From: Planctomycetes bacterium syqfu
GTDB lineage: Bacteria; Planctomycetota; Phycisphaerae; Phycisphaerales; Phycisphaeraceae
Assembly (NCBI GenBank): GCA_020974905.1
Contig: CP087563.1
Span: 2,852,001-2,916,000 of the forward strand
Length of the DNA: 64,000 nucleotides
Direction of reading: 5' to 3'
In this document: piece by piece, positions 1-64,000 of the stretch
Layout: each line of letters opens with the position of its first letter
How positions within the stretch are numbered: position 1 is the first letter of the stretch
The notes under the pieces: generated by a model
Told to the model about the DNA's origin: nothing
The model's database searches: none
The model's input: only the letters and a program-made list of their open reading frames with translations
Program-made: the position numbers and the translations under genes

Positions 1-234
1 TACTTTGGCAAGGCCAAGTTTTGTCGCTGCCTTCCAGCGCGTGTGGCCAGCGATGATCACACCGTCCTCGTCTACGACGATGGGCTGCCGGAACCCAAAC
101 TCCGACAGCGATGCGGCAACAGCATCAACTGCTTTGTCATTCAAACGTGGGTTGCGCTCGTAGGGTTTGACGTCCTCAATGTTGCGAAACTCGACTTTGA
201 AATTGGAAGTGACGATGTCCTGAGTTGCGGTCAT
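1..234 (-). CDS. ParB-like nuclease domain protein, N-terminal part (cut by window edge)
   Basis: Reading the minus strand from the ATG at 234 gives 78 codons that run off the left edge. The product starts MTATQDIVTSNFKVEF and contains YERNPRLNDKAV followed by FGFRQPIVVDEDGVIIAGH. This is the N-terminal ParB/sulfiredoxin fold, with the conserved GH of the IIAGH motif near residue 65. In phages this domain often stands in front of a DNA methyltransferase, so the missing part may be a methylase; that is inference. AAGGA lies six bases before the ATG, which supports this start. It is the last gene seen in the leftward replication module, 484 bases beyond the primase gene. Confidence 0.8.
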   Translation of the reverse strand, partial: MTATQDIVTSNFKVEFRNIEDVKPYERNPRLNDKAVDAVAASLSEFGFRQPIVVDEDGVIIAGHTRWKAATKLGLAKV

Positions 235-717
235 AAAAGTCCTTAAAAATAGTGTTTTTTGTTTAAAAATGGTTTGCGGCGCGTTTTTCGGCAAGTCTGT
301 GTAATAGAGTGTCTGGTTCCCGCGACATCACAAAGGTGGTTGCCGGGAAGGAACCATGCCTGCTCGGCCCTGCTTGGCCCCTGGGGCCGCCTGCCGACAC
401 AGGCGGCGCAGGTCTACCTGCCGAGCCCGGACGCCACACACGCCATCCTGTGGCGATGTGTGTAGCCGGTGGCGACGAGTGATTGAAATGTGATTATTCC
501 CCAAACATACTTCACACCCCGCCCATACGCGCACACAGGTATGAAATACGTAATCGCGCGTATGTATACGGGAAAGAGAGAGAGAAGATGAGAATATATA
601 TAAATACAAGCGTTTTTTGCTCAAACTTCTTTCTCCCATCCCCTGTGAAAGATGGGGACAAGATGGAGAATGAATATTGAATTTCTGTAACAATTTCATA
701 GCTAATTTTCCCTTACT
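235..717. other. Non-coding gap between primase and ParB-domain gene
   Basis: I see no convincing gene in these 483 bases. Open frames on both strands have unlikely compositions and no ribosome binding site. Around 380-430 a GC-rich stretch contains short inverted repeats (CGCCTG and CAGGCG), and 580-615 is AT-rich and purine-rich. It may hold a promoter for the gene at 234, but nothing stands out enough to call. Confidence 0.5.
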
Positions 718-3006
718 TCACCCTTGTTCACGTCCGTTAAGGCGGTACACGAAACCGGTACGTCCTGATGTGGCAACCGGTTTGGAAGACACATCACCAC
801 GCTGAATGAGTGTTTCGATCAGGTCCTTGAAGTCCTTGGCTTTGATTTTCATCCGCTTTAGCAGAACACTGTGCGGCAGTTCGTTATTAGGGGACTCGCT
901 GAGCTTGCGAATGAGCTTGAGGCATTCTGCATGAAACGGATTCTCGGCAACGTAGCTGTCGGCCAGAAAGAGCTGACGCCTGGTCTGGTGCATGGCAAAT
1001 GCCTGAGCCCACAGCACGGCTTGCAGGCCGATCACAGGGTCTTCATGGTTTTCGCTGCATGCATAGATCAAGGCCAGCTTCTTGGCATTCTCATGGGTAC
1101 GTGACCAGGCGACTCGAGCAACCTCATCATTGCGTTGATCTGCTTGACGATATGAATCTTCAACATCCCGCTGAAATTCTGTTATCGCCTCCATGGCATC
1201 GGGACTGCATGGCACGACGCGCGGATCGGGATGAATCTCAAGAAGATTGCCTTTGCGTGTACAGGGCTGAAACTCCGACCACCAGCGTGCAATCTGGATG
1301 GTCGGCTCGGGCAGGTTGCGCGCACTTCCGGGGGTTTGGCCTTCACCACGCTTACCGATATCGACGATGATCAGTCTGGCAAAGAAGCCATTGGTGAGCA
1401 TGCGTTGAGATAACGACTCGTAGAAGTACTGTGGCGTGGCGGTGCCGAAGAGCGTCAGGTGCGGCTGATCGATGTGTGCCGCTTCCTTCTGACCGGCTTT
1501 GACACGTAGCGGGTACACATCGTTGGCGGAGGTGTAGAGCGTCAGCAGAATGTTGGGGATCGATTCACGTTTGTTTTCCCGGTCAAAGTTGATTTGCCGC
1601 AGTACACCGTCCATCTCATCGTTCTGAAACAGCATGGCAGGCGTACGGGCAAGGGCATCCTGAATGCCTTCGCCGCTGGCAAACTTGTCACCCAACGACG
1701 CCACTTGATTGATTTCAAACAGGATGCGTGAATTGACCTTGCGGGGAAAATCCTTTCCCGTCCCGCTGCTGGCCAGTGCAAGCAGGTAAATGTTCGGACG
1801 CAGGTCACCGGGATCACAGACCTTGCGACCACAAAGGAAAGATTGCAAAGCCATCGCACCGCAGAATGCCAGGCCGACGTTGGGATATGGCGCATTGGTC
1901 AGCGTAAAATCCATCAACTGGTTGACGAACCCAGGCACGTGAAACAGGTCTTCGGGAATCGGACCGGGGTCGGGAACATTCGTCGGCTTATCGACATTCA
2001 CTAATCGACAATCACTCATTTGGGCGATGATGCCAGTGATATCGGCTCCGTTGTCCATGTCTTCCAGAGAATCGCTACCGTAACCAAGTTCCCGCAAAGA
2101 TCGCGCAGCCGCTTCGAAATCACCGGTGTGATTAAGCAATGCAAACACGGCAAACGGAGAATAGGGACGCCCGGGCACAAACGGTGATGCATTGGTCGAA
2201 AAAACATGGAACACCCCATGCTTGAGTGAACCCGACCAACCGATGTCCTTGCCGGGTCGACGCCAGTATTCATTTTCACCGGGAATAGCCAACACCCAAC
2301 CGTGCTGCTTGAGTACTTCCCTTGGATCACCACGGTGGTTGTAATCATCCCCGGGCCTAAGAGAATTCTCTGAACGGTTTGCCGAAATGCCCGAAACGCG
2401 CGGGATATTCGGCATGGTTAGGTCGACAATGTCATATGAGTTTGGACCATTGAACACAGGTGGCCAGTATTCGTTGAGTTCCCATGCAGTTCGCAGCAAG
2501 GTATCACGTTGGGACTCAGTCAAAACAGGCAAGTCGCAAAAGTCCCCCTGCATCATTTCATAACCGGGTGTGGGCGCACACAGGAACAATCCACCTTCTC
2601 CACGGGTTTCGATGAGGGTTTGAACCTTGTCATCAACCTTGCGCTGGGCCAGCTTGATGTTGCCGCAGACGGGCGTGTCGCAACGGTAGATCACATGCAT
2701 ACCCCCGGAAGGTGTCGATTCAATCACCAGGTGATCACGCAGATCAGGATCAATACGATCCATCCAAGCAGGGAACAATTCACCACCCCCGTCAAAGTCG
2801 ATGATCTCCAGGTTGCCGGAGACTTGGCCGCAGATGATGCACATGGCATCGTTCCATGGCCACGCGTTGAGTTCGGCCGTCACTGGTAATCGTTGTTGGT
2901 ATTGTTTCCACTTGCCGATGGCGGGACGTTTTTCAGTACGTATGGCAGGCAGGACGGACATGCCTGCATCCAAGTAGTTTTGAGCAATAGGTAAAATTTC
3001 GGGCAT
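718..3006 (-). CDS. Phage-type primase-polymerase / helicase (prim-pol + DUF3987-like)
   Basis: A 762-residue replication protein. Residues about 8-165 form a bifunctional primase-polymerase domain: the metal-binding pair is D70 and D72 in IIDFDGG, the second motif is STPSGGMH ending at H104, and the third lies at ETRGEGGLFLCAPTPG (133-148). Residues about 360-690 resemble the DUF3987 helicase-like domain, with a P-loop ASSGTGKD at 412-419 and an acidic Walker-B-like AMLFQNDEMDG at 457-467. The last 70 residues look like a winged helix. Such fusions prime and unwind DNA at phage or plasmid origins. The start follows GGAG at a rather long spacing of 11. It sits downstream of the methylase and helicase genes in one leftward transcription unit. 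Confidence 0.85.
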   Translation of the reverse strand: MPEILPIAQNYLDAGMSVLPAIRTEKRPAIGKWKQYQQRLPVTAELNAWPWNDAMCIICGQVSGNLEIIDFDGGGELFPAWMDRIDPDLRDHLVIESTPSGGMHVIYRCDTPVCGNIKLAQRKVDDKVQTLIETRGEGGLFLCAPTPGYEMMQGDFCDLPVLTESQRDTLLRTAWELNEYWPPVFNGPNSYDIVDLTMPNIPRVSGISANRSENSLRPGDDYNHRGDPREVLKQHGWVLAIPGENEYWRRPGKDIGWSGSLKHGVFHVFSTNASPFVPGRPYSPFAVFALLNHTGDFEAAARSLRELGYGSDSLEDMDNGADITGIIAQMSDCRLVNVDKPTNVPDPGPIPEDLFHVPGFVNQLMDFTLTNAPYPNVGLAFCGAMALQSFLCGRKVCDPGDLRPNIYLLALASSGTGKDFPRKVNSRILFEINQVASLGDKFASGEGIQDALARTPAMLFQNDEMDGVLRQINFDRENKRESIPNILLTLYTSANDVYPLRVKAGQKEAAHIDQPHLTLFGTATPQYFYESLSQRMLTNGFFARLIIVDIGKRGEGQTPGSARNLPEPTIQIARWWSEFQPCTRKGNLLEIHPDPRVVPCSPDAMEAITEFQRDVEDSYRQADQRNDEVARVAWSRTHENAKKLALIYACSENHEDPVIGLQAVLWAQAFAMHQTRRQLFLADSYVAENPFHAECLKLIRKLSESPNNELPHSVLLKRMKIKAKDFKDLIETLIQRGDVSSKPVATSGRTGFVYRLNGREQG

Positions 3007-3057
3007 ATAAAGCTTGTCTCCATGAGGATGAGTGAATTGATATGCAATATTGAATAG

Positions 3058-3693
3058 TCAATGCGCGACGTAGCAGACATTGCCCAAGTCTTTGAATGCA
3101 GTGGTAAAGCCTGCTGTGTTGTCACCGAGATACAACACGGCCTGACCCTGCCTCGGCGTGACGGGTTTGACGGGATGCCAGAATTGCACACGTCCAATCG
3201 GCAAACACACTGCCGATGCGACAGACAGCAATGCCTGGAACCATTTTGTCTCCGTCGCGTTGTTGACCAGAACAACCGCCTGTGTGACATGGCCCGCCAG
3301 ATATTGCTCCACCAGCTTTTCGCAGAACTGCTGAATGAGTGTCCGGGTATACGGCGGATTCATAAACACGCGACCGAACCACGGCTGATCCAGTCCATCA
3401 TCTTCAACGGTGTAATATTGAGCAGCGTCAACGGCTTGGTTGGCTGCATGGCACGATGCCGGATCAAGATCAATCCGGCCCATCACCTCAGCAGCACGCT
3501 GGGAATAGACAGGTGGGGTGTACCATTCACTTGCAATTGGCGCATCCGCAAGAGCATGTTGAGTGACCGATTGACATGCTTGACGAATTTGTCGAGTTGT
3601 CGCATTTTTCGGCAACAAACGTGCAGCATGCACGATGATGTGTTTCGATGAAACGGAGTAGCTTGAGTTGTTTTTACAACTTGCAGTATGCAT
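3058..3693 (-). CDS. Phage DNA N-6-adenine methyltransferase (Dam family)
   Basis: A 211-residue protein whose C-terminal 170 residues match the phage Dam-type N6-adenine methyltransferase family: EWYTPP near residue 60, then DLDPAS, then MNPPY, the catalytic (D/N)PPY motif. The family methylates adenine and in phages may protect DNA from restriction. An open frame extends further upstream to 3825 but overlaps the helicase gene. The ATG at 3693 has GAAAGG six bases upstream and starts 10 bases after the helicase stop, so I prefer it. The next gene downstream is the primase, 51 bases away. Confidence 0.82.
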   Translation of the reverse strand: MHTASCKNNSSYSVSSKHIIVHAARLLPKNATTRQIRQACQSVTQHALADAPIASEWYTPPVYSQRAAEVMGRIDLDPASCHAANQAVDAAQYYTVEDDGLDQPWFGRVFMNPPYTRTLIQQFCEKLVEQYLAGHVTQAVVLVNNATETKWFQALLSVASAVCLPIGRVQFWHPVKPVTPRQGQAVLYLGDNTAGFTTAFKDLGNVCYVAH

Positions 3694-3703
3694 TGGTAAC
3701 CTT

Positions 3704-5440
3704 TCAAAAGGGAATGTCATCGTCATCGGGCCAGTTGTAATCCGGCTCGTCAGGAGCGTTGCCGGCAGCGACTGCCGTAGGGATTGCTCCAAGTTCGTAA
3801 CGGGTAATGCGATCAAATTTTTCACCGGTCACCGAGCGCACAGTGATGGTTAACGGTTGAGCCAACACACCGTTTTCGGCTAACTCGACGGCCTGTTCCA
3901 CGGTATCGGGCATGGGTTCGCTAGACCGGGCCTGCCACCAGGTGCTGGCTTTTTGCCAGGCATAACTGCCCTTGGGATGCGCGACACATATCCATTCGCT
4001 GTGGTATTCGTTAAATCCACAGCGGTAATCGACACGCAGTGTCTTGGGATGTTCCGGTGGCGCGCCACGTTTGGTGTGGATGCTGTAATAGACTGAACTG
4101 ACGTCGTAATCGGTTTCAGTTACTTCACCGGATAACACACCCGCCGTCGAGGCACTGCCGTCATGTTTTTCCCGCTCCGGCGGTGGAAACTCATGACCGC
4201 AGTCCGGGCAGATGCTGTAGGATGCATGGATCAATGCCTGGCAATTGGGACATTCTTTGGCCGGCGCTTCATTGCTGCCTTTGCGCTCCGATTTATCCTT
4301 GATCTGTAAAGCATCGACCGGACCATGCCGCAGGATGTTGCCACCGAAGTCCAACACGAGGCAGTTGGTTTTGTCGGGATGCAGTCGGAAGCCACGGCCA
4401 ACGGATTGATAAAACAAGCCCGGTGAATTGGTCGGACGCAGGAGCACAACGCAATCGATGATGGGCGCATCGAACCCGGTTGTCAGCACATTGACATTGA
4501 CCAGATATTTCAGATCACCATTCTTAAAATCGGTGAGTGTCTTGTCCCGTTCAAAGGGCAAGGTTTCACCGCAGACAAATCCACACTGGTGACCCAATTC
4601 CTCCAAAATGCGTTGCACATGCAAAGCGTGTTTGACACCTGCGGCAAAGATCAGCACCGAATGACGGTCACCCGTCTGCTCGAGGATTTCCCGGCAGGCC
4701 GAGTGGACGAGACCATCGTCATCCATCAGTGCTTCAACTTCACCGGCAATAAATTCGCCGGCTCGGATATGCAGGTTGGATGTATCAGCCTTACGACGCC
4801 CAGCCTTGGTGACAAGCGGGCAGAGATAACCCTGGGCTATCAATTCCCGGACACCAACTTCATAACACACATGATTCAACAGATGATCCGGAGCCGGACC
4901 ACAGATCGTCCCACTGGTCATGCGATACGGCGTGGCTGTCAATCCGATGAGCCGAACATTGGGATTCACTACCTTGGCGTCAGCCAAAAACTGCCGGTAC
5001 ATCCCTTCGCCACCGGAACCACCCGTCGGAATCATGTGTGCTTCATCGACCAGAATGATGTCAAAAGCATCCAGTTGAGCTGCACGTCGATAAACCGATT
5101 GAATCCCGGCCACGATGATCGCATGGTCGGTGTCCCGGCTTTTCAACCCCGCCGAGTAGCACCCGATCTGGTGCCACAGATCGGGTGCCATGACGTGGAG
5201 CTTATCGACGGCCTGCTCAATCAATTCCTTGACGTGCGCGAGAACCAGAACACGACCGTCCCACTTCTGCACAACGTCCCGGCAAATCGCACCTAGGCAC
5301 GCGGTCTTCCCCCCAGCTGTCGGGATGACAACACAGGGATTGTCATCCCGACAGCGCAGATGCTCATACACAGCATCAACTGCTTCTGCCTGGTACGGAC
5401 GCAAGGTGATCACAGGTTGTTTAGTGCAAACCTGTGTCAA
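3704..5440 (-). CDS. SF2 DEAD/DEAH-box helicase with C-terminal zinc ribbon
   Basis: A 578-residue superfamily 2 helicase. Visible motifs are LRPYQ near residue 14, Walker A PTAGGKT (40-46), DEAH (132-135), TATP (168-171) and the arginine-finger motif QSVGRGFR (345-352). A four-cysteine zinc ribbon follows (C397, C400, C411, C414), then about 160 residues I cannot assign. It probably unwinds or remodels DNA during phage replication. The start is set by translation signals: a TTG at 5440 overlaps the TGA stop of the upstream gene and is preceded by a near-perfect Shine-Dalgarno. An ATG at 5500 is also in frame but has no such site and overlaps its neighbour by 63 bases. Confidence 0.88.
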   Translation of the reverse strand: MTQVCTKQPVITLRPYQAEAVDAVYEHLRCRDDNPCVVIPTAGGKTACLGAICRDVVQKWDGRVLVLAHVKELIEQAVDKLHVMAPDLWHQIGCYSAGLKSRDTDHAIIVAGIQSVYRRAAQLDAFDIILVDEAHMIPTGGSGGEGMYRQFLADAKVVNPNVRLIGLTATPYRMTSGTICGPAPDHLLNHVCYEVGVRELIAQGYLCPLVTKAGRRKADTSNLHIRAGEFIAGEVEALMDDDGLVHSACREILEQTGDRHSVLIFAAGVKHALHVQRILEELGHQCGFVCGETLPFERDKTLTDFKNGDLKYLVNVNVLTTGFDAPIIDCVVLLRPTNSPGLFYQSVGRGFRLHPDKTNCLVLDFGGNILRHGPVDALQIKDKSERKGSNEAPAKECPNCQALIHASYSICPDCGHEFPPPEREKHDGSASTAGVLSGEVTETDYDVSSVYYSIHTKRGAPPEHPKTLRVDYRCGFNEYHSEWICVAHPKGSYAWQKASTWWQARSSEPMPDTVEQAVELAENGVLAQPLTITVRSVTGEKFDRITRYELGAIPTAVAAGNAPDEPDYNWPDDDDIPF

Positions 5441-6261
5441 TCGATCACCTCCTCGGGCAACATGAGTTGCTCGCTTGTCACCGAACGAAGGGCTGTGCAA
5501 TCATTTGAGAGTCCTTTCTGGGACCGGAAAATTCGATTCAGTTCAGATGCGACCTGGCGCATGTAGTCTTCGCCGTAGATGCTGATCATGCTCCGGGCCG
5601 CTTGGGTGGGATTTTTCAGGGGTAGCGAGATGGCCCGCATGGGAACGGGGGCGTTTTCGCTGTGACAGGCTTTGGGACGATAAGCGTTTTTGCCAAAATG
5701 CGGTGTCTTGGATTTCGATGCACGACCGATGTTGCCCGTTTTCATTTGAGCAATTGTGCCGTGCTTGGTTTTGTAAGTTCGCTTTTGTTGCTCCAATTCA
5801 GAATTTTTACTTGCACATTGGGCAAGTGATGCACGGTACCGTCGAATCGTTGTATTGCACACACCACATTGCCGGGCAATTTCTCTATTCGACCATTGGC
5901 CCCACTCTTCATCATCCAGCAGGGTTTGAATGGCTTTACGCTTATCCTCATTGGTCCGGCGCAGGCCATGCGTGGCATTGGCACCCACGGAATACAGAAT
6001 CGCATCACGGCGTGTGCCGTGGTGAATGTCAACGCAGATTGTTTCACGTTCGATACGCTTGCTGGCCCAATACCGATGAAAGCCATCAGCCAGCCAGTAG
6101 GTTGAACCGTCATGAAATACCGCTACAGGTGGCAGATCGACACCTTCGACGTACAGATCGGCATATTCGACCACCACAGCTTCATCAATGGCAACGCGCG
6201 GTTGCGTACCACCATCGATGCGGATCTGATCGAGCTTGAGTGTTTGGGTTTTAGTTGTCAT
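5437..6261 (-). CDS. ParB/Srx-domain DNA-binding protein
   Basis: A 274-residue protein. Residues about 5-85 have the ParB/sulfiredoxin fold, with QIRIDGGTQPRV at the start and WLADGFHRYWA in place of the usual GHHR-type motif. An ordered HTH follows around 120-150 (NREIARQCGVCNTTIRRYR), where a homeodomain-like helix-turn-helix is expected. The basic C-terminal half has no recognised domain. Related phage proteins are thought to act in partition or as sequence-specific replication or transcription factors; the role here is unknown. The ATG at 6261 overlaps the end of the RusA gene by 11 bases, and its Shine-Dalgarno is weak. The stop at 5437 overlaps the helicase start. Confidence 0.75.
   Translation of the reverse strand: MTTKTQTLKLDQIRIDGGTQPRVAIDEAVVVEYADLYVEGVDLPPVAVFHDGSTYWLADGFHRYWASKRIERETICVDIHHGTRRDAILYSVGANATHGLRRTNEDKRKAIQTLLDDEEWGQWSNREIARQCGVCNTTIRRYRASLAQCASKNSELEQQKRTYKTKHGTIAQMKTGNIGRASKSKTPHFGKNAYRPKACHSENAPVPMRAISLPLKNPTQAARSMISIYGEDYMRQVASELNRIFRSQKGLSNDCTALRSVTSEQLMLPEEVID
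5443..5453 (-). promoter_or_regulatory. Near-perfect Shine-Dalgarno fixing a TTG start
   Basis: The minus strand reads AGGAGGTGATC, complementary to 11 bases of the usual 16S rRNA 3' end. It lies inside the last codons of the ParB-HTH gene, six bases from GGAGGT to the TTG at 5440. It indicates translational coupling of the helicase to the upstream gene through the overlapping TTGA. Confidence 0.75.
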
Positions 6262-6664
6262 TGATGTATTCACTTTCAAGGCTGGGCATTGGATTGCCGC
6301 ATAACGGGCAACGATGAAGTGGGTAATCATGGATTCGCACAACAAGTTGCCCGTCGGGGATCGGGAGTCTGCGACGCGTGACAAGTAAATCCACTTGCGA
6401 ATCATCAAGATAGATGCCAGCGTGCTGCATCGAATCGAGTGAGGCTTTCTGAATGTTGTCCAGGTCACGTCTTCGCCGATCCGGTGGAAACGCATCCATC
6501 GCCACGGCTAAGCGACCGTCACGAGGTGGCTGGCCGCCCATGCCCTGACACTGTGTTTGAACTTGTTGGCGATACGCACGACCTTGACGACTGATGAGCG
6601 TTCTGCCCCGGAAGTGTCGCCAGTAATGATTCACCGAAGGTGGATAAGGTAAAACGAGTTCCAT
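6251..6664 (-). CDS. rusA: RusA-family Holliday junction resolvase
   Basis: A 137-residue protein. The start MELVLPYPPSVNHYWR is typical of RusA, the phage endonuclease that cuts Holliday junctions symmetrically as a dimer. The active-site region is clear: D67 and D69 in RRRDLDN, K73, D77 and D88 in YLDDSQV, at the spacing of the catalytic D70, D72, K76 and D91 of the Escherichia coli enzyme. It is slightly longer than the usual 120 residues and ends in a tail with one CPLC pair. The ATG at 6664 follows a G-rich site; an upstream in-frame ATG at 6688 is less likely. Confidence 0.88.
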   Translation of the reverse strand: MELVLPYPPSVNHYWRHFRGRTLISRQGRAYRQQVQTQCQGMGGQPPRDGRLAVAMDAFPPDRRRRDLDNIQKASLDSMQHAGIYLDDSQVDLLVTRRRLPIPDGQLVVRIHDYPLHRCPLCGNPMPSLESEYINDN

Positions 6665-6675
6665 GTGACACCCCC

Positions 6676-7152
6676 TTATCGCTTCCACGGTGCAGGACCA
6701 TCGGACACCGGTTTCTGTTGGGATTGGGTAGACGACGCGTTGGATGTGCCGGGAGATTGCCTGGACTCAAAACCCTTGATCTCGTTGGTCAGTTCGTCAT
6801 TGTCCGCCCGTTTTTTCAGCTTCACGTTGACCACAAGTGGCAAGTTGTGAAGATCGGTGCTGTCCTTGGGCTGCATAACATTGACCGCGCGGCAAATGGC
6901 TGACAGATCGCCACGAGCAATTTTCACTGCCGTCGCGTTGGGATTGTCCAGGTTCAAACGAGCCCACAGTTGCCTGCCCTGATAGGCGCCTTCCAGAATG
7001 CTTAGAGTGAGTTCCAGGTAGCTACCGCCCCCGGATTTTGTAGGTTTGGTTTCCGAGGCAGTGATCGCTGCCAAGTACTTGCCTGCCGGGATCGGTTCGA
7101 ATGCCGTATTGGGTTCGACATCGTTTGCGTTAAAGCCATTGAGATTGGCCAT
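6676..7152 (-). CDS. DUF669 family protein, probable recombination accessory
   Basis: A 158-residue protein whose start (NGFNANDVEPN, then FEPIPAGKYLAAI) and LELTLSILEGAYQGRQLWARLNL match the DUF669 family, found beside phage recombinases and often suggested to bind single-stranded DNA. The last 35 residues are rich in Ser, Gln and Pro and end PAPWKR, a tail resembling the disordered tails of single-strand binding proteins. Its place between a Sak4-like ATPase and RusA supports a role in recombination; the activity is inferred. GGAGG lies ten bases before the ATG. Confidence 0.75.
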   Translation of the reverse strand: MANLNGFNANDVEPNTAFEPIPAGKYLAAITASETKPTKSGGGSYLELTLSILEGAYQGRQLWARLNLDNPNATAVKIARGDLSAICRAVNVMQPKDSTDLHNLPLVVNVKLKKRADNDELTNEIKGFESRQSPGTSNASSTQSQQKPVSDGPAPWKR

Positions 7153-7211
7153 AGGGATATTCCTCCATCAATTAAAAAATGGTTGTTAACAAAAAGACTG
7201 TGTTTTATGGG

Positions 7212-8009
7212 TTAATGTTTGTGTTTGGTGGTTTGGTTGGACGTGGGCGTGTCGGCTTGCAGCATTGCCTCCATCAAGGCGTACCATGACAGTGGCAATT
7301 CCGTTGGCAGGTCATAACGATTCTTGGCGATGCATGCCGGGCTGCCAACACAACGCATCACACGCTCACCACCATCCTTACCCAAGCCGGATGCCAGAGT
7401 GCGATTGCGATTGAAACCAGCATCTTCGGTTTTGGTGATGATCTTGCGTGTTGCAAACAACACGGCATCGGCCCACTCAGTGATCACGGCATTGGCATGC
7501 TTGTGCAGACGCGGGGAAAAACGATCATACGCACCGACTTCGGGATCAGAGAAGGTTTCAACCTTGGCATGCGCCAACAGAATGATGCACATGTTTTGTT
7601 TAGTGCGTAACGTATCCAAGCCAGTAAGCAGCATGCGCCAGTGCGTTAAGGCATGGGTGTAACCACGAGCATAACCGCCGTCGACTTTCTCAATGCTGTT
7701 GACGCCGTAGTCCTTGCAGAGCCGGTCCCAGATCAGACGTTCGAGCCAGTCCAGTGAATCGATGATGACGGTCTGGTAGTCGTGTTCATCTTTGATCAAC
7801 GAGTCGATGGCATTGATCACATCGTCATACATCGTAGCCAGCGGAAAACTGGCACAATTGATCTGGTCCAGACCATCTTCGGTTTGGATGAAAATGGGAC
7901 TGGGTGCCTGCGATGCGGTGGTGGATTTACCGATGCCCTCGGTGCCGTAGAGAATGATGCGTGGGGGTGACTGACGTTTACCTGTGTGGATTTGTTGCAA
8001 TAGGGACAT
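7212..8009 (-). CDS. Sak4-like / AAA_24 phage recombination ATPase
   Basis: A 265-residue RecA-like ATPase with Walker A GTEGIGKST (22-30), IFIQTEDGLDQI just after it, and Walker B VIIDSLDW (81-88). This is the pattern of the AAA_24 phage nucleotide-binding proteins, which include the Sak4 single-strand annealing recombinases. It is probably the partner of the PD-(D/E)XK exonuclease encoded just upstream in the same transcription unit and of the DUF669 protein downstream. Alternatively it could be a helicase loader-like ATPase, but the neighbours favour recombination. Confidence 0.8.
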   Translation of the reverse strand: MSLLQQIHTGKRQSPPRIILYGTEGIGKSTTASQAPSPIFIQTEDGLDQINCASFPLATMYDDVINAIDSLIKDEHDYQTVIIDSLDWLERLIWDRLCKDYGVNSIEKVDGGYARGYTHALTHWRMLLTGLDTLRTKQNMCIILLAHAKVETFSDPEVGAYDRFSPRLHKHANAVITEWADAVLFATRKIITKTEDAGFNRNRTLASGLGKDGGERVMRCVGSPACIAKNRYDLPTELPLSWYALMEAMLQADTPTSNQTTKHKH

Positions 8010-8051
8010 GAATCAAATTCCTAGATATGATGATCGTGACCAATTCAAACA

Positions 8052-8106
8052 GTCGCCTGCTCCGAACTCCCCGCCCCATGAACAAATTGGGGTGGGGAGA
8101 GGCGAC
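8052..8106 (-). repeat. Strong intergenic inverted repeat
   Basis: Between the exonuclease stop and the Sak4-like start. Outer arms GTCGCCT (8052-8058) and AGGCGAC (8100-8106) are perfect complements. Inner arms CTCCCCGCCCCA (8067-8078) and TGGGGTGGGGAG (8088-8099) pair throughout with one G-T. No clear T-run follows on the minus strand, so it may be an attenuator or an mRNA processing or stability element rather than a simple terminator. Confidence 0.6.
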
Positions 8107-8132
8107 AATTCAATGAAGCACTTTTGATAGGG

Positions 8133-8939
8133 CTAGGCAGCGCTTAGTAGACGGATGTCTTCGTAACCGGTGGGCCAGTGATTGTGTTCGCGGCAGAGCA
8201 GTAATCGCTTGATGGCTGCCTGATTTTCCTGACGGGCCATATGCAGCGCTTCGTCACTGATCACCCAGACACCGCAGCGATAAGGTTCTTTTTTCTCAAC
8301 CGCCACGATATGAACCGGCACCAGCTCACCGATGACCTCGGCCAGCACCGCTTGGTAGAAAGCCAGTTGATTGATGTAACGATATTTTCGTGCATCCGAT
8401 TCGAACCAGGTCAGATCGTCGCAGGTCTTTAAATCCACCACGCCTTCGTACGGATGAAGCCAGTCATATCTGCATTGACATGACATACCGCAGTAATCCG
8501 CACGCAACACCCCTTCCGCCTTGCCGTAGAGCAGCAGGTCGACGGCCTTGTCATTCATACTCAGACCACTGGCCATGTTTTCGATCTGATCCAGGTCATC
8601 ATAATGAACGCCAGGTTTGCCCTGCCCTTCAGCCCAGTTGCGAAAGGCTTGGGTATCTTTGCCAAAGGGTTTGTCCGTTTTGGGATTGATTGGGCCACCC
8701 AGTGCAAACTGCGATTCATACGCATCGCGGCCCTCGAGAATGCGACAGTGTGTGGCTCTGCCGATCAGGTAAGCAGCCGTCTCCTTATTTACGATCAAGC
8801 CACTGTGCTTCTTGAAATGCAGCCAGGGACATTTGATAAAGTCGATCAACTGATGGCTGCTCAGATGATCCTTGGCTTGCGCATGATACTGCTCTGCCGG
8901 TTCGGTTTCGAGAATATTTAAGTCAATACTTAAATCCAT
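8133..8939 (-). CDS. PD-(D/E)XK phage exonuclease (DUF3799-like)
   Basis: A 268-residue nuclease of the RecE/lambda-exonuclease-like PD-(D/E)XK class. Visible active-site features are H64 in GRATHCRIL, D159 in CRYDWLHP, D169 and K171 in GVVDLKTC, and the QxxxY motif (Q191, Y195) in YINQLAFYQ. It should resect double-strand ends to give 3' single strands for the Sak4-like protein encoded next. The ATG at 8939 has GAGAGGA six bases upstream; ATG 8945 lies too close to that site. Confidence 0.83.
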   Translation of the reverse strand: MDLSIDLNILETEPAEQYHAQAKDHLSSHQLIDFIKCPWLHFKKHSGLIVNKETAAYLIGRATHCRILEGRDAYESQFALGGPINPKTDKPFGKDTQAFRNWAEGQGKPGVHYDDLDQIENMASGLSMNDKAVDLLLYGKAEGVLRADYCGMSCQCRYDWLHPYEGVVDLKTCDDLTWFESDARKYRYINQLAFYQAVLAEVIGELVPVHIVAVEKKEPYRCGVWVISDEALHMARQENQAAIKRLLLCREHNHWPTGYEDIRLLSAA

Positions 8940-9048
8940 TTCCATCCTCTCTGAGAAAATATGAAGCAAAATATGAAACCCTCCCACTTATTACATAACC
9001 GGCGCAGACGAAAACTGTCCACAAAATTGGAAGGTTGTGACAGTTTTT

Positions 9049-9729
9049 TTACGACAGGTAGCCATCCATGTCTTTGTACTGAAGAATTTCACGCAAGGGA
9101 ACAAGGTAATTCCGATAGAACGTGGTGTGGGATAGGTTCAAATGTTCGGCTGCTTGATTGGGCGACATGGTTTGCAGCAATTCAGCTACCCGACGCAGAT
9201 CCGGTGGCAGGTCTTCGAGCAGCGTGCGCACGTCGATCTCCAGATGGGATCGTTCCTCTTGGGACATACGTGATATCCCCAGGCGTCGATCATGCTCCTT
9301 TTCAGTGATCGCTTCAATCTGCTGCATCGCCTGATCACCACCGGTGTACATCTGGTCATAGACGGAACCGGTCTCTCGTCGGTAATCGCGCTTTTCCATT
9401 TGACGATGCCGCAGCATCTTGCAGACCTTCCGGTCCACCACCCGCACGACAAAGGTGTTGTAGGAGGCCAGGTCGGGATCGTATTGTGGCAGTTGCTCCA
9501 GCAGATCCATCACCAGTTCCTGCTGAATGTCATCCACATCGTCCAAGGTGTAGCCTGTCTTGCCGACAAGCTGCCGGGCCTTTCGTTTGACCAGTTTGAA
9601 GACAAATTTTGTCAAAACCGGCGTAGCCTGCGATCCTGGTAATGTTGCGTGGTTCGAAGGGGGTTTTGCCGCCTGCGCGTCTGAATGACGCGGAGGTGTT
9701 GCGGGAATGGGAGTTGCTGTATCAGCCAT
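9049..9729 (-). CDS. Sigma-70 family RNA polymerase sigma factor-like protein
   Basis: A 226-residue protein. Residues 40-110 match sigma region 2 (DDVDDIQQELVMDLLEQL, then YNTFVVRVVDRKVCKMLRHR). Residues about 165-216 resemble region 4, with a helix-turn-helix at MSPNQAAEHLNLSHTTFYRN. The first 38 residues are low-complexity and rich in Pro and Ala. A sigma factor inside a phage replication block could switch host polymerase to phage promoters. The ATG at 9729 follows AAAGGA at a spacing of eight. It is the second gene of the leftward module, 109 bases ahead of the exonuclease. Confidence 0.8.
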   Translation of the reverse strand: MADTATPIPATPPRHSDAQAAKPPSNHATLPGSQATPVLTKFVFKLVKRKARQLVGKTGYTLDDVDDIQQELVMDLLEQLPQYDPDLASYNTFVVRVVDRKVCKMLRHRQMEKRDYRRETGSVYDQMYTGGDQAMQQIEAITEKEHDRRLGISRMSQEERSHLEIDVRTLLEDLPPDLRRVAELLQTMSPNQAAEHLNLSHTTFYRNYLVPLREILQYKDMDGYLS

Positions 9730-9824
9730 AAAGCGGTCCTTTACAACGGGTAACGGATTGGCACCCGGCATGGACTCACACTGAGACCAGCAAAACTGCC
9801 GGATGCGCTTTCATGGCTGAAGGG

Positions 9825-9864
9825 GCTACATCTCGCGTAGCAATGCTACGTCTGGCGTAGCATT
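9825..9864. repeat. Nested inverted repeats between the first two module genes
   Basis: A perfect hairpin AATGCTACG / CGTAGCATT (9842-9850 and 9856-9864) with a five-base loop is preceded by a related imperfect copy (GCTAC and GTAGC, 9825-9842). On the plus strand a T-rich run follows, which would suit a terminator facing rightwards. On the minus strand, the coding direction, there is no T-run, so an operator or RNA element is also possible. Confidence 0.5.
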
Positions 9865-9899
9865 CAAATTTTTTCTCGACTTTTGATAAGAAATGAACA

Positions 9900-11228
9900 T
9901 CATTCGTTGCTGACTGGAGTGCTTTCCCACGCCATATCATGTTCCGGTGAGTACCGCGGGTAATTGCCAAAATCGATGGAGCGATCCAAGTGTCGGGCCA
10001 GCGCGGGATCGGTGTCTCTGATTTGTTTGTCGATGACCCGCTTGACACTGTTCCTCAATCCGTCGCTGATGTTCTTGCGTTTATCACCTGCCTGTTTCAG
10101 CCGACCACCGATGCCCATCGCTTCATTGATCATGCCGGTGAACATGGCCAGATCGTTTTCGATTTGCAGTTCCGATACGTTGTCGTGGTCCTGGCGGGCG
10201 CGATCCAGATCGGCAAGCAGTTCGGCGGCTTGGGCACGGTACGCCTTGATCGCTTCCCAATCGGAAATGTGACCAAGGGATTCGAGCAGTGGGTTCGTCG
10301 TAGATTCAAGACCGGCCTTGATGGCGTCGCGCGTATTGACAGCATGATCGCAACAATCAATCGCGGACCTGCTGACGATGTCGATGGCAGGCATGGATTC
10401 GCCGGGCGAACTGAGTAGCGCATGGATATAACTGGCACCAAGCCAGGGCAAGACCGTGAATGGTTCCCGGCCACGGAATCGCACCTGCCATGCCCCACCA
10501 CTTCGTCGAAAAATGTTCTCAGGCAAATGATCAAAGGGCTTCTGCGGAATGCCGGGGATGCCCATCTGTGCAAAGCCTTGGAGATACTCTTCCCAATCAG
10601 GGGTTTGGTGCAGGGCGTCGCCATCTGCTTCAACGACTTCGCACAGCGGCACCAGCAACCTGTGGTGGGATCGTGCATCATTGATGATTTCGTCACGCCA
10701 GTGGATGCGTGTGGGCGTGAGCAGAATTGCGCCGGGCCATTCGCTTCGAACAATCTCCCGGAATACTTCATGCTCAAGATCATATGGTGACGGGCAGATC
10801 AGCATATGGACGGGAAACATTGCGGATTTTTTCGGTTTCCAATTGCCAATCTGAATTGAGCGTGCATCGGGTTCGATCTGCGTCTTGGAGACACATACCC
10901 TACTCAATGCATTGCTGAGTTCAGATCTGAGTTGATGGAGGCAGAGTCTATATCGAACGACATCCCCGGCCAACAGCTCAAAGCTGTCCTGGCCATCCAC
11001 TTCGTCTCTGGCAAGAATGATACCGTCCCGTTGACACGCATTATTCAACGGAAAACCACGGCGGCGGGAAATAGGGTATGCGGTTGAGGGTGTTTCGAGG
11101 GGTTTGAGGAATCGCTGTGCTACCGATATCGATTCCCCGCCCCCCAAAACTTGCTGCCACTCGTTTAAGGCAGCGGTGCGGTCGGGACGTGACTCAAGCC
11201 ACTCCCAAAACCTCACCATTCCCGGCAC
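9900..11228 (-). CDS. Uncharacterised protein, first gene of the phage module
   Basis: A protein of about 442 residues that I do not recognise. It is soluble, with no signal peptide or membrane segment. The middle has a PF-rich region. Residues about 330-430 are strongly helical and charged, probably coiled coil. The end carries RHLDRSIDFGNYPRYSP. The start is uncertain: a GTG at 11228 has GGAGG six bases upstream and is preferred; an ATG at 11219 is next, and a TTG at 11255 has no site. As the promoter-proximal gene of the leftward replication operon it may be regulatory or replicative, but nothing in the sequence decides this. Confidence 0.6.
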   Translation of the reverse strand: MPGMVRFWEWLESRPDRTAALNEWQQVLGGGESISVAQRFLKPLETPSTAYPISRRRGFPLNNACQRDGIILARDEVDGQDSFELLAGDVVRYRLCLHQLRSELSNALSRVCVSKTQIEPDARSIQIGNWKPKKSAMFPVHMLICPSPYDLEHEVFREIVRSEWPGAILLTPTRIHWRDEIINDARSHHRLLVPLCEVVEADGDALHQTPDWEEYLQGFAQMGIPGIPQKPFDHLPENIFRRSGGAWQVRFRGREPFTVLPWLGASYIHALLSSPGESMPAIDIVSRSAIDCCDHAVNTRDAIKAGLESTTNPLLESLGHISDWEAIKAYRAQAAELLADLDRARQDHDNVSELQIENDLAMFTGMINEAMGIGGRLKQAGDKRKNISDGLRNSVKRVIDKQIRDTDPALARHLDRSIDFGNYPRYSPEHDMAWESTPVSNE

Positions 11229-11717
11229 CAACACCCTCCGAATGAATGACGGCAACGATATGACGCGTCAGCATCATATCTGACACATATCGCATGTTCT
11301 GGACCACGTTGGATTCCTTTCCCCGGTCATGAGAAGACCAGTCAATAAGACCACCCCGCCATCTTGTGGCATGGAATAATGGCAGCAAATAGCGCGCCGG
11401 GAAATGTGTTTTGAGAATATGTTGAATGTAGAGGTATTATGAAATGGACACACATCGTCGACTGCCATTAATGACAACACAACACACCAATCTGTCATGC
11501 TGGCAGAACACGTTACATATTTTTGATTCGTACCCATCAAACAACTCACGCAACACCGTCGTTCATTCTACGTACGTATGCGATTGGGGTTATGAATGAG
11601 GGTATATATCCACAATATCTGAATATAATACCAATGGCCCTTGAAAACATATGTTCATATGATATTTTCTACACCCCGCCTGTCTATTTGTTCCCCATTT
11701 TTTACAAGGAGTTCCCC
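11229..11717. other. Divergent intergenic region with candidate promoter
   Basis: About 490 bases between the leftward phage module and a rightward small gene, with no convincing coding sequence. The right part is AT-rich. On the plus strand TTGAAA at 11641-11646 and TATTTT at 11663-11668, 16 bases apart, form a plausible sigma-70 promoter about 50 bases before the ATG at 11718. An imperfect inverted repeat (GAAAACATATG / CATATGATATTTTC, 11643-11669) overlaps it and may be an operator. Confidence 0.4.
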
Positions 11718-12128
11718 ATGACAACATCCAATGTGGCAATTGAATTGCGCAGGCTCGTGCAACAGCTTCATGACGAGCGTGCTGAGCACGTCAAGGCCAT
11801 CGAAGCCATTGACCAGACATTCAAAGACTTGGGATTAAATGCATCTCAGATCAAGCCTGTCGCCAATACGCAGCCCGTTAACCCTAAAAACACTGCAATT
11901 CATGACATAAAACGTACCCGCAAGACATTTGCTGTTACAGCCGATGCGTTTGTCTTGTCATTCATACAAGCCAACCCAGAATGCAGCACGGCACAGGTCA
12001 ATGAGCATTGGATAGCAGATGGCCGCAATGGGAAGGCCGATCAAACGCTGTTCAAGCTTGTGAAGACTGGACAGATTACTCGCAAGAATATCAAAGGACG
12101 GAGAGGGAGCATGTATACTGTTAAGTAA
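11718..12128 (+). CDS. Small coiled-coil and winged-helix protein
   Basis: A 136-residue basic protein. Residues 5-40 form a heptad-like coiled coil (ELRRLVQQLHDERAEHVKAI). A Pro/Asn/Lys linker follows, and the last 55 residues look like a winged helix: AFVLSFIQANPECSTAQVNE, then a wing ending GRRGSMYTVK. Similar small proteins occur in planctomycete mobile elements, probably as DNA-binding regulators or nucleoid proteins. The ATG at 11718 is preceded by AAGGAG at a spacing of seven; earlier in-frame ATGs lack such a site. It is divergent from the phage module and is followed by a strong terminator. Confidence 0.65.
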   Translation: MTTSNVAIELRRLVQQLHDERAEHVKAIEAIDQTFKDLGLNASQIKPVANTQPVNPKNTAIHDIKRTRKTFAVTADAFVLSFIQANPECSTAQVNEHWIADGRNGKADQTLFKLVKTGQITRKNIKGRRGSMYTVK

Positions 12129-12150
12129 TTATTATTCTCACAAATTAGAT

Positions 12151-12185
12151 AATATAAAACCCAGCTTAATGCTGGGTTTTATATT
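12151..12185 (+). terminator. Strong bidirectional terminator
   Basis: Perfect 15-base arms AATATAAAACCCAGC and GCTGGGTTTTATATT around a five-base loop, 22 bases after the stop of the winged-helix gene. The arms are A- and T-rich at the base, so it can act in both directions. The following 290 bases up to 12475 show no gene or clear signal; this may be the right border of the phage-like segment. Confidence 0.85.
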
Positions 12186-12475
12186 ATTCATTATTAATCG
12201 ATTATGATCTCCATATACGTCATCAACAAGCCGATTCGGTTGGCGATGCCAAGCTACCGGTGATCAAAATCATTCAGCGCCATCTCGCAGTATAACTCCC
12301 AACCATGATCGCATATCCAATGAGCAGAGCAATCCAGTGCGATTACTGTCGCATGCGTGTTACGTATTTATTGAACTGAATTAAGCGTAATCTGGTGTTT
12401 CAAAGATGAAAAAAAACACATCAAACCAGCGTAATAATCCACCGAGCCATTACAGGCATACATTTGTGAATGACC

Positions 12476-13501
12476 TTATAGATTTTCAACACCATAAGAC
12501 AATCCAATCGCTTTGCGCCATTGATCCTGTGTTCGCATGTTTCCCAGGGAATCGGCCCATGTCATTGCCGGTGCGGGAGCCTGGGTGAGATCAGCTTGAA
12601 TGGCTTGGCCGCAGACATCTGCTTCAAGTGTATAGTTTGTGACATCCGTAGCAATCTCAAATTCCTGTGGCAATTTTTGGCCATAGCGTTTGACTGTGAA
12701 TTGGACTGATTGTGCACCTGCATTGGGTATGTGGATTCGACCTTTGCTACCGTAGACATGTACACCGGAGTTCTGATTCACACCGACACCACAACTAATA
12801 GTTGCCACGATGCCGTTTTCAAACGCCAGTGTCCCCACAGCCCATGCGTCGGCACCAGTCTGTGGATGCAGGTACCCGGCTCCTGTAACCGCAATGGGAT
12901 CGGCAAAAGGCTGGCCCACGGCTGCACCGGCAATCAGGCGTGCCATGGTTGTTGCATAACCGCCAACATCAAGAATCGCTCCTCCTCCCAACTGCTTGTC
13001 CCATAAACGCGATTTGGCGTTGAATCCCGCATCAAAAGATACCACAGCGTTGATCACTCGTACTTCGCCAATTTCACCATCTCGTATCAATTGGATCAAT
13101 TTTGGTATTTGTGGGTGGCAACGAGTCATGTATGCTTCCATCAGAAAAACCTGATGCACTCGCGCAGCATCAATCATTTCTTTTGCTTCTTGATGGTTCA
13201 TCCCAATGGGCTTCTCCACCAGAACATGCTTCCCTGCCTGAATAGCCTGAATGCACCACTTGTGATGCATCGGATGTGGAGTCGAAATGTAAACGGCCTG
13301 CACATCCGGATCTGCAAGCAAATCGTCATACGAACCATACGCCCGAGGAATCTTAAATTCCTTGCAAAATCCATCAGCCTTTTCTTGTGTCCGTGAACCG
13401 GCAGCAAGCAATTCACCTGTCTGTGATTTGGTTACACCCGATGCAAAAGTCCTTGCAATGGCACCTGTTGCCAATAGTCCCCACTTCACTCGTTCAGTCA
13501 T
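12476..13501 (-). CDS. Gfo/Idh/MocA family oxidoreductase
   Basis: A 341-residue NAD(P)-dependent sugar oxidoreductase. The N-terminal Rossmann fold starts VKWGLLATGAIARTF with the GxGxxA-type turn altered to ATGAIA. EKPIGMNHQEA near residue 95-105 carries the family's catalytic EKP lysine. The C-terminal alpha/beta domain has LGGGAILDVGGY. It resembles the D-xylose dehydrogenase / dihydrodiol dehydrogenase branch, which oxidises or epimerises pyranose sugars in the cytoplasm. It is the last gene of the operon with the two large secreted proteins, 36 bases behind the 1248-residue protein, and probably handles a sugar they release. The substrate cannot be read from the sequence. Confidence 0.85.
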   Translation of the reverse strand: MTERVKWGLLATGAIARTFASGVTKSQTGELLAAGSRTQEKADGFCKEFKIPRAYGSYDDLLADPDVQAVYISTPHPMHHKWCIQAIQAGKHVLVEKPIGMNHQEAKEMIDAARVHQVFLMEAYMTRCHPQIPKLIQLIRDGEIGEVRVINAVVSFDAGFNAKSRLWDKQLGGGAILDVGGYATTMARLIAGAAVGQPFADPIAVTGAGYLHPQTGADAWAVGTLAFENGIVATISCGVGVNQNSGVHVYGSKGRIHIPNAGAQSVQFTVKRYGQKLPQEFEIATDVTNYTLEADVCGQAIQADLTQAPAPAMTWADSLGNMRTQDQWRKAIGLSYGVENL

Positions 13502-13537
13502 TTTTTTACCTTTGAAAGAAAGTATATGATTACTACT

Positions 13538-16500
13538 CTACGGTAACTCCGTCACCGTCCAATTCCCCGCGTTTGTTCCGAAGCTCAGCTTTACAGTCGT
13601 GATCAGATTTGAGCCGACTGGTTCGCCGACATGTTTAAATTGACAAGGAACCGGCACATCAAATGTCATCTTCACACTGCCATTTGGCGCGGTCCATTTG
13701 AAATAACTGACGGTTGCTGTACTGCCCTTCGTGATGGTGACAGGATTGTCCGATGCATCAAACGCCCCCAATGTCACCTGGCTGCTATAGGCAAGTGGCA
13801 GATACAGGTCATGTTGATTCCAACTCCCGCCGGTGAGGGTGGCCTGGGATTGCATCTGTCCTGATGTAAAGCTCATGGTGCGCGAGAGTGTCAATGAGCC
13901 GGTCAATTCGACTGTGCTGGTCATGGTCTGCGTCACTTGCGAACCGCCCAGTGTGACAGGAAGCGTCTTGGCAAGATAGCGGGTACTGCCGACGTTGATC
14001 GCATCACTGCTGACAAGCATGAGATATTCCGGGTCGGGATTACCATCAAGCAGATGTTCACGTTGGGTGTCACCGAGAATCAGCGGGCCGATGTCTTCAT
14101 GCCAGAGCAAAGCCAGGCCATTACCCGGGGGGCCTTGGGCGGGATTGAGATTGCCGTTGTAGGTGATGGCATACCATTGATTGAATCGTCCAACCTGAAA
14201 TTCACCTGCAAAATCCCGGTAATACGGCGGTGTCAACTGACACCCCATCTGCGGGATGGTCGTGGAAACAGCCGGTGCGAAATAGGACAGGTTCCCACCC
14301 AGAAGATCACCGCCACGCCCTTGTCCGACACCATCATTGGGCGCCTTGTTCCACCAATGGGTGACGGTATTGCGTGCCAGAGTCGGATCGATGCAGTTCC
14401 ATGTCACATAATAGTGTGGGGATTCGGGCGCGTAACGTGACAATATGCCTGCGGCATCGGGCATATCCGCCATCAGTCGATTGCTCGGATACCCGCCGAT
14501 GAGTGATGCGGCTTTGCGATGGTTCCAGTTCAAAGGCACATTGAGCAGACCTTCCTGATTGATAAAGATCAGGTGACGGCGGAGCTCAAAACTTTTCTGG
14601 AGACTGTCCCATATGTCAAGATTGCCGGTCTTGCGATAGAGTTGACCGAGCATGTATTCGTTGATGGCATTGTAATTGCCGTCGATCCCGCCCTGCTCGT
14701 GATAGTAACCGGCCTGGCTTTGGCCCATGTTGTGATCGTTGCCACTGTTGTGATTAAAACACGCATTTAAATGTCGGTGAAATGCCTGTAAAAACAGGCT
14801 GTCCTGTGCGTAGTCCGCGGTTGCTTCCAGTCCGACAAGAATGTGCATCCACTGATTGTTCATGTAGCTGTCATAGTGCTGATAGCGATGCGTCAGTGCA
14901 ATCAGGCCATCCAGAAACGCCTGTCTCAAATCGGAAGGCATCTCGTCTTCGAGCAAGCCGAACAACTCAATCATGGCTGGGAAATAAGCAAAGGCATTGC
15001 TGTCAGGAACGTTGGCCGAGGCAGATTCACAGTGAATGATCTGCGCCTGGCCGATCATCAACCAACTCTGAATGGCTGCGGCGATGACGCGGTATTTCAA
15101 GCCAGGATCACCGGCGTAAGGATTCAACCCGCCGGCATCATAGGCATACAGCCAGGCCAACCCATGAGCGCGGCGTGCCTGGTCGAAATTGGCATAACCA
15201 TCGGGATTGGGCACCACACCTGACAGATCGTCAGGTGTCATCATTCCAAGCCACGGCGACGTGGTGTCGAGATTTTGCCCCGGCAAGTCCTCGACCGCCT
15301 GGTTGATAAAACCGTATAAGCCAAAGGCCGACACGTTCTGCACCATCACCGAACCGGCGATCGCAGATAGATTGGGCATGGTCGGTGAGGTTGGCGTTTG
15401 CAGCGAAAAATCGGCAGCCACGCGGTCCTCAAGCCAATCGACCATAACCGCCTGCCAGGCATGTGCCACGCGACGATTGCCGGTGTCGATATCATCACCC
15501 GCGTTTGCCAGTGCGTCTGCTTCATTGGACCAAAGCACACCGGGGATACCATAACAAGCCATGCGCAGTGTCTGCCCACCGGATTGCACAATCCGCCAGA
15601 CATGCCCGCCGGTGACATTGGTAAAGTCCATGGCCGTTAAACTCAATGTTGATTTGACCGCAGTCACCTGGTCGATGAGTGTGTTGTTGTGATCGTAGAC
15701 CGATATCACCTGATTGGCGTAAGGTGAACTGACACGCAGTGTCCATTGCGTGACATCATCGGGAATATATACATAGTGTTCGGACTGTTGATCACCATGA
15801 ACACCCAGGCAATACCCGCCACTGACGCCAATATCCGTTGGCTGATCCATGGCTACGGCAAAACCATTGTGCATGCCACTGGTGACCAGGCGATAACAAC
15901 CGCTTGGCAAACCGAGCATGTCGAGAAAGCCTTCGTACCAGCCGGATTGTGTCTGCTGTAAGTCGAACGCGCCGATGCAATGATCCTGCGTATCGTAAAG
16001 TCGCACATCCAACCATGCGGGTAAAGCGTCTGCCTGCACCGGTCCGGTCTGGTATCGGAAGTGAACGCGTGAGGTCTGGTTGGCGGTGTGGTTGAGATAG
16101 AACGTTGTGCCGCTGTAATTGGTGCGGTTGAAATTGGGTGCATCCCAGACGGCTTTACCACTGTTGTCCAGCAAGGTTTCATAGGGATCGGTGATCGAGC
16201 TATCCAGGGGCGTGACCTTGCTCATGAGGACGGTATCGCCGGTGATTTGCGTACTGTCTCGCAATGCGAGCTTGCGGATGATCAGGCCGGTTCCGGCAGT
16301 GGGTGTGGCGCCCCAACCGCTGTTGCAGAGCATGGCCTTGGTGATCAGGCTTTTGCCCGTGGGCGAACGGGTGACGCCAAAACCACCGGTCAAGGCGAAA
16401 CGCAACAGGCGTGGCCCAGTCCAGTCGACGTTAAACGACGCGAGGTAGTAATCCATATCACCATTTGGCCCGGGGCTGGTGAGTTGGAGATTGATCTGCG

Positions 16501-17284
16501 CACCGGTCGCTGCATCCGAAATCAACAGCAGATCCACGGTGTCAAACGCCGACCAATCATCCCAACCCGGCTCGTTGGGTTGGATGCTAAGCCACTTGTC
16601 ATACGTCGAACCGGCATCCCAATCCAAAGCGGCCTGGCCGTCAATGATGAGATAATCACTTGCAGTCAGTTCGCGTTGGCTGAATTTCCAATGTGTGCCA
16701 AAGTCGCGCAGTTCCCGGCCTGAAAGCGTGTTTTTCAGAACCAGTTGATGAACCCGCAGCACGGTGTCGGCCACAGGTGTCGCCCCCCAGCCACTGCTGC
16801 AAAGCATCGCGCCGGTCACTGAGCCAAGACCGTCAGGCGAACGGTACTTGGTGAAGTCACTGAACAAATTGAGCCGGAAAATTTTCTGCCCGGTCCAATC
16901 GACAATGAAGGAATACAGGTAGTAGTCCGCTCCGTCGTTGGGGCCGGTGCAGCTGATCTGGAGATTGATCTGCGCGTTGGTGGCCGTCTGTGAATCGATC
17001 ACCAGCTCGATGGTATCAAAGTCCGACCAATCGGAACCGGCGATGCCATCGGCATCAATGTTGACCCACTTCTTGGCCGAGTTGTGTGCTTCCCAAACCA
17101 GAACCTGGCCGGTGGGCGAGGATTCGATTTCCGAGGGCGACACACTTTGCCCTGAAATGTTCCAGCCGGTGCCATCGGTCCAGAGATGGGTTTGGCGAAT
17201 AATGACAGGTTCAGAAGCAATGGCGAAACTGGCAAGTAAGAAATGGACAAAGACCAGTAAAACAAGGCTCATACGACCGGGCAT
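13538..17284 (-). CDS. Large secreted multidomain protein, putative glycan-degrading enzyme
   Basis: A 1248-residue exported protein with a signal peptide ending near AIASEP. Residues about 25-350 hold two tandem beta-sandwich modules that look carbohydrate-binding; they share INLQ..PGP...DYYL and MLC.SGWGATP. Residues about 620-1000 are helical and contain NNQWMHI and GYYHEQGGIDGNYNAINEY. The rest is beta-rich with LALLWHEDIGPLIL. Helical toroid plus beta-sheet is the layout of heparinase-like polysaccharide lyases, but I cannot assign a family. The 941-residue protein encoded at 20445-23270 shares these motifs in the same order, so they are paralogues. The start is the ATG at 17284 with AGGAG seven bases before. 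Confidence 0.7.
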   Translation of the reverse strand: MPGRMSLVLLVFVHFLLASFAIASEPVIIRQTHLWTDGTGWNISGQSVSPSEIESSPTGQVLVWEAHNSAKKWVNIDADGIAGSDWSDFDTIELVIDSQTATNAQINLQISCTGPNDGADYYLYSFIVDWTGQKIFRLNLFSDFTKYRSPDGLGSVTGAMLCSSGWGATPVADTVLRVHQLVLKNTLSGRELRDFGTHWKFSQRELTASDYLIIDGQAALDWDAGSTYDKWLSIQPNEPGWDDWSAFDTVDLLLISDAATGAQINLQLTSPGPNGDMDYYLASFNVDWTGPRLLRFALTGGFGVTRSPTGKSLITKAMLCNSGWGATPTAGTGLIIRKLALRDSTQITGDTVLMSKVTPLDSSITDPYETLLDNSGKAVWDAPNFNRTNYSGTTFYLNHTANQTSRVHFRYQTGPVQADALPAWLDVRLYDTQDHCIGAFDLQQTQSGWYEGFLDMLGLPSGCYRLVTSGMHNGFAVAMDQPTDIGVSGGYCLGVHGDQQSEHYVYIPDDVTQWTLRVSSPYANQVISVYDHNNTLIDQVTAVKSTLSLTAMDFTNVTGGHVWRIVQSGGQTLRMACYGIPGVLWSNEADALANAGDDIDTGNRRVAHAWQAVMVDWLEDRVAADFSLQTPTSPTMPNLSAIAGSVMVQNVSAFGLYGFINQAVEDLPGQNLDTTSPWLGMMTPDDLSGVVPNPDGYANFDQARRAHGLAWLYAYDAGGLNPYAGDPGLKYRVIAAAIQSWLMIGQAQIIHCESASANVPDSNAFAYFPAMIELFGLLEDEMPSDLRQAFLDGLIALTHRYQHYDSYMNNQWMHILVGLEATADYAQDSLFLQAFHRHLNACFNHNSGNDHNMGQSQAGYYHEQGGIDGNYNAINEYMLGQLYRKTGNLDIWDSLQKSFELRRHLIFINQEGLLNVPLNWNHRKAASLIGGYPSNRLMADMPDAAGILSRYAPESPHYYVTWNCIDPTLARNTVTHWWNKAPNDGVGQGRGGDLLGGNLSYFAPAVSTTIPQMGCQLTPPYYRDFAGEFQVGRFNQWYAITYNGNLNPAQGPPGNGLALLWHEDIGPLILGDTQREHLLDGNPDPEYLMLVSSDAINVGSTRYLAKTLPVTLGGSQVTQTMTSTVELTGSLTLSRTMSFTSGQMQSQATLTGGSWNQHDLYLPLAYSSQVTLGAFDASDNPVTITKGSTATVSYFKWTAPNGSVKMTFDVPVPCQFKHVGEPVGSNLITTVKLSFGTNAGNWTVTELP

Positions 17285-17425
17285 ATGGTGTCTCCTAAAT
17301 AGAGTCGGCGAGATAAGCGAAAATAGACGTGTTGCACAGCAACAAGAAATCGCCCCCAATCCCGTAATTTCCTTCCAAAATCCCCAGCCATAATCCTCTT
17401 CTTAAAACGGATACTTCAATGCAAA

Positions 17426-17477
17426 ATCACTTCGTCGGCGGGTGACAGCTATCAACATGTCCCGCCGACGAAGTGAT
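17426..17477 (-). terminator. Long perfect hairpin between operon genes
   Basis: Arms of 17 bases (17426-17442, ATCACTTCGTCGGCGGG, and 17461-17477) are perfect complements around an 18-base loop. On the minus strand TTTTGC follows. It lies between the LamG gene and the 1248-residue protein gene, so it is a partial terminator, attenuator or mRNA stabiliser that could lower expression of the downstream genes. Confidence 0.65.
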
Positions 17478-17495
17478 GTCAAAGCGTGTTTCGTG

Positions 17496-20336
17496 CTACG
17501 GCATGATGGCTAAACCCACGATGGCCTGACTACTCAACGCAGCGCGATAGAGTCGGACATCATCGATCGTGCCAGCGAGATTTTCATTAACACTCCCGGC
17601 CGCACCGATCATCAATGCACCGATTCCACTGGCGTTAGCTGACGTGCCGGTCTGAACGGGCGAGCCATCCACATAGAGTATCCGCGTCCCAGCCGAACCA
17701 TCTTGCACCACCGCCACATGATGCCAACCCGTCGTGGCAACCGGGCCAACAACATTATTGCCATAGGCACCGGCAATCCAACGGTTGGTGTTATCCAGCC
17801 AGATGCCGTACCAAGGCGAGACATCGCGACTCTTGGTTACAACACCGGTCCACTTGTTGGGGAGTGTTGGTAGATTCACCCAGACACTGAGGGTGTAACT
17901 TTCACTGGCGGTGAATGTCAAAGCTGCATCATGGGCGATGACGATTGAATCACCGTTGCCATCAAGCGTCACCGCACCGTTCAAGCCGGTCATCCATGTT
18001 GCGTCACCTTGGAGTGAGCCGTTATGGGTATTACCCGAACTGTCCAATGCGGTACTACCACTGCCATCAGTTAATGCCAGGTGCAATTGCAGGTCACTTG
18101 CCGCCAAGGCGTCGATTTCCGTGCTGTTGAGTGCAATGCTGTAGAGTTTGACTTGATCGATGATACCAGTGAAGTCTTCGCTGACACCAGTTGCGCCACC
18201 GATGACAAGATCACCTGTGCCGGTGGCTGCCTTGGCGATTCCAGTCTGTACGGACGTGCCATCGACATAGAGTGTGCGTGTGCCTGCCGAGCCGTCCTGG
18301 ACAACTGCAATGTGATGCCAACCCAGTGTCGCAACCGGACCGACGAGATTGCTGCCATAGGCACCGGCTATCCAGTGGTTGGCACTGTCGAGCCAGAGTC
18401 CAAACCAGGGTGCACTGTCGCGACTCTTGGTGACGATCCCGGTCCATTGCCCGGGTAGTGTTGAAAGATGGACCCAGGCTGCCAGCGTGTAACTGCCGTC
18501 GACACCGAAGGCGATACCTGAATCATGCGACACCACGACCTTGTCACCCGAACCATCGAAAATCACGCCGCCGCTGGCAAGACCGGCAATCCAATCTGTG
18601 TCACCTTGTAACATGCCACTGCGTCCGTTACCTGACGCGTCGGCAGCGATCGAACCGGTGCCATCATCCAATGTCAGATCGACTTCCAAGCCATTACCGG
18701 TCGCCTGATTGACAACGACCGTCATGGTGTCGCTGCTGGTCAAGTCACCGTCGTCTGCGCTGAGTTGCAGGACATAGGTTCCCGCTGAGCCGAATGTCGC
18801 GCTGGTGCTGGGCGAACTGTCGTCAACAAAGATCACCGAGCCGGGGCCAGACTGTTTGGTCCATTCACTGGTAACACTGGCAAAGGGCAGGCCGTCATCA
18901 CTGACCGAGCCGGAGAGTTGCACCGAGTCGGTGGGCAGGGTGATCATCTGGTCACTGCCGGCATTAACCACCGGTGCCTGATTCTGCTGGGGCGGACCTT
19001 GCATGATCGTCTGAATCTCAGCCACCGAAAGCGCGTGGTCATACACCCGCACATCGTCAATTCCCCCACTCCAGAATTCGGGATTGGCGTTGGTCTGTCT
19101 ACCGACACGCAACACGGACGGATTGAGATTCATCGACGAATTGTTGACCTGCCCGGCAAGGACTGCGTCTTCGTAAAGCTTGAAGGTCTGCCCGTCATAG
19201 GTCAACGTAATGTGATGCCATTGGCTATCGGTAAAGACATCGTTCTTGGTGATGCTGGTACTGGCGTAGGCGCCCGCGCCCAGATCGTCACCGATACGAC
19301 CGATCCAGATGCCTTGATTTGCGGCTGGCGAACCGAGACTGGCGATGATGTGATAACCACTGGACGTGCTGCCACTCTTTGCCCAGCCGCATACACTCAC
19401 CGGTGATGAGCCCGTGGGCATCTGCGAAAGACTTGTCGTTTCGGCATAGGTGCTTGTGCCGTTAAGTGACAGTGAGCCATCGATCTGCCCTGTCTGCCAG
19501 GAACCATTGTAAACGGTCGCATCACTTTGATAGGTGGAGCTATCTTCGGCAGTGGAACCTGCGGTTTCGTCAAGCGTGTAATGAGCCAGCAACCCGCCGT
19601 CGGGGTCAGTTGTGGTGTCCATATGGAAGTTGCTGTATCGTTGCCAGTGCCAATCGTAGGGTGATGTGTTATCGCCCCACATGGTCAGCAATCCCGCATA
19701 CCACTGCCCGGCCTTCACAGGTAAAGGCAATGTCTCGGGGTGCATGGTCCATGTCGATTGAGCAGGAAACTTCCAGTACGTCGTCACCTGCCCATTGACC
19801 AACACCAGACGTAAATCGATATCCCACGTGTAGGAATAAAGCGGCGCCCCAAAATCAATGCGGATTTCATCATCGCCCGGATAGTCTGGCAAAGATGGGT
19901 TATGTGGGTGATCCACGTAGCCGTTTTCTTCACGAAGCGTGATGAGAAATGCCTGGTTATTGGATAGGTTTTCGATGACCAGCTTCACGTAGTTGTCATC
20001 GTCATAGTAAAAGATAATCCCTGCCTGCTCTCCCCAATATTGCGTCGTGGCATGCACACGCACGGAGATGTCCACATCATTGGAGACGTCAATGGGACGA
20101 ATCAGAATATTGTGTGTATCGTTTGGATTTGTCAGATAGATCGATCCCAGGTGTGAACGCACTTCCAGACCATTGGCCGTGTTCTGCCATTCCGAGGAGA
20201 CTTCACGAACCCAGGACCAACCTGAATCAAACCCGTTGATCAGCGAATCATCAAACACCTGTGCGCGTGATGGATTCGTCATTGCTGCCAGTACACAACA
20301 CATCATTACAATCCCTTGTGCAAGATTTCTTTTCAT
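17496..20336 (-). CDS. Secreted LamG/PKD-domain protein
   Basis: A 946-residue exported protein with a signal peptide (LAQGIVMMCCVLAAM, cleavage near SRA-Q). Residues about 28-245 resemble the DUF1349 / concanavalin-like sandwich (GEQAGIIFYYDDDNYVKL). A LamG-type domain follows at about 250-440 (SVCGWAKSGS, WHHITLTYDG), then a PKD domain at about 455-545 (VNAGSDQMITLPTDSVQLSG), then two further LamG domains at 550-745 and 746-946 that are near duplicates. No catalytic residues are evident, so it is probably a glycan-binding or adhesive partner of the large secreted proteins on either side in the operon. The start follows AGGGAAAG. Confidence 0.8.
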   Translation of the reverse strand: MKRNLAQGIVMMCCVLAAMTNPSRAQVFDDSLINGFDSGWSWVREVSSEWQNTANGLEVRSHLGSIYLTNPNDTHNILIRPIDVSNDVDISVRVHATTQYWGEQAGIIFYYDDDNYVKLVIENLSNNQAFLITLREENGYVDHPHNPSLPDYPGDDEIRIDFGAPLYSYTWDIDLRLVLVNGQVTTYWKFPAQSTWTMHPETLPLPVKAGQWYAGLLTMWGDNTSPYDWHWQRYSNFHMDTTTDPDGGLLAHYTLDETAGSTAEDSSTYQSDATVYNGSWQTGQIDGSLSLNGTSTYAETTSLSQMPTGSSPVSVCGWAKSGSTSSGYHIIASLGSPAANQGIWIGRIGDDLGAGAYASTSITKNDVFTDSQWHHITLTYDGQTFKLYEDAVLAGQVNNSSMNLNPSVLRVGRQTNANPEFWSGGIDDVRVYDHALSVAEIQTIMQGPPQQNQAPVVNAGSDQMITLPTDSVQLSGSVSDDGLPFASVTSEWTKQSGPGSVIFVDDSSPSTSATFGSAGTYVLQLSADDGDLTSSDTMTVVVNQATGNGLEVDLTLDDGTGSIAADASGNGRSGMLQGDTDWIAGLASGGVIFDGSGDKVVVSHDSGIAFGVDGSYTLAAWVHLSTLPGQWTGIVTKSRDSAPWFGLWLDSANHWIAGAYGSNLVGPVATLGWHHIAVVQDGSAGTRTLYVDGTSVQTGIAKAATGTGDLVIGGATGVSEDFTGIIDQVKLYSIALNSTEIDALAASDLQLHLALTDGSGSTALDSSGNTHNGSLQGDATWMTGLNGAVTLDGNGDSIVIAHDAALTFTASESYTLSVWVNLPTLPNKWTGVVTKSRDVSPWYGIWLDNTNRWIAGAYGNNVVGPVATTGWHHVAVVQDGSAGTRILYVDGSPVQTGTSANASGIGALMIGAAGSVNENLAGTIDDVRLYRAALSSQAIVGLAIMP
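17499..18690 (-). repeat. Tandem duplication of a LamG-coding unit
   Basis: The last two LamG domains of the 946-residue protein are encoded by two consecutive units of about 597 bases that are still clearly similar at DNA level. Examples are the blocks near 17761-17830 and 18358-18427, both with CATAGGCACCGGC and CATCGCGACTCTTGG or a close relative. Protein copies share GWHH.AVVQDGSAGTR.LYVDG. Confidence 0.75.
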
Positions 20337-20444
20337 TGTGTTCTTTCCCTGTTAAAGCCATCTGAAATTGTCCGACTGTGGAATCACTTGAATGATCATG
20401 GTGATCAGCGTCCGGCATGATCGGTCATGGTTTTACGTTTCACG

Positions 20445-23270
20445 TCAGTTCACATACTCCACGCGCACCCCAGCCCATTGACCGTTTCCTGAGAGTGGGA
20501 TTTGCAGACACGTGACGGATTTGCCCGTGGTCTTGCGTGGTGGCGTAAGTTTGAGTGGTTGGCCATCAAGGCTGGTCATATTGAGGGTGGCCTTGCCTTT
20601 GGTGATTTGAAGTTTTTGAGGGGAAATTAAACGGGCTTGTAATTTGGATTCCCCAGTCGCCAACGGGAGATTGATCCAGGCTTCGGTAACCATGCTTGAT
20701 TTGAGTGATGCGGAGATGATGACGGCGTCATCGAGAAACTCATATTGCCAGGTCAGTTTCCCACGTGGTTTATTGAGTTTGCTGGTGATTTGGCAGTGTT
20801 GGTTGGGCTTGATCCAGGTGAGTGTGGGTGATTCAGTGCCAGTGATGAAAGTGTGTGATTTCTGGAACGTGCCGAAGATGCAACTGCGTGTCAGGTCATC
20901 AGAAGTCTTGGCGTGATTCCAGTTGTTGTTCATCACGGACATGATGATGGCACCAAGTTCTTTGGACCATAGGACAGTCGGGCCACCACCGTATTTACCC
21001 ATGAGTTTACGATTGGGATTGCGTCCGGTGATGTCGTAGAACACAGTGCCATAGAGCGAGCCACGTTTGTATGCCAGGTGCCCGGGAAGTTCCCATGTGT
21101 TATCAGGCCCCTGCCAAGGTAGTGTGACGGTCTGTGGCTTTTCAGGTTGCTCACAGTAGGCTTCAATGATGTGTGGTGTCCAGGCACCTGCGATCCCGCC
21201 ATTGCCTTTAAATGCGGTGATGCCGCGTGGGACCATATGTTGAATCAGGCGCATGGCCCAATCGTCATTGTTGGCCAGATGCGGGAAGACAGCCGCCCAA
21301 CCCGGACCTTTCTTCGGATCTTCATTGAGTTTCCATCGCGTGTATCCCAGTGGAAAAACGCCACCTGCCATGAAGTCTCCGGGCCAACTCGGGTGGGCGA
21401 TGGAAGCCGTCTTGCGACAGTTAAAGACATTGGGACATGGCATGCCACCATCGTCATTAACCAGCCAGTAGAACTTCTTGAATTCGAGATTCTTTTGAAT
21501 CCCATCATGAATCAACTGCACCAGTTGCAAGTCGGCTTCTTTGAGTTTTCGATACGCCAGGTAACCGGCCACGATGGAAAACTGGTTGAGACTGTCGTAG
21601 TTTCCGTCCGGGCCGTATTCTTCGAGATAAAAGCCAGTGGGGTGTTGGCCGTACTTGGCATCGGTGCCGAAGGCGCCGGTCATAAACGCGTACATCTGTC
21701 GTTCGTAGTATCCAAGGAAGCGTTTCTCACCGGTCGCCAGATAAGTATGCAGGTGACCGAGCACCATGTGCATCCACTGGTTGGACTCATACGCCTGGTA
21801 GTCGGCGATTTTGTCACCCACCGCCATGAGCCCCTGTTTCCACAATTCATACGTATCCGGATCAAGTCGATCTTTCAGCAATACAAGCGGATTGGCCATG
21901 GCTCCGTCATAGGAAAAAAAGACATGGGTCATGGGATAGCTTTTGCTTTCGAACGTGCCCTCGCGCACCAGGTCATCGCCCTGCCGGGTACTCATGTGAT
22001 AGAACGCGCTGAGCACCGCTCGATTGATGATCGCCGGATTGTTGTAATAGACATTAAGCTGGGTTTGCGTGGTGGCCAACGCACCGAGTCCAGAAGCATC
22101 GCTGAATGACCGTACGCCGCCAGCCAGGAAGTTCTGCCAACACAATTCATCGGCAGGTGTGGGCTTGGCATTGTCAGATGTGACCCCCATGTACGGGTCA
22201 GCAGGATCGGTGATCTGATTTTGCAGTTCATTGCCCAACGTGGAGATGGCACCATATTTGCCAAAGAGCAGACACTCACGCAAAGATTCTTTGAGATGGG
22301 CGGGAACCGTCTTGGGGAACTGGATCTTTGGATCAAAGTCCGAAGCTTTTTTCGATGTCATCCACTGTCGCATGCGTGCCTGATTGGGACCGGCGTGGAC
22401 AAAGCCTGCTGCGGTCACGATGCCACCAGCAAGCTTGCGAGCGGCCTGCGGTGTCGGGCAAAGTAAACCGGGGATGCCGTCCAGCGCGATGGCGCAATTG
22501 CGACTCCCGGACAAATCAAGTTGAACCAGCGCATCGGCTGGTGCGTTATCCAGCAGGATTAACTTTCGACCTTTGACATTACGGGTCTGCGCAAGTGTGT
22601 TGCCCTTCTCATCAATCAAGGTCACCGGCGATTGGCTGCGACCGAATTGTTCGATAATAATTTTCCGCACAGTGCGGGGCGCATAGACATAAGGCTTCTG
22701 CGGCGTGGACTCGGTGATCCCCAAAGCCATCTCCCCGCGCACGCCCCACGTGTCAGTTTGTGGCAGACCGATGAAAAATTGATCGCCCCCCCGGCCTCCA
22801 CTCATGGATACACGATAGATACCGGCCTCGGATTCGGGGACGTCAATGATATAGCTTTGATCACTGGCAGATTGCTCTGTCAGTTCATGGACTGCAAGGA
22901 GATTGCCCTTGGGATCAAACACACGTGCCAGGCAGATCGGTGTGTAGGGTTCATCACGATTTTTCTGCGTCACCCGGCGAATCAACACTTTGCCCGGCCC
23001 GCCATCGGGATACATCGCCAACATGCCAAAGCCACGGACACCCCCACCCAGGACATGGTTGAATGTCCGTTGCATGATGGGGAATGCCTTGCGTTGTTGA
23101 TCGTTGATGACGGCGATCTTAATAACTGAAGGTGACGAAGCCGTCACAGCCGGGCCGGCATCCTGGGCGTTGTGTAACTGGGCGTCGGGGAGTTGTTGAG
23201 CCTTGACAACCATTCTTGTCATCGACATGGCAATCAGGAAAGTCAAGCTGGCAAGTGTCAGAGTTTTCAT
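20445..23270 (-). CDS. Large secreted protein, paralogue of the 1248-residue protein
   Basis: A 941-residue exported protein with a signal peptide (MKTLTLASLTFLIAM, ending near VVKAQQ). It has no binding modules like those of its paralogue; a short beta-rich N-terminal region is followed by a helical central region with ESNQWMHMVLGHL and GFYLEEYGPDGNYDSLNQF, then a beta-rich end with GPTVLWSKELGAIIMSVMNN and WQYEFLDDAVIISASL. The order and spacing match the paralogue. The fold resembles alpha/alpha-toroid polysaccharide lyases, so a secreted polysaccharide-cleaving enzyme is the best guess, without family assignment. The start at 23270 puts the initiator at the signal peptide; two in-frame ATGs lie upstream. 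Confidence 0.68.
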   Translation of the reverse strand: MKTLTLASLTFLIAMSMTRMVVKAQQLPDAQLHNAQDAGPAVTASSPSVIKIAVINDQQRKAFPIMQRTFNHVLGGGVRGFGMLAMYPDGGPGKVLIRRVTQKNRDEPYTPICLARVFDPKGNLLAVHELTEQSASDQSYIIDVPESEAGIYRVSMSGGRGGDQFFIGLPQTDTWGVRGEMALGITESTPQKPYVYAPRTVRKIIIEQFGRSQSPVTLIDEKGNTLAQTRNVKGRKLILLDNAPADALVQLDLSGSRNCAIALDGIPGLLCPTPQAARKLAGGIVTAAGFVHAGPNQARMRQWMTSKKASDFDPKIQFPKTVPAHLKESLRECLLFGKYGAISTLGNELQNQITDPADPYMGVTSDNAKPTPADELCWQNFLAGGVRSFSDASGLGALATTQTQLNVYYNNPAIINRAVLSAFYHMSTRQGDDLVREGTFESKSYPMTHVFFSYDGAMANPLVLLKDRLDPDTYELWKQGLMAVGDKIADYQAYESNQWMHMVLGHLHTYLATGEKRFLGYYERQMYAFMTGAFGTDAKYGQHPTGFYLEEYGPDGNYDSLNQFSIVAGYLAYRKLKEADLQLVQLIHDGIQKNLEFKKFYWLVNDDGGMPCPNVFNCRKTASIAHPSWPGDFMAGGVFPLGYTRWKLNEDPKKGPGWAAVFPHLANNDDWAMRLIQHMVPRGITAFKGNGGIAGAWTPHIIEAYCEQPEKPQTVTLPWQGPDNTWELPGHLAYKRGSLYGTVFYDITGRNPNRKLMGKYGGGPTVLWSKELGAIIMSVMNNNWNHAKTSDDLTRSCIFGTFQKSHTFITGTESPTLTWIKPNQHCQITSKLNKPRGKLTWQYEFLDDAVIISASLKSSMVTEAWINLPLATGESKLQARLISPQKLQITKGKATLNMTSLDGQPLKLTPPRKTTGKSVTCLQIPLSGNGQWAGVRVEYVN

Positions 23271-23402
23271 ATACGAATCCAAAGTGGTCACCATACCTTG
23301 TGTCTGAGGCATTGAATCATTGCCGGTATTGGACGAGGGTTATGTCACATCAATTCAGAACGATCGAATTGGTCAAGGGGTCTGTACCAAGTGACGTTTC
23401 GT

Positions 23403-24089
23403 TTACCAGTAGATGTTGTTAAAAGCATGCATCTGGAAAATCTTGTTCTTGTCCAGATACGGACTCTGGTTATTTTCGGTGGTGACATGGCCATCAAGGA
23501 ACCAAACATTTTCTCGTTCGCCGTGCCGTGAGTAGATAAAATTCGGTCCCCAGACATCAGAGATTCCATAGGTCCACCAGACTGAAGGATTGCCATAGAG
23601 ATCAGAGTCATACATGAATGACGTTTTGCTGGGTTTGGTGAACTCAAATGGACGTGTGGTGTCCAAACGGTTTTGTGAATGACGATTGGCACGACTGATG
23701 GCGGTATATCCAAAGCAGTCGGTGATCACCGTGCTGTCAGGACAGATTTCAACCGGCAGGTTGGGATATTTCGTCCCGCCGTTCCACCACATCCCGTTTT
23801 CATATCCATTGGGAAAATAGTACGGTCGTAGAATCTGAATCCCGTAACTGCCGGCATGGCCATCGAGACTGACATACGACGGGGGAAACCATTGGTCATG
23901 GTCATTGGTGTACATCGCCCAAGCCAATCCCATCCCACGGAGATTACTCATGCACTGCATGATTTTGGCCTGCTTGCGGGCACCGGCAAGAGCTGGCAGG
24001 AGAATACTGATCAACAGTGAAACAATGCTGATGACCACCAGTAATTCGATGAGTGTAAATCCGCAGGATGCTGTGGAACGTTTGTTCAT
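23403..24089 (-). CDS. Type II pseudopilin-like protein with H-X9-DG motif
   Basis: A 228-residue protein starting [20 protein letters not shown], the prepilin peptidase recognition leader (cleavage after G10, with E5 of the mature form) followed by a hydrophobic helix. Its end carries HGERENVWFLDG, exactly the H-X9-DG motif of the planctomycete/lentisphaera pilin-like family. These proteins are assembled or anchored by type II secretion-like machinery. It lies between the LacI regulator and the secreted proteins, so it probably aids export or surface display of glycan-active proteins. AAAGGA lies seven bases before the ATG. Confidence 0.88.
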   Translation of the reverse strand: MNKRSTASCGFTLIELLVVISIVSLLISILLPALAGARKQAKIMQCMSNLRGMGLAWAMYTNDHDQWFPPSYVSLDGHAGSYGIQILRPYYFPNGYENGMWWNGGTKYPNLPVEICPDSTVITDCFGYTAISRANRHSQNRLDTTRPFEFTKPSKTSFMYDSDLYGNPSVWWTYGISDVWGPNFIYSRHGERENVWFLDGHVTTENNQSPYLDKNKIFQMHAFNNIYW

Positions 24090-24163
24090 GATATATCCTT
24101 TCCATGAATCAAGGCGTGGTTTGAATGAAGACTGACCATCGAAGCACGTTGATGATCAGCGTT

Positions 24164-25282
24164 TTAGTGACATACCGGGCCTAACGATTGGCCCTCAAGA
24201 AATTCAGTTTCAAGTTGCAGACTCATCGGCAAGGCGTCGAATCCGGCCAGCCGTCGACGAATCAATTCCGGGATCACCTTGCCAATCGCATCCATGGGTA
24301 AACACACGCTGGCGATGCGTGGCAGTTGCTTCTTGACCGACTGACCCTTGATCCCACCATAACTGACCACGCTCATATCCTCAGGTACACGCAAGCCACG
24401 CTGCTTAAGCACCTCAATGACACAAAGTGCAATGTCATTGGCTGGCGTGACCAAAGCCGTGGGTTGCGGGCGAAGTTGCAGAAACTGTCCGATGACATCA
24501 CTGACCACTTCCACAAGTTTCTGGTGACGCCAATCGCGTTCGATGAGAATCAGCGGCTGACGATTGTTGTGAATCTGGCAATACGCCAGGTTGGCCCAGG
24601 CGGCATAGCGCACCGTGTGAATCGAGGAACAAAGACGATCCACCAGGCAGGTGCTGTCATACATATCCGACCATTCGTGAGCCGTTGCATGACGATCGAC
24701 GATGCCGAACCAGCCGATGGCCTGATGACCCAGTTCGGTGAGTTTCTTGTAGAGCAAGGCGGCCGAGCGATGCTCATTGGTATAAATACTGTCGACCTTG
24801 CTTTGATGGTCATACGACACGGCATAGACCGCAGGTAACATCGGTCGAAGTGTCTCCAGCCAGTCCGTTGGAATCGGTTGTCTTAAAACCAAACCATGCG
24901 GGCGATGCTTCTGCACTTCGGCAACGATCTGGTCAAGGTTCTCAAGCTTGATGACCACCAGCTTCCCCCCGGTGAGTTCGAGTTGCTCAGACAGTGGATC
25001 GATGATTTGACTGTCCATCTGACAATGCAATGGCTGGTCGCTTGCCCCAAACTTTGGACTGACTTGAATACCCAACAACACACGCAAGTGTAGATCGTTA
25101 CCCGCACGAACCGAACACAGTCCCTGGCTGACACTCTCCCTGCAATAACCCAGCCGTCTGGCTACTGTGACCACGCGCTGGCGCGTCTTGGGATTGACCC
25201 GCCCAAGACCACGTAAGACGCGTGAGGCAGTCATGGGACTGACCCCGGCTTGTTTCGCAATGTCCTGAAGCGTGGCTATCAT
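24164..25282 (-). CDS. LacI family transcriptional regulator
   Basis: A 372-residue regulator. The N-terminal helix-turn-helix is TLQDIAKQAGVSPMTASRVLRG, with the hinge helix about residues 45-60. The periplasmic-binding-protein-like effector domain follows (VSYGGIKGQSVKKQLPRIASV near the end). It is the first gene of the operon that continues into the pseudopilin (74 bases) and the secreted proteins, so it likely senses a breakdown product and controls this operon. Confidence 0.88.
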   Translation of the reverse strand: MIATLQDIAKQAGVSPMTASRVLRGLGRVNPKTRQRVVTVARRLGYCRESVSQGLCSVRAGNDLHLRVLLGIQVSPKFGASDQPLHCQMDSQIIDPLSEQLELTGGKLVVIKLENLDQIVAEVQKHRPHGLVLRQPIPTDWLETLRPMLPAVYAVSYDHQSKVDSIYTNEHRSAALLYKKLTELGHQAIGWFGIVDRHATAHEWSDMYDSTCLVDRLCSSIHTVRYAAWANLAYCQIHNNRQPLILIERDWRHQKLVEVVSDVIGQFLQLRPQPTALVTPANDIALCVIEVLKQRGLRVPEDMSVVSYGGIKGQSVKKQLPRIASVCLPMDAIGKVIPELIRRRLAGFDALPMSLQLETEFLEGQSLGPVCH

Positions 25283-25284
25283 AA

Positions 25285-25371
25285 TGTTATTTTATCATGT
25301 TTTAGACGGGTGATTCTATGCACTGTTCCCCATCAGTCAACACAGGGTTATAAAGAAAGTTAAAATAACAT
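25285..25371. promoter_or_regulatory. Spaced inverted repeat upstream of the LacI operon
   Basis: ATGTTATTTTA (25285-25295) and its exact complement TAAAATAACAT (25361-25371) flank 65 AT-rich bases just upstream of the LacI start. Such paired sites suit a looping repressor, but the central CG of classic LacI operators is absent. The rest of the 380-base gap to 25662 shows no gene. Confidence 0.4.
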
Positions 25372-25662
25372 AATTTTAGAAATAACAAAAAAATAGAACG
25401 ACACAGCCGGTCACATCCAACAGGGTCGAACACTTCATTAAGCGTCTGATTTATAAACGCGCCAGACCGTTTGATTAACTCAAAACACGTTTGGCGATCA
25501 AAACTAACACACCAATTAACACAACTTTTCAATCCCCGGCTTTGTCTGGTCACGATGCGATTTCACATCACAACAAGGCTCAAGTCAGTATGAAAAAGCC
25601 AGGTTGATCGGCACAACCATCAATTCAATCACGGAACATGTTCTCCGCTGCCTATCGCAGAC

Positions 25663-28182
25663 TCAGGCAAGTACCGCTTCCTGACAAGGCACGTAGTCGA
25701 TCTGCCCGACATCGATCTGCCCATGCTTCACATCCACCGACACCTCTTCGTCCTTTACGCAGACCAGACCAAAGCCCGTCGCGGTACTCAGGAAGCATTG
25801 AAAGTCACCGGGAATCTGAGGCTTGACGGTGAGCTTCTTATCGATGGCGTCATAGACAATGCCGGTGAGTCCCTGGAGCAAGCCGTAACTCGACAGTGCC
25901 CGGGCATACCAGTGTCCGCATTCGATTTCGTTAAATGGATTCCGGATCACGCCGTTGTATCGATCGCGTGCGGCACGGACAATCGTCAGGCCATGCTCGA
26001 CATGTCCCATCATCATCAGGTGTGATGCAACGTGATACTCGATGCCGGTCCAGACTTCATTGCTGTAAGGAAACGGCAGCGAGATCGCCCCGCCCTTGGG
26101 CCAGGAACAGAGCAGCAGACCGCCTTCCTGGCCACAGGCATACCCACTACGCTGTGGATTGATGTGATCGACCAGGGTGTCTCTGAAGTTGTAACGGAAG
26201 ATGCTTTGCAGATGCGAGTCGAGTTTCGTTTCGTCAATCACACTATCCATACCACTGACCCGACACATCCAATCGCCCAGCACCCCATCGGACAGACACC
26301 CTGTCCCGTATTGATACTTGGGCCCTTCGGCATGGAGTAACGCCAACGCCTCATCGGAATAGTTAATGGGAATCAGGCTGTCATTTGAAAGGTGCGGTGG
26401 CTTGGTGTGCAGATCTTCCCAACGGATTTTCTGAATGAAATACTCACCGTCGTACAGTTGGCTTTCCATGGCCTTGCGACCGCGTTCATAGAGCATGTCA
26501 TAGCGATCCGACTTCTCATCCAGCGCCCCTGCCATGAGGGATGCGGCTTTGAGAGCGCCGAGATAAAACGAGGTACACATGCCATCGGGGCCCCAGAACT
26601 CAATGTCATAGGTGTTGTGATGCGGCTCGACGAGCAGACCCGTTTCATCCGGGTCCCACACCTTGATGCAGTAATCCATTGAAGCCTTGGCGGCCGGCCA
26701 GAGTTTTTTGAGCCACTGTGTGTCACCGCTGATTCGCCAGTCCCGGTAAAGCTTGATGATCCCACCAAGCTGACCATCGGCGGCAGCATGGTATCCAAAC
26801 GTCGTTTCAGTGATCGGCAGGTTACTGCGAAAAGCCTGTTTGCCCTGCTCGTTCTGTGATGGCCCGTACTCCGTTTCACGCAGCGTGCGTTCCAGGTCGG
26901 GAAACAAATGACAGATCGCCTGGGCATAATTCCAGACGTGCGTGCAACTGCCATGGCAGCAACCCGAGTCATCGTGACAACCCTCCCAGGCCCAGAGTCG
27001 GCCGTCATGCTGCCTTAACACCGTGGGGGATTTGAGAATACTCAGGTTGGCTGAAACCGCTTCGAGCACTTCGTCAGGCAACGTGCTTTTGTAAAAAGTC
27101 TCAGAAAACAAGGCACTTTTCTCGCGCAGTTCGTCATGCTTGACCTGCCAGTAGTGTCGGAGCATCGCCCCACTGCCAAAGCGCGAGGCATACCACGGGC
27201 GATAGGTCGCCGGCTCATCGCTGCAACACTTGCCATCATCACAACCGCAATCCGACTCGGCCTCCGGCTTATTGCCAGCCTTCACATCACTGACCGGTAC
27301 AAACCAACTCAGCAGTACCTGCACCGATTGACTTTCCCCCGGATTCAAAGTCAAGGGCACAAACAAACTTCCGCCGGGACTTGGATTGCCATCGGTATAA
27401 CCGCCTTGCGGTGTGGTGTCGCCGGATACGATCTTTTTCATCAGCATCGTCAAACCGTCAAACCAACCCCCACGGAACCAGTTGCAATCCACCTGCGTCT
27501 GATCCGAATCGCACCAGGCGGCAAATTCGCCGTAACCCGCCGGGTCATTCACCGGCGCGCCTTGGGTCATCACAAAGCCCTGACCTTCACCCACAACGTG
27601 AGGTAATGGATCCTCCTTGGCACGAAGGTTCGGTGTAACCATGACATTTTGGTGGGCATGAAACGAATACACCGCTTCAACCGGTTTGTCCGACGTGTTG
27701 GTGAACGTGTACTTAAGCGATGCCACCGGCAAAGATGCACTTTCCGAATCCCCAGGCACAAACGGGCTAAACGCGGTGAGTTGACAGGCCAGGGGCATGT
27801 CATGATGAGTAAAGTCCACCGTAGCAAAGGGAAAGCGCGCGGTAAACGTAGAGGATTCAAACAACGGCAGGCCGTAGGTCTTATTGTAAAATCCGTTGCC
27901 CGAGCTTTGATGATATTTATTGTTACCCGCATCCCAACGCGAACCGAGTTTCCAATCCGGCGGCGGCCCCTCAAGCACGCGCGTGCCGTGTTCCATCCCG
28001 CGAATGTGAATTGTCGAGAATAACAACGGCTCAAAAAAGACACGTGGATTGTGTCGAATCGACACCTGCGCCAACTTGCCCGAGCCCTCCAGACAAATCA
28101 TCCCGGCCCCCATCCCGCCCAGGGGAAAGCCGCTACGCGTTAAGTGTTCGTTGGTGTAACTTTGGTTGTAGGCATGTGCCAT
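25663..28182 (-). CDS. GH116 family glycosidase (glucosylceramidase-like beta-glycosidase)
   Basis: An 839-residue enzyme matching GH116, the retaining beta-glucosidase/beta-xylosidase family that includes GBA2. The N-terminal beta-domain holds SGFPLGGMGAGMICL (residues 17-31). The (alpha/alpha)6 barrel has SCTHVWNYAQ (about 412-421) and HHNTYDIEFWGPDGMC with the expected nucleophile E528. The expected acid/base D632 is in GCLSDGVLGDW. There is no signal peptide, so it acts in the cytoplasm, probably on imported oligosaccharides or glycosides. A short Cys-rich insert (CGCDDGKCC, about 312-320) looks unusual. The ATG at 28182 follows GGAG at nine bases, and a perfect palindrome lies just upstream. 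Confidence 0.88.
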   Translation of the reverse strand: MAHAYNQSYTNEHLTRSGFPLGGMGAGMICLEGSGKLAQVSIRHNPRVFFEPLLFSTIHIRGMEHGTRVLEGPPPDWKLGSRWDAGNNKYHQSSGNGFYNKTYGLPLFESSTFTARFPFATVDFTHHDMPLACQLTAFSPFVPGDSESASLPVASLKYTFTNTSDKPVEAVYSFHAHQNVMVTPNLRAKEDPLPHVVGEGQGFVMTQGAPVNDPAGYGEFAAWCDSDQTQVDCNWFRGGWFDGLTMLMKKIVSGDTTPQGGYTDGNPSPGGSLFVPLTLNPGESQSVQVLLSWFVPVSDVKAGNKPEAESDCGCDDGKCCSDEPATYRPWYASRFGSGAMLRHYWQVKHDELREKSALFSETFYKSTLPDEVLEAVSANLSILKSPTVLRQHDGRLWAWEGCHDDSGCCHGSCTHVWNYAQAICHLFPDLERTLRETEYGPSQNEQGKQAFRSNLPITETTFGYHAAADGQLGGIIKLYRDWRISGDTQWLKKLWPAAKASMDYCIKVWDPDETGLLVEPHHNTYDIEFWGPDGMCTSFYLGALKAASLMAGALDEKSDRYDMLYERGRKAMESQLYDGEYFIQKIRWEDLHTKPPHLSNDSLIPINYSDEALALLHAEGPKYQYGTGCLSDGVLGDWMCRVSGMDSVIDETKLDSHLQSIFRYNFRDTLVDHINPQRSGYACGQEGGLLLCSWPKGGAISLPFPYSNEVWTGIEYHVASHLMMMGHVEHGLTIVRAARDRYNGVIRNPFNEIECGHWYARALSSYGLLQGLTGIVYDAIDKKLTVKPQIPGDFQCFLSTATGFGLVCVKDEEVSVDVKHGQIDVGQIDYVPCQEAVLA

Positions 28183-28198
28183 GTGCAAAAACTCCTAT

Positions 28199-28214
28199 TC
28201 GTGTAATTACACGA
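28199..28214. promoter_or_regulatory. Perfect 16-base palindrome before the GH116 gene
   Basis: TCGTGTAATTACACGA at 28199-28214 is a perfect palindrome 17 bases upstream of the GH116 start, next to its Shine-Dalgarno. It is a good operator candidate for a LacI- or GntR-type regulator. The adjacent AraC gene is a less likely owner because AraC proteins usually bind direct repeats. Confidence 0.6.
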
Positions 28215-28301
28215 TACGCAATCATAACAACAGGTCAAGTCCTCTTGCATTAAAAAAATTCAAAAAATCAAAATGATCAACCCCGGGAGCCAACGCTGTG
28301 A

Positions 28302-29252
28302 TTAGTTGATTTCCCGCCGCCAGTGACTGGGCGTGGTGGACATGATCTGTTTAAAGAGTCGGTTAAAACTTGAGAGGGTTTCAAAGCCGACGGCTTGGCT
28401 GATGTGCAGGATGGATTGGTCGGTGCTGCGTAACATGGATGCTGCCATGCGGATACGCAGGTGCTGCCAGTAGGCTTGCGGACTTTGGCCCAATGTCTTG
28501 GCAAAGCGTTTGCGGAAGTGTGACTCGGACATGTTACACCGCTTGGCCAGCGTGGCGACATCCAGGTGTTCGTGATAATGCGTCGCCATGTACTCCATCG
28601 CAGGTGCCAATCGCTCAAGCAGGTGACGGGGTGACGGACTGTCCGACGCAGTCGAATCAAGTTTGACTTGGGAGTACGCTCGCCGATACAGCAGCAATAT
28701 CTGACAGACCAGGGCGCGGATCATGGTGCTGCGTCCGAGCGTGTTGGCCTGCAACTCCCGGATCAATGCTGTGGTAGCCACGCGCAATGGATCATCAGGT
28801 AAAGTGTTGGTGAGATTGGCAAACCCCAAACCATGCAGCGGGGATGGATCCAGTTCACGCAAGTTTGCATCCAACCGATTCACCAGTGCCAACGGATCGA
28901 AATACACCCACGCCCAGCGGCTGTATGTCCCGGCAAGACTCTGAGCCAGGTGCGGCTCATCCGGGCCGATCAGACTCACACTCCCCTGCTCAAAACTCAT
29001 CACCTTTGAACCCACGATAAACATGCCACTGCCCTCAAAGCAATAGCCCAACTCCCAGCAACCATGTACATGCAAGAGACGAATCGGTGAATCATCATGC
29101 TCATGCGGATAGTGCATCCGAATCGGCAGCGCGTCATCCAACACCATATGCAGAAACCGCACGGGCATCGCAGGCTTTGATCGATTTTCGTCAGATTGTG
29201 ATCGAATCAAGGCAGAATCGCTCATCGCAACACGATACGATTCCTTAACCAT
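28302..29252 (-). CDS. AraC family transcriptional regulator
   Basis: A 316-residue regulator. Residues about 40-160 form a cupin-like sensor (HVHGCWELGYCFEGSG, PHLAQ). The C-terminal 100 residues hold two helix-turn-helix motifs: LDVATLAKRCNMSESHFRKR and ILHISQAVGFETLSSFNRLF. The start is uncertain: ATG 29252 or ATG 29225, neither with a good ribosome site. It is divergent from the ADP-ribosylglycohydrolase gene, 18 bases apart, and lies 119 bases upstream of the GH116 gene on the same strand. It may regulate either. Confidence 0.85.
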   Translation of the reverse strand: MVKESYRVAMSDSALIRSQSDENRSKPAMPVRFLHMVLDDALPIRMHYPHEHDDSPIRLLHVHGCWELGYCFEGSGMFIVGSKVMSFEQGSVSLIGPDEPHLAQSLAGTYSRWAWVYFDPLALVNRLDANLRELDPSPLHGLGFANLTNTLPDDPLRVATTALIRELQANTLGRSTMIRALVCQILLLYRRAYSQVKLDSTASDSPSPRHLLERLAPAMEYMATHYHEHLDVATLAKRCNMSESHFRKRFAKTLGQSPQAYWQHLRIRMAASMLRSTDQSILHISQAVGFETLSSFNRLFKQIMSTTPSHWRREIN

Positions 29253-29270
29253 TTACTCAAGGAGTTTGTC

Positions 29271-30668
29271 ATGTCGGGTTGGGATCCTTTACACAAAATC
29301 GTCGAACACGAAATCACGCTCGCCACCGAAGACGGCAGGGATATTCCCGATGTCAAAGCCTGGCAAGCCAGGCTCAATGATGCCGGTGACGACCCAAAGG
29401 CACTCCAAACGCTGCTCGATCAACTCCTGGCTTTACCCCAGCGAAAAGACGATCCGTACAACGAACCCTCTGACCTTAAAACCATCCAGTCACTTCGTCC
29501 TGCGAAGGTTTCGCTCAAAGCATATACCGAAGATGACGACCAACTTTATGACCGACTCTACGGCGCATGGTTGGGAAGGTGTTGCGGCTGTGCACTGGGT
29601 AAGCCCGTGGAAAATTTCATGTCCCGCAAAGGTGATTTGTCCAGCCGACAGCGTATCAAACAATACCTCACGGCCATCAGTCCCAATGAATTCCCGTTGC
29701 ATGACTACATCCCGCAAACTTCGCCAGCAATTGAAAAGACCGGCCATACCATCTGCAAACCTTCCACCCGCGAACATATCACATTCATGGAGACCGACGA
29801 TGACATTCGCTACACCGTCCTGGGGCAGGTCATTCTCCAAAAGCATGGCATGGACTTCACATCCTGGCATGTCGTCGAAGCCTGGTGGAACCATCTACCC
29901 TACCGCTTTGTCTGCACCGCTGAAACTCAGGCCTATCGCAACCTGGTGATGCGATACCCATTGCACAGTGGCATCCATTTCCCCATGCCCGATGATGCAG
30001 TCGATTGGCAATGGGTCGTCACACATCACAACCCCTACCGTCAATGGATCGGGGCAGACATCCGCGTGGACAGTTGGGGCTATGCCTGCCCCGGTGACCC
30101 GGCCATGGCGGCAGAGTTGGCGTGGCGCGATGCGCGAATCAGTCACGAAAGAAACGGCATCTACGGGGCCATGTTCATGGCAGCCATGATCGCGACCGCC
30201 TTTGTCAGTCAAAATCCGATGACCATCATCCAATCCGGCTTGGCGCAAATTCCCACGACTTGCCGACTCTACGATCAACTGCAAAAGGTCATTGACATCT
30301 GTAGGAAATATGACTGTCAACATACTGCTTTTGAACAGGTCTTTGACCGGATCGAAAAGCTGCTCGGACACTATCATGAAGTCCATACCAACAACAACGC
30401 GGCCGTCGTCGTTGCGGCTTTGCTGCTGGGCCAACATGACTTTGAAAAAGTCATCTGCCTGGCCGTCATGGGTGGCTGGGATACCGACTGCAACGGCGCC
30501 ACGGCCGGTTCGATTTGTGGCGCCATGCTTGGCAGTCAAAAACTACCAACCAAATGGACGAGTAAACTCAACGACACCCTCAACTCCTCCATCATTGACT
30601 ACCACCCCATCGCCATCTCCGAATGTGCCAGGCGTAGTTTGGAAATTGTCCGAAAAGCGAGAGATTGA
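29271..30668 (+). CDS. ADP-ribosylglycohydrolase family protein
   Basis: A 465-residue protein of the DraG/ARH family, which uses two metal ions (usually Mg) to cleave ADP-ribose or related N-glycosidic bonds. Metal ligands are visible in ETDDDIRYT (174-182) and in GGWDTDCNGATAGSICGA near residue 400. The core begins at LYDRLYGAWLGRCCGCALGK after an 85-residue helical extension absent from short members. Planctomycete and Verrucomicrobia relatives sit in sugar gene clusters, so the true substrate may be another nucleoside- or glycoside-like compound; this is inference. AAGGAG precedes the ATG. Confidence 0.87.
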   Translation: MSGWDPLHKIVEHEITLATEDGRDIPDVKAWQARLNDAGDDPKALQTLLDQLLALPQRKDDPYNEPSDLKTIQSLRPAKVSLKAYTEDDDQLYDRLYGAWLGRCCGCALGKPVENFMSRKGDLSSRQRIKQYLTAISPNEFPLHDYIPQTSPAIEKTGHTICKPSTREHITFMETDDDIRYTVLGQVILQKHGMDFTSWHVVEAWWNHLPYRFVCTAETQAYRNLVMRYPLHSGIHFPMPDDAVDWQWVVTHHNPYRQWIGADIRVDSWGYACPGDPAMAAELAWRDARISHERNGIYGAMFMAAMIATAFVSQNPMTIIQSGLAQIPTTCRLYDQLQKVIDICRKYDCQHTAFEQVFDRIEKLLGHYHEVHTNNNAAVVVAALLLGQHDFEKVICLAVMGGWDTDCNGATAGSICGAMLGSQKLPTKWTSKLNDTLNSSIIDYHPIAISECARRSLEIVRKARD

Positions 30669-30681
30669 TACTTCAAGATCA

Positions 30682-31632
30682 TTATATGGAACGTACACTT
30701 TGTCGGTTCACCCAAGTGCAGGGCTTGATTCCACGCTTTGGTGGCTTATCTTTGAAGATGGCACACACGTGCTTGGCAATGTCATCTGCCGGGTAATGCA
30801 TCGTGGTAACCTGATCACACAGTGATGTGAACGTAGGGCTGTCATCGACGCCCAGCACTGACATATCATCGGGAACCTTTATCCCCTGAGAATTGAGCTG
30901 GCGAATAGCCTCCAATGCCAGCCAGTCATTGTGACAAAAAACAGCAGTTATATTGTTGGATTTAATCGTATCTAGCAGCGTCTGCGTGTCGGACTTAACC
31001 ATATGAACCGTATGAAGGCAATGCTTGCGCATCGCTTGTTCGTAACCCTGGGCACGCTGGAGAATGGCTGGTGAATAAGAGGGATAGTCGAGCATCAAAA
31101 TCTGCCGATGTCCACGTTCAATCAAGCCCACAGTGGCATCAAATCCAGTTTGTACTTCATCAGGATGCACGCAATGCAAACCCTCAATACCGGGTGAATG
31201 AATCAGGCTGATTACAGGCAAACTTTTGAGAATCGGTGCTGAGATACTGATGGGCTGATCGATGGGAGGAACCAAGATCAACCCCGCGGACTTTCGGGCT
31301 GCAAAATCACCAACTAACTGTTCGCAGGTTTGAGGCGTATCGTAGGAACAGACATGTAACCGTAAACCCATCGCGATGAGTTGCTGGGATATCGTATGGA
31401 ATAAATCCATAAAAAATACGCTGTTGAGATTATGAACCAAGCCGCCGACGATGATGCTCTTACCTTGCATCATTTCCGTGGCCATCGGGTTGGCCTGATA
31501 ACCATGCTCTGTGGCCACGCGCAAAATCCGCTCGCGTGTCCTGGCGGAAATACCTGCTCGATTATGCAACGCACGATCGACTGTCCCTTGTGACACATGA
31601 CAAAGTCGAGCTAACTCAAGTGATGAAATCAT
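30682..31632 (-). CDS. LacI family transcriptional regulator
   Basis: A 316-residue regulator with the helix-turn-helix ISSLELARLCHVSQGTVDRAL, hinge region HGYQANPMA and a periplasmic-binding-protein-like sugar domain (VPDDMSVLGVDDSPTFTSL). It is on the same strand as the four genes to its right and 94 bases from the last of them, so it may be part of that cupin/oxidoreductase operon or control it. It converges with the ADP-ribosylglycohydrolase gene, 13 bases apart. Confidence 0.87.
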   Translation of the reverse strand: MISSLELARLCHVSQGTVDRALHNRAGISARTRERILRVATEHGYQANPMATEMMQGKSIIVGGLVHNLNSVFFMDLFHTISQQLIAMGLRLHVCSYDTPQTCEQLVGDFAARKSAGLILVPPIDQPISISAPILKSLPVISLIHSPGIEGLHCVHPDEVQTGFDATVGLIERGHRQILMLDYPSYSPAILQRAQGYEQAMRKHCLHTVHMVKSDTQTLLDTIKSNNITAVFCHNDWLALEAIRQLNSQGIKVPDDMSVLGVDDSPTFTSLCDQVTTMHYPADDIAKHVCAIFKDKPPKRGIKPCTWVNRQSVRSI

Positions 31633-31726
31633 TGAGAAAACAATAATCCATAAGCAAGACTATTTCAATCGAGTGACGCGTCCGATACCAATTGTCAGAC
31701 ATGCCGCAACTCAATCAATCATGGAT

Positions 31727-32836
31727 TTAGAGAATAATTGTCTTTTCCGGCCCTTCAACAAAAGCCTCGAAAATTCGTGTCACCATCTTGGCCTGTTCCA
31801 ATGTACCATCGGTCAATGGTTTATCATGCAAAACAGCTAGAACAAGCGCGTTAATCTCGTTATAGAACCCTTGAATGAATGTGCCTTTGTTGTAAAGCTG
31901 TCCCAGTGAGAACTCCGGCTCCCAGATGGCTGACGTCTCGTCGATGGTTCCGGTGAAATAAGTGGGAGCCGACCCATACTGCGTTCCCGGTTCGTAAGGC
32001 GGATTGCGGTCATATCGTAGACGGATATTGTTTTCGATGACGATTCGACGCCCCTTTTGCCCAACGATGATGGTGCTTTCCATCCCGCAGTTGGCAGCCG
32101 CACCGTGAGTCATGGCCAACACCGCCACTGCGCCGCTGTCAAAGGTGAATGTCGCAGCGCCTGCGCCATCTTCGCTGCGTTGATAATGCAATGTCCGGGG
32201 CATTCCCAGCAAGTAAACAAGCAGTGCAGTCGGGTGACAGAGATGATCTAAAAATGCGATGACCGAACTGACTTTTTGCCGATGATGGATATAAGTTTGA
32301 AAATCCGCAAGTTCGGGAATCCGCAACGGGTAGGTCATCGACACCAATTGCGCTTTGCCAAAGTCAGGTTCTGTCATCAATGCCCTGGCTTTGACATTCA
32401 CGGGGAAGAACATTTTTTTCAACCCGGTGACCACCAGGCGATCATGTTTCCGAGCAAGATCTTGTAGCACTTGTAATTCGGACACCGATGCAGCAGGTGG
32501 TTTTTCCATCCAGACATGGACGCCTGCTTTCAAACAGTCTGCTGCGATCTTCGGATAGCACGGTCTTCCCGATGCATCGTAATTGGTCACGATCATCACC
32601 GCATCCAACCCGCCTTGGGCGAGCATTTTGTGATAATCGTCATAAAAAGCCGACGCCCCGAATTGTCGGGCAAATGCCTGGGCTTTTTCGATATCCAGAT
32701 CGCAGACAGCTTGCAATGAAATCGGCAAAAACTGCAAGGTCGCATAAAGGTTGCGAAAGCTGTGACTGCCACAACCGATAAATCCAATGTGTAATACAGG
32801 GTCATCTGAAAGTCGACCGTGATGGTTGATATGCAT
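31727..32836 (-). CDS. Gfo/Idh/MocA family oxidoreductase
   Basis: A 369-residue NAD(P)-dependent oxidoreductase with Rossmann motif HIGFIGCGSHSFRNLY near residue 17 and VWMEKPPAASVSEL near 110, where EKPP replaces the more common EKP(L/F). GLKKMFFPVN follows. The ATG at 32836 has AAGG at seven bases; ATG 32842 is too close to that site. It starts nine bases after the stop of a second oxidoreductase of the same family (32846-33826), so the pair may oxidise and then reduce a sugar through a keto intermediate. Confidence 0.83.
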   Translation of the reverse strand: MHINHHGRLSDDPVLHIGFIGCGSHSFRNLYATLQFLPISLQAVCDLDIEKAQAFARQFGASAFYDDYHKMLAQGGLDAVMIVTNYDASGRPCYPKIAADCLKAGVHVWMEKPPAASVSELQVLQDLARKHDRLVVTGLKKMFFPVNVKARALMTEPDFGKAQLVSMTYPLRIPELADFQTYIHHRQKVSSVIAFLDHLCHPTALLVYLLGMPRTLHYQRSEDGAGAATFTFDSGAVAVLAMTHGAAANCGMESTIIVGQKGRRIVIENNIRLRYDRNPPYEPGTQYGSAPTYFTGTIDETSAIWEPEFSLGQLYNKGTFIQGFYNEINALVLAVLHDKPLTDGTLEQAKMVTRIFEAFVEGPEKTIIL

Positions 32837-32845
32837 GATCATGCC

Positions 32846-33826
32846 TTATACGTTTTGATATTCAATCTTGACTGGTTGATGAAACTTGGCTGATTTGAGA
32901 ATCGCTTCGTAAAGGACCATACTCTTGTAACTCTCATAAATACTTGAACGCGTCTGGTTGGTCTGCTCATTTAATGCTTTAAAGAATGCAACGATTTCCG
33001 CCATGTGTCCCGTCTCATTACCACTATCGCCAGCACTGGTGAAGGTGGGCGGTTCGCGCCATTCCGAAGGTTGATTGTTTTCGGTAATCCGCCATGAACT
33101 GGAATTGTGAATGGTCATAAAATTACCACCGCGCACCGTCAGTTCGACTTCTTCGGTTGGAATGTTAAACGATCGACCGTCTGCAAAGGTCATATTCCCC
33201 ACCGCTCCGCTGGCAAATTTCAAACTCACAGCATAGGCATCCGGTCCCTTGGCAAAGGCAAACACCTCAACCACATCACCAAGCAGGTATAAGGCTAGGT
33301 CGATCGTGTGAATGCAAAAATCAAAAAGAAACATCCGATGCGGTGTATCGTTGCCATACTGTGCTGAGCAATAATCAATCGACATGGCATAGATCTCATC
33401 AGCATGGAACTGTTCAAGCCACTGTCGTGCTCGACTGTAGGCCACGTTGTATCGCTTTTTAAATGCAGTCATACACAACAAGCCGGTCTCCTGAGCAACT
33501 TTAGCCACTTCCAACGTCTCTTGCGCGGTGAGTGCCGGGGGTTTTTCCGTATAGACCGGATATCCCATCTTCAACACTTTTTGCCCCAATTCATAATGCC
33601 CCTTGGGACCGGTGCAGATCATGACACCATCGGGTTTGCATTCATTGAGCATGACCGTGATATCGGTATAGGCTTTGCCCCCAAAGCGATTGGAATTCTG
33701 TCGTGCCTTTTGCTCATCCAGATCACAAACGCCTGCCAATTGCCCCCCAGCCGGTGCGATATACGGGTAAATGCGCCGTGATGATAAATTGCCAGCGCCA
33801 ATGATGCAGATGCGTGGATCACTCAT
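32846..33826 (-). CDS. Gfo/Idh/MocA family oxidoreductase
   Basis: A 326-residue NAD(P)-dependent oxidoreductase. The Rossmann motif is ICIIGAGNLSSRRIYPYI, the sugar-binding domain contains VYTEKPPALTAQE near residue 93, and DFCIHTIDLALYLLGD near 170 carries the family's conserved HxxD-type pair. Its start overlaps the stop of the TIM-barrel isomerase gene by four bases (ATGA), a firm sign of one operon. It likely works with the neighbouring oxidoreductase on the same sugar. Confidence 0.85.
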   Translation of the reverse strand: MSDPRICIIGAGNLSSRRIYPYIAPAGGQLAGVCDLDEQKARQNSNRFGGKAYTDITVMLNECKPDGVMICTGPKGHYELGQKVLKMGYPVYTEKPPALTAQETLEVAKVAQETGLLCMTAFKKRYNVAYSRARQWLEQFHADEIYAMSIDYCSAQYGNDTPHRMFLFDFCIHTIDLALYLLGDVVEVFAFAKGPDAYAVSLKFASGAVGNMTFADGRSFNIPTEEVELTVRGGNFMTIHNSSSWRITENNQPSEWREPPTFTSAGDSGNETGHMAEIVAFFKALNEQTNQTRSSIYESYKSMVLYEAILKSAKFHQPVKIEYQNV

Positions 33827-34611
33827 GATATGACCTCCTGAACCCCGACACTTTGCAGATATGCCAATGCCTCAGCCAACTCGTCAATGAGTCGCTGTGA
33901 CTGTTCACCTTTTAAATCAGTCTCCAATTCAACGACGATATCGCCTTTGTAATTGATTTGTGTCAAATGATCGAAAAGCCCAGCAAAGTCTACCTTACCC
34001 GTACCGTAAGGCACCGACTGGCCATCTGCGTCGATGTCATTGATATGCACCAGCGCGATGCTTTGCCCCAGCAGATCGTAACCTTGCTGCCAACTCACTC
34101 CCACGCGCATGAAGTGTCCGACTTCCAGAAGCGTTTTCATACGCGAATCATTAATGCCTGTGATGATGGCTTTGAAATCTTCCAGGGTGGTGATGGGAGT
34201 TCCCTTGTGGTTTTGCAATACCGGTGTCACCTCAATATTCTCTGCATCAAGTTGATCGAGAAAAGGCGTTGCTCCGCGGATGAAATTTTCTCGCGAATTG
34301 GCCTTGAACAACACAACCTTGACACCAAGTGACTGTGCATACCGAGCCGTTGCTACAGCATGCATCATTGACGACTCAAAATCATCGGTAATCGGTGGCA
34401 GGTGCATGGAAGCAAATGCCATGTTGTGCTGCATAGCCAGTTGTAAATAGTTTTCAGCAGGCTCGTTGATATCCAATGCTGATGATGTGTGCGTGGTAAA
34501 CGCTTCGAACTTGGAAAATCCAAGCCTGCTGTAAACCGCCATGACATCGGCTAATGTCCATTTCCATAGACAGGCCGGAGAAGAGACAAGTTGATGGGTG
34601 GTGATAGGCAT
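33823..34611 (-). CDS. Sugar phosphate isomerase/epimerase-like TIM barrel
   Basis: A 262-residue protein of the xylose isomerase-like TIM-barrel superfamily. ASMHLPPI (near residue 69), TPVLQNHKG (about 143), LLEVGHFM and ALVHINDID match its barrel strands, and the probable metal ligands are the E and H of these motifs. Members isomerise or epimerise sugars or keto-sugars such as inosose. Between a cupin and two Gfo/Idh/MocA enzymes it fits a sugar or cyclitol interconversion pathway. The start at 34611 is preceded by GAGG at seven bases. Confidence 0.82.
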   Translation of the reverse strand: MPITTHQLVSSPACLWKWTLADVMAVYSRLGFSKFEAFTTHTSSALDINEPAENYLQLAMQHNMAFASMHLPPITDDFESSMMHAVATARYAQSLGVKVVLFKANSRENFIRGATPFLDQLDAENIEVTPVLQNHKGTPITTLEDFKAIITGINDSRMKTLLEVGHFMRVGVSWQQGYDLLGQSIALVHINDIDADGQSVPYGTGKVDFAGLFDHLTQINYKGDIVVELETDLKGEQSQRLIDELAEALAYLQSVGVQEVIS

Positions 34612-34643
34612 TGTAAACCTCACTATAAAACATTTCACTGTGT

Positions 34644-35015
34644 TTAATCTGATTCACCAACGGTCTGACGCTCTGCCGAAGAAAAGCAGATCAATAGATG
34701 CGCGTCGTCCTTGCCGACATTACGGGCACCGTGCTTGACGTTGGCTGCAATAGTGATGCTGTCGCCCATGTCCATCGCAAACCAACCTTTGCCGTCGATG
34801 TAATGCTCGATCTGCCCGGAGAGGACATGCAATACCTCTTCGCAGTTGGGATGATAATGAATCGGGTTGGCCGATTGAGGCTTGAGAATACAGCGTCCTA
34901 CGGTCAAACCTGTCGCGCCTGAAAGTTGGCCATGGGCATACCAGTGCAATTGCCCCCAGTCGAATGACTCGACGAACGCCTGGTCAGATTGGATCATGGT
35001 GTAGTTCTTTGGCAT
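34644..35015 (-). CDS. Small cupin-domain protein
   Basis: A 123-residue single cupin. The first cupin motif is NPIHYHPNCEEVLHVLSGQIEHYI, with metal ligands HxH-type and E, and the second is KHGARNVGKDDAHLLICF. Such small cupins act as sugar isomerases or lyases or as ligand-binding proteins. It is the first gene of the leftward operon cupin - TIM barrel - two oxidoreductases, and it faces a divergent XRE-cupin regulator 102 bases away. Confidence 0.83.
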   Translation of the reverse strand: MPKNYTMIQSDQAFVESFDWGQLHWYAHGQLSGATGLTVGRCILKPQSANPIHYHPNCEEVLHVLSGQIEHYIDGKGWFAMDMGDSITIAANVKHGARNVGKDDAHLLICFSSAERQTVGESD

Positions 35016-35076
35016 GGTTCATCCCAATGTCTTGAATTATCGATCACGAACGTGCTAAAATAGTTAACAGTACATT

Positions 35077-35093
35077 ATTCAATCTTGTTGAAT
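35077..35093. promoter_or_regulatory. Inverted repeat in the divergent cupin / XRE-cupin promoter region
   Basis: ATTCAA and TTGAAT (35077-35082 and 35088-35093) around five bases form a palindrome. It lies inside a 102-base divergent region 25 bases before the XRE-cupin start, the expected place for an autoregulated operator. GTTAAC and GTCAAC flank it further out. Confidence 0.5.
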
Positions 35094-35117
35094 TAAAGTC
35101 AACTAAATGGAAAAAAA

Positions 35118-35693
35118 ATGGACAAAAATCTCATCGGCGGTCGCATTCGGACCCTGCGCAAACGCATGGGATGGACCTTGCAGGACGTCGCGGACCGCTG
35201 CGATTTCACACGCAGTCTGCTTTCTAAAATTGAGACCGGCAAGACCGTACCTCCCGTTGCCACACTCACCCGCATAGCCGGTACACTCGGTGTAAGTGTC
35301 TCTATGCTACTGGATGACGAGGTGCAGCAGGATACGGTGATGCAGTCAGCCAGCGAGCATGAATCCAAACAACTCACTCCCACGGACAAAGGCTACGGCT
35401 TTTTTGCTTTTGCCTCGCGGCGAAGCAACAAGCTCATGCAACCCCTGCTCTTTGAGGCCCGTAAAGGCAAAATCACACCACAGCCCATGTCTCACAGCGG
35501 GGAGGAATTTGTCTACGTCCTCAGTGGCAAAATACGCTACCGCGTAGGCCCGACCCAATACCTACTCAAACCCGGCGACAGTGTCTACTTCGACGCTCAA
35601 CAAGAACACGAACTCGAACCGGTCACGGATGTCGTGCGCTTTCTGGCCGTCTTTGCCGAAACACCGGCAGTAAAAAAACGGGCAAAAAAATAA
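35118..35693 (+). CDS. XRE-type regulator with C-terminal cupin
   Basis: A 191-residue regulator. Residues 7-62 form an XRE helix-turn-helix (IRTLRKRMGWTLQDVADRCD, then LLSKIETGKTVPPVATL). Residues about 110-180 form a cupin that binds the effector (SHSGEEFVYVLSGKIRY, LKPGDSVYFDAQQEHEL). It ends in a basic KKRAKK tail. No clear Shine-Dalgarno precedes the ATG; the leader is A-rich. Divergence from the cupin operon suggests it controls that operon in response to a small metabolite. Confidence 0.87.
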   Translation: MDKNLIGGRIRTLRKRMGWTLQDVADRCDFTRSLLSKIETGKTVPPVATLTRIAGTLGVSVSMLLDDEVQQDTVMQSASEHESKQLTPTDKGYGFFAFASRRSNKLMQPLLFEARKGKITPQPMSHSGEEFVYVLSGKIRYRVGPTQYLLKPGDSVYFDAQQEHELEPVTDVVRFLAVFAETPAVKKRAKK

Positions 35694-35820
35694 ACTCGTC
35701 TGCGAAATGAATCGACTCTGTTTGAAGCATCCACACCGCACGCAATTCTGGCATTCCGTGCGCTTGATGCTACAAAACCTGCATCGCAAGGCAACGCGAC
35801 GGGTCGCGACGTAAAACGTT

Positions 35821-36657
35821 CTACACGATGTTGCGTCGTAGCGCAGCAAATCTGGCAGTCTGCTCTGTGATGGCACGTTCGGTGGGCAAGCGTTCCATTG
35901 AGCTTGCACCGTAAAACCCATCGATGCTGGAACACTGGTCGAGAATGTATTGCGCATCTTCAGGTTGTGCGATGGGGCCACCATGACAGAGGACAATGAC
36001 ATCCTTGCGAACGGTACGGGCAGCCTGGACAATGCTGTTGATCAAGGGTACGCAATCCTCGAGTGTCAAAGCCGTCTGCGCCCCAATGGAGCCGCTGGTG
36101 GTCAGGCCCATGTGGGCTACGAGAATATCGGCACCCGCCTGTGTCATTTGCCGTGCATCTTCCGGATTGAACACGTATGGTGTGGTTAACAAGTTCATCT
36201 GATGAGCCAACCGAATCATTTCCACTTCCCGGTTATAACCCATGTTCGTTTCTTCGAGGTTCTGACGGAATGTGCCATCGATCAGCCCCACCGTAGGGAA
36301 ATTCTGCACCCCAGCAAATCCGGCAGCCTGAACCTGTTCCAGAAAACACGGCATCAGGCGCATGGGATCAGTCCCGCAAACACCGGCCAGAACGGGTGTC
36401 TTCTTGACCACCGGCAACACTTCATTGGCCATATCCAGCACGATGGCATTGGCATCTCCAAAAGGCATCAAACCGGCCAAAGAGCCGTGGCCAGCCATGC
36501 GAAATCGGCCGGAGTTATAGATGACGATCAGGTCGATCCCACCAGCCTCCTCGAATTTGGCGCTGATGCCTGTTCCGGCACCACCTCCGATGATGGGCAG
36601 GCCTTGCTTGATTTTGTCGGTAAAACGTTCAAGAATCTGACTACGTGACTCATTCAT
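35821..36657 (-). CDS. TIM-barrel protein of the phosphoenolpyruvate hydrolase-like family (Tm-1 C-terminal type)
   Basis: A 278-residue TIM-barrel protein of the family annotated as phosphoenolpyruvate hydrolase or TIM-barrel signal transduction protein. Diagnostic strings are [47 protein letters not shown] and [10 protein letters not shown]. It is encoded 66 bases after a UPF0261 gene; in the plant protein Tm-1 these two domains are fused, so they probably act together. The biochemical reaction is not settled. The first 265 residues of the divergent sigma-54 activator are homologous to it. Confidence 0.85.
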
Positions 36658-36723
36658 GATGCTGTGTTCTCACTGTGATATTGTATCCTACGGGATTGAA
36701 AAAAATACAGGTGTGCAACGGGC

Positions 36724-37941
36724 TCATCGTTGCTGAGCCTGACTGTTCATGCTGGCGATAAGCGTCTTGGCACAGTGCCGCGCAAATTCAGGATTGTTCA
36801 CATCACAATCCATTTCATCAAGTGGAATATCCTTGCGAAGGTTGCTGCGGATCGCATCGAACAATGCTGCATTGGCCGCCGGTTGATAAAACGGCTTACC
36901 TTCCAGATCAATCATGCTCAAGCCACGCAAAGGCAACACAACGGCGACGGGCCCGATACTCAGATTCACCTTTTGGGCAAGTATATCGCCCAGTCGGCAA
37001 CACTCCTGTTCATCGGTGCGCATCAGGGTGACATTGGAATTGTGCTGGTAGAACGTCCGGCCCGAAAACCTGGCAGGAACCGTGTCCGGCGCCCCGAAGT
37101 TGACCATGTCCAGGCAACCCGGTGCTACCACCGCCGGCACACCATTACGGGCAGCGGCTTCCAGGCGTGCAGGCCCAGCGTGAAAGACGCCGCCGACCAA
37201 CTCATCAGCCCATTCCGTGGTGGTGATGTCCAACACGCCAGCCACCATGCCAGCTTCGATCAGGCTCTCCATCATCCGGCCTCCCTGGCCTGTGCAATGA
37301 AAAACCAGCACTTCATAGCCGGCTTCTTCAAGAATTGCTTTAGCAGTGTTGACCGCAGGCGTGGTGTTGCCGAACATGCTGGCCGCGATGATCGGTTTAT
37401 CCTGACCGATGGGGACGACAGCCTGGACCATACCGCAAATCGTTCCTGCGGCACGAGCGAAAACTTCCCGGCTGATCTTGTTGATCCCTGCCACATCAAC
37501 GATGCTGGGAATCATAACGATATCCTTGAGCCCCACATAAGCTGAGACATCGCCACCTGCAACAGTCGATACCATGACCTTAGGAACGCCCAAGGGCAAG
37601 GTACGCATGCCTTGGCAGGCAACCGCGGTTCCACCGGTTCCGCCCAAAGCAATGACGCCAGAAAATCTCCCCTGCTGGTGGAGTTCGGGAAGGAGTCTGG
37701 CCAAACCTTGCGCAGCGATGGCCATAGCTTTACCGCGATCATCGGGAGCTGTCGGTTCAGCCTGAGCAGCCATCCGAACCTGATCCGACGATATGTCCGG
37801 CTTGATACGATCAGGCGCACCACTGCCGGTATCGATGACCAGTGTGGACAACCCCGCCTGCTCGATACATGTTTTGACAAAGGCATACTCGATGCCTTTG
37901 GTATCCATGCTGCCCACCAGAGCAATCACTTTGTCTGCCAT
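36724..37941 (-). CDS. Tm-1-like ATP-binding domain protein (UPF0261)
   Basis: A 405-residue protein matching UPF0261, the N-terminal half of Tm-1. It opens VIALVGSMDTKGIEYAFVK. GVIALGGTGGTAVACQGMR near residue 90-115 is the glycine-rich nucleotide-binding stretch, and VSTVAGGDVSAYVG follows. It binds ATP in Tm-1; the bacterial function is unknown. It is the first gene of a two-gene operon with the TIM-barrel protein, has GGAAGG eight bases before its ATG, and has a sigma-54 promoter about 40 bases upstream. Confidence 0.87.
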   Translation of the reverse strand: MADKVIALVGSMDTKGIEYAFVKTCIEQAGLSTLVIDTGSGAPDRIKPDISSDQVRMAAQAEPTAPDDRGKAMAIAAQGLARLLPELHQQGRFSGVIALGGTGGTAVACQGMRTLPLGVPKVMVSTVAGGDVSAYVGLKDIVMIPSIVDVAGINKISREVFARAAGTICGMVQAVVPIGQDKPIIAASMFGNTTPAVNTAKAILEEAGYEVLVFHCTGQGGRMMESLIEAGMVAGVLDITTTEWADELVGGVFHAGPARLEAAARNGVPAVVAPGCLDMVNFGAPDTVPARFSGRTFYQHNSNVTLMRTDEQECCRLGDILAQKVNLSIGPVAVVLPLRGLSMIDLEGKPFYQPAANAALFDAIRSNLRKDIPLDEMDCDVNNPEFARHCAKTLIASMNSQAQQR

Positions 37942-37981
37942 GCCGTAACCTTCCCTGTGTTCAATTTAGTTCTCTGATCTA

Positions 37982-37998
37982 AGCAAGGTTGATGCCAA
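37982..37998 (-). promoter_or_regulatory. Predicted sigma-54 promoter for the UPF0261/TIM-barrel operon
   Basis: On the minus strand TTGGCATCAACCTTGCT matches the -24/-12 consensus YTGGCACG-N4-TTGCW at all but two positions, with the invariant GG and GC at the required 12-base step. The expected start of transcription is near 37971, giving a 30-base leader before the ATG at 37941. The divergent gene encodes a sigma-54 activator, which supports the call. Confidence 0.75.
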
Positions 37999-38100
37999 AA
38001 CCCGCAAGACAAGGCTGGTGTCCAAAACAAACAATGTTATCTCTGTTAATGAAAAAAAGTTATGAATTGCATTCGAGACATGAAAAGCATAGGCCCCCCT

Positions 38101-38132
38101 GTATACTGCACCGACTATGATGTATAGTATAC
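38101..38132. promoter_or_regulatory. Inverted repeat, candidate upstream activator site
   Basis: GTATACT (38101-38107) and AGTATAC (38126-38132) are exact inverted copies, with a nested ACTAT / ATAGT pair (38114-38118, 38124-38128). The centre lies about 145 bases upstream of the predicted sigma-54 start site, the normal range for an enhancer-binding protein, and close to the activator's own gene. Confidence 0.6.
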
Positions 38133-38160
38133 GACTACTAATAAACACAAATAAACAACC

Positions 38161-39903
38161 ATGTACACATTCACACGCCTGCTAAATAGTGACCGAAAAA
38201 TCTTGGGAGCGGCGGTCGGCTCCGGTGTGGCAGCCATGGCCACCGAAACCGGTGAAGTCGACCTGATCATGGCTCTGACGGCTGGTATCTACCGGACGCA
38301 AGGCTGCAGTTCTCTGGCAGCATTGATGCCCTATGCCTCTGCCAACCAACAGGTCCTGGATCTGACGTACAACCAGATCATGCCACGCCTCCACCAAACG
38401 CCTTTATTTGTCGGTCTGTGTGCCCAAGATCCACTCTTTGATTTCCCCAAAAATTTTCTGGAATTCAAACAGCACGGTATCTGCGGTGTCACCAATTTTC
38501 CCTCCGTCGGGTTCATTGATGGCAACTATCGCAATTCCCTGCAACAAGTAGGATTAGGTCTGGATCGGGAAATGGCCATGCTCATCCAAGCTCGTACCGC
38601 GGGTTTGCATACCATCGGTTTTTGCTTCAATGCGCAAGAAGCTCTTACCATGGCCGACGCACAGGTCGACCTGCTTTGTCTGAACCTGGGATTCGCCCAA
38701 TGGCGTAAAACCTCGCGGCGGGAGCACCAGGCTGCTCTGGACCAGTGCATCGAAAATATCGGCCAGGTCACAGACCACGTCCATGCTCATCATGGGAATA
38801 CTCGCGTGGTGGTTTTCGGTGGCCCTATTCTGCTACCCCAGGACCTGGCTTGTGTGTATGAACACACCAATATCCACGGCTACATTGGTGGCAGCACCAT
38901 CGAACGACAACCGGCCGAACGCACCATCAGCCAGACAGTTCAGTCCTTCAAAATGCTCGACGCACGCGACTCAGGCCAAACACGTTTTGGATCCATGCTC
39001 GGGCTGCCTGAGCCGATGCAACGACTTTTCGATTGGATTCGCAAAGCCGCTCAATCCGATGCCAGCGTATTGCTTATGGGAGAAAGCGGCACAGGCAAGG
39101 AACTGGCTGCACGCGAAATCCATCGTATGAGCCCACGTCGTCATCAACCCTTCGTCGCATGGAACTGTGGTGCCACCACGGAAAATCTGGCCATGTCCGA
39201 ACTGTTTGGTCATGAAAAAGGTGCATTTACCGGTGCACATGAACAACACATCGGCCGATTTGAAATCGCCAACGGTGCCACGCTGTTCATGGATGAAGTG
39301 GCCGACCTGCCCCTGAGTGTTCAAGCTGGTTTGTTGCGCACACTCCAGGAACGCCAGATTGTACGCGTCGGTGGCACCCAAACCATCCCGGTGGATGTTC
39401 GACTCATTTCCGCCACCAACCAGGATTTTCGCCAGCTTATTCCCGAGGGGCGATTCCGTTTTGATCTGTATTACAGACTAAACACACTTGTTTTAAATGT
39501 GCCCCCCCTGCGACAACGCCGCGATGACATATCACTGCTCATCCATGAATTGATGTTGGAATTTTCCGAGCGATATGCCTGCTCCGCTCCTGCGATGCCC
39601 GATGAAATGATCGACGCTTTGACACAATATAATTGGCCCGGCAATATTCGAGAACTACGCACAGTCATCGAACGCATCTTCGTTTTGGGCCAGGGCGATA
39701 TTCCTCAGATGGCATGGTTCGATGACCTATTAAATTTCAATCCGTCTCAACCTCCATCACATATACGGCTGGTGCCACACAAGGTCAATCGGCAACGTCG
39801 AGCTGTCGATACTTTGAATGCCTTCGACGGAAACAAAGCCGCAGCCGCACGACATCTAGGCATTACACGTAAAACACTGTATGCATGGCTCAAGGAAATA
39901 TAA
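38161..39903 (+). CDS. Sigma-54 activator with TIM-barrel sensor domain
   Basis: A 580-residue enhancer-binding protein. Residues 1-265 are a TIM barrel homologous to the enzyme at 35821-36657 ([37 protein letters not shown]). The AAA+ domain spans about 275-520 with Walker A GESGTGKE (307-314), the sigma-54 contact motif GAFTGA (354-359) and Walker B LFMDEV (375-380). A Fis-type helix-turn-helix ends the protein ([20 protein letters not shown]). It should open the sigma-54 promoter of the divergent operon when its barrel binds the pathway's metabolite. No clear Shine-Dalgarno precedes the ATG. Confidence 0.9.
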
Positions 39904-40331
39904 CCACTGGGGTATGACATCGTCTATCTTGCATGCGGATACTACAACGTTGAATCATTAATGTATCCATCTGCAACTATACTCCTCATGGTGACGTACA
40001 ATTTCACAGTCACTTGCCAGCATCTTCCCGGCTGTTTTTGCTATACACCTGCTGCACCGGTTTAGCGGGTTGGTAATAGTCTGCTTCGTTTTTGGGATCC
40101 AGATGCGACTTTACTATCGCGATCCGGCGCCAAACTCACGAATATATCTTTGAATCGTAGTGGGTAAACAATCACCCCATCCACAACGCTACGAAGACAA
40201 ATATCAATCACAGACTCCTTTCAAAAAAAGCCAGTATCTCGTTAACCAAGCCAAGACGTAACCGGACAATCGCCTAATGCGCTCGGGTTTAACTGGAGTT
40301 GATAGAAATCTTGCCCAATGTTCAAAATAAA
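39904..40331. other. Non-coding stretch left of the tRNA fragment
   Basis: No intact gene. A short minus-strand frame ending at 40010 reads DPKNEADYYQPAKPV and looks protein-like but is interrupted after about 40 codons upstream; it may be the tail of a decayed gene I cannot identify. This is probably the junction between older chromosome and the inserted segment to the right. Confidence 0.35.
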
Positions 40332-40360
40332 CAACGGCTGACATTTGCTGTCAGCCGTTG
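40332..40360 (-). terminator. tRNA-Gly terminator hairpin, left copy
   Basis: Perfect 12-base arms CAACGGCTGACA / TGTCAGCCGTTG around a five-base loop, followed on the minus strand by TTTATTTTG. It lies just 3' of the tRNA-Gly fragment and is repeated at 46374-46402 with one base changed in the loop. Confidence 0.75.
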
Positions 40361-40366
40361 TCAAAG

Positions 40367-40406
40367 AGCGGGTGAACGGACTCGAACCGTCGACAATCAC
40401 GTTGGC
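40367..40406 (-). tRNA. 3' half of tRNA-Gly(GCC), left attachment-site copy (fragment)
   Basis: On the minus strand the 40 bases from the anticodon GCC to the discriminator base are intact: anticodon-stem strand, variable loop, T-arm GACGG-TTCGAGT-CCGTT and acceptor strand CACCCGC. The 5' half is missing; DNA diverges exactly at the anticodon. This is not a working tRNA but a typical integration footprint (att core). Confidence 0.8.
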
Positions 40407-40503
40407 GGGGCGAGGCCAAAATACAAATATGATTCAGAAACCATATAGACCACAGGCTTATCCCATACGAGTTTCGGGGATTGATCGAGAGCAAAAACAA
40501 AAC

Positions 40504-40591
40504 AAGTTCTAGGCTGAGCAACGTGAAATCTGAAATCGTGTGTCGATTGATATACGATATCCCAAACTTCGCTTCACTCAGCCTAGGACTT
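40504..40591 (-). terminator. Inverted repeat at the end of the glycosidase operon
   Basis: Arms AAGTTCTAGGCTGAG (40504-40518) and CTCAGCCTAGGACTT (40577-40591) pair at 14 of 15 positions, separated by 58 bases. On the minus strand GTTTTGTTTTTG follows, and T-runs occur on both sides. It lies 10 bases past the stop of the leftward operon, so a terminator is the simplest reading, though the long loop is unusual. Confidence 0.5.
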
Positions 40592-40601
40592 TTTTATCTA
40601 T

Positions 40602-43076
40602 TTACTCTGGCAAGTTAACCAACTGCACATTGCGAATTTGAAGCTGTACTTGCTTGTGTTTGAATCTACTGCCAAAGCGGATGGCTACGATCTTATCCAC
40701 ATCCATAAAACCGTTATCCATATCCGTCTTTCGTTCGACAACAACCATCTTGTCAAAGAATACGGTCACCTTCTGCCAATCAGTTTGAGCCAATGTTCCC
40801 TTGGTGTTTGAGTAGATCGTTTGGTCTTCTTCAACCAGATGGACTCGGATCGGCCCAATGTTGGGAGTATCGGATTTCATTTCAAACTGAATGGCATTAA
40901 ACGCACTCATATCCATCGGCCTATCAAACGATATTGTTGGGAAAGCCCACACATGTTTCACACTGTTGGCGTTGGCCTTGATCTCAAAGCCAATGGTCCC
41001 CGCTTCGGTGCGTTTGATTTGTGTCTGACCGATGGAAGCAGTGTTGGGTTGCCAGCGAGACAAGTCATCGATCGGAATCGTTTGCGTTTGCTCAGCTTCC
41101 TTCTTGCTCATGTCGATGCACAGGTTCAAGACAACGTGATCCGCAACCTGCCCATGGGTATCCAGCAAATCAAATACAACGGGATTGGACAACCGGTTTG
41201 TGGTGTTTTTTGCCTGTATCGTCACGTCAATGCTCGCACGTGACATGGCTGGGATTTGGACATCGGCTTGATGTGGTTCGATGAGCCAATTGGAATTGGA
41301 CTTAAATTGGATCTTGCCTGTAAACGGTGTGTCATCCAAATTGTAAACTTCAAGCCGCAGCCACATTGGCTTGCGACGGGTCCATGCGATAGGCCAAGGC
41401 TTTTTCGTCAATCAACTTGGCGGGGAAAACCAGACGCGCGACCTGACGGCTTTGAGCATGCGTCGCCTGACTGGGCTTAGTGGTGGGTTTGTCGGGGTCA
41501 ATGCCAACGCATCCAAAGCCAACTGGCGTGGCAGGACGATGTACTGCGTCTGCTCAGCGACCGGAAAAACCAGTGACGACTTCGCAGGGACCGTGACAGG
41601 TGATCCCAGATAATCCCGCCAATCCTTGACGGCACTGCCAGCGACAGGCAAGGTCACTTCGACGGGTGAGGCCGTTTCACTTTGATTCCAAATCGCCAGA
41701 CACACGGTCTGGTTACCGCGATCAAAAAGCTCGGCCCTGACATCCGAGTGCAGGCCTTGGATCTGTCCCAGGTATCGTCCATCAGCAAGCATGTGCGCGG
41801 TATTGGACAAGGCACACAACGCCGGCAAAGCAAGCCCCTGCTTGTTGGGCTTTCTCACATTCTTGGCATCCGGGAGATAGGACAACAGGCTATGCCATTT
41901 GCCCGACGGCGTGATCCATGTCGTTGCCACGTACCAGAACATACGCTCTTCACCTGCAGCAAGTCCGCTAGGATACATCTGAGAAAGGAACGTCGCCTGC
42001 TGACGTTGCATCGTTTGATCAATGTAACTTTTCTCATCGACATCAAACGCCATCGTGCCCGATTCACTGGACCAGCAAGGGATATCCGTGAGTCCCACGT
42101 CATCGAGTTGTTGACGGACAGTTTCATACAACAGTTTGTAATTTTTTACCGCACCGTAATGATGGATGTTCATCACATCGAAAAAGCGTCCTGCATGGTT
42201 TGCCAGATACAGGCGCAGGTAGTCTTGATCCCATGTGTAGGTTGGATGCATCCGCGTGAAAGCTGGCGCGAGGACGCGGATGTCTTTGTTGCCATCCTTC
42301 ATCCCCATGTACCAGACTTTTTGAACCGATGCGAGCTTGTCGGGCAACCCATGGAAAAAGTGCAGGTTCGGTTCGTTCCAACCTTCGAACGCATAGACTT
42401 TGCCTTTGAAACGATCAGCAAAGTCGCGGGCGAATTCATATGCTTCGAGCAGATTGTCTGACGGGGCTTTACCGCTGCCGTCGGCACGTGACCAGCGTGG
42501 GACGTTGTGATACGCCTGCATGACTTTCAGTCCCGCACGATGCAATGCACCCACTGCGCGATCCGGCGATTTCCAATTGTACTGGTCGCGCTTTTCTTCA
42601 ATCCATCCCCAATGCACACGTTCACGAACCCATTGCATGCCACAGGCTTTGATGAGTGCCGCCACATCATCCATCTCCTCGGGGACGACCTGCCAGGTAA
42701 TATTGCTATCCAGCGCCACGACCGAGCTTGGCCCCAAGCGCGATGAAGCACCGGCAATCACCGCAAGCGGACATTGATGCTCGCCAAAGGTAATCGTGTA
42801 ATACCCCGCATCCAGTTTCGGCAAGATCCACTGCGTTCTCCCCGCAGGTATCGCTTCAACCAACACCTGATCCCCGCCCCATTTTGAAACCTGTAATGAC
42901 TGCACCTTCGACAAAGCAGGCAGGATCAGTTCCGCACGCTGCTCATCAGTCACCACACTGGCATAAGCATCAACCCGCAATGGTGCATAATGGTCTGCTT
43001 GCGCTCTTGGTAGCGTCATGGCATACAACAAACACAAAACCCCGAAAAAAATAGGCAAACGACAGCGTAAAGGCAT
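40602..43076 (-). pseudogene. Secreted clan-A-type glycosidase gene with two compensating frameshifts
   Basis: A gene of about 825 codons with a signal peptide (RLPIFFGVLCLLYAM, ending RAQA). A TIM barrel at about 120-420 has acid/base E235 in FEGWNEPN and a likely nucleophile E338 in WSSESG, as in clan GH-A. A beta-rich end follows. The frame shifts near 41494-41497 (four Cs where five would keep frame) and back near 41375-41382. Between these points the correct protein, including LVFPAKLIDEKALAYRMD, lies in another frame, while the original frame hits TGA at 41412-41414. It is either a recent pseudogene, a sequence error or two separate products. The ATG at 43076 has AAAGGA upstream. Confidence 0.7.
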
Positions 43077-43135
43077 GGATAAATCCTTTATCAATTCATT
43101 TCACAAAAACAGGTATTCAGTTGCGTTCAATGAGA

Positions 43136-43804
43136 TCAATCACGATCCCACAAATCCGGATGCAAGCTAATCGTGTCCACAGCGCGACGGTCCACGTGTC
43201 CATCGACCCATAGAATATTGGCAGTCTGTGAATCGTGGCGCGGGTAGACATAGCGATCGCTTAGTCCCTGGGCGATGGTCATGGATGCCTTACCGTCTTC
43301 TTCAGCATGGCCACTATCGCCAAGCATGACGGTTCGTGATGGATCTTTGACATCCATGCGTTTGTAGAAGTTGGCTTTGGTGATATCGCCGTTGCCCTCG
43401 CCCAAATGGTAATAGTTGTAGCCATAGGAAGGTTCCTGCTGGTGATACGCGCCATTTCTGAGATTAAACAGCGTGTCGGAAGGACAATTTAAAATCTCAG
43501 GCAATCGCTTGGTGGAACTGTCATATTCAAAGTTGAGGTATCGAGCGATATGCAGATATTGCCAATCTCCTGTGGGACTTCCCTGGCCGCCGTTGCCGTT
43601 CCAGTTCAAGGGAAAATGTCCTTTGTGATCATCGGTGTACATTTGAAAAATCAAGCCCAGCTGTTTGAGATTCACCCCGCAATTGACTGCCTGGGCCGCC
43701 TGCCTAGCAGATGACAACGCAGGCAGGAGAATGGCAATGAGTAATGATACGATCGAAATAACCACCAACAGTTCGATCAATGTAAAGGCCTTGCGTGATT
43801 GCAT
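43136..43804 (-). CDS. Type II pseudopilin-like protein
   Basis: A 222-residue protein starting [20 protein letters not shown]: a prepilin leader (cleavage before F7) and hydrophobic helix, then [20 protein letters not shown], which parallels the pilin at 23403-24089. Near its end [13 protein letters not shown] is an H-X10-DG variant of the usual H-X9-DG motif. It lies between a LacI regulator (29 bases) and a secreted glycosidase (59 bases), the same order as in the first cluster. Confidence 0.87.
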
Positions 43805-43833
43805 GGCTTAATCCTTTCGTTGTGATTTTGCAT

Positions 43834-44910
43834 CTAATTCCCACCACCCACCACTGCGGTACTTTGCCGGACAATGAGCTTGGGCTCAATCACACGACGC
43901 TGCACTGCATGCTCCGAAAGGGATTGGTCTGATTGTTTCTCACCCAGGCCCAATCGGTCAAAGACCATTTGCGCAATACCTTCTACGTATTGTTCCAAGT
44001 CGAAGTTGAAAGTTGTGATCGTCGGGATCGCGATACTGCTGATCGATTGATTGTCCATGCCGATCAGTGAGACATCACCAGGAACTGACAAGCCGATATC
44101 ATGCAAAGCGCGGATCATCTGGGCTGCGACCCAGTCGTTGTGACACAGCCAGGCTGTGGGCATGTGATTCTTCTGCTTCAATGCGGATAAGAGTTTGACC
44201 AGCTCATCGACCCGCGCTTCGTTAAATCGAAGCTGGCATTGTTCATCGACAATCAGCCAGTCCGAGACAAAATTACGTTTTTGATACGCCAGCGCATCGC
44301 GATAGGCCGTGTAGCGGTTACGCACACCGGGAATCTGCGTCTCCATCTGCATCGAACCGATGTAGCCGATATCCCGATGTCCCAATTCATGAAAGTACTG
44401 CATCGCCTCGATCGCGCCTTGGTACACATCGTCCGTACAGTGATCAATCGGCAAGTTATCCACCGCACCAAAAGACACTACGTTGGGTAACTGTGCAAGC
44501 TGGTCGGCAATTTGCAGGTATTGGTTGGTGTAACCCAGAAACCCAATAACCGTTGCCTCTACCCGTTGTTCTGCCAATTGCGTTAAGGCATGACGCACAT
44601 TCTCCAACTTGCCATCCGTGATCATGATATTGAGCGTATAGCCATGCGGCTCGACTGCCAGACTCAAGCCATCAAGAATGCTGGCAATGCGTGAGTTACG
44701 CGGGCTAGATCGTAGACATATCCCAATGGTCTGAGTGCGTCCTTTTGAAAGCACCCGCGCCATATGTGACGGACGATACCCAATTTTTTCGGCATACTCC
44801 CGGATGCGTTGCGCGGTCTTCTCCCCCACGCCTTTTCGGTTATTCAATGCATTACTCACCGTAACCGAAGAAACTCCTAAATCTTTTCCTATTTTATATA
44901 TAGACGTCAT
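43834..44910 (-). CDS. LacI family transcriptional regulator
   Basis: A 358-residue regulator: helix-turn-helix IGKDLGVSSVTVSNALNN, hinge IGYRPSHMARVLS, and an effector domain ending in the usual VSLIGMDNQSISSIAIP strand. A perfect LacI-type operator lies 18 bases upstream of the ATG, so the gene is probably autoregulated, with the downstream pseudopilin and glycosidase and possibly the divergent nucleoside hydrolase under the same control. Confidence 0.9.
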   Translation of the reverse strand: MTSIYKIGKDLGVSSVTVSNALNNRKGVGEKTAQRIREYAEKIGYRPSHMARVLSKGRTQTIGICLRSSPRNSRIASILDGLSLAVEPHGYTLNIMITDGKLENVRHALTQLAEQRVEATVIGFLGYTNQYLQIADQLAQLPNVVSFGAVDNLPIDHCTDDVYQGAIEAMQYFHELGHRDIGYIGSMQMETQIPGVRNRYTAYRDALAYQKRNFVSDWLIVDEQCQLRFNEARVDELVKLLSALKQKNHMPTAWLCHNDWVAAQMIRALHDIGLSVPGDVSLIGMDNQSISSIAIPTITTFNFDLEQYVEGIAQMVFDRLGLGEKQSDQSLSEHAVQRRVIEPKLIVRQSTAVVGGGN

Positions 44911-44928
44911 TTAATATCTCGTTACAAT

Positions 44929-44946
44929 AACTTAACCGGTTAAGTT
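44929..44946. promoter_or_regulatory. LacI-type operator
   Basis: AACTTAACCGGTTAAGTT is a perfect 18-base palindrome with the central CG typical of LacI-family sites (TTAACCGGTTAA core). It sits in the divergent region between the LacI gene and the nucleoside hydrolase gene. Confidence 0.8.
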
Positions 44947-45119
44947 TATGTCGCAAAATGAAGCAAGTCAAGCATCCGCCATGCAAAATCATGATCAATA
45001 CCACAAACATCCATCATACGATTCATTGACAACGATCATGCCAGCTTGAACTGTCACAACCATTCAGAATAAGAACAACAACTGTCATACCGAACAAAAT
45101 CAAACAGGGATAAGATCGC

Positions 45120-46109
45120 ATGAAACAAGACGTCACATTTACCAGTTCATCACACAAACCCGCTCAACTGATTCTCGATACCGATATGGGTAATGATATT
45201 GATGACGCACTGGCATTGGTCATGATCCACAACCTGCAGGCACGCGGTGAATGCCAGCTACTGGGAGTAACGGTGAGTAAAGACAATCTGTACGCCCCTG
45301 CCATGGTCGATGCCATCAACACGTTTTATGGCAACGGAGAAGTCCCGATCGGCATGGTGCAAAATGGAGCGACACCAGTAGTCGGCCAATTCAATCGCGT
45401 GATCGTCGAACGGAAAACACCTGATGGACACGCACAGTTCCCGACTACGCATCCTTTGGGAGGTTACATGCCAGCAGTTATCCTGCTACGCCGTTTACTC
45501 GCCCATGCCCACGATCACAGTGTGACACTGGTCCTCATCGGATTTTGCACCAATCTGTATCAATTGCTTAGGACACCACCTGACAACATTTCATCACTGA
45601 ATGGCAAGGAACTCCTTGAACAAAAATTAAGTCACGTGGTCATGATGGCTGGCAACTTCACTGACATCACCTGCAATACACCAAACACCCATCGAGAATA
45701 CAACATCATCGAAGACCTGCCTGCATCGACTCATTTTATTCACGAATGTCCCGTGCCAATCTTTTTCAGCGGGTGGGAAGTTGGTGCGTCAATCACCTAT
45801 CCAGCTCATAGCATTCTCAACGATTATAAATGGACTGATTGTCACCCGGTTGTGGAAGCTTACAAACTTTATAAGACAATGCCATACGATCGACCAACCT
45901 ATGACCTGACTGCCGTACTCTATGCCGTGAGACCGGATCGTGAGTATTTTCATGTCTCCCAACCAGGTAAAGTACATGTCGATGATCAAGGCATCACCCA
46001 TTTTTCCCACGACCCGCAAGGCAATCGTCATCTTCTATCAGTCGATGATGCACAGCGAAAAATCATCCAAGACGTGCAAATCGAATTAGCCTCCCAGCCA
46101 ACCACGTAA
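45120..46109 (+). CDS. Nucleoside hydrolase family protein
   Basis: A 329-residue protein of the inosine/uridine-preferring nucleoside hydrolase family. The calcium-binding motif ILDTDMGNDIDDALAL spans residues 18-33, and a distal Asp near residue 263 (PTYDLTAVL) matches the family's late metal ligand. These enzymes split N-ribosides into base and ribose; some planctomycete relatives may act on other glycosides. It is cytoplasmic, with no signal peptide. It is divergent from the LacI-glycosidase operon with a shared operator 174 bases upstream, suggesting co-regulation. Confidence 0.87.
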   Translation: MKQDVTFTSSSHKPAQLILDTDMGNDIDDALALVMIHNLQARGECQLLGVTVSKDNLYAPAMVDAINTFYGNGEVPIGMVQNGATPVVGQFNRVIVERKTPDGHAQFPTTHPLGGYMPAVILLRRLLAHAHDHSVTLVLIGFCTNLYQLLRTPPDNISSLNGKELLEQKLSHVVMMAGNFTDITCNTPNTHREYNIIEDLPASTHFIHECPVPIFFSGWEVGASITYPAHSILNDYKWTDCHPVVEAYKLYKTMPYDRPTYDLTAVLYAVRPDREYFHVSQPGKVHVDDQGITHFSHDPQGNRHLLSVDDAQRKIIQDVQIELASQPTT

Positions 46110-46373
46110 CCACCCCAGTAAAAATCAGTGATCCAAACCAAACAAATTGCGACAGCAACTGATATCACCAAACCACCGATGAATACTGGAATCTCGGCCA
46201 GCACAACGCCTAGATCCCAGTGCCAAAAACGGTGCCAAGAAAACCACCCCGGTGCCAGAAATGGTGCCAAACGGCAGTCTGGGATAGGCGTTTTCTGTCA
46301 ATTGCTGACAAAAGAACTGCACCCCGGAAACCAATACAATTCCCCCTAACTCTCGCCCCATGCGCAAAATAAA
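46110..46373. other. Non-coding stretch with GGTGCCA repeats
   Basis: No convincing gene. GGTGCCA occurs at 46231, 46251 and 46263 and AGTGCCA at 46219, an irregular cluster in under 60 bases. The spacing is uneven and no protein or hairpin explains it. Confidence 0.35.
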
Positions 46374-46402
46374 CAACGGCTGACAGTTGCTGTCAGCCGT
46401 TG
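46374..46402 (-). terminator. tRNA-Gly terminator hairpin, right copy
   Basis: Perfect 12-base arms as in the left copy at 40332-40360, with loop GTTGC instead of TTTGC. It follows the tRNA-Gly fragment on the minus strand and is succeeded by TTTATTTTGCG. Confidence 0.75.
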
Positions 46403-46408
46403 GCAAAG

Positions 46409-46448
46409 AGCGGGTGAACGGACTCGAACCGTCGACAATCACGTTGGC
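46409..46448 (-). tRNA. 3' half of tRNA-Gly(GCC), right attachment-site copy (fragment)
   Basis: Forty bases identical to 40367-40406: anticodon GCC to discriminator. Here two further bases (TT) of the anticodon loop are kept, giving a full TTGCCAA loop, but the 5' stem and D-arm are absent. No intact tRNA-Gly occurs elsewhere in the window. The next 288 bases to 46736 hold nothing I can call. Confidence 0.8.
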
Positions 46449-46736
46449 AACGGGGTGTTGTGGGTTGCAAGTAGAGATTTATTAGATGGTTATACGCAGC
46501 GTAACAAACGGTGCCGGATTCGGTGACATGGGGTCAAATTCACGTAAGACACAGTGCAAAAAGGCGTTGCGATTATTGTCCCACGGTGCCGATTCTGCTT
46601 GGTTTGGCCCCAAAGCCACGACGTTGGGCCGTGTGGCGTTCGGGCGGAATGGAGTGGCCATGGATACAACCAAGCGTCCGGTACGCCAATGTGGCCACGT
46701 GGGGCCAAATCTGCAAACACCTTTCCTTCCATCACG

Positions 46737-47165
46737 TCACTCCACTGGCTTTAAGATCTGAATCTTATCCAGATGGTTAGCATGCAACAGGGATAACAGG
46801 TACACCAATTCACCGTGGCGGGATTCATTGTCGCATTGGATCATGATGTCGCTTTCGCGGGAGTAGCTGCCGAATTGTTGTAGGGTTTGGGCGAGTTGGT
46901 CTTTGGTGTGGGGAATGCCATTGACACGATAGAGCAAGGTGGGTTGCTGCTCGTCGTAGGCTGATATTTCGAGCTGGATGCTCTTGAGCATGTTTGGCCC
47001 AGCACCGCCGCTGTCCTGTGGAAGTGCGGTGTCGATCAAGGTGGTTTTGACCCATGCCCCCGTCGTGACCACGAAGAAGATCAGTAACAGGAATACCACA
47101 TCCGTCATCGCGGACATGGATTGTGAGGTGTCTTCCTCCGGCAAACTGTTGACGTTTAACTTCAT
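46737..47165 (-). CDS. ExbD/TolR-family protein (first of two by position)
   Basis: A 142-residue ExbD/TolR protein: a short cytoplasmic start, one membrane helix (VVFLLLIFFVVTTGAW, about 23-38) preceded by the functional Asp in SAMTDVVF, and a periplasmic domain. These proteins use proton flow through a MotA/TolQ/ExbB partner to do mechanical work across the envelope. It overlaps the second ExbD gene by four bases and is the last gene of the operon. Confidence 0.87.
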   Translation of the reverse strand: MKLNVNSLPEEDTSQSMSAMTDVVFLLLIFFVVTTGAWVKTTLIDTALPQDSGGAGPNMLKSIQLEISAYDEQQPTLLYRVNGIPHTKDQLAQTLQQFGSYSRESDIMIQCDNESRHGELVYLLSLLHANHLDKIQILKPVE

Positions 47166-47614
47166 GAGCCGTCCTGATCCTGTTCACCGACTGCGGCATT
47201 GATTTCCAGATTGCTGTACCCGATCTTGGCAACGGCCTCCATCACTTGGGCGATGTATTTGTGTTTGGCACGTTCATCGCCGTTGAGGATGACCTGGGTA
47301 TCACTGCTGTGAATGCTTTGCTTCAGGATAGATGGCAACTGCTGAGTGATCTGATCCGGGGGAATGCTGACGAAGCCGACACGCACTTCACCATCCTGCC
47401 TCACATTGATGATCAATCGCTCGGGTGGCAATGACTTGATTGGCGTCTGACCATCGAGATGCGGTAAGAGCACGGCTTGATCCAACTGAGCGTTATCAAA
47501 TGAAGCGGTAACCACGAAGAAAATGATCAGCAGGAAAATGATATCGATCATCGACGAGAGCGATGCCACCGACAGATTTTCATCTTCAGTATGTGCTTCA
47601 ATCCTGATCGGCAT
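47162..47614 (-). CDS. ExbD/TolR-family protein (second by position)
   Basis: A 150-residue ExbD/TolR protein with its membrane helix IIFLLIIFFVVTASF and the key Asp in LSSMIDIIF (about residue 24), then a periplasmic domain with VILNGDERAKHKYIAQVMEA. A longer open frame upstream overlaps the MotA/TolQ gene and is not real. The ATG at 47614 lies 17 bases inside the end of the MotA/TolQ gene. Two ExbD paralogues with one ExbB-like channel is common in planctomycetes. Confidence 0.86.
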   Translation of the reverse strand: MPIRIEAHTEDENLSVASLSSMIDIIFLLIIFFVVTASFDNAQLDQAVLLPHLDGQTPIKSLPPERLIINVRQDGEVRVGFVSIPPDQITQQLPSILKQSIHSSDTQVILNGDERAKHKYIAQVMEAVAKIGYSNLEINAAVGEQDQDGS

Positions 47615-48356
47615 GTTTCTTTTTCCGGATTGTTTTCCAAATCGGTTCGGATGTTTCTTCGACCTCCTGCACCAGTTCCGTCGTGCGATGTTCCAGTTTA
47701 TTCCGGCAGAAGTGGGCAACGGCAATGGCGGGTACGGCAATGAGCAAACCTGCTGTCGTGGTGTAAAGTGCCTGGGCGATTGAGATGGCCAGCACGGATG
47801 CTTTCTCCGCACCGACTGCTGTGCCCAGTCCCATGAAAGCACTGACCATGCCGGTGACTGTTCCCAGCAGGCCAAGCATCGGTGCGATGTTTGCACACAT
47901 CTGCAAGGTGCCGATCTGCCGGGATATGCTTCTGGTTCGTTGTGTGATTGCTTTGGACGCAGCTTCCGAGGCAACCTCTTCGCCTTTGGCAGCATTCAGT
48001 AAAATCGCTTCCATGGCTTCTGAAAAAATCGACTCAAATTCCTGACAGGTTTCAGCAGCTTCACGCCATTTTTTTGTCTTGACCAATTCGCTGATGGTTT
48101 CGACCAGATCGCTGGGATTGAAATACCGTCGACTCATCAAATGAACACAGTAGACGGCCAAGAGCAAAGCGGCTGCTGATACAACAAACAGCATGGACCA
48201 GATCAGAATACTGATCAGCCCACCTGCAATGATGACGTCAAGTAATGTTTGGCCTTTTTCCACAGTGGCGTTTGCCTGATCCTGCCCGAAGCAAACTCCC
48301 ACGCTTGAGAATACTGCCAATAAATAGATAACCTGATGTATCCCGATTCGTCTCAT
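47598..48356 (-). CDS. MotA/TolQ/ExbB proton channel family protein
   Basis: A 252-residue membrane protein with a signal-like start (IYLLAVFSSVGVCFG), a membrane helix near 40-70 (LLDVIIAGGLISILIWSMLF), and the paired TolQ/ExbB helices around 150-215 (IAPMLGLLGTVTGMVSAFMG and LYTTTAGLLIAVPAIAVAHF). It forms the proton-driven motor core with the two ExbD proteins. Its start overlaps the stop of the TPR gene by four bases. Confidence 0.88.
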   Translation of the reverse strand: MRRIGIHQVIYLLAVFSSVGVCFGQDQANATVEKGQTLLDVIIAGGLISILIWSMLFVVSAAALLLAVYCVHLMSRRYFNPSDLVETISELVKTKKWREAAETCQEFESIFSEAMEAILLNAAKGEEVASEAASKAITQRTRSISRQIGTLQMCANIAPMLGLLGTVTGMVSAFMGLGTAVGAEKASVLAISIAQALYTTTAGLLIAVPAIAVAHFCRNKLEHRTTELVQEVEETSEPIWKTIRKKKHADQD

Positions 48357-50767
48357 GGTTTTTCACCTTGGGTATTCATGCTTAATTTTTCCAGTGCTTT
48401 CTGGTATTGCTCCACTTTGGAACCCTCAGGAAACACTTTTGTGTACTGCTCAACATATTTACCAAACTGTTCTTTTTGCCCCAACTGCAAGTATGCATCG
48501 CAGACGATTTCAAGGCATTGGCGTAATGATTCAAGTTGATCTGATGGCAAGTTCGGATTCTGCAACAACGGCAAACAGAAGCAGGCTGAAGACAACGCTT
48601 GCTGCCACTGTTGGTCTTGGACATAGGTTTGTGCCAGCAATGCCGAAGTCTGTATGGTTAATGCCTGTTCCCGACTGGCCAGCAACACTTCTTTGTAATC
48701 CTTTCGAGCATCTTCACGCCGATTTAAATGAACCAAAACGGATGCACGGAGCATTTTGGATTCATGATATTTGTAGGCATAATCCTTGCCCAGATGTCGA
48801 TTCAACAATGCCAAGGCCTGATCATAGTCAGTTAATCGTGATGCCGTGGCGGAAAGCTGATAGAGCAGAATTTCACGCGTCGCTTCGGACACCCTATCCA
48901 ATCGTGGCGTCGCCAATGACAATTGCATTTGATCCGCCTGCTTGCGATGGTTGCCAAAATCCTGGCTGTCGAGCATTTTGACGACACGTAACAGATGAAT
49001 ATCGGGGATTGATTCGAGTAGCTGTAATTGCTTGCAGATGTTAAATGCATCGGGTTGAGCATTGAGTTTGATCAAAGCATCCATAGCACCAATAGCCAAT
49101 GGAATATTCTCTGGGACTGACTGCTTGATAATCACATCTGAAAGTTGCAGCAGGCATTTCACATTCTTCTGTTGGGCAGCCATCCCCATCAGACGTCGGG
49201 CAGTTTGTGTGTCAGACGGACTCAGCTGAACGCCTTTGCATTTAAGGTAGGCATCGAGGTAATGCACTGCATCAGTGACATTGCCAGCGATTTCAGCGGC
49301 AACCTGAGCTCCTTGATTTGCTTGCCTGCGCATGAGAAGTGGAATTGTTTTGTCTGCTAATACAACGGCAAAATGCACTTTAGCCCACATCGCTTCTTGT
49401 TGCTTCGCATCGCTTTCTGTATTGTCCTGAAGTGCATACTGCAACGCACTATACGCAGCCAGAAATCCTGCCAAGTTTCGAAGCTCCGCATCTGCCTTGG
49501 CTTCAGCCTTCACGGCACAATCTTTGGCTTGCATGAACTGTTGAACCTGTTGATAGCACTGGGCTGCACTGAAATAACATTTAGCTGTGAGTTCAGTTCG
49601 TTGTGGATACTGATCAGCAACACGCTCAAAAAGCTTGGCGGCTTCAGGCAACTTTTTCTGTGTTCTGCAATAGGTCGCCCGCTTGAGTAACGCATCAGGC
49701 GCTTTGGCATGGTCTTGGGCCGTATCTGCAAACAGCAAATACAACTGGGTTGCATGTTCCTCGTGTTTCATTGATTCCCAATGATCTGCAGCAGATAAAA
49801 TGGCTTCCTGAACTTCAAGCGCATTGCCATATTCTTTTGCCAACGCCTTAGCACATTTCAAACTATCTTCAACACGTCCCAATTCCAACTCGCACGTCAA
49901 CCGAAAAAGCACCAATGATTGGGAAGGTTCACTACGCCCAATCAGTTCAAGTGCAGCATGGTATTTTCGGTTCCGTATCAATTGCTGAACCAACCCCACA
50001 TTACTCTCGCCCAATTGATCACGCAGAAATGTGGGCACATTCAGTTTATTCCCCATCAATGCCAAAGCATCCTGACAAGTTGATATTTTCAGCAGCAGTG
50101 TTTTGTCAACCGTCCCGTCCCCGGAATTTTGTCTACCACTTTCTGACGATGCGATTCGAATCAAACATCCCGCAGCCAAGCCGTACCACTTTCTTTTGTC
50201 TTCGATATCCAGTGACGTTTCAGCCTGTCTCAAGTAAAGATCACTTAACTGCATCAACATGGCTCGTGCGGCAGGTGGCAACTCGCGCCGCACCAATGCC
50301 GAATGTTTTAGTATTTCAGGAAAATACGCTTGCAGGCAGTCCTCCAATGTTTGAGAAGCCTTACCCGACAAACCGCTCAAGTCCTGCGCCTCAGCCACCA
50401 TGATGGCATAGGTAATCGCCTTGGCTGGTGTATCCGTTTGGATTTCTTGTTGCAGACATTTCAACACGTCGCGTGCCAACACCTGACTACCCACCAGATG
50501 ATGTTCCTGGCGATAACGGGCACGGGTTAACATCAATCTCATCACCGACTGCGTTTGCTCCGTCTTACCCAGCAACTCCGACAACTTTTCGGCCTGCTTA
50601 CGAAGCTTATCAAAATCGTCCGGCAACTCTTCGCTGCGAACCCAATCCAATATCTGTTGCGATGCTTCGGATGATAGATTGGCTAATGGTGTAGGCGGAG
50701 CATCCTCAGCCCTGACAATCATTGTCAACAACAGCAGCAAACAAGTTGTCAGCAACTTACTGCTCAA
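48353..50767 (-). CDS. Exported TPR-repeat protein
   Basis: An 804-residue protein with a signal peptide (LLTTCLLLLLTMIVRAED) and helical TPR-like repeats over most of its length, for example CYFSAAQCYQQVQQFMQAKD and ALALLNRHLGKDYAYKYHES. It is periplasmic or envelope-bound and likely a scaffold for the proton-driven motor encoded next. It overlaps both neighbours (11 bases upstream and 4 downstream), so the whole set is one operon. Confidence 0.82.
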   Translation of the reverse strand: MSSKLLTTCLLLLLTMIVRAEDAPPTPLANLSSEASQQILDWVRSEELPDDFDKLRKQAEKLSELLGKTEQTQSVMRLMLTRARYRQEHHLVGSQVLARDVLKCLQQEIQTDTPAKAITYAIMVAEAQDLSGLSGKASQTLEDCLQAYFPEILKHSALVRRELPPAARAMLMQLSDLYLRQAETSLDIEDKRKWYGLAAGCLIRIASSESGRQNSGDGTVDKTLLLKISTCQDALALMGNKLNVPTFLRDQLGESNVGLVQQLIRNRKYHAALELIGRSEPSQSLVLFRLTCELELGRVEDSLKCAKALAKEYGNALEVQEAILSAADHWESMKHEEHATQLYLLFADTAQDHAKAPDALLKRATYCRTQKKLPEAAKLFERVADQYPQRTELTAKCYFSAAQCYQQVQQFMQAKDCAVKAEAKADAELRNLAGFLAAYSALQYALQDNTESDAKQQEAMWAKVHFAVVLADKTIPLLMRRQANQGAQVAAEIAGNVTDAVHYLDAYLKCKGVQLSPSDTQTARRLMGMAAQQKNVKCLLQLSDVIIKQSVPENIPLAIGAMDALIKLNAQPDAFNICKQLQLLESIPDIHLLRVVKMLDSQDFGNHRKQADQMQLSLATPRLDRVSEATREILLYQLSATASRLTDYDQALALLNRHLGKDYAYKYHESKMLRASVLVHLNRREDARKDYKEVLLASREQALTIQTSALLAQTYVQDQQWQQALSSACFCLPLLQNPNLPSDQLESLRQCLEIVCDAYLQLGQKEQFGKYVEQYTKVFPEGSKVEQYQKALEKLSMNTQGEKP

Positions 50768-53700
50768 CGTGATACTCCTGCTCCAAACGAATGATCATTG
50801 GTACAAGATCAGGATTTTCCTTCATCACCTTCAATGGCTCACCAACCAGCTGCCGCAAGATCACCTGCCGGTTTTGATACGACAATGGATCACCAAAATG
50901 ACAAAAAGCTTCCAGATCACCGGAAACAGGATTTAATTGTATCTTCGTGTGCTCTGCATCATCCAGTTCTTTGGGCTGTTCCTTCTGATCAACTGTCGTG
51001 ATGGTCGCAACCGGAATCACACCCTTGAACTGATCTGGCACGGAACCATCATTTATTTGCACCTTGGCTATTTTCCAACCGGGCTTGGGATAGTATCGGT
51101 ATTCGCCATAACTATTAGGCTTGCCAAACAAAATAACCTGCGCCTGACCATGATCACTCAAAGGTTGAACAATTGCATGCTCCAAACCTGAAGAACCAAA
51201 TTTCGTATGTTCCGATCCATACATGGCAATGTCATTAATTTCATAACTGACGGATGCCCAATCCTTATCAAAGGATGGTGCTAAAATTCGCAGTGACGTG
51301 CTGTATGCAAGTTTTATTTGTGCCAATGGAATATCAACCCGATTCCATTGTTCCAGAGTTAATGGCACCTGAAATATCCGATCATCTGATGTTAAAGCAA
51401 AACGCATCAACAGATTATCACTCGATTCTTTTGCGTTTAAATTCCTGCGTGGATAGACCAAAAAACTTAATCTCTCAGCTTTGGGAAGACGACTTCGTAT
51501 CCGAATGAATGCACTATCCGACATCGAACTGGCACCCGCACGAAATAACACCAAACCACTGTCAGGTTCACTTGGCATCAACGACTGTGGCTTGCGATCC
51601 ACAGGCTTGGTTGCAGTCACCATCTCGGTTTTGCAATAACGCCCAACGGTATGGGAGTTATCTTTAAAGTAACACGCTTTGGTTCTGATCTGAGTTGAAA
51701 CCGGATTGTTCAAGGATCGCTGGGCAATAGTCGTATCATACTGCAAGGAATTAACGGGTTTGGACCATGCAATCTGTGGCGGCTTCACCTGATTGATTCG
51801 ACGCGTGTCATCCTGAATCAAACGAAAAACTGCCATTTCGGTGGATAAAATGCCACGCCAGCGAAACAAATTATCTTTGATCGTGATTGTCTCAGTCTTG
51901 GTTTCCAATGGCGTAGACAAATGCGAATAGGGTGAACCTTTGGGAATGTATCCCGTATGAAAAACCATTTGGGTGGAACCACTCCATGGCACCTGAGCAA
52001 TCACCTCGAACTCTCTTGAACGTGGGAACCGCCTTGCAACGACAACTGTCGCCATCCCCGGTGCATTTAAGGCTGCAATGGAAGAAGAGAACAATGCGGG
52101 GCTATCACTGCTCGCAGGATAAAATCCGCTAGGTAACCATTGCGGTGATCCCTCGAACAGATAGCCAACCTGACGCAAAGCCGTGAGAGCAGGAAGCGAT
52201 GTGCCATATAGACTGTCATAGAACACGCCACCCGTTTTGACTTTACCTAATACAACACCACTGCCTCCACCGGATAACCACTCAACGATACTACGACCAC
52301 CGCGCCTGAGATATCGCAATTGTTTCCGTTCACCATCGGCCTCATCGCCTTTTTCATCCCACCCTCCCCAATATGTCAAACCTGGTGCATAAGACTCAGA
52401 TTTCATCAGATGTTTGGCAGGAATAAGATTGTTCCGGTAGTAGTTACATGAGAAAAACTGACCACTTCCTGGTTGTGACTCAGAAGTGATGATTTGGGCT
52501 TGAGGGGAAAATTGTTTAATGATTGCAACTGTCTGTTCACAATCGCCACCTTCTACCTGCCAATGCGTCACAAACGCTCCAAATGCAGCAGCGATCACTC
52601 GGATTGCATCGGGTGGTGATTGGGTATGCAATCGGATCATCGGCTCAGTTTTTTGAATCAGCATCTGGCTGACAAGCCTTGATTGCTCTCGAAGAAACGA
52701 CTTCTGATTCGGAACCACTTCAGCAATGCTGTCAATGTTCTTACGAAGCATCCATGTGGCGCTACGCCGTGACCACAAACTATCATCGTCAGGTTTGAGA
52801 AGTTCCAAACCGTTCATTTGGCTTTCTGTTGGATATTCGACATTCCCGTCAAGATGAATAGAGACAACTCCGACGTTAAAGAGATATTGACTATCCTTCG
52901 GCAAATCGTTCCAGTCTTCTGCTGCAAGATACAATGACTTCCCTGGCAACACAGGTGTTTCAAGTCGAAGGGCATCAAAGCACCACGGCACAGGGTCATT
53001 GTTACGAATTTCCAAGACGTTGTTAAAACCCAAGAACTGATCCGCTGGGATCAGTACGCTGATGAGGTTGGGAGAATCTTCCAGACACTCGTTGTGGATC
53101 GTCTGGCCATTTATCACCACTTCAAGAAATGGGAAATGTTGGCCTGAATGGTTCTTGTCCACGCTTACTGTCATCTGCATAACCAAGTGCCATTGGAATC
53201 CTGCGGGCAGTAATTCATCCAGAAAGAAAGCAACCCTTTGATTGGGCTGCAACACCTGTGGAAAATCATCAACCTTTCGCACACCAATCGTAGAAGAGAG
53301 TGTCGAATAAACTTTGAATTCATCTGTTAACTGTGGCTCAGATGGTTGAATGGGCTTGCCATTAAACTCACCAAACTGGACCGGATCAATCTGATGAAGA
53401 CCAGCCCCTAAAAGCAGTGCGGCATCTGGATCAATCCCCTCACTTAATCGGCTGAGAAGACCAAGTTTGGCAGCATCCAATCTGGCAGCAACATCCAATT
53501 GATTCTTGGGTGCTTCCTTTACCGAATAACTTGGCAGATAACGGTAATACACCTCAAGCATTAGCGCTGCCATACTAGTGGTATAAATAGCCAAGTCATC
53601 TTTATCTTTTAAACGGAAATCCCCCAACTGCTGCTTCATTACCCAACTGCCATCAGATTCCTGATTCTTGAGTAACTCATACTTGAGATTTTCGTTCCAT

Positions 53701-55187
53701 CGCTTCCAAGCCTTTCCTTCAGCTTCTGTCGCTTGAAAGATGGTTTGGGTTAAGTAATACCAACGATATAGCGGAAACGGCTCTGCACTTTTTACTGTCT
53801 TGAAGGAATCTCCATCAACCAGTTTAATACCACCATTCCAGTTGGGCATGGGGACATTACCATGATCGCTTGCTATGATCGCTCCAGCACGTTTTGTCAC
53901 ACGGCTGTCACCTTGTCCCAGTAGCTGCATACACAACGTACCAACAGGCGTAAGTATTGAGTTTGCAGGAAATCTTTTGGCATTGACGCCTTGAGAGAAG
54001 CCACCGCCTTTTGCCTGATGCACTTGGATCAGGGCAGCATTGGCTTTTTCAACACACTCATCAAGACCATCAACTTGAATGCCAGCAACCTTGGCAGCAG
54101 TCAATGCCTGAATATGCCAACCCAGCAAAGACAAATCACACGTCGGTTCACCTGCAATAACCTGAACCGCAGCGAGCTTCTGTTCGTCTGTCATGTGTTC
54201 CAACGACTCTGCTGACGGAGCTTCATCAATAAGATCGTGGCTATAATCGACGCTAAAGCTGCCCAATGAATTTTGATGTTGAATGATAGCTCGAACCCGT
54301 GCTTCCAACACTGGCTTGATTTTCAGATCACCAGTCACCGCGTATGCTTCAGCCAACGCATAAGTCAATATCGCATGACCAAACCCATGTCCCACATATT
54401 CCACGCTGGGAATCTGGGCAGCATACAACAGGTAATCAACACCCTTAACGACCGTTGGTCCGAAGTCTTCAGACTTGTAATGCTCACCATGCCCCAGAAA
54501 AGCCAAAAGCGACAGACTGGACAATGCCACCACATCACCTGTATTACGCGATTCTGTGCCGCCCCAAGAACCGTCATTTCCTTGGCACTGCAACAAATAA
54601 CGCAATGCCTTTAAAACAGATTCTTCTGTTTTATCGCTGCCACCATTGGATTTGACTGCTTTTTGACGGGAAACTGCGTTAATTCTTGAAGTGTATGAAT
54701 TGCCTCTTTGATAGCCATGAGGACCAACACCTGCCTCTGCTCCTTTACCACCGCTTGTATCGCCCGTATTCAATCCCTCAATAGATGCCAAAGACGAGAG
54801 AATTGATTGATCTTCATTATGTAAAGTTGTTTGTTTCTCTGACAATACTGAATAATTTAATTCTTTTCCAAAAGACAATCCTTGCATTGTATTATCTTGT
54901 ATGAGACGATTACGTTCTTGCTCATGAAAATCTTTCTTTTCTCCTGACACTAAATTTTCAATATTTTGAATATCTCTTGATAAATTTTGCGATTCAATAT
55001 TTTCTCGTGTAGTTCTATAACTAGAAATATTCACCTTTACAAAATGTGATTTATTTCTAGAATCTTCCTTTATCACAAAAAGCAATATAAAAACTGAACC
55101 AAAAGCATACAAAGCAAAGACCAGCAACAAAATATGCTGTACTGCAATTTTATGATCCTTGCTCAATATTCGACACCACAATATCAT
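50757..55187 (-). CDS. Large membrane-anchored squalene-cyclase-like protein
   Basis: A 1476-residue protein. Residues about 15-42 are one membrane helix (ILLLVFALYAFGSVFILLFV), followed by a charged linker to about 185. Residues about 190-560 contain prenyltransferase/squalene-cyclase-type repeats with QW-like motifs (YLLQCQGNDGSWGG, ILTYALAEAYAVTGD). Two beta-rich regions and a Rossmann-like part near 880-1080 follow (GAFVTHWQVEGGDCEQTVAI). The catalytic DXDD of true cyclases is not seen, so a binding or scaffold role is more likely than isoprenoid chemistry. It heads the MotA/ExbD operon. The first 190 codons are more AT-rich than the rest. Confidence 0.78.
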   Translation of the reverse strand: MILWCRILSKDHKIAVQHILLLVFALYAFGSVFILLFVIKEDSRNKSHFVKVNISSYRTTRENIESQNLSRDIQNIENLVSGEKKDFHEQERNRLIQDNTMQGLSFGKELNYSVLSEKQTTLHNEDQSILSSLASIEGLNTGDTSGGKGAEAGVGPHGYQRGNSYTSRINAVSRQKAVKSNGGSDKTEESVLKALRYLLQCQGNDGSWGGTESRNTGDVVALSSLSLLAFLGHGEHYKSEDFGPTVVKGVDYLLYAAQIPSVEYVGHGFGHAILTYALAEAYAVTGDLKIKPVLEARVRAIIQHQNSLGSFSVDYSHDLIDEAPSAESLEHMTDEQKLAAVQVIAGEPTCDLSLLGWHIQALTAAKVAGIQVDGLDECVEKANAALIQVHQAKGGGFSQGVNAKRFPANSILTPVGTLCMQLLGQGDSRVTKRAGAIIASDHGNVPMPNWNGGIKLVDGDSFKTVKSAEPFPLYRWYYLTQTIFQATEAEGKAWKRWNENLKYELLKNQESDGSWVMKQQLGDFRLKDKDDLAIYTTSMAALMLEVYYRYLPSYSVKEAPKNQLDVAARLDAAKLGLLSRLSEGIDPDAALLLGAGLHQIDPVQFGEFNGKPIQPSEPQLTDEFKVYSTLSSTIGVRKVDDFPQVLQPNQRVAFFLDELLPAGFQWHLVMQMTVSVDKNHSGQHFPFLEVVINGQTIHNECLEDSPNLISVLIPADQFLGFNNVLEIRNNDPVPWCFDALRLETPVLPGKSLYLAAEDWNDLPKDSQYLFNVGVVSIHLDGNVEYPTESQMNGLELLKPDDDSLWSRRSATWMLRKNIDSIAEVVPNQKSFLREQSRLVSQMLIQKTEPMIRLHTQSPPDAIRVIAAAFGAFVTHWQVEGGDCEQTVAIIKQFSPQAQIITSESQPGSGQFFSCNYYRNNLIPAKHLMKSESYAPGLTYWGGWDEKGDEADGERKQLRYLRRGGRSIVEWLSGGGSGVVLGKVKTGGVFYDSLYGTSLPALTALRQVGYLFEGSPQWLPSGFYPASSDSPALFSSSIAALNAPGMATVVVARRFPRSREFEVIAQVPWSGSTQMVFHTGYIPKGSPYSHLSTPLETKTETITIKDNLFRWRGILSTEMAVFRLIQDDTRRINQVKPPQIAWSKPVNSLQYDTTIAQRSLNNPVSTQIRTKACYFKDNSHTVGRYCKTEMVTATKPVDRKPQSLMPSEPDSGLVLFRAGASSMSDSAFIRIRSRLPKAERLSFLVYPRRNLNAKESSDNLLMRFALTSDDRIFQVPLTLEQWNRVDIPLAQIKLAYSTSLRILAPSFDKDWASVSYEINDIAMYGSEHTKFGSSGLEHAIVQPLSDHGQAQVILFGKPNSYGEYRYYPKPGWKIAKVQINDGSVPDQFKGVIPVATITTVDQKEQPKELDDAEHTKIQLNPVSGDLEAFCHFGDPLSYQNRQVILRQLVGEPLKVMKENPDLVPMIIRLEQEYHVEQ

Positions 55188-55312
55188 TAATCAGTATTAT
55201 TACCGTCGCAAATACACTGCGATAGAAGTTCGCAGACAAGCCACTTGTTCAAAAAGCAATATTCAAAATGCAATACAATTCAGACAAAGGCATACTTAAA
55301 TATCTCAGCTTT

Positions 55313-56134
55313 TCAGCCATCTCCTCCTAAGAATTCTTTCACCAGTTGACAATCATCATCCTTTAGCATCTTCCGATATTGTTCGTCATTAAAAATTTCA
55401 TATTTTTTCAAAATTGCCGCCACATACAACCTCACCCACCAATGTTGTGAATGAACAGCTTTTCCAATTTCATTCTTTGCTGCATCTAGCGTATCTTTGA
55501 AATCAAACTTATTCTCATGTCGCCAAACAGCTACACCAACCAGATGCTGCATCCATAAAACTGAACGAATTACTTCGACAGGCAGCCCAGAACTGTTATT
55601 GAAGACCAAAATTGCTTCTTGGGGATCATGTTTGAACATATGCCTTACCAAGGCCATATGTTCAGGGCGTCCATTATCAAGGCCCTTTTTAATCGACTTT
55701 CTAATTCTTGGAATATATGCGGTAAAATTTAGGCGATCACAATTATCCTGAGTTTCAAATGAAAGAATCCATTCTTCAGTTTTTTGTACAATCGCTTTGT
55801 CTTTAGAGTCTAAAAGGTCGACTATATTTTCTTGCACTTGTTCTTTTGACACATCAGAGCGTTCCAATACAACACCGGGAACTAAACCCTCTCTAAAAGT
55901 TTTCGCATATGCAAAACTGTATATCAATTGCTCAAAAAAATGTTTTTCGTTACTTTTTTGAAATTTAAGTATTTTATTTAGTAACTCCGTGAAATCTTTG
56001 GGAGCAATTTCATCATCCGCTAAACTTTTAAGCATTTTCTGCAATTCATGATCTGGTTTAATTTGCGCATGTGCTATGTTATTGAAAATTAAAGAAAATA
56101 TAAAAAAAGAAACAATTGTAAAAAATTTATTCAT
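55313..56134 (-). CDS. Exported helical protein of unknown function
   Basis: A 273-residue protein with a signal peptide (FFTIVSFFIFSLIFN, ending near AHAQ) and an otherwise all-helical, HEAT-like make-up (EHMALVRHMFKHDPQEAILV, WWVRLYVAAILKKYEIF). I do not recognise the family. Its gene is AT-rich compared with the metabolic regions. It follows the serine-hydrolase-like gene by 16 bases and precedes the squalene-cyclase-like gene by 125 bases, on the same strand. Confidence 0.65.
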   Translation of the reverse strand: MNKFFTIVSFFIFSLIFNNIAHAQIKPDHELQKMLKSLADDEIAPKDFTELLNKILKFQKSNEKHFFEQLIYSFAYAKTFREGLVPGVVLERSDVSKEQVQENIVDLLDSKDKAIVQKTEEWILSFETQDNCDRLNFTAYIPRIRKSIKKGLDNGRPEHMALVRHMFKHDPQEAILVFNNSSGLPVEVIRSVLWMQHLVGVAVWRHENKFDFKDTLDAAKNEIGKAVHSQHWWVRLYVAAILKKYEIFNDEQYRKMLKDDDCQLVKEFLGGDG

Positions 56135-56150
56135 GATTCACCTAACCATT

Positions 56151-58523
56151 CTACCGTTGCACATTAGTATTTATTTCAGCTACAATTTTATCTTTCACTT
56201 CAATCAAATCATCAATTTCACCATGTTTTGCATTAGCACCCCATGTGGTTTGAGTAACATTTATATTATTGGCAGCAGGAATACCCGTAGTAGGCACGCC
56301 CTTCAATAGCAACTCAAAAAAATTCCTTTGATAATGATTAATATGATTTAAACTACCTGGTGGCAACCTATCTTCAGCAAGAGTGCCCGCTTCATCTTTT
56401 ATGCCATCAATGTAAGCTGTTTGTTTAATTGCAAATTGCGGCAACACTCCTCTGTTGTTATTAAGCTTTTGCGCTAAATTATAAGTGGAACCACCACCTT
56501 GACTGTAACCAAATATTACGATGTCTTTTATCGCTTTCTTCTGAATTGAATTTACAACATTGTCATATGGAAAACCATCGCCAGATGGATCAAGATGTTT
56601 TTCGTTGTACATATACACGTTGTATCCGCTGTTATAAAGTCGTATAGCAATATCAAATGTTCCATGATTAGGATCAGCAGGATCTGAAGGCTCCTGGCCT
56701 GTCCCACCTCCACCGAATGCCACAACAACACTATTGAAGACATGGAACTTAACTTTGTCAAAAACTACGTCGGAATTTTTTGGCGTCAAAGTCAAACTGA
56801 CTGGCCCATCTGGGACCCACCAATACTCCACCCACAGTGTTACAGAATTGCTTCCACCAAAATTAATTGCTTTACTCGGGCCATTAACAGTAGACCCTTC
56901 AAATTCCAACTCAGTACCGCGATTACTGCTATACCATACCTTTACTACCGGAGAACTTCTCCTCAGAACAAGCTGCATATTGCTATTGCTACGCTCAACA
57001 GTCAACTCAATCAGTGAATCTCCACCATCATAATCGCTATCTTCATGGTGGGTTGTACGGATACCAGGCCCTAATGTTGTACTTTCTTCATCTAAATCCG
57101 AAACTGCTCTTCGCTGGAACATAGTGTAGCCAGAACCATGCCGTGGCCTATAAGCTGTCAGCTCTCCAGTCCCGACCGCACAAGCAACTGTATCGCTAAG
57201 AGGAACAGAATTCCCATTCTTTTCGTATGTTAACGTCAGGTTGGTATTTCCCTCTTGCATCCCCTCAATATATGCATTTCCTTCAGATAAACTTTCATTA
57301 CTTGGCCATCTATAAGGAAATGCATGTGAAACCCATGCATTATTTTCTCTGATCCACAATCGTATTACTGAGCTTGTGCTTACATTTAAAATAAATTCTG
57401 CATTAGGATCGTACAAACTCTCATCAATCCACAGCCTTAAACACGAATTCAAATCTGGCTCACCATTATCTGGAGTAGATCTCACTGCCATTGATGCTGC
57501 TCCAGGATCATCCTCATCCACCTCGTCATCAAAATCTTTCGTGTTAGAATTATTGAGATCAACAGTTAAATCAAAATGCACCACAGTTACCAGTATGTAT
57601 TTATATGAAGAACCACAACTCGCACTAACTCTATACACACCCGTATCATTAAATTCACCTGACGTAAAAACCCCAACTGTTGTTAAATTCACGATACGGC
57701 TTCCACTAATCTTTACAATTTCCCATTGCGGGTCGTTATCAGGCCATGAAACCTCGCCTGATGGATCAATAGCAGCTAGAAAATTCACTACAGTACCAAC
57801 TGCCACAGTAATAGTGGCAATATTAGGATCATTAGGATCAGATGTACTGCTCTCTGCAAAATTACCATTATAACCCTCAGCACGAATAGATTTAACACCT
57901 AATACTGTAATTGTGGCGGTATCAGTTTTACCATGATCTGACTTTGACCTTCCTTGAACAATGTACCTGCCAGGATCTGTCAGATCAAAAACATACCCAT
58001 TTTCTTGATTTGTTACCCAACTACCATAATCCTGTTCACTTTCTAATTTATAACACCAATCACTTTCACAAACAGATTCATTGGACCAACCAACAATCTT
58101 TTTCTCTTCACCGGCTTTCATTTTCCATTCTTTTGGTAAAACGTAATAGCTCATATCAGAAGCAGTCAATGCTGACCAGTCAGCCAACTCACCCCCGCTA
58201 CCTACCCCCTGATGTCTTGCTTTACCATAGAGAAAACATGAAAATCCTGATACACCAACAATCCACTCACCAGTATCCTTGGATAATTCCAATCCCCCCA
58301 CAGCACGTGTTCTACCCTCAACAAACTCCCAACCATCCTTAGGTATTGCCTTTAATGTTACCACACCATTTTCAATGTCAGCTTCTGAATAAGACGCTGC
58401 ACCATCAGCGTGTGAACCCAAATCTTCACCAAAGGATGTTTCTACCTCAAAAATGCATGAGAAGGTCATGATGCAGAAACATAATTTTATATAATTCAAC
58501 TTAGTACTATTTAGATTCTTCAT
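56151..58523 (-). CDS. Exported multidomain protein with C-terminal alpha/beta-hydrolase-like domain
   Basis: A 790-residue protein with a signal peptide (LCFCIMTFSCIF, ending near SFG). Residues about 40-600 are beta-rich and look like Ig-type domains (PGRYIVQGRSKS, TGVYRVSASCGS). The last 180 residues look like a serine hydrolase: GYSQGGG with nucleophile S674, then AYIDG with D706 and KHGEID with H767, in the order of a lipase triad. VVVAFGGGGTGQ just before may form the oxyanion region. It could be a secreted esterase or lipase; the substrate is unknown. It lies 22 bases after a TPR gene and 16 before the helical protein gene. Confidence 0.65.
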   Translation of the reverse strand: MKNLNSTKLNYIKLCFCIMTFSCIFEVETSFGEDLGSHADGAASYSEADIENGVVTLKAIPKDGWEFVEGRTRAVGGLELSKDTGEWIVGVSGFSCFLYGKARHQGVGSGGELADWSALTASDMSYYVLPKEWKMKAGEEKKIVGWSNESVCESDWCYKLESEQDYGSWVTNQENGYVFDLTDPGRYIVQGRSKSDHGKTDTATITVLGVKSIRAEGYNGNFAESSTSDPNDPNIATITVAVGTVVNFLAAIDPSGEVSWPDNDPQWEIVKISGSRIVNLTTVGVFTSGEFNDTGVYRVSASCGSSYKYILVTVVHFDLTVDLNNSNTKDFDDEVDEDDPGAASMAVRSTPDNGEPDLNSCLRLWIDESLYDPNAEFILNVSTSSVIRLWIRENNAWVSHAFPYRWPSNESLSEGNAYIEGMQEGNTNLTLTYEKNGNSVPLSDTVACAVGTGELTAYRPRHGSGYTMFQRRAVSDLDEESTTLGPGIRTTHHEDSDYDGGDSLIELTVERSNSNMQLVLRRSSPVVKVWYSSNRGTELEFEGSTVNGPSKAINFGGSNSVTLWVEYWWVPDGPVSLTLTPKNSDVVFDKVKFHVFNSVVVAFGGGGTGQEPSDPADPNHGTFDIAIRLYNSGYNVYMYNEKHLDPSGDGFPYDNVVNSIQKKAIKDIVIFGYSQGGGSTYNLAQKLNNNRGVLPQFAIKQTAYIDGIKDEAGTLAEDRLPPGSLNHINHYQRNFFELLLKGVPTTGIPAANNINVTQTTWGANAKHGEIDDLIEVKDKIVAEINTNVQR

Positions 58524-58545
58524 TTTATTCCCATTTACATCTATT

Positions 58546-60528
58546 TTAATCGTCTAAACTGTCAATTTTTCTTGTCAATGAGTAAAAATATGGACTATCG
58601 CTTTTTTTCCCATCGTAATAATCTCTGTACACATCTTTGGCTTGCTCCTGCTTATCCGTATACAACAAACTAACAACAAGGCCATACACGGCTGGTTCAA
58701 CATAATCATCTCTCAAGCAAGATGAGTACTTTTTATCATAAAGAAGCTTTTTGTATATTTTAATAGCATCAACTTTTCCATAACTTGTACCTATTAATGA
58801 AAATGCATAATTGTACATTGCCGTTGTATACAGACTGAGGCCACACAATTTCTCATCTTGTTCCAAAACCCACTCATAACATTTACTTGCTCTTTTTTTA
58901 CTATCACCAGACGACCCGCTGATTGCACCGATATCAATAGCCATACCCTTTAATGTCATAACTATTGCTTTCTCAAGAACTCTATCTGAATTCTTACTTA
59001 TTCGATCAAAAACAAGTATCGCTTCGTTAAATTTTTCCATACAAAACAAAAATTCTGCATATAAAATCTCAATTTCAAGAACGCTATTTTTAATATTTAA
59101 TTTTTCATGTTTTGGTAATACAATATACTTATTATCCAACGCGCCCAAAAGCCTCTTTTGCAAATTAGGCATACGAGGATCCATCGCTTGCAACCCCTCA
59201 TCTAAGTTTATAATTTTGGACCAGTGTTTTCTTGCATCATCAAACTTATCATTTGCAAAAAACAAAAAACCAATCGCCAAATGGCATTCTTTTTCTTGCT
59301 CATTTCGATACCATGGCGGAGCGGTAGATGTGTTATATAATTTTACTGGGTCTTGTTTATGGCGTTCAGTTCTGAGCCACGTATTGTAAGTCGTCAGCCT
59401 TTGATCTGGATTTATATACTTATATAAATCCTCTGAAACTGGAGCATAAAGACTAAGGTAGTTTCTTTTTTCTCTAGCTGAAACGAAATAATTCAAAGCC
59501 TTTGAATAAAAACTCATAGAATTTTGAGAATCCCATGCCTTTTCCAGTGCAATTTTTCCAAGTAACATCAATGCTTCACCGCGATACAATCCCTCGGGAT
59601 CCTGATCTACAAATTCTTGTAACCACCCAATAGTATTCTTGCATCGCACTTTTTCGCTCTGCTCTGAGCGATCATGAAGCAAACATACACCGTAGCAATA
59701 ACCCGCAGCCGCGGCGAAGATGCTGTCTGGGAATTTTTTGATTATTCCTTGTGCCACTTCAGCTGCTAAACCATAATGACCAACGTCCATGTACATACGC
59801 ATCATGACGTATTGGCCATACTCCTCGCCAAACCGTTCATTCATTCGTTGCGATTGGATAGCTGCTTCAACAATATCTACTCGACTATTCAAGTCGTTCC
59901 AAATAGCAGATGTGCTTAAATTCGCTGAACCTTGCCCAATAGCTGTACCAGAATCCTTATTGTTGCTTGAATGTTTTCTTGATACTGCTCTGACTTTACG
60001 GCAATAAGCTTCAGACCTGTCAGCTTCCTTTATTTCAATAAGGATTTCAGCATACTTTGTGCATGACAAAGCCATATCATATTCACGAGGGCGGGTTTCA
60101 GCCCAATTAAGTAGTGGTAATGCTTCAGTAATTTTGTCCTGCAAAACAAGACCATGCGCAGCTTCAAGGAGACAGCGTAAATACTGAATCGCTACGGCTG
60201 GATGCAAATCGGAGTAGCCTGCGGTCTGCCTGTATTTCTTTGTAAGTTCTGCGGCTTTATCAAGCTCGCCATGTTCTCTGTAATACGCTGCCAAACGTGC
60301 ACATGCGGAATAAGCCACAGCTTGATTTTTTGAACGAAGAATTTTGTGTAAAGCTGCAAGCCCTTGCTTGCTCGTATCTTGATCCTTCAGAAGTTTGGCT
60401 GCATTTGATACATCAGTAATTGAAAGCTCATCAGCAGTCACAACACTGCATGTTAAAATTGAACCAATTAGAAATACACAGATTACAACGAACCGAACGC
60501 CCATTGCAGGCATTGGGTATCCAAACAT
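58546..60528 (-). CDS. Exported TPR-repeat protein
   Basis: A 660-residue protein with a signal peptide (FVVICVFLIGSILTC, ending near TADE) and TPR-like helical repeats, for example ACARLAAYYREHGELDKAAE and AAGYCYGVCLLHD. The ATG at 60528 has AAAGGA seven bases upstream; the open frame extends to 60705 but without support. It is the first gene of the leftward set hydrolase-like, helical protein, squalene-cyclase-like and motor genes. It is the second TPR protein in the set and is not obviously a copy of the first. Confidence 0.75.
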   Translation of the reverse strand: MFGYPMPAMGVRFVVICVFLIGSILTCSVVTADELSITDVSNAAKLLKDQDTSKQGLAALHKILRSKNQAVAYSACARLAAYYREHGELDKAAELTKKYRQTAGYSDLHPAVAIQYLRCLLEAAHGLVLQDKITEALPLLNWAETRPREYDMALSCTKYAEILIEIKEADRSEAYCRKVRAVSRKHSSNNKDSGTAIGQGSANLSTSAIWNDLNSRVDIVEAAIQSQRMNERFGEEYGQYVMMRMYMDVGHYGLAAEVAQGIIKKFPDSIFAAAAGYCYGVCLLHDRSEQSEKVRCKNTIGWLQEFVDQDPEGLYRGEALMLLGKIALEKAWDSQNSMSFYSKALNYFVSAREKRNYLSLYAPVSEDLYKYINPDQRLTTYNTWLRTERHKQDPVKLYNTSTAPPWYRNEQEKECHLAIGFLFFANDKFDDARKHWSKIINLDEGLQAMDPRMPNLQKRLLGALDNKYIVLPKHEKLNIKNSVLEIEILYAEFLFCMEKFNEAILVFDRISKNSDRVLEKAIVMTLKGMAIDIGAISGSSGDSKKRASKCYEWVLEQDEKLCGLSLYTTAMYNYAFSLIGTSYGKVDAIKIYKKLLYDKKYSSCLRDDYVEPAVYGLVVSLLYTDKQEQAKDVYRDYYDGKKSDSPYFYSLTRKIDSLDD

Positions 60529-61028
60529 AAATTTTCCTTTTGATATCGGCTGCTTTGAATTCAGGGAAATGTACTTGCATTGGGGAGAGTTGCCAGAACC
60601 TGAACGAATCTGGGTTCCCAACTGATAGCGTACACGCACATTAGCATGCTGATCACAATTGATCATTTCAGATAAAGCCCCCATGGCCGCCCGGTCCCCG
60701 TTCAAAGTTAGTTGCTCTTTATCCCGTACTTTTGCTTAAATTACTCGCTAATAAAAGCAATACGCCAGCCCGTGCAACAGGCTGATTTACAAGGTGTACT
60801 GATGTGCATATATGTGTTCGAACTGCTACCCGTGCCAGAAAACTGACAACAGATACATACCACCACTGATAGATGATTTTAAGGGAGCGATTGCCAACAT
60901 GGAAGTCAAAATTCCATATTGCCCACTGATTTTATATCAAATAACCTTTTGGATACCCTGAAATAAGCCTGATCCAACCCACATATTCATGTAAGCCAAT
61001 GAGCAAGCAACGATTAGGATTCTCACAT
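60529..61028. other. Non-coding gap between the TPR gene and the integrase terminator
   Basis: No gene or tRNA is visible in these 500 bases. It must hold the promoter of the leftward operon, and the left attachment site of the element that begins with the integrase is expected near its right end. I could not identify either by eye. Confidence 0.4.
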
Positions 61029-61066
61029 AAAAAAGGCCCGGCCTTTCCGAAGAAAAGTGCCGAGCC
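61029..61066 (-). terminator. Integrase terminator
   Basis: On the minus strand GGCTCGGC (61059-61066) pairs with GCCGGGCC (61035-61042) with one G-T, and seven Ts follow. It lies 71 bases after the integrase stop and is a clear rho-independent terminator. Confidence 0.85.
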
Positions 61067-61136
61067 ATTCCGGGGGCTGTGTTATGGCATCCAATGTATC
61101 CGTCCTACCCGATCATGTAAAGCCCCACAATACCCC

Positions 61137-62543
61137 TCATCTTTTGAGAGCCCAATCCGGCAGCGCATTGACCGCCCCATTGACATCCAGCAAGGCGGGA
61201 TCGGTGTAGAAGTTGGTGGTGAGTTCGATCCGACTATGCCGCATGGCGGCTTGAGCGACGCGGGGATGGACACCTGCGACAGCCAGGTGGGTGCCGAAGG
61301 TGGTGCGGAGAGCGTGAATGTCGACAACTCGGCCACGCGCATCATTTTTTGAGATTCCCGCTGCCTGACAGTCAGCATCGAAGACGCGAATACCGGGCGG
61401 GTTGTCGAAGAGTAGCGACTTGTATCCTTGCTTGCTGTGATGTCCCAAGTGTTGTTTGATCTTCTCAACCACATCGGACCGCAATGGCAAGCGACTTTCC
61501 TTACCGCTCTTGGACTGGTTGGCATAGAGTTCAAAGTACGGAGCTGGTTGTGCATCCAGGAACAATTGGCCAAGCGTCAGGCTGCGCAGTTCCTTGTGAC
61601 GCAGGCCAGTCGAAACGGCCATCAGGTAAAACAGCGAACGTTCCCTGCCAAGGCGTTCGAGTTTCTTGATGTGCGGTTGCTTGAGCTTTGCAAGGCCGCG
61701 TTCGTAACAGGCGTCCAGATTCTGCTCCGTGACAGACTCGTATTTCCAGGTTTGTCGGCCCTTGCGTTTGGACTTGGGGATTTCAATTTTGCCTCGGCCC
61801 CATTCGGCGATGGGACGCAGCGTTGTCGCGTGGAGCAGGTTGCCGACTTCCTCAATCGTCAGGGCTCTGCGGATATGGCGACGGTCACTGGCGCGATCGG
61901 CCTTCTGCACCATGGTCAGCGGATTGGCAACGATGCGTTGTTCTCTGACTAACCAGTTGCAGAAGGCGTGCATGGAGATCACGTATTCGTTGCGTGTGGC
62001 TGCGGCCATGTCTCTGTCTTCTGCTTTGCTGAACCAACGATTCATGGCATCGCTAGTGATGTCGGCCAGCTTTTTGATCTTCAAATCCTGAACCAGAATA
62101 TTGAGGCGGCTCTTAACGTTCTTGCGGTAGTTGTCCGAGACTTTGCGTCCACGGACGCGTTTGATTTTCAAATGCTCAAGATATTTTTCGATGTGATCTG
62201 TGATGGCTGCCTTGCTGTGTTCAGCAACTTCGATTTCCTGCGGCGTGATGAAGCCTGCACGAATCTTTTCCTGTTCGGCCAGGACATCAGAGAGCACACG
62301 CTGGGCAGCCTGCTCATCACGGCAGCCAGTGGAGATGCGTTTGTCGTTTCCAGCATGATCGGTGTACCGGGCATACCAAACTTCCGAAACGTACATCATG
62401 CGTTTGCCATCTTCGGCCAGTGGCGCGGTTTTGATCCTGCCGTGTTTCGTGCGCCATTGAACGGTAGGCTTGCCGCGACGGGTGACGATTTCCGCTCCGT
62501 CGGGCATGGGGATCGGGTAGGTTTTCTTATACAGGTTGGCCAT
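61137..62543 (-). CDS. int: Tyrosine recombinase / phage-type integrase
   Basis: A 468-residue integrase. Residues about 110-205 are the core-binding SAM-like domain (ITDHIEKYLEHLKIKRVRGR, MHAFCNWLVR). The catalytic domain has R315 in STGLRHKEL, a Lys near 345-348, H410 and R413 in HALRTTFGTHL, H436 in MRHSRIEL and nucleophile Y446 in NFYTD. All catalytic residues are present, so it is likely active. GAAAGG lies six bases before the ATG. An excisionase-like gene sits 116 bases upstream on the same strand. No recognisable tRNA lies next to it. Confidence 0.93.
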   Translation of the reverse strand: MANLYKKTYPIPMPDGAEIVTRRGKPTVQWRTKHGRIKTAPLAEDGKRMMYVSEVWYARYTDHAGNDKRISTGCRDEQAAQRVLSDVLAEQEKIRAGFITPQEIEVAEHSKAAITDHIEKYLEHLKIKRVRGRKVSDNYRKNVKSRLNILVQDLKIKKLADITSDAMNRWFSKAEDRDMAAATRNEYVISMHAFCNWLVREQRIVANPLTMVQKADRASDRRHIRRALTIEEVGNLLHATTLRPIAEWGRGKIEIPKSKRKGRQTWKYESVTEQNLDACYERGLAKLKQPHIKKLERLGRERSLFYLMAVSTGLRHKELRSLTLGQLFLDAQPAPYFELYANQSKSGKESRLPLRSDVVEKIKQHLGHHSKQGYKSLLFDNPPGIRVFDADCQAAGISKNDARGRVVDIHALRTTFGTHLAVAGVHPRVAQAAMRHSRIELTTNFYTDPALLDVNGAVNALPDWALKR

Positions 62544-62659
62544 GGTTGCCTTTCACGTAGGTGTCGTGTTGTGGTGACACATTCATCCTCAAACCCGCTT
62601 AAACATCAAGGCATGTCGGCAAGCATTTGAAGCTTTATTTTCAGGGGTTTCCGAATGCG

Positions 62660-62905
62660 TCAACGACGCCGAGTATTGGCTTTAACTGGTGGGCAACCGG
62701 CATTGATCCACTTTTCAATGACGTTGCGATTCCAGCGAACCAGCATACCAAGCCGGACGGGCGGTGGCATACGCTTTGTGTCGCAGAGGCGGTAGACATG
62801 ACGCGAACTACAATTGAGCACGGCGGCAACCTGATCCACAGTGAGCATAACAGAGGACGGTTTGGCATCAGCGGGCGAATCAATAACGGTGGTTTGGGTG
62901 ATCAT
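62660..62905 (-). CDS. Excisionase-like / HTH DNA-binding protein
   Basis: An 81-residue protein with a MerR-like winged helix-turn-helix (VMLTVDQVAAVLNCSSRHVY, then KRMPPPVRLGMLVRWNRNVI), the helix-turn-helix 17 or excisionase family. Encoded just before the integrase, it is probably the recombination directionality factor. AAGGA precedes the ATG. Confidence 0.85.
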   Translation of the reverse strand: MITQTTVIDSPADAKPSSVMLTVDQVAAVLNCSSRHVYRLCDTKRMPPPVRLGMLVRWNRNVIEKWINAGCPPVKANTRRR

Positions 62906-62938
62906 GAAGTTCCTTCTATATAGATACGGATGACAGAT

Positions 62939-63295
62939 TCACAGGGATTGAAGCAACCATCGCCACCAGACACGCGGCAGGCCACTCCAACCGGCACGGT
63001 TCATAGAAGCCATGCGGGATTTGCAACTGGTGCAGGGACGCATCAAGCCGAAGGTGGTGACTTGAATGAACATGGACAGCCATGTGCCCGGTGGCAGAAT
63101 GCGACTGGGCTTGGGTGCGGGAACGTCAGCCCATTTGCCCAATGGACACATGGATGCAGGCGTCTGGGTTCGAGATTTGAGATCGGCACCGTCAATATCG
63201 CAGTTACATTTGCGATCCGGATGGGACAGGCAGGCGACTGCATGTTCGCATTGACGACAGATAGATCGGCGCGTGGTGATGAAGTCGGTGGGCAT
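62939..63295 (-). CDS. Small Cys-rich protein of unknown function
   Basis: A 118-residue protein with cysteines in zinc-finger-like pairs (RSICRQCEHAVAC, HPDRKCNCD, MCPLGKW, PCTSCKSRM) and a Trp-rich end. I do not recognise a named family. AGGAG lies five bases before the ATG, inside the stop region of the upstream gene, so the two are co-transcribed. It is probably part of the mobile element. Confidence 0.7.
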   Translation of the reverse strand: MPTDFITTRRSICRQCEHAVACLSHPDRKCNCDIDGADLKSRTQTPASMCPLGKWADVPAPKPSRILPPGTWLSMFIQVTTFGLMRPCTSCKSRMASMNRAGWSGLPRVWWRWLLQSL

Positions 63296-63303
63296 GGGTT
63301 CTC

Positions 63304-63990
63304 CTAGATTCCAGGGGTTGGGTCTACACAGGTTCCATCGCTATTGGAGTCACCGACAATGCAGTTGCCTTCCTCGTCCATACAACTTGTTTCGTCGAGG
63401 ACTTCGATTTGCAGTTGAACGCGAGCGGGATTGTCGTAGATGTTCCAAATGTTGGTGCAGATGCTGTGATTGTGCAGTTCATCACTGAGAATCGATGCAC
63501 TGCGACATGTACCTGGTGCTGAGGGGATGCATGCCGCGAAGATGCGTCCGCAGCTGTCTTCCGATTCTTCATTGGCATAGCCGTCGACCGTAACGTACCA
63601 ACGGGTCGTGCCATCGCCATCGCAACCAGCGAGTACCATCGCATCGACATAACTGCCACAGGCTGCACCTTCGGGGACGATGCCGTATCCCTGCCAGCGT
63701 GGGCCAGTGATGGTGTTGCTTTCGCAGTTGGGTTGGGGGTGACCGCCGATCATGCCGGAGTGGCCACAGCCTGGGCAATATGGCGGGTTCCATGCACCGC
63801 AACTAAATGGAATCTCGATGGTGTTACTCATAAACGCGGGATCGGTACAGCAGCAACGCTCATGTGTGTTACCGTAATCGATTAATTGCCAGGTGATGCG
63901 GATGCGGGACTGGTTGGTAAAGCAACATGGCCCACATGCACACGCATTGGCTGGCACTGGTTCCTGACCGCAGCATTTACCACAGACCAT
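63304..63990 (-). CDS. Cys-rich protein of unknown function
   Basis: A 228-residue protein with about 26 cysteines, starting MVCGKCCGQEPVPANACACG and containing CSGAW-like and PYCPGCGHSG pairs suited to metal binding or disulphides. No signal peptide is present. It could be a structural or envelope-related phage protein, but no motif shows this. The start lies ten bases from the window's right edge, so its ribosome site cannot be judged. It leads into the small Cys-rich gene eight bases downstream. Confidence 0.65.
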   Translation of the reverse strand: MVCGKCCGQEPVPANACACGPCCFTNQSRIRITWQLIDYGNTHERCCCTDPAFMSNTIEIPFSCGAWNPPYCPGCGHSGMIGGHPQPNCESNTITGPRWQGYGIVPEGAACGSYVDAMVLAGCDGDGTTRWYVTVDGYANEESEDSCGRIFAACIPSAPGTCRSASILSDELHNHSICTNIWNIYDNPARVQLQIEVLDETSCMDEEGNCIVGDSNSDGTCVDPTPGI

Positions 63991-64000
63991 GAAGAAGCCA

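Follow-up and report, generated by a model that had tools for sequence, protein, structure and literature searches.

Two large minus-strand genes in the 64,000-nucleotide window of Planctomycetes bacterium syqfu (the whole stretch of DNA analysed here) raise the question of whether their products are enzymes of a kind that family libraries miss and, if so, which chemistry they perform. The earlier note had taken the encoded proteins, of 1248 and 941 residues (P1 and P3, respectively), for paralogous secreted proteins and for good candidates for a new polysaccharide lyase or hydrolase family. Both frames are present (Table 1), and BLASTP aligns the two proteins with 144 bits and 27% identity over 569 aa, a similarity far above chance given the E value of 8e-39. 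NQWMH, a (G/E)xDGNY(N/D)xxN block (final Tyr at residue 871 in P1 and 558 in P3) and an LW strand (1060-1061 and 767-768, respectively) lie at matching places and in identical order in both, as had been read from the letters. Judged from this alignment, P1 and P3 are ancient paralogues, distant cousins of each other. Both N-termini look like signal peptides by eye, and to that extent the claim of secretion stands; the P1 frame stays open 5′ of its ATG as far as the TTG at 17359, and for P3 the ATG at 23312, further upstream, is a possible alternative start. The interval given for the pair, 13538-23270, holds another secreted gene between the two.

Table 1. Features of the locus. Positions are those of the window, except in the last row, which is taken from a six-frame listing of L071.
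Feature	Position	Strand	Basis or remark
P1, 1248-aa family member	13538..17284	-	ATG at 17284; CBM_11-like N-terminus
P1 best CBM_11 stretch, residues 68-146	16847..17083	-	Pfam; two stretches pass
P1 NQWMH, residues 810-814, putative carboxylate-neutralising Asn810	14843..14857	-	alignment
P1 E863..Y871 (EQGGIDGNY), putative catalytic Tyr871	14672..14698	-	alignment
P1 Arg923, column of P3 Arg619 (20/21 members)	14516..14518	-	alignment
P3, 941-aa family member	20445..23270	-	ATG at 23270
P3 N-terminal beta module, about residues 65-265	22476..23078	-	AlphaFold2 model
P3 alpha/alpha toroid, about residues 274-707	21150..22451	-	AlphaFold2 model, helices
P3 C-terminal antiparallel beta-sandwich, about residues 724-941	20448..21101	-	AlphaFold2 model, strands
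P3 NQWMH, residues 497-501, putative carboxylate-neutralising Asn497 and His501	21768..21782	-	alignment
P3 E550..Y558 (EEYGPDGNY), putative catalytic Tyr558	21597..21623	-	alignment
P3 Arg619, 20/21 members	21414..21416	-	alignment
946-aa secreted protein, three LamG stretches, one PKD domain, GH43_C2-like domain	17496..20336	-	Pfam
Pseudopilin-like protein (N_methyl, DUF1559), same strand and gene run	23403..24089	-	Pfam, NCBIfam
LacI-family regulator	24164..25282	-	Pfam
GH116 enzyme, upstream; closest PDB relative 8ic6 exo-beta-D-arabinofuranosidase	25663..28188	-	E 2.7e-115
Gfo/Idh/MocA oxidoreductase, downstream of P1, 36-base gap	12476..13501	-	
Pilin at L071	5701-6546		six-frame listing

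Searches of family libraries place neither protein in a catalytic family. P3 matches no Pfam family at E<=1, and P1 matches nothing at that threshold beyond its N-terminal CBM_11 (E 8e-8); the NCBIfam matches of the two proteins are at chance level only (E 0.07 and 0.09). That no catalogued family was recognised from the letters agrees with Pfam and NCBIfam as regards the catalytic part, while the N-terminus of P1 does have an assignment. PDB sequence searches up to E 10 returned one unrelated match for P3 (contactin-5, E 0.12, phmmer) and four tRNA-modification proteins for P1 (E 0.89 or worse), and a 13-row family profile returned zero matches up to the same limit. PL12, PL15, PL17, PL21, PL33, PL35 and PL39 make up the Hepar_II_III group of Pfam. 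Of 150 class genomes, 104 have a match to its models, and the host genome has 11 such matches; in P1, P3 and the 13 members of alignment A2, neither these models nor that of Lyase_8 found a match at E<=1, and no other Pfam lyase family did so in the 13 members. A literature search, with a scope short of most subscription journals, found no paper on the family. By these searches P1 and P3 form a family without an entry in the Pfam and NCBIfam libraries, CAZy/dbCAN lying outside their scope.

The predicted fold, in turn, is of an enzyme type. An AlphaFold2 model of P3 based on 21 aligned members (mean pLDDT 85, pTM 0.90) comprises, from the N-terminus onwards, a beta module, an alpha/alpha toroid and an antiparallel beta-sandwich, an order that P1, by homology, would repeat after its CBM_11 region. 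The best Foldseek matches of the model were PL35 (8khv, E 9e-11), PL33 (8r75, 1.2e-10), PL8 (1n7r, 1.1e-9) and PL12 (4mmi, 1.1e-7). VIA gave PL17 (4ok4, Z 17.5, 484 aligned, rmsd 4.4), a chondroitinase (9o3q, Z 17.4, 480, 4.3), human dermatan sulfate epimerase (6hzn, Z 17.3, 503, 5.5), PL39 (6jp4, Z 17.1, 488, 4.3), PL12 (4mmi, Z 17.1, 478, 4.3), PL35 (Z 16.9, 489, 4.2) and PL33 (Z 16.3, 498, 4.8; 8r75, Z 16.1, 500, 4.8). These two-domain matches extend to P3 residue 940-941 and so cover both the toroid and the sandwich, the best of them at 6-12% sequence identity, and since differences in VIA Z of less than 1 are ties, no single PL family is nearest to P3. The toroid and beta-sandwich are the fold of PL8, PL12, PL17, PL33, PL35 and PL39, and with a lyase-type fold, no catalytic-family match in Pfam or NCBIfam and no related PDB sequence, these searches turned up neither of the two outcomes that the earlier note had named as refuting it (a confident match to a known CAZy family, a fold without enzymes). 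The candidacy for a new lyase or hydrolase family is thus supported by both the HMM and the structure-based searches that had been proposed as checks.

Part of this structural score reflects the common toroid, which counts against reading P3 as a lyase from its fold: enzymes matched over the toroid only, among them 7tem, the one-domain lyase Smlt1473 (7fhu), GlcNAc 2-epimerases, GH88 and GH105, also reach Z 15-17 over 266-303 residues. What points P3 to the lyases, as far as the model goes, is the two-domain coverage. The GH88/GH105 matches (2zzr, Z 16.1, 276 aligned, rmsd 3.9; 4xuv, Z 15.9, 269, 4.0) end at about P3 residue 710. Membership of GH88 or GH105 is recognised by the toroid fold together with both catalytic Asp residues. 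Modelled alone, the N-terminal module (pLDDT 89.4, pTM 0.88) gave generic beta-sandwich matches, with a best VIA Z of 9.3 (98 aligned, rmsd 2.7) and Foldseek TM <=0.29 among the 50 matches listed. Beta-helix proteins of other genomes also carry such a module at their C-terminal end.

Conservation among the 21 members (alignment A4) singles out a small set of residues within the toroid region: Y558 and N406 are invariant, N497, R417 and R619 are present in 20/21, Q498 and D555 in 19/21, and E550 in 18/21 with Asp in two more. In the P3 model N497 starts helix 496-513 and Y558 starts helix 556-573, and the two are 61 residues apart, a distance like that in lyases. Published residue numbers give Asn-Tyr spacings of 53 for PL39, 54 for PL12 and PL35, 57 for PL17, 59 for PL8 chondroitinase AC and 63 for PL23 (PMC12088678), 53 for PL33 (N238/Y291; PMC11848413) and 60 for PL40 (PMC12915356).

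The connection of this Asn/Tyr pair to known lyases runs through an intermediate family. Bridge set A5, eight proteins of ~590 aa in which N, E, G, D and Y are invariant, is matched by the family profile at 99.6% (E 1e-24), and A5 in turn matches 12 Hepar_II_III proteins of the class at 68% (E 4.9e-5), in an alignment that pairs the Asn and the Tyr of one set with those of the other; the reversed-alignment control gave 0.1%. One of these 12 (L092) matches heparinase III (4mmh) at E 9.8e-20, with Asn and Tyr at chain positions 216 and 270; with an offset of 24, we infer that these are N240 and Y294, the catalytic residues of this PL12 enzyme (PMC12088678). N497 and Y558 therefore align, by way of the intermediate family and by alignment rather than superposition, with the putatively equivalent catalytic Asn and Tyr of heparinase III. 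Direct profile comparisons are weak and argue against the lyase reading: the whole-family profile reached 8.6% against Hepar_II_III, on a non-catalytic stretch, and 2.0% against PL8-like proteins, and a toroid-only profile reached 17% and 3.5%, respectively. A merged profile reached 66% against Hepar_II_III, with the Asn one residue off and the Tyr right, and 46% against PL8-like proteins, with the Asn two residues off and Y558 aligned to the GGYG-motif Tyr; P3 residue 552, to which the QHGP-motif His of the PL8-like proteins is aligned, is variable in the family, and the position eight before the Tyr is Glu550. Member L025, in which five of the conserved residues (N, Q, E, D and R) are lost, was omitted as degenerate from the toroid and merged profiles. 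A second group, of ~600-aa proteins, may be related besides A5; five proteins of the two groups were scanned and had no significant Pfam match.

A catalytic His is given in the available text of PMC12088678, PMC12915356 and PMC11848413 for PL8, PL12, PL15, PL17, PL21, PL23, PL33, PL35, PL39 and PL40, whereas no His is conserved in all 21 members of A4, a difference that weighs against the lyase reading and is at the same time the strongest point of the finding. The best His column, H501 in the toroid, is filled in 15/21. H501 is nevertheless present in every P3-like and P1-like row, so less weight falls on a His-free reading; the P3-like rows share His columns 425, 449, 501, 506, 543 and 664, the P1-like rows have H501 and further His columns in common, and the alignment leaves room for a subfamily-specific His in either group. 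Because HMM membership and a family-wide His were both looked for and neither was found, the family is placed in no PL family.

Taken together, we regard it as probable that P1 and P3 belong to a secreted polysaccharide-lyase-type family that performs Tyr-based beta-elimination on a uronate polymer. The homology, the predicted fold, the conserved residues and the recurrent gene neighbours described below are the established part of this reading. The reaction would be a beta-elimination at a uronic acid of an extracellular acidic polysaccharide, in which Asn497 would neutralise the +1 carboxylate, and Tyr558 would abstract the C5 proton and then pass it to the leaving oxygen in a syn elimination. 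We propose that Arg619 and Glu550/Asp555 activate the Tyr in place of the usual shared His, perhaps assisted by His501 where it is present. It is possible, though on balance doubtful, that this is a new family of toroid polysaccharide lyases working without the His of the Tyr/His dyad, in which Tyr558 would be primed by Arg619 and the near-invariant Glu/Asp pair, and that it forms one larger superfamily with A5 and the second ~600-aa group.

The alternative that fares best is that P1 and P3 are divergent members of a lyase family already in CAZy but lacking a Pfam or NCBIfam model, and hence no new family, which we consider unlikely. Candidates for such a family include PL37, PL40, PL41, PL43, PL44 or newer ones. 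The searches covered Pfam, NCBIfam and the PDB, whereas membership is defined by a CAZy/dbCAN assignment or by demonstrated lyase activity, and PL40 has a similar pattern in N245-W246, D301, Y305 and D358 (PMC12915356). PL40 requires His485 and His487, however, of which the family has no invariant counterpart, and neither phmmer nor the profile found a related PDB sequence up to E 10.

A distinctly less probable reading takes the family for glycoside hydrolases on the same scaffold, with Glu550 and Asp555 as acid and base and with Tyr558 and Asn497 binding sugar only. The near-invariance of these two carboxylates beside the lack of an invariant His would suit such an enzyme, as would the unsaturated uronyl hydrolases of GH88/GH105 among the toroid-only matches and the neighbouring GH116 enzyme, itself a hydrolase. 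Against this, the GH88/GH105 structures cover the toroid alone whereas the two-domain lyases cover toroid and sandwich, and the lyase is favoured over the hydrolase because the Asn/Tyr pair is more conserved than the carboxylates and, by way of the bridge family, aligns to the two catalytic residues of the lyases.

The family is spread over several genomes, and its subfamilies are old. The host genome (7.38 Mb) holds four members at two loci, the second of which (600.8-606.4 kb) encodes a P3-like protein 60% identical to P3 together with a third, distant type (L004). Searched alone at E<=0.001, P3 finds relatives in 7 of 61 relative genomes, host included, and the 13-row profile at the same threshold does so in 17 of 397 class genomes and 21 of 392 phylum genomes, host included, with many lower-scoring matches in these tallies partial (several cover just the toroid of a ~600-aa protein or, in a beta-helix protein, just the N-terminal module). 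Scans of viral contigs and genome contigs with P3 alone found no relative; the only match in a genome-contig scan with A3 was UBA7800, which appears to be the same as the sampled genome G003, a genus-mate of the host. In a maximum-likelihood tree of the 21 members, P1 groups with L011 and L008 (100/100) and P3 with L002, L005, L006, L042 and L044 (100/100), while L038, L045 and L025 sit on long branches with unsure placement. As G652 and G533, which lie outside the class, contribute two members to the P3 group, P1 and P3 represent old subfamilies and not a recent duplication.

The same kinds of gene recur around the members, though in varying order. In the window this runs LacI, pseudopilin, P3, LamG protein, P1, and at the second host locus LacI, LamG, pseudopilin, P3-like protein, L004; the four host members probably lie in two operons built of the same parts. 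The 946-aa LamG/PKD protein, to judge from its domains, is a probable glycan-binding partner outside the P1/P3 family. Sixteen member loci were covered in six-frame listings, with genes named by eye unless scanned (G036, G709, G484 and G721 are among the loci outside this count). A pseudopilin gene occurs at nine of them (two each in G000, G003 and G652, and one each in G001, G026 and G005) and was not seen at the other seven (two in G588, and one each in G028, G533, G076, G549 and G364). The 1058-aa frame in G001 overruns its likely start, and the pseudopilin is located within that stretch; at L071 the pilin at 5701-6546 does not match the pilin pattern used, whose other match there sits in 11262-12698. 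Small LamG-type proteins occur in G000 cluster 2, G003, G001 and G026 (34-89% identical; Pfam-scanned in two).

LacI regulators of one clade stand at six of the 16 loci, with pairwise identities of 39-90%, while three control LacI proteins reach 19-24% over most of their length and up to 48% in shorter local matches (46 aa). The regulator in the window is 39-66% identical to its relatives beside other family clusters. Across 61 genomes this LacI (E<=1e-30) is found in six, the enzyme in seven and both in five, for a hypergeometric probability of 2.1e-5 that ignores kinship and is optimistic because three of the five shared genomes belong to one genus. LacI relatives of 39-42% identity also precede a pseudopilin and a secreted protein from outside the family (GH39-like in G019, unassigned in G001), and the regulator therefore does not fix the enzyme. 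Rfam found nothing in the window at gathering score, the 17 upstream regions compared have no palindrome in common, and promoter-like sites (14 vs. a mean of 13.4) and terminator-like sites (18 vs. 14.5) are near chance.

Other neighbours vary: GH116 in the window and in G005, GH29 in G652, a sulfatase in G588 and a GDSL esterase in G003. Three substrates drawn from such neighbours were weighed but set aside, each being suggested by no more than two loci: D-arabinan, from the GH116 gene at two loci (window and G005; for the literature side, the available text of PMC10509167), a fucose-containing polymer, from the GH29 gene beside L061 at one locus, and a sulfated one, from the sulfatase near L062 at one locus. 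The GH116 enzyme upstream, nearest to an exo-beta-D-arabinofuranosidase, gives no pointer to a uronate polymer, which is a point against the lyase reading.

The same neighbourhoods bear on whether the family might consist of C5 uronyl epimerases, in which Tyr-based proton abstraction would be followed by re-protonation at C5 with the glycosidic bond intact. In favour, human dermatan sulfate epimerase 1 ranks high in the structural comparison, and the P3-like L044 (G533) lies, by eye, between polysaccharide-flippase-like and glycosyltransferase-like genes. Against it, the LacI, pseudopilin and LamG genes make up a setting of a catabolic, secreted kind, and the remaining top two-domain matches are lyases, so that we hold an epimerase to be very improbable. 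That the proteins are catalytically dead, carbohydrate-binding relatives of lyases, as the loss of five conserved residues in L025 (a point against the lyase reading as well) and the binding-protein-like neighbour between P3 and P1 might suggest, is hardly credible given that P1 and P3 keep the complete conserved set at only 27% identity.

For a lyase-type family, the neighbouring genes would fit a simple scheme: the LacI-type repressor presumably senses a breakdown product, the pseudopilin presumably helps to export the enzymes by type II secretion, and the LamG protein would be the glycan-binding part of a probable operon. The lyase-type enzyme would be under LacI control and might leave the cell with the help of a pseudopilin of its own. 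The finding is solid insofar as it adds a new branch to a type of enzyme already known, and it is moderately surprising. If the lyase reading holds, family libraries miss a group of lyases that has three or more deep subfamilies and would be a natural test of the need of toroid lyases for the shared His, and the LacI-linked, pseudopilin-linked cluster would offer a handle for finding the acidic polymers that such bacteria degrade.

Comparison with known systems sets out what is shared and what is particular. The Hepar_II_III group has the fold predicted for P3 and an Asn/Tyr pair alignable through the intermediate family, but also a His in the C-terminal domain that is not conserved in the 21 members. 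Within it, the PL33 hyaluronate lyase BtPL33HA (8r75) is, like P3, a two-domain toroid and beta-sandwich protein with Asn followed by Tyr (spacing 53 vs. 61 in P3), at 8-12% identity; P3 has an additional beta module of ~200 residues before the toroid, and PL33 has an invariant His444, the proposed activator of the Tyr (PMC11848413), where the P1/P3 family has no invariant His. The PL8 hyaluronate, chondroitin and xanthan lyases share the fold, and in the merged profile their GGYG Tyr takes Y558, but the His of their Asn-His-Tyr centre, nine residues before the Tyr (His233 and Tyr242; PMC12088678), has only a variable column in the family. PL40 ulvan lyase Uly1040 (9VTK), compared by its description only, combines a toroid with beta-sheet and has Asn-Trp and Tyr 60 apart; it uses His as base, with a required His/His/Mn centre in which His485 is catalytic and His487 binds the metal (PMC12915356), unlike the P1/P3 family, and 9VTK is absent among the Foldseek and VIA matches listed for P3, a list that does not exclude a match. 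Human dermatan sulfate epimerase 1 has the same two-domain fold at 8% identity and is a biosynthetic animal enzyme. The closest parallel in gene setting is Verruconatronum alginivorum, in which, according to the available text, a pseudopilin (one of 67 homologous pseudopilins in the genome) is over-expressed on alginate together with lyase clusters (PMC13274419). Its clusters, like the P1/P3 loci, pair a pseudopilin with lyase-type genes; its lyases, unlike P1 and P3, are assigned to CAZy families, and their substrate is alginate.

LacI genes are paired with pseudopilin genes across the bacterium's own genome, and the regulator and pseudopilin in the probable operon of P3, the 941-residue lyase-like protein of the window, are one such pair. 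Among the scored candidates listed (127 LacI genes and 150 pseudopilins, with each list limited to 150 candidates and the second omitting the pseudopilin beside P3), 48 LacI genes are followed on their own strand by a pseudopilin at a distance of up to 1.5 kb; 1000 rotations gave 1.9 such pairs on average and 21 at most. Another pseudopilin/LacI pair of the window recurs approximately 69 kb further on. The two copies score equally but the second LacI frame has just 67 aa, a pattern suggestive of a duplicated pair whose regulator was truncated in one copy.

The N-terminal beta module of P3 has a wider distribution. In other genomes of the phylum, right-handed beta-helix proteins carry modules of this type as their C-terminal part, and no Pfam domain covered the module in the three scanned (L041, L051, and L053). 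A set of eight relatives of about 590 aa each, which served as a bridge in profile comparisons of the P3 family with Hepar_II_III (L030, L037, L050, L055, L056, L057, L067, and L068), has invariant N, E, G, D, and Y at lyase-like spacing; the two members scanned, L030 and L037, had no Pfam match. In the relative L025 the Tyr of the conserved set is kept but N, Q, E, D, and R are gone, and judging by these residues it is possibly a non-catalytic or altered family member. The P3-like member L044 is flanked by polysaccharide flippase-like and glycosyltransferase-like genes (judged by eye), a setting that differs from the catabolic one of other family loci. Adjoining family member L010 is a protein whose sole match is to Hepar_II_III_C, below threshold (E 0.037); it is perhaps a further lyase outside the assigned families.

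Elsewhere in the window, PF09370 (PEP_hydrolase) and UPF0261 genes lie divergent to a sigma-54 activator that carries an N-terminal PF09370 domain of its own. Directly upstream of the GH116 gene is a perfect 16-bp palindrome, TCGTGTAATTACACGA, which did not turn up ahead of the LacI gene near P3. The nearest PDB match of the GH116 protein is the exo-beta-D-arabinofuranosidase ExoMA2 (8ic6, E 2.7e-115), whereas GH116 beta-glucosidases and glucosylceramidases match it at 2.6e-11 or weaker.

Locations of the features discussed
Feature	Location	Genome
Pseudopilin and LacI genes, probable P3 operon	window 23403-25282	G000
GH116 gene	window 25663-28188	G000
Region with palindrome	window 28186-28305	G000
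PF09370 gene, UPF0261 gene, divergent sigma-54 activator	window 35821-39903	G000
Pseudopilin and LacI pair	window 43136-44910	G000
Second copy of this pair	C1, about 2964806-2965972	G000
P3-type beta module on beta-helix protein	L041 1483-2127	
P3-type beta module on beta-helix protein	L051 1456-2100	
P3-type beta module on beta-helix protein	L053 1483-2127	
P3-type beta module on beta-helix protein	L054 1504-2148	
L025, 943-aa P3-family relative	L075 8950-11778	G076
L044, P3-like member	L074 7723-10392	G533
1198-aa protein adjoining L010	L020 10796-14389	G005
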